DNA of 25,002 bases, taken from contig SXKQ01000194.1 in NCBI GenBank assembly GCA_005778045.1, forward strand, positions 1-25,002, given 5' to 3'. This DNA is from Planctomycetia bacterium. GTDB lineage: Bacteria > Planctomycetota > UBA1135 > GCA-002686595. Positions 1 to 25,002 of the stretch are shown here, piece by piece (positions within the stretch are counted from its first letter, which is position 1; every line of letters begins with the position of its first letter). The notes beneath the pieces are model-generated. The model saw only the letters and a program-made list of their open reading frames with translations, was not told the DNA's origin and searched no databases. Made by a program: the position numbers and the translations under genes.

Positions 1-2
1 GC

Positions 3-617
3 AACGCCGAGGATGTGCGCCGCGCCGCCGCTGCCTGCCACGACCTCGCCAGCCTGCGCGCCGCGGTCGCGCGCTGCGAGGCCTGCGCGCTCGCGCGCAC
101 CCGCTCGCAGACGGTATTCGCCGACGGTCCGGAGCACGCCGAGCTCATGTTTGTCGGAGAGGCCCCGGGCGAGAGCGAAGACCGCCAAGGCATTCCTTTC
201 GTGGGTGAAGCCGGAAGACTCCTGACCGACATCATTGAAAAGGGCATGGGGCTGTCGCGCTCGAAGGTGGTCATCGCCAACGTGCTCAAGTGCCGTCCGC
301 CGGACAACCGCGACCCGTCCGCGGAGGAGACGCGCACCTGCACCCCGTGGCTCGACCGGCAGATCGAGCTCGTGAATCCCAAGGTCCTCGTGCCCCTCGG
401 CAAGCACGCCTCGAACCACTTGCTCGGGATCGCGGGCCCCGAACTGCGCTCGATGGGCTCCCTGCGCGAGCGCGTGCACGAGCACGGTGAGCGCAAACTG
501 GTCCCGACCTTCCATCCCTCCTACCTGCTGCGCACGCCGGAAGCGAAGAAGGACTGCTGGAAGGACATCCAGCTCGCCATGGGCCTGCTCGGACTCTCGC
601 CCCGGCGCAACGGCTGA
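3..617 (+). CDS. Uracil-DNA glycosylase, family 4 (Fe-S), 5'-truncated
   Basis: Removes uracil from DNA to start base excision repair in the cytoplasm. The frame is already open at the left edge (Asn-Ala-Glu-Asp-Val precede the GTG at 15), so the true start is probably upstream. Visible family marks: the first Fe-S cysteine pair CEAC (75-86); the uracil-pocket motif GEAPGESED starting near 156, followed by [10 protein letters not shown]; the third cysteine in [13 protein letters not shown]; the fourth in TCTPWL; and the catalytic-loop motif HPSYLLR near 512-532. All four cluster cysteines and both active-site motifs are present, so the enzyme should be functional. The C-terminus ([12 protein letters not shown]) is also typical of the family. 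It is not obviously linked to the secretin genes downstream, which have their own promoter candidate. Confidence 0.93.
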
Positions 618-1042
618 TCCCCTACGGGTAACCCGGGTCCCGCGCGGGGGTACGAGAGCCGCGCCGCGAGCGTTGCTTGCCAAGCGACTGACGAGCCGCA
701 CGCGCCGTTGACCCCTCCCAACCCCACCGCTATGCTCCCGCCCCTCTCTCGCCCCGTCTCCGGCCCTCGCGGCCGTGGCCGGAGCGAGTCCTGCGATGCG
801 CTGGTGCTCTCCCTGCCCTTCCTCCCGCGTGGAGTGAGCGGCTGCGGCAAGCCTCGCGCAGGGCAGGCCTCGGCGGGAGGCGAATGCGCCGCGCGTCGGC
901 ACAATCGCAACGGTCTCTAGAAGCATCGCATCGCAGTTCCGTCCCACGGCCGCCCCCGCGGTTCCCCCACTCACCCAGATCCTTCGCGGCCGTCGTCCCT
1001 GACAAAAGAGACGGCGAGCCCCGAGTCGAGGCTCCCACTTCC
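618..1042 (+). other. 425-bp intergenic leader before secretin 1
   Basis: No convincing gene is seen here. The stretch contains a good sigma-70-like promoter (708-736), which implies an untranslated leader of about 300 nt before the ATG at 1043. The leader holds an inverted repeat CCTGCCCT (812-819) / AGGGCAGG (860-867). A small hairpin GCCTC/GAGGC (867-871/877-881) follows directly, sharing G867 with the first repeat. Cytosine-rich tracts lie at about 713-765 and 943-976. The reading frame of secretin 1 is open back to 884, but that part (Arg/Ser/Pro-rich) looks non-coding and lacks a start with a ribosome site. Confidence 0.5.
708..736 (+). promoter_or_regulatory. Sigma-70-like promoter for secretin 1
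   Basis: A -35 element TTGACC (708-713) is separated by exactly 17 bp from a -10 element TATGCT (731-736). It is the best promoter match seen in the window. Transcription would start near 743, about 300 nt before the chosen start codon, giving an unusually long leader. It sits 90 bp after the uracil-DNA glycosylase stop. Confidence 0.6.
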
Positions 1043-3610
1043 ATGCGCTTGCGCTTCCTTTTCCTGCCGGCCTTCGCCCTCACCCTCGCCCCTGCGTGCC
1101 GGACGACCGAGACCAAGCTCGCGCCCGCGCCGAGCGAAGCGGCTCCGACCGTCGTCACGACCAACCCCGAGCCGGCCGCCCTCGCGGTGCAGGACGAACG
1201 CGCTGAGATCGAGCTGCGGCGCGACCGCGCCCAGTTCCTCGCCACCGAGTACCTCAGGGTCGGCGACAAGAAGCGCGACGAAGGCGACATCTCGGCCGCA
1301 CTGGCGCAGTACGCCAACGCGCTCGAAGTCGATCCGACCAGCGTGGCAGCGCGCGAGCGCCTTGGCCGCATGAAGGCGCTGCTCGGCGACAAGTACATGG
1401 ACATGGGCGAGCAGTTCCAGGACGCGAAGGAGCGCGAGATCGTGCGCCGCGCTCAGGCCCAGATGGCCGCCGAAGAAGCGGTCAGGCGCGCCGAGGCCGC
1501 CATGGCCCAGGGCCAGTACGAAGCGGCCGTCGCCGGCTTCCGCGAGGCCGAGTCGATCCTCGTGTGGCACCCGCTGATCGCCAAGGATTCGCTCGACGCG
1601 CGCATCATCGCCGCCCGCATGAACGATGCCCTCGACCAGCTCGAGGCCTCGCGCCAAGCGGAAGAGCAGTCGAAGAAGGCCGCCGCGGAAGCGGAAGCCG
1701 CCCGCAAGGAAGAGGACGTCCGCAATTACCGCGCGAACAAGCTTCGCACGCTGTTCCAGGACGCGAACTCGGCCTTCCTCGCCGACCAGTACTCGCAGGC
1801 CGAAGCTCTGTGCGAGCAGATCCTCCTCGACGACCCCAAGAACAGCGCCGCCACCAAGCTGCGCGACGCGGCCGCCCTCGCGCGCCACAACAAGACCGAG
1901 CGCGACACCCTCGCCCGCTACCGCGAGCAGTGGGTCCGCACGTTCGAGGAAGTGGACACGATGGACGTGCCCCAGACGACTCCGCTGGTCTTCGACGACC
2001 TGCGCCGCTGGGCCGAAGTGAACCGCCGCCAGCCGCTCGAGTTCACCGCCAAGGCCGCCGCCGCGAGCGCCGACACCAACGCGGTGCTCGAGCGCCTCTC
2101 GTCGGTGCGCTTCGCGCCGCGCTTCCGCACGGCCGACGGTGCCGGCGTGCCGCTTTCCGAGGTCGCGAGCTTCCTGCAAAACCTCACTGGCGTGAACTTC
2201 ATGGTCTCCGCCAAGGTGATGGAGGAGCTCGACGAGGAAGCCCAGCAGGTCGACATGGACCTGCCCGAGCGCAGCGTCCGCAACGTGCTCGAGATCATCG
2301 TCGAGACCCACGAGAACCTGCGCTGGAAGGTGCAGGACGGCGTGGTGAAGTTCGTCACGAAGGAAGAGACCTTCGGCAACCAGATCCTGAAGATGTACGA
2401 GGTCCGGGACATCATCCACCCGATCCCGTCCTTCCCCGGCCGCGAGATCAACATCGCCCCCTCGGGCGGTCTCGAGCAGCCGGAAGAGGAAGTCGAGGAG
2501 CGCGAGGGCCTCGTGGTCACCTCCGACGCCCTCGAGGCGCTGGTGCGCGACAACGTCGCCGCCGACAGCTGGAACGAAGACCCGCTGAACTCGGTGCGCA
2601 TCACCGACGCCGGCACGATGGTCGTCAATCAGACCCCGGACGTGCAGGAGCAGGTCAAGAAGCTGCTCGACGACCTGCGCGAAGCGACCGGCATCATGGT
2701 CGACATTCAGGCGCGCTTCCTGCGCGTCGAGGACAACTTCCTCGAAGACATCGGCATCGACTTCCGCGGCCTCGGCCAGCCGGGCCTCGGCACCAACACG
2801 TTCATCAACGACTTCGGTGACGCCTCGACTCAGGCCGACCTCGGCAAGGAAATCGGCCAAGGCAACGACCTCGGCGCGTTCTACGACGACGGTCAGGACG
2901 GCGACCTGCGCACGCGCGTCGAGAATCTCTACGACGTCAGCCTCGGCAACGCCGACGTGCTGCAGGCCACCGGCGGCCTCTCGTTCTCGTGGGCCTACCT
3001 CAGCGACCTCCAGATGCAGATGGTGTTGCGCGCCGTCTCGAAGTCGGAGCGCCGCGAGATCGTCACGAGCCCCAAGGTGCTGGTGTTCAACACGGCGCGC
3101 GCAAACCTCTCGGTGATGAACCAGGTCGCCTACGTGCAGGACTTCGACGTCGAGATCGCGCAGGCGGCCTCGATCGCCGACCCGATCGTCGAGACCGTGC
3201 AGGACGGCGTCGTGCTCGACGTGCGCCCGGTGGTCTCGGCCGACCGCCGCTTCATCATGATGGAGCTGCGTCCGACCGTGGCGACCCTGCGCCGCCCGAT
3301 CCGCGAAGTGGCCACCACCCTCGGCAGCCAGAACGCGGTCACGATCCAGCTGCCGGAGATCGACATTCAGCGCGTACGCACGACTGTCCCGATGCCCGAT
3401 GGCGGCACCGTGATGCTCGGCGGCCTCAAGATCAGCGAGAAGCAGGACCTGCGCTCGGGCATCCCGATCATCAACAAGATCCCGCTCGTGCGCTTCCTGT
3501 TCGATCGTCAGGGCACCTACGCGGCGAACCAGAAGCTCCTGATCCTCGTGACGGCCAACATCGTGATTCCCGAGGAGCGCGAGCCGCTGCCGTCGCAGCT
3601 CGGCGAGTGA
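1043..3610 (+). CDS. TPR-secretin lipoprotein (secretin 1)
   Basis: Predicted outer-membrane secretin subunit, 855 aa, which would multimerise into a gated channel. ATG 1043 is chosen because it opens a signal peptide ending at Cys19 (LTLAPAC, a loose lipobox), so the protein is probably lipid-anchored. In order: TPR-like helices about 60-110 and 140-185; a charged coiled coil about 195-235; another TPR about 235-280; an STN/N0-like domain about 370-440 (around FLQNLTGVNFMVS); an N1 KH-like domain about 490-550 ending TPDVQEQVKKLLDDLR; and the secretin C domain from about 550. The C domain shows GVVLDVRP near 722 and PDGGTVMLGGLK near 786, both secretin hallmarks. The segment between the first C-domain strands is a long acidic/glycine insertion (about 585-640). 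Secretin 2 (10614-13214) is a paralogue. There is no T2SS or pilus ATPase nearby, so calling it GspD or PilQ would be over-specific. Confidence 0.88.
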   Translation: MRLRFLFLPAFALTLAPACRTTETKLAPAPSEAAPTVVTTNPEPAALAVQDERAEIELRRDRAQFLATEYLRVGDKKRDEGDISAALAQYANALEVDPTSVAARERLGRMKALLGDKYMDMGEQFQDAKEREIVRRAQAQMAAEEAVRRAEAAMAQGQYEAAVAGFREAESILVWHPLIAKDSLDARIIAARMNDALDQLEASRQAEEQSKKAAAEAEAARKEEDVRNYRANKLRTLFQDANSAFLADQYSQAEALCEQILLDDPKNSAATKLRDAAALARHNKTERDTLARYREQWVRTFEEVDTMDVPQTTPLVFDDLRRWAEVNRRQPLEFTAKAAAASADTNAVLERLSSVRFAPRFRTADGAGVPLSEVASFLQNLTGVNFMVSAKVMEELDEEAQQVDMDLPERSVRNVLEIIVETHENLRWKVQDGVVKFVTKEETFGNQILKMYEVRDIIHPIPSFPGREINIAPSGGLEQPEEEVEEREGLVVTSDALEALVRDNVAADSWNEDPLNSVRITDAGTMVVNQTPDVQEQVKKLLDDLREATGIMVDIQARFLRVEDNFLEDIGIDFRGLGQPGLGTNTFINDFGDASTQADLGKEIGQGNDLGAFYDDGQDGDLRTRVENLYDVSLGNADVLQATGGLSFSWAYLSDLQMQMVLRAVSKSERREIVTSPKVLVFNTARANLSVMNQVAYVQDFDVEIAQAASIADPIVETVQDGVVLDVRPVVSADRRFIMMELRPTVATLRRPIREVATTLGSQNAVTIQLPEIDIQRVRTTVPMPDGGTVMLGGLKISEKQDLRSGIPIINKIPLVRFLFDRQGTYAANQKLLILVTANIVIPEEREPLPSQLGE

Positions 3611-3637
3611 ACCGATCCGCAGCCTCTGCGCCCCCTT

Positions 3638-3678
3638 CCGCGGGCCCGTCGCGCTCTGCGCGGCGGGCCCGCGGCCTT
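3638..3678 (+). terminator. Hairpin terminator after secretin 1
   Basis: A perfect 11-bp inverted repeat, CCGCGGGCCCG (3638-3648) and CGGGCCCGCGG (3664-3674), with a 15-nt loop, is followed by CCTTTGG. It starts 27 bp after the secretin stop. The T tract is short, so intrinsic termination may be weak, but the stem is very stable. Confidence 0.62.
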
Positions 3679-4037
3679 TGGCGGGCAGCGTCTCCACCAC
3701 GGCACTTCGCGCCCGTTTTCTAGACAATTTTCGGACTCCTTGCATCTCGCTCGGGCGCGAGAGTTTCGTACCATCCGCGCTCCTTGGGTCCGCTCGACGC
3801 CTGCCCGTGAGGCGCCGCGAGGACCGGCGGCGAACGGGGACCTTCCCGCGTGGCAGGTCCGCGTCCTCCGCTGCAAGAAACTGCGTAGCCTGTTCCAGGG
3901 CCGCGCGGTATTCGTGCCCAAGGTGCACTCTGTCCGCGGCGGGTCCGCGAGCGGCGTGCACCGCAACGGGCCCGAGCCGCGTTGACCTATCCCGGGACGG
4001 CGTCCGCCCCCGCCCCCATCCCACCCCGATCCCGCCC
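3679..4037 (+). other. Intergenic region, possible structured leader or small RNA
   Basis: No supported gene. An AT-rich patch (TTTTCTAGACAATTTT, 3716-3731) stands out in otherwise GC-rich DNA. After it come three local hairpins: TCTCGC/GCGAGA (3745-3750/3757-3762); a nested pair GAGGAC/GTCCTC (3819-3824/3863-3868) around GGACC/GGTCC (3838-3842/3856-3860); and GGTGCAC/GTGCACC (3922-3928/3956-3962) around CGCGG/CCGCG (3935-3939/3945-3949). GCTCGGGC (3749-3756) could alternatively pair with GCCCGAGC (3970-3977), which would close the whole region. In GC-rich DNA some of this pairing is expected by chance. A TTGACC at 3982-3987 has no matching -10. The last 40 bases before the next ATG are cytosine-rich. 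Confidence 0.35.
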
Positions 4038-6935
4038 ATGCGTCGTTCCCTGTCGTTCGGACTGGTCTTCGCCTTCTCCACGGCCACGCTCTTCGGGCAG
4101 AAGAGCGAATCCGAGCAACGCGCGGACATCGCCTTCGCCAAGGGGCTCGCGGAGCTCGGCTTCATCGAACTCTCCGAAAAGGTGCTGCGCGGCGTCGAGT
4201 CGAGCGGCCTCTCGGCCAAGCTGACCGAGGAAGTGGCGCTGCTGCGCTGCGACGCGCTGTACGACGCGGCCAAGGCGGACCAGACCAAGCGCGAGGAGTT
4301 ACTGAAGAAGGCCGTCGAGGCCTATCAAGCGTTCCTCGACAAGTACAAGGCCTTCGGGGATCCGGAGATCGTGATCCGCGCCCAGGCGCGCACGGTCGAG
4401 GTCGACAGCGCCTACGCGCGCGTGATCTCGGCCTCGATGGCGGACCTAGTCGGCGACGAGCTGACGCAGAAGCGCACGGCGATGCGCACGTTCCTCGAGT
4501 CCGCGGCCGGTCGCGTCAACGACCTGATCCGCGAGCAGGAAGAGCTCGCCAAGGAAGGCTCGGGTGGCGACGGCGCCCAGAGGCGCCTGTTCGAGCTGCT
4601 GCTCAACGGCGCCGACCTCAACCTGCAGCTCGCGCAGGTGCAGGAAGTGGCCACGACCTTCTCGGTGGCCGAGAAGATGTACGTCAAGCTCAGCGACACC
4701 GCGGGCGAAGGCACGCCGTGGAGCCTGCGCGCCTACATTGGCATCGGCGACGTCTACGCCGCGCAGGCCGCGCGCGAGGACGACTTCAAGTCCGCCGCCA
4801 AGCTCTATCAGGAGGCCGCGAGCTACTACGAGTTCGCGGTCAACTTCTCGATCCCGCGCGACCTCGCAGCGTGGAAGGAAGCCTCCGAGCAGATGCAGCA
4901 ACCGGAGAAGCAGAGCCGCTTCCTGTTCCTGCAGCTCGGCACGCCGGGACTGGTCAAGTCGAGCATCGCCGCCGGCGACAACGAGGCCGCGCTCGAGTGG
5001 GCGCTGCACTTCGTCAACACGTGGAGGCGCGAAGGCCTCGAGCTCACGCCGCCGCAGGGCTACATGGCGCTGCTCGACGTGACGCAGGCGCTCGTGAGCG
5101 CCGGTGGATTCCTCGGCGGCAACCCGGCCGCAGGCGACCTGCGCTGGTTCGAGAGCCAAGAAGCGCTCGCCGCCGCGAGCCTGCCCAAGAAGAACCAGCG
5201 CTCGGCGCTCGACTTCGCGCTCTCGCTGGCGCAGGAAGTCTCGGCCGAGAACAAGGGCAACAACCTGCAGGTGCGCGCCCAGCGCGCGATCGGCGAGATC
5301 ATCGCGCGCCCGGGCGTGAAGGTCGACCCGAGCGTGCTGATGGATGCCGCCAAGGGCGAGTTCAACGCGCAGAACTGGAGCGCCTCGATCGAGGCCTTCA
5401 AGCGCGTCGTGAGCGCCCTCGAAAGCTCGGATCTCGCCACTCGTCAGGAACGCATGCCCGAGATGCTCTGGCACATCGCGCGCTCTTACCAGCGCATGGA
5501 CCGCGTGCTCGAGGCCTCCGCCGTCTACGAGCAGGCCCTCGAGAGCTGGTCGGGTGACCCGAAGTTCGACGGCGAGAGCGCCAAGGGCTTCTACGACTGC
5601 GCGCAGCTACTCAAGCGCACGATCAAGGGCGACAGCGCCATCGATGCGCTCGCCACCCGCGCGGACGATGCGCTCAAGCGCGCCGCGAGCGGCACCGGCA
5701 AGGGCGAGGACATCAAGTTCCGCGACGCCGAGAAGCTGTATGCCGACAACAAGTTCGAGGAGGCCCGCGCAGCCTACGCGGGCGTCGGCTCCGGCGCGGA
5801 AAACTACGAGAAGGCCAAGGTCAACCTCGGTGTGTGCGAGTTCAAGCTCAAGCGCTACCCGGAGGCCATCGCCGCGCTGCAGGGCTACCTCAACACGTAC
5901 CTAAAGAGCTCCGACGCGGCGACCACCGACGCACGCCGTCTCGCGCGCCGCAAGGAAGCGACCGCCAACGCGCGCTTCTACTGGGGCCTCGCCGAGTTCG
6001 AAGTCGCCAACGGTGGCGCGAACTCATGGCAGAAGGTGGTCGACGTGCTCGGCACGTTCCAGATTGACTTCCCCGAGCAGAACCAGCTCGCCCCCGCGGC
6101 CATGTACCGCGTGTTGATCTCCTACGGCCACCTGAACCAGCAGGACAAGGTCAAGTCGCTGCTCGGGCTGATGCTCTCGAGCTTCCCCGACAACCGCTGG
6201 ACCGGCAGTGCGGCCACCGAGTCGTACAAGATGCTCAGGAGCACCTTCGACGCCGAGAAGGACAGCGCGAAGAAGCCCGCCATCGAGCGCGAGATGGCGG
6301 AGAACCTGCAGGTGCTCAACCGCACCAGCCCGAAGCCCAACTTCGACAACATGCGCGCCGAGTCGCGCCACTGGATGAACCTCTCGGAGTGGGCCACGGC
6401 CGAGGAACTGCTCAAGCGCATGCAGGCGCAGTTCGGCGCGGAGGCCAAGCACGCCGAGGACATGCAGAAGCGCGCGCTCCCCGACCTCGGCGAGGCGCAG
6501 CTGCGCCAGAAAAAGGTCCCGGACGCCTTCGCGACGCTCAAGCCGCTCGTGATGGACGAGAAGATACGCGCCGCCAAGGGCACGGCTTATGACTTTGCGC
6601 AGGCCGCCGCCGGCTGGCTCGAGGTGCAGGGCAACAAGGTGATCGAGAACGCGGGCGCCGCCACCACCGCCGCCGACTTCGAGTTCGCCGTCAAGGCCAT
6701 CAACCAGCTCACCGACGCCTCCGAGAAGTGGGCCGCCGAGTGGTACGGCTTCAAGGCCCAGCAGATCTACACCTACCTGCGCTTCGCGGCCGTCGACGGC
6801 AAGCGCATGGACACCGCTCGCTCGCTGATGGGTCCGATGAACACCCAGCTCGGCGGCGGCACCCAGTTCAAGGCCGAAGGCATGACCGAGGACAACCGCC
6901 AGCGCTACCTGTGGCTGGTTCAGAAGGTGAAGTGA
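4038..6935 (+). CDS. Large exported TPR-repeat protein
   Basis: 965-aa protein. The frame is open back to 3678, but ATG 4038 is chosen because it starts a clear signal peptide (RR, then a hydrophobic stretch to TLFGQ at about residue 21). The rest is almost entirely alpha-helical repeats of TPR type, with recognisable units such as RPGVKV...FNAQNWSASIEAFKRVV and MLWHIARSYQRMDRVLEASA in the middle, and KVNLGVCEFKLKRYPEAIAA further on. I see no catalytic motif, no transmembrane helix after the signal and no lipobox cysteine. It is best read as a periplasmic scaffold. It lies between secretin 1 and the second TPR protein and is followed after 72 bp by that gene, suggesting a shared job around the secretin/ExbB machine. 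The exact function is unknown. No Shine-Dalgarno is visible before the ATG. Confidence 0.82.
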   Translation: MRRSLSFGLVFAFSTATLFGQKSESEQRADIAFAKGLAELGFIELSEKVLRGVESSGLSAKLTEEVALLRCDALYDAAKADQTKREELLKKAVEAYQAFLDKYKAFGDPEIVIRAQARTVEVDSAYARVISASMADLVGDELTQKRTAMRTFLESAAGRVNDLIREQEELAKEGSGGDGAQRRLFELLLNGADLNLQLAQVQEVATTFSVAEKMYVKLSDTAGEGTPWSLRAYIGIGDVYAAQAAREDDFKSAAKLYQEAASYYEFAVNFSIPRDLAAWKEASEQMQQPEKQSRFLFLQLGTPGLVKSSIAAGDNEAALEWALHFVNTWRREGLELTPPQGYMALLDVTQALVSAGGFLGGNPAAGDLRWFESQEALAAASLPKKNQRSALDFALSLAQEVSAENKGNNLQVRAQRAIGEIIARPGVKVDPSVLMDAAKGEFNAQNWSASIEAFKRVVSALESSDLATRQERMPEMLWHIARSYQRMDRVLEASAVYEQALESWSGDPKFDGESAKGFYDCAQLLKRTIKGDSAIDALATRADDALKRAASGTGKGEDIKFRDAEKLYADNKFEEARAAYAGVGSGAENYEKAKVNLGVCEFKLKRYPEAIAALQGYLNTYLKSSDAATTDARRLARRKEATANARFYWGLAEFEVANGGANSWQKVVDVLGTFQIDFPEQNQLAPAAMYRVLISYGHLNQQDKVKSLLGLMLSSFPDNRWTGSAATESYKMLRSTFDAEKDSAKKPAIEREMAENLQVLNRTSPKPNFDNMRAESRHWMNLSEWATAEELLKRMQAQFGAEAKHAEDMQKRALPDLGEAQLRQKKVPDAFATLKPLVMDEKIRAAKGTAYDFAQAAAGWLEVQGNKVIENAGAATTAADFEFAVKAINQLTDASEKWAAEWYGFKAQQIYTYLRFAAVDGKRMDTARSLMGPMNTQLGGGTQFKAEGMTEDNRQRYLWLVQKVK

Positions 6936-6966
6936 GCGCGCCGCGCGCCTTCAGGACCTCTCCCCG

Positions 6967-6994
6967 TTGTGAGCCCCCGCACCCCCGCTAGAAT
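6967..6994 (+). promoter_or_regulatory. Candidate promoter with near-leaderless start
   Basis: TTGTGA (6967-6972), 16 bp, then TAGAAT (6989-6994, five of six bases matching the -10 consensus). The expected start of transcription (about 7001) is only about 7 nt before the ATG at 7008. No Shine-Dalgarno is present in that interval, so the message would be nearly leaderless. Confidence 0.42.
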
Positions 6995-7007
6995 CCCCGA
7001 GCTTTCC

Positions 7008-8162
7008 ATGCGCCGCACCGCCGCCACACTCGCGCTCTTCCTGCTCGCTGCCCTCCCCTCGTCCGCGTCCTCCGAAGGTGGTCGCCCCGATCAGGTCTAC
7101 GTGAAGAGCAAGCGCGACGGCTCGGTGAGCATGGTCACGGGCGTGGTCCAGCGCTACGAGCTCGGCAAGGTGACCGTCGCGGTGGGCTCCAAGGAGAACA
7201 ACTACGACTCGCTGCAGGTGCAGAGCGTCGAGTGGGGCGACGTGCCGCCCTCCTTCCGCGAGGGGCACGCCTACGCCCAGCGCGGCGCGTGGGCCGACGC
7301 CGCCAAGAGCTTCCGCGTGGCCGCGGGCGACGCCAGCGCCCGCGACGTGGTCAAGGCCGCTGCCAAGCGCCAGCTCGCCGAGGCGCTTCTGAAGAGCGGC
7401 AGCGAGGACTCTGCGCGCTTCACGGAAGCGGCGATCGAGGCTCAGGGCTACCTCGCGGCCTTCGCTCAGAATGCCGACGTTCCCGACGTGCGCTTGCTGC
7501 ACGCCCGAGCCCTATGGCTCTCGGGCAAGCCAGCCGAGGCCGGCGCGGCGTACCGCGGCGTGCACGCGGAGTTCAAGGCCGACGCCACGGCCGCGGGCTA
7601 CGAGCCGCTGCTGTGCCTCGAGGCCGGGATGCTCGCCGCCCGCTCCCTGCTCGACGTCAAGGACACCCTCGGTGCCCGCGAGGTATACGCCGCCCTCGAA
7701 AGTCAGGTCGGCCCGCTGCTCGCCGCCGCCGGCGACAGCCCCCAGAAGCCGGGCCTGCACGCCATCGCCGACGAGGCCGCCCTCGGCCAAGGCTTCGTCG
7801 ACCTCGCCGGAGGTCAAGCTAAGCAGGCGCTCAGCTTCTTCCAGAGCCGTGTCGGCGCGCTCAAGCCCGACTCGACGCCCTCCGCACGCTTCGCCGCTCA
7901 GCTCGGTCTCGGCGAGGCCCTGCTCGCGGAGAACAAGCCGCGCGAAGCGAGCCTGATGCTCGCCAAGGTGAGCAGCCTCGAGTGCGGCGACCGCGACCGC
8001 GCCCTGCGGGCCACCGTCAAGCTGGCGGAGGCCTACTCGAAGCTCCCCGACGCCGACGCACGCGCTCAGGCCTGCGCCCGCGTGAAGGACGTGATCAAAA
8101 GCGGCGGAGACTCCCCGGCTTCCATCCGCGCGCGCCAACTCGCCAAGGAGCTCGGCTGCTAG
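7008..8162 (+). CDS. Exported TPR-repeat protein with N-terminal beta domain
   Basis: 384 aa. ATG 7008 is preferred over an upstream in-frame start (6969) because it begins a clean signal peptide (RRTAATLALFLLAALPSSAS). After cleavage comes a short domain predicted to be beta-rich (about 25-75: DQVYVKSKRDGSVSMVTG, then GKVTVAV and SVEWGDVPPSF). TPR-like helical repeats then run to the end (FREGHAYAQRGAWADAAKSF, LLHARALWLSGKPAEAGAAY, AQLGLGEALLAENKPREASL). The protein ends in a cysteine. There are no enzymatic motifs. It follows the large TPR protein by 72 bp and precedes the ExbB/ExbD motor genes by 146 bp. A periplasmic adaptor between motor and secretin is a reasonable inference but is not shown by the sequence. 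Confidence 0.8.
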   Translation: MRRTAATLALFLLAALPSSASSEGGRPDQVYVKSKRDGSVSMVTGVVQRYELGKVTVAVGSKENNYDSLQVQSVEWGDVPPSFREGHAYAQRGAWADAAKSFRVAAGDASARDVVKAAAKRQLAEALLKSGSEDSARFTEAAIEAQGYLAAFAQNADVPDVRLLHARALWLSGKPAEAGAAYRGVHAEFKADATAAGYEPLLCLEAGMLAARSLLDVKDTLGAREVYAALESQVGPLLAAAGDSPQKPGLHAIADEAALGQGFVDLAGGQAKQALSFFQSRVGALKPDSTPSARFAAQLGLGEALLAENKPREASLMLAKVSSLECGDRDRALRATVKLAEAYSKLPDADARAQACARVKDVIKSGGDSPASIRARQLAKELGC

Positions 8163-8173
8163 AGCGTCAGGGC

Positions 8174-8182
8174 TGCTAAGCT
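8174..8182 (+). promoter_or_regulatory. Weak extended -10 candidate for motor operon
   Basis: TG-C-TAAGCT just after the TPR gene stop. There is no convincing -35. It would give a leader of about 120 nt that is strongly pyrimidine-rich (by hand count about 70 of 90 bases at 8201-8290). Confidence 0.2.
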
Positions 8183-8293
8183 CTCGACCCCATCGCGCTG
8201 CCCCTCCCCTGCTTCGCATCCCCCCTTTCGCTCAGGCGCTGCCTCGACAAGGGTCCCACCTCTACTTCTTCTCTCTCTCCCCCATCATCTCTT

Positions 8294-8298
8294 AGGAG
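8294..8298 (+). promoter_or_regulatory. Shine-Dalgarno of exbB-like gene
   Basis: AGGAG, 10 nt before ATG 8309. It fixes the start and contrasts with the neighbouring TPR and secretin genes, which lack clear sites. Confidence 0.7.
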
Positions 8299-8308
8299 TC
8301 CCCGGGTC

Positions 8309-9076
8309 ATGACGTTCCGTTCCGTTCGCTCCTGCGCCGCGGCCTTCTGCCGCCGCGCCCTGCCTGCGCTGGCCGTGATACTCTTTGCCGCCCTGCCGCT
8401 CCTCGCTCAGGAAGGCGCCAGCTCCACCGCTCCGGCGACCTCCGATGGTGGGGGCGCGCTGTCCCTGTGGGAACTGATCGTGCTCTCGGGCTTCGTCGGC
8501 TGGGTGATCATCCTCCTCTCGATCGTCACGCTGGCCGTGATCATCGAGAACTACGTCACCCTGTCCCGTGAGAAGCTCGCTCCGCCGGAGATCGTCGACG
8601 AGATCCAGAGCCTGTTCGAGGAAGGCCAGTTCCAGGAGGCCATGGAGCTGTGCGAGAACGAGCCCAGCTTCTTCACCAGGGTCTGCCGCGCCGGCATCGC
8701 CAAGATCGGCCAGCCCTTCGAGGTCATCCAGACCGCGCTGCAGGACATGGGCAACGAGGAGTCGATCCGCCTGAACCAGAAGATCGGCTGGATCTCGGTG
8801 CTCGCCGCCGTGTCCCCGATGCTCGGCCTGTTCGGCACGGTGCAGGGCATGATCGCCTCCTTCCACATCATCGCAAACACCGCCAACCCGACGCCGGCCC
8901 AGCTCGCGAGCGGTATTTACGTCGCGCTCCTCACGACCTTCGAAGGTCTGATGGTTGCCATCCCCGCGACGGCCGCCTTCGCGTACATCCGCAACCGCCT
9001 CGTGCGCAACATCATCGAGGTCGGCGCGATCGTCGAGGACCTGTTTGAGCGCTTCCGCCCGACGAACAACCAGTGA
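8309..9076 (+). CDS. MotA/TolQ/ExbB-family proton channel subunit
   Basis: 255-aa inner-membrane protein that forms a proton-conducting motor with ExbD/TolR-type partners. The start is fixed by AGGAG 10 nt upstream. Residues 1-35 form a signal-peptide-like segment (RRALPALAVILFAALPLLAQ) absent from Escherichia coli ExbB. The core follows: TM1 about 52-75 (LIVLSGFVGWVIILLSIVTL), a cytoplasmic helical loop about 80-155, TM2 with the family motif SPMLGLFGTVQGMI (about 170-185), and TM3 YVALLTTFEGLMVAIPAT (about 210-230). The Thr of the TM3 motif, aligned with the pore Thr of ExbB/TolQ, is present, and a Glu sits next to the conserved GL. The next two genes encode the ExbD-type partners. It lies in the middle of the secretin/TPR block. 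Confidence 0.93.
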   Translation: MTFRSVRSCAAAFCRRALPALAVILFAALPLLAQEGASSTAPATSDGGGALSLWELIVLSGFVGWVIILLSIVTLAVIIENYVTLSREKLAPPEIVDEIQSLFEEGQFQEAMELCENEPSFFTRVCRAGIAKIGQPFEVIQTALQDMGNEESIRLNQKIGWISVLAAVSPMLGLFGTVQGMIASFHIIANTANPTPAQLASGIYVALLTTFEGLMVAIPATAAFAYIRNRLVRNIIEVGAIVEDLFERFRPTNNQ

Positions 9077-9158
9077 TACTCGCCCGCCGCCGGTCGCGGC
9101 GGCCTGCGTCTCCGTTCAGGAACCGTAGGTCGCCGTCCCAGCGGAGGTAGGAGCATCC

Positions 9159-9163
9159 GGAGG
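9159..9163 (+). promoter_or_regulatory. Shine-Dalgarno of first exbD-like gene
   Basis: GGAGG, 4 nt before ATG 9168 (a slightly close spacing). A second GGAGG lies farther upstream, within GCGGAGGTAGGAG. Confidence 0.6.
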
Positions 9164-9167
9164 ACCT

Positions 9168-9680
9168 ATGAACCTCGCCAAGAACCAGTCCAACGACGAG
9201 ATCGTCATGGACATGACGCCGATGATCGACATCGTGTTCCAGTTGATCATCTTCTTCATGCTCCTGATGGACATGAGCCAGCAGGATCTCGAGACGCTGG
9301 TGCTTCCCAAAGCCCTCTCGGCCGTGGAAGACAAGCCCAACCCTCTCGATCCCCGCCCGGTGATCAACATCACCGCCGACGGCCAGATCCTGGTCAAGCG
9401 CGAGGTCTACTACGACCCCAAGCGCGACGACGGCTACAAGAAGCTGAAGGAGTACCTCGCGATGCGTGCCCGCGCGATGCCCAAGGCCCCGGTCGAGCCG
9501 GGTTCGAAGATCATCGCTCCGGACAAGCCCATCTTGGTGCGCGCCGACCAGTCCACCCCCTTCAAGCACATCCAGAAGGTGATGGAGATCTGCGGCATCT
9601 CGGACATCAAGATCTGGAAGATCGAGCTCGCCGCCGGTCAAGAAAAGCCCGCCGAGGGCTCGGAAGCAGGAGGCAACTAG
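9168..9680 (+). CDS. ExbD/TolR-family motor protein 1
   Basis: 170 aa with a short cytoplasmic N-terminus, one transmembrane helix (about 18-37) and a periplasmic domain. The helix starts with MTPMIDIVFQLIIFFML. Asp21 sits where ExbD Asp25 / TolR Asp23 carries the proton, so the motor residue is intact. The periplasmic part ends with an ExbD-like fold (PILVRADQSTPFKHIQKVME, then ISDIKIWKIELA). It is placed 91 bp after the ExbB-like gene and directly abuts the second ExbD-like gene, which indicates co-expression. It differs from the second ExbD in its periplasmic domain, so the two probably form a heteromeric rotor or stator rather than being redundant copies. Confidence 0.92.
   Translation: MNLAKNQSNDEIVMDMTPMIDIVFQLIIFFMLLMDMSQQDLETLVLPKALSAVEDKPNPLDPRPVINITADGQILVKREVYYDPKRDDGYKKLKEYLAMRARAMPKAPVEPGSKIIAPDKPILVRADQSTPFKHIQKVMEICGISDIKIWKIELAAGQEKPAEGSEAGGN
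9668..9673 (+). promoter_or_regulatory. Shine-Dalgarno of second exbD-like gene
   Basis: AGGAGG inside the end of the preceding gene, 7 nt before ATG 9681. It is a near-ideal site that supports translational coupling. Confidence 0.7.
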
Positions 9681-10205
9681 ATGGCTATCGGAGTCAGCAG
9701 TTCGCAGGAGTCGATGGAGATGAAGAGCGACATGACGCCGATGATCGACGTCGTGTTCCAGCTCCTCATTTTCTTCATGCTCACGATCAAGTTCAAACTG
9801 CTCGAGGGCAAGCTGTCCGCCTACCTGCCGAAGGACGTCGGGGTCAACCAGACCGAGGCCGAGCCGAAGGAGAAGGTCGAGATCAAGCTGAAGGTCGAGC
9901 GCGAAGGCAGCAAGCTTGCTCCCGATGATTCGGGCAAGCCTTGGGACGGCGAAGGGGCCTTCAGGTTTGGCCCTGACCGCGTCATCCGCTACTCGGTCGG
10001 CCCAAAATCGAGCCTCGAGATGCGCGAGATCGTCGCGCGCGTGAGGGAGCTCTACAAGATCGACCCCAAGGGCTCGGTCACCATCGACCCGCTCCCGGGT
10101 ACTTGCTACGCCGACGTGGTCAAGATCCTCGATGATGTGATCCTGATCGGCTACACGGACGTGTCGTTCATCGGCGACAAGTCCGCGCTCTACGAGAAGA
10201 AGTGA
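9681..10205 (+). CDS. ExbD/TolR-family motor protein 2
   Basis: 174 aa. The ATG follows the TAG of the previous gene with no gap, preceded by AGGAGG. There is a single membrane helix beginning DMTPMIDVVFQLLIFFML. Asp23 is the expected proton-carrying residue. The periplasmic domain is longer in its first half, with a charged segment (EAEPKEKVEIKLKVE) and an ExbD-type end (GSVTIDPLPGTCYADVVKIL). One ExbB plus two different ExbD proteins is the subunit pattern of motors such as AglR/AglQ/AglS of Myxococcus. That resemblance is in composition only; I cannot align them here. The operon ends at the hairpin just downstream. Confidence 0.92.
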   Translation: MAIGVSSSQESMEMKSDMTPMIDVVFQLLIFFMLTIKFKLLEGKLSAYLPKDVGVNQTEAEPKEKVEIKLKVEREGSKLAPDDSGKPWDGEGAFRFGPDRVIRYSVGPKSSLEMREIVARVRELYKIDPKGSVTIDPLPGTCYADVVKILDDVILIGYTDVSFIGDKSALYEKK

Positions 10206-10211
10206 TCCCAC

Positions 10212-10258
10212 GCGGGGGACGCGCTGGACGCCGGCGTGTCCCCCGCCGCTCTTTTGTT
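10212..10258 (+). terminator. Intrinsic terminator after the motor operon
   Basis: Stem GCGGGGGAC (10212-10220) / GTCCCCCGC (10238-10246), with a further 3-bp CGC/GCG pairing in the loop, is followed by CGCTCTTTTGTT. It starts 7 bp after the stop of the second exbD-like gene. It is the best terminator seen in the window. Confidence 0.7.
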
Positions 10259-10613
10259 CCACCCATCGCACCTGCGTCCCGGCATGACTCGCCCTATGCC
10301 GCCCGGCCCCCCAAGGGCTTGTGGCGCGAGGACGAGCCTGCGGGGCCTCCGCGGCTTGAGTCGGTCCTGTGGGCTGATCCAAAGCCGAGCGTCGAGGCTC
10401 CCCCGCCAGAGGCTTTCCAAGCCCTCGCTCCGACGCTAACCTTCCCCCCCTTCCGCCCAGCGAAGGGTGTCGGCCGCGCGACGGCCAGCGCCCCTCGATT
10501 TGAACGTCTCCCCCCACCCCCATCTCTCACGCCCGCGCCCTCGGCTCACTGCCGAAGGCACGGGATCTCTCGGGTCCCCACCCCCCACCGTCGAAGTTCG
10601 ACAGTCCCACGCG
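10259..10613 (+). other. Cytosine-rich intergenic leader before secretin 2
   Basis: No gene is supported. The region has a weak promoter candidate (10414-10442) and then a leader of roughly 165 nt dominated by C and T runs (for example 10440-10460 and 10508-10545). It shares the 12-mer GTCGAGGCTCCC (10391-10402) with the leader of secretin 1 (1025-1036). The frame of secretin 2 is open to 10467, but the encoded stretch is Pro/Arg/His-rich and looks non-coding. Confidence 0.4.
10414..10442 (+). promoter_or_regulatory. Weak promoter candidate for secretin 2
   Basis: TTTCCA (10414-10419), 17 bp, then TAACCT (10437-10442). Matches are partial (four of six at -35, four of six at -10), but the spacing is ideal and it lies after the motor-operon terminator. 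Confidence 0.3.
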
Positions 10614-13214
10614 ATGAGCAAGGTCGGCAACGCACTCCCGTTCTGCATGCTCCTGACAGCGGCTTGCGCCACGGCGCCCAACTACGCCGTCGAGCCGGTC
10701 GAGCCGGCCGCCCCCGTGGCGGCCCTCGCCCAACCTGAGCCCGCTCAGGATGGTGCCCAAGATCTGCTCGACAAGCAGAAGGAGCAGACCGCTCTCAACC
10801 AGCAGCGCTCGGTGCTGCTCGTCGAGCGTCACCTCGCCAACGCCAAGGCGCGCACTGAAGACCTGCGCTTCGCCGAGGCGGAGGCCGAGCTGCTCGCCGC
10901 GCTCGAGCTGCAGCCCGACAACGCCCAAGCCAAGCAGATGCTGGCCGAAGTCACCGTGCTGATGGGCAAGGCGCCCGGCCAGCAGGGTGTCGACGCGACC
11001 GACATGGCCGCGCGCTGGCAGATCAAGGTTCAGCAAATGCAGGCCCAAGCGCGCGAGAGCCTGAACCAAGGCCGCGACTTCGCCGCCAAGGGCGAATACG
11101 AGCGCGCCATCGCCGAGTTCTCGGTGGCCAAGAACCTGATCCGCTGGGCGCCGTACTCGGCCATCGACTGGAACGGTGTCGACGCCGAGATCGAAGCCGA
11201 GCTCGCCAAGGCCACCGCTGGTCGTCTGGCCACCGAGCAGGCCGGTCGCGACGCCGAAGCCGCCAAGGCAGTCGAAGCGCTCAAGGCCGAGGGCAAGGCG
11301 CAGGCCCTGCGCCGCGAAGCCCTGATCAACAACATGCTCGATCAGGCCATCAGCGCCTTCGAGAAGCAGAACTACGACGAGGCCATGGACTTCTGCGATC
11401 AGGCGCTCCACGAGGATCCGCGAGACGATCGCGCCATGGAGATCCGCGACGCCGCCTTCCGCGCCGGTCGCGAGACGGTGCGCGCCGACTACATCCTGCG
11501 CAAGCGTGAGCAGTTCCTGCGCTGGCGCGAGGGTCTCGACGAGTTGCGCATCCCCGAGTCGGACATCTACACGCTGCCCGATCAGGACTTTTGGAAGGAC
11601 ATCACCGAGAAGCGCGCCAAGCGCCGCGGCATCGACCTTTCGCAGCGCGAGACGACGGAAGACCGCGAGCTGAAGGCCAGCCTGCGCGAGACCCGCATCC
11701 CGGGTCTCAAGGTCGCCGATGAGAGCTCGCTCTCCGCGGTGGTCGATGTGCTGCGCACCTTCACCGGCCTGCCGCTGGTGGTCGACCCGGCCGCCGAGAC
11801 CGCCGCCACGGACGCCGGCGCCGTCTACAACCTCAACCTGACCTCGTCGCTCTCGGTTGAGCAGGCCCTCAACTTGATCGTCGGCATGTCGGGCGAGGAC
11901 GTCGCCTGGGCCGTGCGCAACGACGCGGTCATGGTGACGACCAAGGCCAAGGCCCGCGGCGTCCCGGTGATCTACAACCACGACGTTCAGGACCTCGTCT
12001 TCAGCTTGACGGACTTCTACGGTCCGCGCATCGAGCGCCTGCGCCTGCTCGATGACATGGAAGACGACGACGGCGGCGGCCCCTTCGGCGGCATCGGCGA
12101 GAAGCCGAAGCTGATCGAGATCTCGAACCTCTCGACCCTGATTCAGGAGAACGTCGCTCCGGGCACTTGGGAGGGCGAGGGCGTCTCGATCGCTGAAGGC
12201 GAAGGCTTCATCGTCATCGTCCACACTCCCGACGTGCAGGAGCAGGTCAAGAAGTTCCTCAACGACCTGCGCCGCTTCGGCTCCTCGCTCGTCACGATCG
12301 AGTCGAAGTTCATGACGGTCTCGTCCAACTGGCTGCAGGAGATCGGTGTCGACTTCCGCGGTCTCGACAACCCCGTCGCACCGTTCAAGGACATGGACGA
12401 CGTGACCAACGGCCTCGAGGACGGCGCTTCGCGCGGCCTCGACAACAACGGCCTTGGCGCTGCATCGGGCATCCCCTCCTCGGGCTTCTTCTACAACGAC
12501 GGCGCGGACGGCGACTTCAAGGGCCGCACCGAGAACTACTTCGAGAGCCCGCTCGGCTCGGCGCTGTCGAGCATCGGCGGCATCACCACGCAGCTGACGT
12601 TCCTCAACGACCTCGAAGTGTCGATGATCCTGCGCGCGGTCGAGAAGTCGACCGACTACCAGCTGATCAACAACCAGATGCTCTCGGTGCACAACACCCA
12701 GCGCGCCTACGTTGCCGTGATCAACCAGCAGGCTTACATCCAGGACTTCGACGTCGAAGTGGCCCAGTTCCAGGCCGTCGCCGACCCGCAGATCAACGTG
12801 CTGCACGAGGGCGTGGTGCTCGACGTGCGCCCGACGATCCACCACAACCGCAAGTACCTGACGCTGGAGATCCAGCCGACGGTGGCCAAGGTCGTGGCCC
12901 TGCGCACCTTCAGCTCGACCCTCGGTGGCAACACCGCTCCGGTCGAGTTCCAGCTGCCCGAGCTCGAGGTCCAGAGCGTGTTCACCACGGCTGTCATCCC
13001 CGACGGTGGCTCGATCCTCCTCGGCGGACTCTCGAACGTGCGCAACATCGAGCGCCGCGCCGAAGTGCCTTGGCTGTCCCAGATCCCGATCCTCGGCTTC
13101 CTCCTCAAGAACGAAGGCTTCAACGAGGAGTCCAAGAGCCTGATGATCGTGATCCGCGCGAGCATCATGGACGTGCACGACGCCGTCGAGAAGCTCGAAG
13201 AGCGCATCCGCTAG
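10614..13214 (+). CDS. TPR-secretin lipoprotein (secretin 2)
   Basis: 866-aa paralogue of secretin 1. ATG 10614 gives a short lipoprotein signal with a good lipobox (LLTAAC, Cys18). In order: TPR-like helices about 70-120 and 150-190; a charged helix about 195-240; a TPR at about 245-275; an N0/STN-like domain about 366-448 (LSAVVDVLRTFTGLPLVVD); an N1 KH-like domain about 505-559 (NLSTLIQENVAPGTW ... TPDVQEQVKKFLNDLR); and the secretin C domain about 560-846, with GVVLDVRP, PDGGSILLGGLS and a C-terminal SLMIVIRASI strand. It shares with secretin 1 an insertion motif FYNDGADGDFKGRTEN. Its own terminator follows. It may form a hetero-oligomer with secretin 1 or a separate channel driven by the same motor; the sequence does not decide. 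No Shine-Dalgarno is seen. Confidence 0.88.
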   Translation: MSKVGNALPFCMLLTAACATAPNYAVEPVEPAAPVAALAQPEPAQDGAQDLLDKQKEQTALNQQRSVLLVERHLANAKARTEDLRFAEAEAELLAALELQPDNAQAKQMLAEVTVLMGKAPGQQGVDATDMAARWQIKVQQMQAQARESLNQGRDFAAKGEYERAIAEFSVAKNLIRWAPYSAIDWNGVDAEIEAELAKATAGRLATEQAGRDAEAAKAVEALKAEGKAQALRREALINNMLDQAISAFEKQNYDEAMDFCDQALHEDPRDDRAMEIRDAAFRAGRETVRADYILRKREQFLRWREGLDELRIPESDIYTLPDQDFWKDITEKRAKRRGIDLSQRETTEDRELKASLRETRIPGLKVADESSLSAVVDVLRTFTGLPLVVDPAAETAATDAGAVYNLNLTSSLSVEQALNLIVGMSGEDVAWAVRNDAVMVTTKAKARGVPVIYNHDVQDLVFSLTDFYGPRIERLRLLDDMEDDDGGGPFGGIGEKPKLIEISNLSTLIQENVAPGTWEGEGVSIAEGEGFIVIVHTPDVQEQVKKFLNDLRRFGSSLVTIESKFMTVSSNWLQEIGVDFRGLDNPVAPFKDMDDVTNGLEDGASRGLDNNGLGAASGIPSSGFFYNDGADGDFKGRTENYFESPLGSALSSIGGITTQLTFLNDLEVSMILRAVEKSTDYQLINNQMLSVHNTQRAYVAVINQQAYIQDFDVEVAQFQAVADPQINVLHEGVVLDVRPTIHHNRKYLTLEIQPTVAKVVALRTFSSTLGGNTAPVEFQLPELEVQSVFTTAVIPDGGSILLGGLSNVRNIERRAEVPWLSQIPILGFLLKNEGFNEESKSLMIVIRASIMDVHDAVEKLEERIR

Positions 13215-13245
13215 TCGCGCTTTCGAAGCGTTCGACTCGAACCAC

Positions 13246-13287
13246 GGACGCCGTCCTCCCGCGCGGGGGGGCGGCGTCCTGCCTTTT
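13246..13287 (+). terminator. Terminator after secretin 2
   Basis: Stem GGACGCCG (13246-13253) / CGGCGTCC (13272-13279), with CCCGCGCGGG able to pair inside the loop, is followed by TGCCTTTTCG. It begins 32 bp after the secretin stop. Confidence 0.65.
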
Positions 13288-13372
13288 CGAGGTGCCGCAT
13301 CCCCACGCCCGATCAGGTCCAACGCCGCTCGATGGACGCGCGCGACCCGCAACGGTTAGCCTTCCTGCGCGC

Positions 13373-14107
13373 ATGCCCCCCATGGCCCAGATCGACGCAG
13401 TCTTCTTCGACATCGACGACACCCTGTGCGCGACGACGGCCTTCGCCCAGCGCGCGCGCCGCAACGCGGTGCGGGCCATGCTCGCCGCCGGACTGCGTGG
13501 TGAAGAGGAGCGCGTGTATCGCGAGCTCGAGGAAGTGATCGCCGAGTTCTCGTCCAACTACGAGCACCACTTCGACAAGCTCCTCCTGCGCCTGCCCGAG
13601 TCCGCACTCGCCGATCACAACCCGGCGCTGGTCGTCGCAGCCGGCGTCGCGGCCTACCACGACACGAAGTTCCACGAGCTCGCGCCCTTCCCGGGCGTGG
13701 GCGAGCTGCTGCGGGACCTGCGCGCCGCAGGAGCGCGCGTCGGGATCATCACCCACGGCCTGACCGTGAAGCAGGCGGAGAAGCTCGTGCGCCTCGGGCT
13801 CGTCCCCCACCTCGATCCGACCGCGATCTTCATCTCGGACCAGATCGGGGTCGCCAAGCCCAACCCGAAGATCTACCAGATGGCGCTCGAGCGCTGCGGC
13901 ATCGCGGCGGCGCGCGCGCTCTACGTGGGCGACAACCCGCGCAACGACGTCACGCCGCCGCGCCAGCTCGGCATGCTCACCTGTTGGGCGCGCCTCGTGC
14001 GCCGCCACGAGCTCGGCGACGCGCCGCGGCCCGACTTCGAGATCGAGAGCTTTGGCGAGCTGCGCGCGATCCTGCGCGACCGGCTGCGGGTCGCTCTGCC
14101 GGCCTAG
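13373..14107 (+). CDS. HAD-superfamily hydrolase (phosphatase-like)
   Basis: 244-aa cytosolic phosphohydrolase of HAD subfamily I. All four motifs are visible: motif I FFDIDDT (Asp13 nucleophile, Asp15 acid/base), motif II Thr127 in IITHG, motif III Lys162 in GVAKPNPKIYQ, and motif IV GDNPRND (Asp187, Asp192). The helical cap (about 20-95) contains FAQRARRNAVRAMLAAG, as in archaeal/bacterial TIGR02253-type members. The substrate is unknown; small phosphorylated metabolites are usual. The start could also be ATG 13382 (MAQIDAV), three codons in. A TAGCCT hexamer ends about 10 nt before the ATG, so a very short leader is possible. The stop overlaps, by four bases on the opposite strand, the stop of the ABC ATPase gene. 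Confidence 0.9.
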   Translation: MPPMAQIDAVFFDIDDTLCATTAFAQRARRNAVRAMLAAGLRGEEERVYRELEEVIAEFSSNYEHHFDKLLLRLPESALADHNPALVVAAGVAAYHDTKFHELAPFPGVGELLRDLRAAGARVGIITHGLTVKQAEKLVRLGLVPHLDPTAIFISDQIGVAKPNPKIYQMALERCGIAAARALYVGDNPRNDVTPPRQLGMLTCWARLVRRHELGDAPRPDFEIESFGELRAILRDRLRVALPA

Positions 14108-15660
14108 CTCGCGTCCGCACCGCCCAGCGTGCGCCAAGCCGCGACGAGCGAGCGCGTGGCGGGGTGCTGGGGCGCACGCAGCAGGTCGTCGACCGTACCG
14201 CTCTCGACCAGCGCACCCTCGTGGAGCACCGCCAGCCGGCCCCCGAGCGTCCACGGCACGCCGAGGTCGTGGGTCACCATGCACAGGGCCATGCCGCGGC
14301 GCTGGACGGTCTCGGCGAGCCGCGCCAGGACGTCTGCGGCCGTGGCCGCGTCGAGGCTGGACGTCGCTTCGTCGCACAGGAGCAGCCGCGGCGAGCCGCA
14401 CAGCGCCCGGGCGAGCGCCACGCGCTGGCGCTCTCCCCAGGAGAGCTCGTGGGGCCACGCCGCAAGGTGCGTCTCGGAAAGGCCCATGGCGAGCAGCAAC
14501 GTGCGCACCTGATCGAGGTTGGCCTCGCGCTGGCCGCGCACCTCCAGAGCCTCCAGGAGCGCGTCCTGCACGCGCAAGCGGGGCTGGAGGCTCGAGCCCG
14601 GGTCCTGCAGCACGAGACCCAAGGAGCGCCGCAGGGCCCGCAGGCGGCCCGTGCTCGCCTGCGCCGGGTCCACCGGCGTCTCGCCGGCTCCGAACTGGAA
14701 CTCCACGGTTCCGTCGACCGGTCGCAGCAGCCCCGTCAGGGCCGCGAGCAGGCTCGACTTGCCGCTGCCCGACGTGCCGACCACGCTCAGGACTTCCCCC
14801 GCCCCGAGCTCGAACGAAACCTCCCGCAGCACCCTGCGCGGCGAGGCCTCACGGTCGGGCGACGCGCGCTCCACCGACACGCCGCACACCGCTAGCCATG
14901 GCCGTTTACCGGGCGCCGTCGGAGCGCGCCGCGGCGACGGGGACGGAGCGCACAGTTGCGCATCGACGACGGTGCCCGAGCGCAGCGCGAGCACGCGATC
15001 CGCCCGCGCCCGCGCCGCCGCGAGGTCGTGCGTGATCCACAGCGCGGTCATGCCCCGCTCGTGCAGCAGCTCGCGCACGAGGTCGAGCACCTCCAGCGCG
15101 CGCGGCAGGTCGAGGGAACTCGTGGGCTCGTCGAGCACGAGCACACGCGGCCCGCGCGAGAGCGCCGCCGCGAGCACCACGCGCTGGCGCTCGCCGCCGG
15201 AGAGCGGGTGCGGCGCCCGCTTGCCGAGCAGCTCGGGCTCGCGCAAGCCAAGGCGCTTGAACAGGGCGAGCGCGCTCCGCCGTGCCTCCGTCCGCTCGAC
15301 CCCGTCGGCGAGACGCGGCGCCTCGCTCGCCTGCTCGAGCGCGCTCCACAGCGGATCGAGACTGGCCAGCGGATCCTGCGGCACGAGCGCGAGCTCGCGC
15401 CCGCGCAGGCGCGCGAGCGCGGCGCCGTCGCCGAGGGAGACCAAGCTTTCCCCGAGCTTGAGCTCTCCCTCGACGCTCGCCTCGGAAGGCAGCAGACCGA
15501 GCAACGCGAGCGCGAGGCTCGACTTCCCGGAGCCCGACGGGCCGACGAGTGCCACGAGCTCGCCTGCGCGCAGCTCGAGCGCCGCATCGCGCAGCACCAC
15601 GCCGCGCCGCGGATAGCTCAGGCGCAGCCCGCGCAACTCCAGCAACGGGGTCACGCTCAT
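14104..15660 (-). CDS. Peptide-type ABC transporter, fused double ATPase (OppD-OppF-like)
   Basis: 518-aa cytoplasmic protein with two complete nucleotide-binding domains in one chain; these normally come as separate OppD and OppF. Domain 1: Walker A GPSGSGKS (40-47), Q-loop Gln95, signature LSGGE (153-157), Walker B LVLDE (Asp177, Glu178), switch His211. Domain 2: Walker A GTSGSGKS (295-302), Q-loop Gln352, signature LSWGE (406-410, Trp for the usual Gly), Walker B LLLCDE (Asp430, Glu431), His464. The linker (about 235-255) is Pro/Arg-rich. The start overlaps the upstream permease stop as ATGA (15657-15660), so the two are translationally coupled. It powers the importer encoded by the three preceding minus-strand genes. 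The frame is open further upstream, but that part is a shadow of the permease. Confidence 0.92.
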   Translation of the reverse strand: MSVTPLLELRGLRLSYPRRGVVLRDAALELRAGELVALVGPSGSGKSSLALALLGLLPSEASVEGELKLGESLVSLGDGAALARLRGRELALVPQDPLASLDPLWSALEQASEAPRLADGVERTEARRSALALFKRLGLREPELLGKRAPHPLSGGERQRVVLAAALSRGPRVLVLDEPTSSLDLPRALEVLDLVRELLHERGMTALWITHDLAAARARADRVLALRSGTVVDAQLCAPSPSPRRAPTAPGKRPWLAVCGVSVERASPDREASPRRVLREVSFELGAGEVLSVVGTSGSGKSSLLAALTGLLRPVDGTVEFQFGAGETPVDPAQASTGRLRALRRSLGLVLQDPGSSLQPRLRVQDALLEALEVRGQREANLDQVRTLLLAMGLSETHLAAWPHELSWGERQRVALARALCGSPRLLLCDEATSSLDAATAADVLARLAETVQRRGMALCMVTHDLGVPWTLGGRLAVLHEGALVESGTVDDLLRAPQHPATRSLVAAWRTLGGADAS

Positions 15661-17348
15661 GCGCCCTCCCGGGGGTCGAGCGCGTCGCGCGCCGCGTCGC
15701 CCAGCCAGCTGAGCGCGAGGCAGGTGAGCAGGATCAACGCGCCGGGACATGCGACCAGCCAGCCCCGGGAGCTCGCGCGCGCCTCCTGCAGCAGCGCACC
15801 CCACGAGGGATCGGGCAGCCGCACCCCGAAGCCGAGGAAGGACACCGACGACTCGGCAAGCATGGCGGAGATGGCCACGAACGCAGCCGCGACGAGCGCG
15901 GGCGTCAGCACGTTGGGCAGCACGTGTCGCAGGAAGATGCGCGGCTCGGAATAGCCCAGCGCGCGCGCCGCGAGTACATAGTCGAGCTCGCGTACGCGCA
16001 GCGCCTCGGCACGCACGAGCCGCGCGATGCCCGTCCAGCCGACCGCGACAATCACCAGCGTCACCCACGCGAGCGGCGAGAGTCGCGCCTGCGCCGCACG
16101 CTCCGCGCCGATCGCGGCCGCCGTGACCACGAGGAAGAACGGAGGGAACGACTGCAGCACGGCGAGAAGGGAGCTGCACAGCGCGTCGAACGGACCGCGC
16201 AGGTAACCCGCGAGTGCGCCGAGTAGCACGCCGAGGGCGAGCACGCCGAGCATCGACAGCACGCCGACCGCCAGACTCGCTCGTCCGCCCCACAGCACTC
16301 GCGCGAGCACGTCGCGCCCGCGCGCATCGGTGCCGAGCACATGGCGCACGGGGCTGTTGAGGGCCGGCTCCGCGGGCAGGACCGCCACCGGCAGGTTCGC
16401 GGGCTCGAGCCCGCTGGCCGCGCGCTCGGAGCGGGGCCCGCGCACGTAGCGTCCGCTCTCGTCGATCTCCGCCGCGGCCATCCAGGTCGGCGGTCGGGAA
16501 GCCTCCGACAGGCGCGTCTCGTCGCGTCCGAAGGGAATCGGCGGGAACCACGCGCTCGAGATCTCGATCGCCCCCGACGCGATGCCAAGCTTCACCTCGC
16601 GCGTGGCGAGCCCGCTCGGGGCGCGAAAAGCGGCGGAGCACAGCATCGCGAGCAGGAAGGCCACGGCGCCGCCCGCGAGCCAGCGGCGTGTTGGCAAGCG
16701 CCGCGCGAACAGCACGATCGTCGCGAGCCACGCGAACGCCGCGAACCAGTCCCACCAGCCGAGATCGGAGAACAGAGGAAAGGTGCGCTGCAACCGCAGG
16801 CGCATCCCCGCGCCGGAGGGGTCGAGCGGCCGGTGGCTGTCGCGCAGCTTCGCGGCCGAGGCCGACAGGTCCGCCGCGGGCCCGAGGTCATCGAGCTCGC
16901 CCGCATGCACCTTGCCGGTCCAGCCGCGCAGGCGCAGCTCGAGCGCATCGAGCGGCACCTGAGCCTCGCGCTCGGCGCCCGCGTGGCGCCGGACGGTCGA
17001 GAGTCGCAACTCCACTGCGCGCACCTCGCGCAGCAGGGCCGCATGCGCTTCCCAAGCCGCGTGCACGCTCTGCGGATCGTCCTCGCGCAGCGCCTGCCGG
17101 GCGGCGGCGGCATCGATGAGACGCTCATTCCAGCTGCGCAGCAACGGCTCGAGCTCCACGAGGCTCGCCTCGTAGGCGCCGCGATCGACCGCCAGCAGCG
17201 TGTAGGGCCGCGCAGAAGCGAGAAACGGCGCGAAGACCGCGCTCGAGATCACCAGCGCCAGCACGGCGAGCGCCAGCGCGACGCCGGGCTGCGCGCGCCA
17301 GCGCTGCCAAGCGCCCGGCCTCGAACTCACGACCTCAGCGCGCTCCAT
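15657..17348 (-). CDS. Peptide-type ABC permease (OppC/DppC-like) with long N-terminal insertion
   Basis: 563 aa, against about 300 for ordinary OppC. TM1 lies at about 22-40. A charged, probably helical and coiled periplasmic segment of about 150 residues follows (about 45-190). Two extra membrane helices come at about 197-215 (WWDWFAAFAWLATIVLFARR) and 224-242, then a second soluble stretch. The normal OppC core starts at about 335 with GTDARGRDVLARVLWGGR. The EAA coupling loop is present (LDYVLAARALGYSEPRIFLR, then HVLPN), followed by the usual end SSVSFLGFGVRLPDPSWGALL. The ATG at 17348 overlaps the OppB-like gene by 14 bp. It pairs with that permease as the membrane channel. The insertion's role is unknown; interaction with the binding protein or a cell-envelope partner is possible. 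Confidence 0.88.
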   Translation of the reverse strand: MERAEVVSSRPGAWQRWRAQPGVALALAVLALVISSAVFAPFLASARPYTLLAVDRGAYEASLVELEPLLRSWNERLIDAAAARQALREDDPQSVHAAWEAHAALLREVRAVELRLSTVRRHAGAEREAQVPLDALELRLRGWTGKVHAGELDDLGPAADLSASAAKLRDSHRPLDPSGAGMRLRLQRTFPLFSDLGWWDWFAAFAWLATIVLFARRLPTRRWLAGGAVAFLLAMLCSAAFRAPSGLATREVKLGIASGAIEISSAWFPPIPFGRDETRLSEASRPPTWMAAAEIDESGRYVRGPRSERAASGLEPANLPVAVLPAEPALNSPVRHVLGTDARGRDVLARVLWGGRASLAVGVLSMLGVLALGVLLGALAGYLRGPFDALCSSLLAVLQSFPPFFLVVTAAAIGAERAAQARLSPLAWVTLVIVAVGWTGIARLVRAEALRVRELDYVLAARALGYSEPRIFLRHVLPNVLTPALVAAAFVAISAMLAESSVSFLGFGVRLPDPSWGALLQEARASSRGWLVACPGALILLTCLALSWLGDAARDALDPREGA

Positions 17349-18378
17349 CACGTACCCGCGGATCGAGCCGCGCCTGCAGGAAGTCGGAGAGCGCGAGCCC
17401 AAGGAGCGTCATCGCGCCGGTGACGAGCACGCAGGCGGCCACCGCGTCGTACTCCCGCCGCTGCAGCGAGTCGAACGCGTACTTGCCCATGCCGGGAATC
17501 TCGAACACGGTCTCGACCAACACGGAACCGCCCACGAGCCACGGCAGAACCTGCCCCACCAGCGTGCAGGCCGGCACGAGCGCGTTGCGGACGACATGTC
17601 GCCACGCAACGGCCCGCTCCGGCAGCCCGCGCGCGCGGGCGGCGAGCACGAACTCCGAGCGCGCGACCTCCGCCGTCGCGGCGCGCATCTGGCGCGAGAT
17701 CGACGCGATGGAGGCGTAGCTCATGCACACGATCGGCAGCACGGCGTGCGCGGCGAGATCCGCGAAGCTTCCGCGCGCCGCATCGCGCGAGTGAAGCCCG
17801 AGAATCGGCAGCCAGTCGAGCCCCGTCGGCCCGAACAGCTCCTGCAACAGGAGCGCCACCCAAAAGATGGGCGCCGAGTAGGCGAGCAGCGCCAGCGCGC
17901 GCGTCCAGCCGTCGAAGACCCCGCCACGTCGCAGCCCCTGCCCGACACCGAGCGGCAGGGCGATCGCGTAGGCGAGCAGTGCCGAAAGCAGCGCCAGCGG
18001 CAGCGTGACGGACATTCGACGTACGAGTTCATGGCCGATCTCGACATCCGGTCGCAAGTACTCGCGCCCGAGGTCACCCGCCAGCAAGCCGCCCCACGGC
18101 TGTGCGCCGTTGCCGCCGAACAGCGCGTGTCCCTCGGGGCCAAGATCAAAAGGCCCGAGGTAGTGCAGGAACTGCACCGGCAGCGATCGCTCGAGGAGGT
18201 GCTCCGCGCGAAAGCGCTCGAGCGCCTCGGCGGCCGCGCTGGCCTCGACCATCTCCGAACTCGCGAAGCGCAGCGCCGCCGGATCGCCCGGCGCGAGTCG
18301 CAGCAGCGCAAAGGCCACCGCGACGAGCCCGAGCAGCGTCGCGAACGCGCGCAGCGAGCGCAGGAGCAGGTTTCGCAT
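17335..18378 (-). CDS. Peptide-type ABC permease (OppB/DppB-like)
   Basis: 347-aa inner-membrane permease. The start MRNLLLRSLRAFATLLGLVA, with APGDPAALRF right after TM1, is typical of the OppB family. A periplasmic segment follows (about 30-115), then the permease core beginning ELVRRMSVTLPLALLSALLA. The EAA loop is SEFVLAARARGLPERAVAWR followed by HVVRNALVP. The C-terminal EIPGMGKYAFDSLQRREYDAV also matches OppB. ATG 18378 is 11 bp downstream of the binding-protein stop, and the 3' end overlaps the next permease by 14 bp, so the operon is tight. A longer upstream frame is a shadow of the binding-protein gene. Confidence 0.92.
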   Translation of the reverse strand: MRNLLLRSLRAFATLLGLVAVAFALLRLAPGDPAALRFASSEMVEASAAAEALERFRAEHLLERSLPVQFLHYLGPFDLGPEGHALFGGNGAQPWGGLLAGDLGREYLRPDVEIGHELVRRMSVTLPLALLSALLAYAIALPLGVGQGLRRGGVFDGWTRALALLAYSAPIFWVALLLQELFGPTGLDWLPILGLHSRDAARGSFADLAAHAVLPIVCMSYASIASISRQMRAATAEVARSEFVLAARARGLPERAVAWRHVVRNALVPACTLVGQVLPWLVGGSVLVETVFEIPGMGKYAFDSLQRREYDAVAACVLVTGAMTLLGLALSDFLQARLDPRVRDGAR

Positions 18379-18389
18379 GCCGCGCCTCG

Positions 18390-20321
18390 CTAGTCCGCGA
18401 AGTACCACTCGCGCACGCGGAGGCCCGGATCGACGGGACCGATGCGCACGTTGCGCAGGCGCAGCGACGCACCGAACTTGTGCGGCACCTTCACGCCGTA
18501 ATTGTAGGCCTGCTCGGCGTACAGACGCCGCTGCAGCTCGCGACTGATGGCGCCGCGGCGCGCAGCGTCGAGCTCCACCGTGTAGGCGTCGATCAGCCGG
18601 TCGACCTCGGGATCGGCGAACGAGGTCTCGTTGGCCGTGCCGGTTCCGACCTCGCGCGAGTGCCAGCGCTGTGCGGGATCGCTCTCGATCGGCACGACCC
18701 ACACCTTGAAAACACCGTCGAACTGCCGCTCGCGCACGCGCTCGATGAGCACGGGCCAGGCGACGGCGCTGATGTCGAGCCGCACGCCCGCCTGCGCGAG
18801 CGTCTCCTGATAGCGCTGCAGGAACACCTCGCCCGAGCGGCTTCCGGCCTGCGTGAGCAGCTCGATCGCCAGCGGCTTGCCATCGCGATCGGCGAACCCG
18901 TCGCCGTCGCGGTCGTACCAGCCCGCCTCGGCGAGCAAGGTCCGCGCACGCGCGACGTCGAACGGCAGCGGCGCGAGCTCCCGATCGTAGTCCGCGCCAC
19001 CGTCGAACCACTCCGCGGTGACGCGCTGGGCCAGCCCGCGGTAGAAGCCCTGCACATACCCGTCCCAGTCGGTCGCGAGCGTGAGCGCCGTGCGCACGCG
19101 GGCATCGGCGAGCTGCGGCCGGCGCAGGTTCCAGCCGATGTAGCTCGCGCGCGGCGTGTAGAAGTGCCCGACGTAAGCGCGCGACGTGAACTCTGGATCC
19201 GTACTCGCGCGGAAGTAGTCGTCCGAGAGCAGCCGCGACGTGAAGTCGATCTCACCGGCGCACAGCGCGCGATAGGCGAGCGCATCGTCCGTGATGAGTC
19301 GCCAACGGATCGCGTCGAACCAGCCGGAGTCCTCCGAGGGCCAGCCGTTCTCGACGCGCTCGGCCTCGACGTACTCGTCACCGAACTCCACCAACCGGTA
19401 GGGACCGATGCCGATCCAGCGCCGGTTGGCGGGGTGTTCGTTGACGTGCGCCGCGAGTTCGGCGTCGCTGGCCTCGGGACGCGAATCCGGATGGCTCGAA
19501 TCGCGCAGGTCGTACACGTGCGCCGGCAGCGGGATCAGCGCCTCGAACACGGCGGCGGCTCCGAAGTACTGGCGGTCGTAAAAGAAGCGCAGCGAGCGCT
19601 CGTCGAGCTTCTCCGCGAGCACGAGGTGCTCGAATTCGAAGCGCTTCTCGTCACACTGCACCTGCGGGATCTTCGCGAGCCGCCAAGTGAGCAGGAAGTC
19701 CTCGACGCGCAGCGGCGCGCCGTCGTGCCAGCGGATCCCGGGACGCAGCCGGAAGGTGTAGACCGTGCCGCGCTCGATGCGCGCGACGTCCGCCTTCGCC
19801 ACGACGATCGTTGCGCCGAGCGCATGTCCGGGCGAGGAGCGCGGCACGACACGCCAGCTCTCTCCCTGCTCGAAGAGCTCGCCATACAGTCGACGCCCGT
19901 CGCGCCGCACGAGCGTGTCCTCGACCACCCAGCTCTCAGCGAGCTGCGGACGGTGCACTCCGGTGTACAGGTCGCGCGCCACCAGCGTCCCGTGGAGCTC
20001 CTGCAGGATGCGTCGGGTGACGCCGGAATTGTCGAGCAGGTAGTTCAGCTGCCGCGGCAAGGCCTCGACATGCACCACGACCTTGCCGCCCCGGCGGGGG
20101 GCGGGGAGCGCATCCGTGCTGGGATCAGGACCCGGGCGAAAGTGATCCGGCCGAGTCGCGTCGGGGGCCACGTCGAGCGGCGCACCCGACCGAGGGGCCG
20201 GAGGAGCCATTGCGGGCGTCGGCGCAGGCACGTCGGGGCCACAGGAAACCAGCCACGAGGACGCCAGCGCGGCGAGCGCGAGGATGGCCGACCGGAGCGG
20301 AATGGCGTGCGCCTTGGACAT
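18390..20321 (-). CDS. Peptide-type ABC substrate-binding lipoprotein (SBP_bac_5 family)
   Basis: 643 aa. ATG 20321 gives a lipoprotein signal with lipobox LVSC (Cys27). A Pro/Ala-rich linker (about 30-75) precedes the binding fold. Family 5 features: QLAESWVVEDTLVRRDG near the start, VYTFRLRPGIRWHDGAPLRVEDF in the first lobe (the classic hydrophobic/WhdG signature), GPYRLVEFGDEYVEAERVE, then DARVRTALTLATDWDGYVQG in the second lobe, and WYDRDGDGFADRDGKPLAIE near 490, a normal family element. It captures peptides or other solutes in the periplasm and hands them to the adjacent OppB/OppC pair. A GGAGG lies about 12 nt before the ATG. It is transcribed away from the second importer across a 239-bp gap. 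Confidence 0.92.
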   Translation of the reverse strand: MSKAHAIPLRSAILALAALASSWLVSCGPDVPAPTPAMAPPAPRSGAPLDVAPDATRPDHFRPGPDPSTDALPAPRRGGKVVVHVEALPRQLNYLLDNSGVTRRILQELHGTLVARDLYTGVHRPQLAESWVVEDTLVRRDGRRLYGELFEQGESWRVVPRSSPGHALGATIVVAKADVARIERGTVYTFRLRPGIRWHDGAPLRVEDFLLTWRLAKIPQVQCDEKRFEFEHLVLAEKLDERSLRFFYDRQYFGAAAVFEALIPLPAHVYDLRDSSHPDSRPEASDAELAAHVNEHPANRRWIGIGPYRLVEFGDEYVEAERVENGWPSEDSGWFDAIRWRLITDDALAYRALCAGEIDFTSRLLSDDYFRASTDPEFTSRAYVGHFYTPRASYIGWNLRRPQLADARVRTALTLATDWDGYVQGFYRGLAQRVTAEWFDGGADYDRELAPLPFDVARARTLLAEAGWYDRDGDGFADRDGKPLAIELLTQAGSRSGEVFLQRYQETLAQAGVRLDISAVAWPVLIERVRERQFDGVFKVWVVPIESDPAQRWHSREVGTGTANETSFADPEVDRLIDAYTVELDAARRGAISRELQRRLYAEQAYNYGVKVPHKFGASLRLRNVRIGPVDPGLRVREWYFAD

Positions 20322-20406
20322 CGTGCGGGAGAGCCTCCGCGCAGGGCGGAAGGGTCGACGCGACCGGGACAAGCCGCGCGGAACTCTGGCAGGAATACAC
20401 CACGCG

Positions 20407-20510
20407 CCGACCGAAGGCTACAGCGGTCGGACGATCGATCGCCGCGCCGTGCTCCGGGCGCAACTCGGTGCCCCGAGTGCGGCTGTGCGCTGCGAGATCG
20501 GAGCGGTCGG
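20407..20510. promoter_or_regulatory. Divergent control region with candidate operator repeats
   Basis: Inside the 239-bp gap between the two divergent binding-protein genes. A perfect inverted repeat CCGACCG (20407-20413) / CGGTCGG (20424-20430) has a 10-nt spacer. The 9-mer AGCGGTCGG occurs at 20422-20430 and again at 20502-20510, 80 bp apart. A 10-bp palindrome CGATCGATCG (20432-20441) sits at the centre of the gap, and ACTCGG-N4-CCGAGT lies at 20463-20478. The repeated half-sites suggest binding of a dimeric regulator, but none is encoded in the window. Confidence 0.35.
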
Positions 20511-20520
20511 CAACGCAGCC

Positions 20521-20549
20521 GAGACTTCGCCCACGGGCCTGCGTAGGAT
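20521..20549 (+). promoter_or_regulatory. Weak promoter candidate for second importer
   Basis: GAGACT (20521-20526), 17 bp, then TAGGAT (20544-20549), 11 nt before ATG 20561. The -35 matches only in its GAC core. The geometry would give a leader of only a few nucleotides. Confidence 0.25.
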
Positions 20550-20560
20550 CCGACGGAGCC

Positions 20561-22330
20561 ATGTCCCCGATGCCCTCCACGATCGGCGCTCGACTCGCAC
20601 TGGCGTCGACGCTTCTCGGCGTTCTGGGGCTGTACGTGGTGGCCTTCGCCCTGCGCTCGGGACGCCCGCGTGCGGACTTCGCGTTCACTGGCGGCGGCGA
20701 GCTGCGCAGCCTCGATCCCCACGGCGTAACAGGAGTGCCCGAAGGACGCGTGATGCGCATCCTCTATGAGGGACTCGTGGCGCGCAATCCGCGAACCCTC
20801 GCGGTCGAGCCCGGCGCTGCCAAGGGCTGGAAGGTCAGCCCCGACGGGCGGACGTTCACCTTCACCCTGCGCGCCGACGCGCGCTGGTCCAACGGCGAGC
20901 CGCTCACCGCTGCGGACTTCGAGTGGAGCTTCCGGCGCATGCTGGAGCCTGCGACGGCCTGCGAGTACGCCTCGTCGCTCTGGCTGGTCGAGGGTGCCCG
21001 CGAGTTCTCCACGGGACAAGCCGCCGGAGGCGTTCAGCGCGAGCGCGACTGGAGCCGCGTGGGAATCGTCGCGCGCGACGCAAGCGAGCTCGAAATCCGG
21101 CTCGAGCGTGCCACCCCGCACTTCCTCCCGCTGCTCTCGCTGCACGTCTTCGCTCCCGTGCACCGCGCGAGCCTCGAGCCGCTGCAGCAGCAATTCCCGC
21201 GCGACTGGGCCACGCGCTGGACGCGGCCGGGCGCGCTCGTCACGAACGGTCCCTTCCGCCTCAGCGAGCGCCGCATCGGCGAGGTACTGCGCTTCGAGCG
21301 CAACGAACACTACTGGGACGCACGCAACGTGGCGATGCGCACGATCGACGTGCTCTCCGTCGAGAGCTGGTCGAGCGCGCTCAACCTGTACCTCGCGGGC
21401 GAGCTCGACTGGGTCGACGGCGCGATCCCTTCGACCCTCGTGCCCGAGCTCCTCGACCGCGAGGACTTCAACCCGCGCCCGTATCTCGGCGTCTACTTCT
21501 ACCGCATCAATGTCACGCGCCCGCCGCTCGATCGACGCGAGGTGCGCGCCGCGCTCGCGACGTCCCTGCGTCGCAAGGAAATCTGCGAGCTCGTGCTCAA
21601 GGCAGGCCAGCAGCCGGCCTTCAGCTTCCTGCCGCCGCAGGTCGGCGACTATCGGTCGCCGAGTACCTTCGGGGAGAGCGCCGATTACGCACAGAAGCTG
21701 CTGCGAGACGCGGGACTCGCTGACGCCGAGGGCAAGCTCAACCTGCGCGAGCTCGAGTTGCACTTCAACACCAGCGAGGTGCACCGCGACATCGCGGAAG
21801 TGGCGGCGGAACAGTGGCGCGCGGCCCTCGGTCTAGAAGTGCGGCTGCGCAATCAAGAGTGGAAGTCGTTCCTCGACGCGCAGGGCAAGCTCGACTACGA
21901 CCTCTCGCGCTCGAGCTGGATCGCCGACTACGCGGATCCCTCGAGCTTCCTCGACATCTGGACCACGGGCCACGAGAACAACCGTACGGGCTGGTCCAAT
22001 CGCCAGTACGACGAGTTCGTCACCGCGGCCCACAGCGAGCGCGATCCGACCCGCTGCCGCGAGCTGTACGCCAACGCCGAGCGCATCCTGCTGTACGAGC
22101 TGCCGTGCATTCCGATCTACCACTACGTCAGCCAGAATCTTGTCGATCCGCGCGTCGGCGGCTTCGGCCAGAACGCGCTCAATGAGCAGTCGCCCAAGCA
22201 CTGGTACTGGCGGTCGGATAAGGAACTCGAGGACGTGCGGACCCAGTCGACGCGACTCAGCGAGCGCGTCGAGTCCCACGGGCCGGTGGAAGGCCTGTAC
22301 GCGCCGGCGCACGCGAAGGAGCAGCTGTGA
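20561..22330 (+). CDS. Peptide-type ABC substrate-binding protein (OppA-like), membrane-anchored
   Basis: 589 aa. ATG 20561 is chosen at the head of a hydrophobic segment (ARLALASTLLGVLGLYVVAF, about 9-28). An in-frame ATG lies at 20570. There is no lipobox cysteine, so it is probably an uncleaved signal anchor or a secreted protein, unlike the lipoprotein of the divergent operon. OppA features: ADFAFTGGGELRSLDPHG, FTFTLRADARWSNGEPLTAA followed by DFEWSFRRML, LSVESWSSALNLYLAGELDW, DYDLSRSSWIADYADPSSFL and a C-terminal ILLYELPCIPIYHYVSQN. These match the OppA/MppA branch more closely than the first binding protein does. It overlaps the next gene by GTGA (22327-22330). It probably binds oligopeptides. 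Confidence 0.92.
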   Translation: MSPMPSTIGARLALASTLLGVLGLYVVAFALRSGRPRADFAFTGGGELRSLDPHGVTGVPEGRVMRILYEGLVARNPRTLAVEPGAAKGWKVSPDGRTFTFTLRADARWSNGEPLTAADFEWSFRRMLEPATACEYASSLWLVEGAREFSTGQAAGGVQRERDWSRVGIVARDASELEIRLERATPHFLPLLSLHVFAPVHRASLEPLQQQFPRDWATRWTRPGALVTNGPFRLSERRIGEVLRFERNEHYWDARNVAMRTIDVLSVESWSSALNLYLAGELDWVDGAIPSTLVPELLDREDFNPRPYLGVYFYRINVTRPPLDRREVRAALATSLRRKEICELVLKAGQQPAFSFLPPQVGDYRSPSTFGESADYAQKLLRDAGLADAEGKLNLRELELHFNTSEVHRDIAEVAAEQWRAALGLEVRLRNQEWKSFLDAQGKLDYDLSRSSWIADYADPSSFLDIWTTGHENNRTGWSNRQYDEFVTAAHSERDPTRCRELYANAERILLYELPCIPIYHYVSQNLVDPRVGGFGQNALNEQSPKHWYWRSDKELEDVRTQSTRLSERVESHGPVEGLYAPAHAKEQL

Positions 22331-23307
22331 GGCGCTTCCTGCTGCGACGCCTCGCGTGGTTCGCGCTCACGGTCTGGACCGTGATCACGATCTCGTTCGT
22401 GCTGATGCGCAGCGTCCCGGGCGGGCCGCTGTCCTCCGATCGCACGCTCCACCCCACCGTCGAGGCCGCCGTCAACGCGCGCTACCACCTCGACTGGCCC
22501 GCATGGCGCCAGTACCTGCAGACGCTCGGGCCGCTCAACCTCGACGAGCACGGCCTGCTCGGCGATCGCAGCGACATGTTCGGCGGGATCCTCGCCCTCG
22601 ACCTCGGGCCCTCGCTGCAGCACCGCGACGTCTCGGTGAACGAAATCGTCGCACAGTCGCTGCCCGTCTCCGCGGCCCTCGGCGTCACCGCGCTCGGCTG
22701 GGCCCTCCTGCTCGGCCTCACGGGCGGTCTCGTCTCCGCGCTGCGCCCGGGCACGGCGCTCGACACGGGTGCGCGCGTGCTCTCAACGCTCGGCCTGTCG
22801 CTCCCAAACTTCGTGATCGCCTCGTTCCTCGTGCTCGCGCTCGCGGTCGCGCTGCCGATCTTTCCCGTTGCGGGCTGGGGCACGCCCGCGCACCTCGTGC
22901 TGCCCAGCTTCGCGCTCGGGGCGCCCTTCGCGGCCTACGTCGCGCGCCTATTCCGCGCCGGACTGCTCGAGACGCTCTCGCAGGACTGCATCCGCACGGC
23001 GCGGGCGAAGGGCGTGCCGTGGCGACAGGTGGTGCTGCGTCACGCCCTGCCGGGCGCGCTCGTGCCGGTCATCTCGTTCCTCGGCCCCGCGGCCGCCGGC
23101 ATCCTCACCGGCAGCCTCGTGATCGAGCGCATCTTCACGATCCCCGGAACGGGCTCGCACTTCGTCGCCGGAGCGCTCAACCGCGACTACGCGCTCGCCA
23201 TGGGCGTGACGCTCGTCTACACCGTCGCCGTCTACGCGCTCAACGTGCTCGTCGACCTCGCCTACGCCGTGATCGATCCGCGCATCGAGCTGGAGAAGGA
23301 CGCGTGA
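22327..23307 (+). CDS. Peptide-type ABC permease (OppB-like), second importer
   Basis: 326-aa inner-membrane permease. It starts with GTG inside the GTGA overlap with the binding-protein stop; residues RRFLLRRLAWFALTVWTVIT form TM1, then MRSVPGGPL as in OppB. A periplasmic loop follows (about 35-105). The core starts VNEIVAQSLPVSAALGVTAL. The EAA loop is QDCIRTARAKGVPWRQVVLR followed by HALPGALVP, and FTIPGTGSHFVAGALNRDY near the C-terminus is a strong OppB signature. The length is normal for the family. It ends overlapping the next GTG start (23304), so the genes are translationally coupled. Confidence 0.93.
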   Translation: MRRFLLRRLAWFALTVWTVITISFVLMRSVPGGPLSSDRTLHPTVEAAVNARYHLDWPAWRQYLQTLGPLNLDEHGLLGDRSDMFGGILALDLGPSLQHRDVSVNEIVAQSLPVSAALGVTALGWALLLGLTGGLVSALRPGTALDTGARVLSTLGLSLPNFVIASFLVLALAVALPIFPVAGWGTPAHLVLPSFALGAPFAAYVARLFRAGLLETLSQDCIRTARAKGVPWRQVVLRHALPGALVPVISFLGPAAAGILTGSLVIERIFTIPGTGSHFVAGALNRDYALAMGVTLVYTVAVYALNVLVDLAYAVIDPRIELEKDA

Positions 23308-24383
23308 GCACGGCGCCGCGCAAGGGCGACTGGTTCGGCGACGCGACCTTCGAGCGCGTGGCCGAGCAGTTCGCGGGCGAGTCGAGTCCGAGCCTGTGGG
23401 CTGATGTACGCCGCCGCCTCGCCGCGCGTGCCTCGGCGCGCTGGAGCCTGCGCTGGCTGCTCGCGCTCGTGCTCGCCAGCCTCATCGTGCCGCTGCTGCC
23501 CCTGCCGTCGCCCGCCGCGATGGCGCTCGACAAGCAACCCAAGCCGCCGGTCGCGCCGTGGGTGGAGCCGTTCAACGAGCGCTTCGAGCCCTATTACGGC
23601 GAGCTCAATCCGCTCGACCGCGCGCTCGTGTCCGTGCGCCGGAGCGTCTTCGGATCGAAGCAGACCGGCCCGTGGCTCGGGACCGACGCCAAGGGACGCG
23701 ATACGCTCTCGCGCATCCTCTGGGGCAGCCGCACGTCCCTGCTCGTGGCCCTGTTCGCGGCGCTGACCAGCCTCTCGATCGGCGTCGCGTGGGGCGCCGT
23801 CGCCGGCCTCGCGCGCTCGCGCATCGACAATGCGATGATGCGTACCGTCGACGTGCTGCAGTCGCTCCCCACGATCTTCCTCGTGATCTTCCTGCTCTCG
23901 TTCCTCAACGCGCCCAGCCCGGACGGCGCGGCACGCAGCGTGTCGCGCGAAACCGTGTTCTTCCTCGTGATCGGCGCCGTGAGTTGGCTGCCGATGGCGC
24001 GCGTCGTGCGCGGACAGGTGCTCGCGCTGCGCCACGCGGCGTTCGTCGAGGTCGCGCGCACGCAGGGTGCGTCGACCAGCTGGATCGTGCGTGCGCACCT
24101 CGTGCCGAACGTGCTGCCGATCGTGCTCGTCTACCTCACTCTCACGCTGCCGAGCGTGATCCTCTACGAGGCCTTCCTCTCCTTCCTCGGCCTCGGAGTC
24201 GAGGCGCCCAAGGTGAGCTGGGGCGTGCTCGCCGCCGACGGAGCCGAGGCGATCAGTCCGCTGGCCACGTTCTGGTGGCTGCCGCTTGGGCCAGCGATCG
24301 CCATGGGCGCCACGCTGCTCGCGCTCGGCCTCGTGGGCGACGCGCTGCGCGATGCGCTCGACATGAAGCGGAGCGAAGCATGA
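23304..24383 (+). CDS. Peptide-type ABC permease (OppC-like), second importer
   Basis: 359 aa from a GTG start in a GTGA overlap with the OppB-like gene. A soluble N-terminus of about 40 residues (FERVAEQFAGESSPSLWADV) precedes TM1 (about 48-65). The periplasmic loop holds GTDAKGRDTLSRILWGSR, the OppC signature. The EAA loop is FVEVARTQGASTSWIVRAHL followed by VPNVLP, and the C-terminal part YEAFLSFLGLGVEAPKVSWG matches OppC. It is normal in length, in contrast to the 563-aa OppC-like protein of the divergent operon. The stop overlaps the next ATG as ATGA (24380-24383). Confidence 0.93.
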   Translation: MSTAPRKGDWFGDATFERVAEQFAGESSPSLWADVRRRLAARASARWSLRWLLALVLASLIVPLLPLPSPAAMALDKQPKPPVAPWVEPFNERFEPYYGELNPLDRALVSVRRSVFGSKQTGPWLGTDAKGRDTLSRILWGSRTSLLVALFAALTSLSIGVAWGAVAGLARSRIDNAMMRTVDVLQSLPTIFLVIFLLSFLNAPSPDGAARSVSRETVFFLVIGAVSWLPMARVVRGQVLALRHAAFVEVARTQGASTSWIVRAHLVPNVLPIVLVYLTLTLPSVILYEAFLSFLGLGVEAPKVSWGVLAADGAEAISPLATFWWLPLGPAIAMGATLLALGLVGDALRDALDMKRSEA

Positions 24384-25002
24384 GTTTGCTCGAGGTCCGC
24401 AACCTGCGCGTGAGCTTTGCGACATCGCGCGGTACCGTCCAGGCCGTCGAGAACTTCGGCGCGAGCGTCGACGAGGGCGAGACCGTGGCGCTCGTCGGCG
24501 AGTCGGGCTCGGGCAAGTCCGTGAGCGCACTGGCGCTGGCGCGCCTCCTGCCGACGCCGCCGGCGCGCATCGAGACCGGCGAAGTCCTGTTCGCGGGTCA
24601 CGACCTGCTCCAGCTCTCCGAGCGCGAACTCGAACGTGTGCGCGGCAAAGAGCTCGGCTTCGTGTTCCAGGACCCGACCAGCTCGCTGCATCCGCTGATG
24701 ACGGTCGGGGAGCAGATCGAGGAGGCGATCCTCGTGCATGAGCGCGTGCCCCGTGCGACGGCGCGCCAGCGCGCCGAGTGGGCGCTCGCCGAGGTCGGCA
24801 TCGCGGATTCACGGGCGCGGCTCGCCTCCTTCCCCCACCAGCTCTCGGGCGGAATGCGCCAGCGCGCCGGGATCGCCATAGGCCAGTTCGAACACACAGC
24901 CGGTGGCGGCAATGCCGCTCACGCAGGCCAGCGCCAGGAACACCCCGGCAATCGGCTTCATCGGCATCGCGTCAGGTCATCGGACGCACATGGTCCCGGT
25001 CA
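24380..25002 (+). CDS. Peptide-type ABC ATPase (OppD-like), 3' part replaced by unrelated sequence
   Basis: It starts at ATG 24380 in an ATGA overlap. Residues 1-165 are a standard OppD ATPase: LLEVRNLRVSF, Walker A GESGSGKS (40-47), Q-loop FVFQDPTSSLHPLMTVGEQI, and signature LSGGMRQR (155-162). A family member should then continue into IAMAL and a Walker B LLIADEPTTALD. Instead, from about residue 163-168 (24866-24883) the frame reads GQFEHTAGGGNAAHAGQRQ and stays open to the edge with no Walker B. The break comes mid-domain and the foreign part reads better on the other strand, so I treat the gene as intact in the organism and cut here by a chimeric join. Only about 24380-24870 should be used as the protein. 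It would energise the permeases upstream. Confidence 0.85.
   Translation, partial: MSLLEVRNLRVSFATSRGTVQAVENFGASVDEGETVALVGESGSGKSVSALALARLLPTPPARIETGEVLFAGHDLLQLSERELERVRGKELGFVFQDPTSSLHPLMTVGEQIEEAILVHERVPRATARQRAEWALAEVGIADSRARLASFPHQLSGGMRQRAGIAIGQFEHTAGGGNAAHAGQRQEHPGNRLHRHRVRSSDAHGPG
24870..25002. other. Probable chimeric or foreign contig end
   Basis: Homology of the OppD-like frame stops abruptly after the ABC signature. The remaining ~120 bases carry plausible coding sequence on the minus strand only (end of one gene, 4-nt gap, start of another). They look less GC-extreme and bring a codon rare in this window (ATA at 24878). A mis-join is the simplest explanation; a real insertion or inversion breakpoint is possible. 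Confidence 0.5.
24881..24967 (-). CDS. Start of a small hydrophobic protein in the foreign tail
   Basis: On the minus strand an ATG at 24967 (or 24961) opens MPMKPIAGVFLALACVSG, then IAATGCVFELAYG. This looks like a membrane or signal segment with internal cysteines. It starts 4 nt after a TGA (24972-24974) that ends another open frame read as DRDHVRPMT, an operon-like arrangement. Only the N-terminus is present before the sequence turns into the ABC ATPase on the opposite strand. I do not recognise the family with certainty, and the start has no strong Shine-Dalgarno. Confidence 0.3.

Follow-up and report, generated by a model that had tools for sequence, protein, structure and literature searches.

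Two secretins around an ExbB/ExbD motor and two TPR proteins: a conserved gene cluster of Planctomycetota that may encode an envelope machine of a kind undescribed so far

In this work, we focus on a cluster of seven genes of a Planctomycetia bacterium, found in a stretch of 25,002 nucleotides (contig SXKQ01000194.1) that we call the window. The genes follow one another on the forward strand in the order SEC1 - TPRA - TPRB - ExbB - ExbD - ExbD - SEC2, so that two secretins surround a proton motor and two linker proteins. Such a cluster may encode an envelope machine of a kind undescribed so far. The gene set is real, and so is its long conservation; our best single reading, which rests on gene order and which we hold to be right with a probability of about one half, is that the motor and the secretins work jointly. 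We infer that the secretins would be energised or gated by the motor.

The cluster starts with SEC1 (1043..3610) and ends with SEC2 (10614..13214), the first and second members of what looks like a paralogous pair. Both have a TPR-N0-secretin layout and are probably outer-membrane lipoproteins. Their C-terminal secretin domains are well recognised by Pfam (PF00263; E 1.9e-26 and 4.5e-22, or 93.1 and 78.9 bits for a cut-off of 27.5), and a lipobox-like Cys follows a hydrophobic stretch in 46/58 SEC1 and 50/62 SEC2 sequences according to a rule devised for this analysis, distinct from SignalP. Between the two secretins lie TPRA (4038..6935), an exported TPR protein of about 965 residues with a signal-peptide-like N-terminus, for which we built a 15-row alignment and a profile of 888 positions, and TPRB (7008..8162), an exported protein with a small beta domain and a CpoB/YbgF-like TPR solenoid. 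They are followed by the ExbB/TolQ-type motor subunit (8309..9076; MotA_ExbB, PF01618, E 4e-26), whose hydrophobicity profile gives a signal-like N-terminal segment and three more hydrophobic segments, and by two ExbD/TolR-type subunits (PF02472), ExbD1 (9168..9680; 2.4e-16) and ExbD2 (9681..10205; 9.7e-16). The Pfam matches thus give one ExbB for two ExbD. The conserved proton-binding Asp of the latter, in the motif TPMID, is invariant in 15/15 rows of each ExbD alignment. Likely ATG starts are found at 1043, 4038, 7008, 8309, 9168, 9681 and 10614, respectively. The TPR matches all lie below the Pfam cut-off, in SEC1 (TPR_11, E 1.8e-5), in SEC2, in TPRA (1.7e-5 and weaker) and, weakest of all, in TPRB. 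Upstream, on the same strand, the window carries a family-4 uracil-DNA glycosylase gene (UDG, 3..617; PF03167, 3.1e-37; TIGR00758 score above its NCBIfam cut-off), a conserved neighbour but an unrelated repair gene that is not thought to be a part of the machine.

Two TPR-secretins flanking two exported TPR proteins and an ExbB/ExbD/ExbD set on one strand, with no pilin, GspE or GspF, is what the first-pass annotation had claimed from the letters, and Pfam bears it out. Indeed, among the 18 window ORFs that were scanned (of 93 listed, picked by length and codon-position GC), we found no T2SSE, T2SSF, pilin or TonB domain, no PilB, PilC, pilin or PilMNO beside the secretins, no TonB-like transducer in the locus and no TolA, TolB, Pal, vWA, FHA or porin domain, and no division gene was recognised.

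To our knowledge, the secretin systems have ATPase-driven inner complexes or, as for phage pIV, no known motor. The family scores do not assign the two secretins to any of these: with 72.0 and 68.3 bits they stay far from the 351 bits of the GspD equivalog TIGR02517, and the best NCBIfam match of SEC1, the Amuc_1098 family NF042912, reaches 106.3 bits for a cut-off of 750 (49.3 bits for SEC2). Both secretins resemble MshL/PilQ in NCBIfam. The model of SEC2 (mean pLDDT 70.5, pTM 0.39) matches an N0 (STN-like) periplasmic domain and the secretin core fold, as in GspD, PilQ and MshL; its barrel is weakly modelled, so only the N0 and the general secretin match are used here. The N0 of SEC1 is presumed from its likeness to SEC2. 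The PilQ-like Amuc_1098 of Verrucomicrobia is likewise a protein of about 900 residues with N-terminal TPR and a C-terminal secretin domain, in the part of PMC4960237 available to us, but SEC1 lies far below the cut-off of that family, and it is a motor, not pilus genes, that adjoins it. The locus also differs from those of GspD, PilQ and MshL in that it holds two paralogous secretins and no GspE/F or pilin domain. As no T2SSE lies nearby and the family scores fall below their cut-offs, we rejected the idea of a T2SS or type IV pilus operon.

This likeness is nevertheless the starting point of the main rival explanation, in which two modules merely have a neighbourhood in common: the secretins would serve a T4P- or T2SS-like filament whose ATPase is encoded elsewhere, and the motor would have transducers of its own. 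We consider it unlikely. The resemblance of SEC1 to a T4P protein and of both secretins to MshL/PilQ is in its favour, as is the fact that T2SSE genes, the sole pilus/T2SS domain searched in relatives, were found in 10/10 genomes tested. None of these lies near SEC2 in any of the ten genomes: the nearest is at about 161 kb in Poly30, 463 kb in Pla86, 93 kb in Pla163 and 87 kb in G035, and in the remaining six no T2SSE was found on the SEC2 contig. Thus, gspE genes adjoining SEC2, a finding that would have counted against the proposed machine, are not what we see in these ten genomes. The nearest genome, G001, which has 41% of sampled words in common with the window and a SEC2 98% identical, has six secretins above cut-off. 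Two of them (on C24 and C237) have their own adjoining T2SSE, which argues against the two-module explanation, whereas SEC1, SEC2 and the secretins on C392 and C427 have no T2SSE on their contigs.

The conservation of the cluster was examined at several depths. The source genome, G001, Poly30, Pla86 and Pla163 belong to the same family, and the last three are those of what we take to be the Saltatorellus clade. Shape-shifting is reported for this clade in the part of PMC11032199 available to us. In the class, the SEC2 search gave matches in 151/151 genomes, some of them weak. We compared 62 class loci, namely the window, the G001 locus (L038) and 60 others that were picked for long contigs and spread from 132 genomes listed with SEC2. 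The full set SEC1-TPRA-TPRB-ExbB-ExbD-ExbD-SEC2 is on one strand in 52/62 of them, and a chance grouping was rejected on this ground. This count includes L085, whose ExbB frame stays open a long way upstream, which shifts the ORF midpoint out of order although the ExbB match sits at its expected place. Among the other ten, two (L040, L092) are without SEC1 because their contig starts too late, L057 has other genes where SEC1 is expected, L098 is too short, and six have no motor (L045, which retains TPRA, L046, L048, L050, L060 and L069). ExbB is present in 55/62.

Positional counts, made among the matches listed and in the 132/151 class genomes with a listed SEC2, agree with what the first-pass annotation named as support, a conserved gene order without T2SS/T4P ATPases: in 97/132 genomes ExbB precedes SEC2 by 1.1-3.6 kb in the same orientation. 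It is on another contig in 13/132 (often with SEC2 near a contig end), the sole ExbB is a diverged one elsewhere in 16/132, and 6/132 have no listed ExbB. A SEC2 alignment scan of named genomes gave 80 loci, including those of the complete genomes Poly30, Pla86 and Pla163. In 79 named loci the motor is present in 51 and missing in 11, with 17 too short or set aside as such; it was scored as missing where the sequence covers at least 5.5 kb before SEC2.

The UDG gene sets a limit on what can be drawn from these numbers. It is found in 55/62 class loci and 18/60 of the phylum loci described below. Since it adjoins SEC1 in the class as often as ExbB is present, synteny alone is no proof of joint function, and an unrelated gene that keeps the same neighbourhood favours the two-module explanation. 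In addition, UDG, SEC1 and SEC2 are together in 11/11 named loci without the motor, so that there the motor is tied more loosely to the secretins than UDG is. TPRA, however, is still between the secretins in 4/11 of these loci, which speaks for the joint reading.

The genomes without a motor in the locus are not devoid of one. In those that were fetched, a diverged TPRA-TPRB-ExbB-ExbD-ExbD block is found elsewhere, with all of its genes recognised in some genomes and a part of them in others, and no secretin match was found near it in the stretch examined. Among the matches listed, 3/123 genomes with a canonical ExbB also have a diverged one (172-208 bits), against 16/28 of those without, a contrast that the Fisher p of 1.5e-11 overstates because the genomes are kin. 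Diverged ExbB were defined by their score; the fragment G082:C565 does not enter the count, and further ExbB at 141-158 bits in seven canonical genomes, among the matches listed, were not counted as diverged. The 16 genomes with only the diverged kind are from families f1, f2 and f4, and all of them (16/16) have a listed SEC2. The rarity of the diverged ExbB beside the canonical one fits a replacement of the motor. This is an argument for the need of some motor, not for a need on the part of the secretins. Several first-look ExbB candidates were moreover found in most class genomes, among the matches listed, so the motor of the cluster is unlikely to be the sole one of the cell.

These diverged blocks also come with candidates for what the locus seems to miss. 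Ahead of them, in 7/7 loci examined, are one or two proteins with the topology of TonB: an N-terminal hydrophobic segment, a charged/proline-rich stretch and then weak matches to squalene-cyclase/toroid domains. The layout is that of TonB itself. The hydrophobic segment has PW and a His in 9/10 aligned proteins (the one of L207 is without), and PMC12204202 describes, for helices of this sort, a conserved motif SHLS whose His is essential. Homologues of these toroid proteins were found in 12/12 genomes tested, 10 of them canonical. In 10/12 genomes, a single match starts at the segment and spans the whole toroid (G088 gives two pieces and G056 the later part only), and many weaker matches cover the toroid alone. 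In two canonical genomes they are tandem pairs, and no motor match was found near those pairs in the stretches examined, one of which starts at a contig end. These proteins are candidates for the missing transducers of the canonical motor. As diverged motors sit with them and no secretin match was found nearby, they also count in favour of the two-module explanation.

Outside the class, the cluster is found in many lineages of the phylum. With the best 3 candidates scored per genome, the SEC2 profile matches 230/246 phylum genomes at 1e-20, some matches being weak enough for other secretins. From the listed matches, we picked by hand 60 loci outside the class, strong matches first, so that the counts that follow are not phylum frequencies: two secretins flank the motor in 29/60, which represent 13 families, 8 loci have it with a single secretin, and in 23 it is not seen, several of these being truncated by contig ends. 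In the 29 loci with a flanked motor, all main matches are on one strand, and TPRA and TPRB are each found in 25/29. The presence of this order in 13 families, and the fact that a constant motor-TPR block rather than varying genes is kept between the secretins, argue against two modules that are only neighbours. Secretin and motor are nonetheless apart in f30, f34, f60, f69 and other families, and in G254, a single contig, the two secretins and the best ExbB are at three distant places. Twelve genomes from such or doubtful cases were tested, and each has an ExbB match, at 177-283 bits; in f30 and f69 the scores of 177-186 bits resemble those of the diverged kind, and ExbB turns out to adjoin SEC1 in G156 and G262. 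The possible undescribed machine driven by the proton motive force that the first-pass annotation had proposed is hence partly supported: the order is conserved without adjoining ATPases, but motor and secretins are apart in some genomes. Independence of the two, which that annotation took as a refuting finding, is partly seen, in the 16/132 genomes with a diverged motor elsewhere and in several families where they are apart.

The secretin tree tells more about the pair. It comprises 73 rows, drawn from 43 widely spread loci, with short matches dropped and a midpoint root, and it falls into a SEC1 side of 36 rows and a SEC2 side of 37 rows (SH-aLRT 99 each) whose branching is similar by eye. 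Four rows called SEC1 by the profile search fall on the SEC2 side, and seven rows (five of f34) were flagged for a deviating composition, a possible source of error in the tree. Both sides are represented in 20/22 families; f30 and f82, for which one kind of locus was sampled, are on a single side, and f34 and f60 have one SEC1 and one SEC2 each although these are unlinked. The duplication thus looks old, with a pair that is kept even when its genes are unlinked, and SEC1 and SEC2 look like ancient paralogues as far as their sequences tell. This old pairing, the CpoB-like TPRB and the TonB-like candidates outside the locus go beyond what had been predicted.

The motor side of the cluster points to Tol-Pal. 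The top score of ExbB is for tolQ (68.1 bits, cut-off 221), ahead of exbB (57.5 bits, also below cut-off), the ExbDs score 39.3 and 30.7 bits against tolR (cut-off 127.3), and the best NCBIfam score of TPRB, below cut-off, is for YbgF. The model of TPRB bears out a TPR fold, and its structure matches (Foldseek, VIA) include the envelope proteins YbgF, BamD, PilF and a Campylobacter flagellar scaffold. TPRB thus resembles the CpoB/YbgF of Tol-Pal in its model, the other families being compatible as well. What the cluster has in common with Tol-Pal is a TolQ/TolR-like motor and a CpoB/YbgF-like TPR protein; it differs in having secretins as the outer-membrane part, and the ORFs scanned gave none of the domains of TolA, TolB and Pal. 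This leads to a second rival, a substitute for Tol-Pal in which the motor would pull on the secretin rings as anchors to hold or constrict the envelope, with no cargo, and which we regard as quite improbable. Besides the scores of ExbB and TPRB and the structure match, it would account for the near absence of TolB: a TolB_N match was found in 1/18 genomes (G066, E 5.7e-4, 22.7 bits, 0.3 over the cut-off of 22.4), in a search whose control gave matches in 3/14 (E. coli, Caulobacter and Bacteroides). The Tol-Pal set of Planctomycetes is largely reduced according to the available part of PMC8871954. The likeness of TPRB to CpoB/YbgF and the near absence of TolB_N also count in favour of the joint reading. 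A secretin pore would however be a costly anchor, and no division gene was recognised in the window ORFs scanned, while a diverged TolB could escape the profile.

A one-to-two motor is also found in Myxococcus, where AglRQS-Glt likewise has one TolQ for two TolR and several exported TPR proteins, and the available part of PMC3169522 names no secretin among the Glt components. The cluster could by this likeness be an engine for surface motility or adhesion; we hold this to be very improbable, since the scan of the window ORFs gave neither a Glt-like porin nor an FHA or TonB domain. The nearest published arrangement, as judged from the part of PMC12204202 available, is that of the TPR-TolQ-TolR-TolR-vWA modules of the PVC superphylum, which likewise have a TPR gene, one TolQ-like gene and an unlike pair of TolR-like genes. 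These have a vWA protein, whereas here no vWA was found and there are two secretins instead; the word "secretin" is absent from that part of the text. In the literature, considered by titles and starts of abstracts among the matches listed, and with bioRxiv preprints and most subscription papers lying beyond its scope, nothing was found on this arrangement. A defence system was rejected, as the PADLOC models (anti-phage defence, e.g., Zorya) gave 0 matches for 7/7 proteins at E 0.001.

The cluster may not be one operon. With the chosen starts, there is a gap of about 0.4 kb ahead of both TPRA and SEC2. In addition, terminator-like hairpins with a T-rich tail follow ExbD2 (10212..10246, + strand, 16 pairs) and SEC2 (13246..13279, + strand, 15 pairs), and these suggest that, in the window, SEC2 is transcribed separately. 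The whole stretch holds 13 terminator-like sites for 7.4 expected (sd 3.1). Terminator-like stems after ExbD2 are irregular across loci: stems of at least 8 pairs are found in 35/55 loci, 11 with a T-rich tail, a count that has no shuffled control, and the same hairpin rule finds none in the nearest relative, L038. In other families, a gene of about 2 kb lies between ExbD2 and SEC2. It was considered as a missing part and rejected because its identity varies: it is sulfatase-like in 8/8 loci outside the class by eye (1/1 by Pfam) and PLP-decarboxylase-like, by eye, in 4/4 f3 loci of the class of the source, and the f47 loci have no gene-sized gap there. Being variable or missing, it is probably not a core part.

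Returning to the reading in which motor and secretins work jointly, we propose that the seven genes would make a single trans-envelope machine, proton-driven and of the Tol/Ton/Agl kind, with the paralogous secretin pair as its outer-membrane partner; the chances that this is right seem to us evenly balanced. First, ExbB, probably a pentamer as in its known relatives, and the ExbD1/ExbD2 pair would conduct protons via the TPMID aspartates, a step suggested by conserved sequence alone. The motion of the ExbD periplasmic domains would then reach TPRA and the CpoB-like TPRB, perhaps via a separately encoded protein of TonB topology. The TPR proteins would in turn pull on the two outer-membrane secretins, SEC1 and SEC2, by their TPR/N0 domains. 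Finally, this force would open, close or move the secretin channel for a large cargo, which we favour, or, as a second choice, the outer membrane would be pulled inward in place of Tol-Pal. In a broader and more tentative form, which we find rather unlikely, this would be an ancestral machine of Planctomycetota, with an obligate secretin pair that proton flow through a Tol-type motor opens or moves and with a coupling by TPR and toroid TonB-topology proteins, that stands in where Tol-Pal is reduced.

If true, a proton-driven secretin pair would link two large families of envelope machines, and it would bear on what replaces the reduced Tol-Pal. A phylum whose cell envelopes are unusual would also gain a defined and testable trans-envelope engine.

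The gene upstream of SEC1, the first of the two paralogous TPR-secretin genes, encodes a family-4 uracil-DNA glycosylase (window 3-617). The same gene precedes SEC1 in 55 of the 62 class loci (the window included) and in 18 of the 60 phylum loci, which lie outside the class and were chosen strong hits first, and it is also kept in all 11 named loci that have no ExbB/ExbD motor between the secretins. A tie to DNA handling is conceivable.

The interval between ExbD2 and SEC2, the second secretin gene, holds other genes in some relatives. Outside the class, all 8 loci inspected there carry a sulfatase/phosphodiesterase-family gene (for instance L221:11354-13267, + strand; PF00884, 5.4e-35), and in class family f3 the interval is occupied by a PLP-decarboxylase-like gene, identified by eye (L063:11377-12963, L064:11278-12942 and, in reverse-complement coordinates, L067:11769-13268 and L070:11694-13208). 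In L063, the exported TPR protein TPRA is read in two pieces (oriented 5.3-8.2 kb), either a frameshift or a split gene, and a third ExbD-like gene is found in some loci (L054, L073, L238-L240 and L244).

Downstream of SEC2, both strands of the window encode components of oligopeptide-type ABC transporters (14104-25000). One SBP_bac_5 ORF lies on the - strand (18390-20372) and a second on the + strand (20210-22330), and the pair is flanked on each side by permease and ATPase genes.

In G062, a divergent block (L057, about 12.6-19.3 kb, +) with two toroid TonB-like matches and one TPRA-like match occupies the expected place of SEC1 and adjoins a canonical TPRA-SEC2 block. Tandem proteins of TonB topology with a toroid-like domain, matching SQHop_cyclase_C weakly, are encoded at L205:11905-15783, L196:9146-12802 and L281:7488-10866 (all -) and at L282:1331-4646 (+). 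They are not of the published vWA type, that of the PVC TPR-TolQ-TolR-TolR-vWA modules (PMC12204202), and are possibly a new kind of force transducer.
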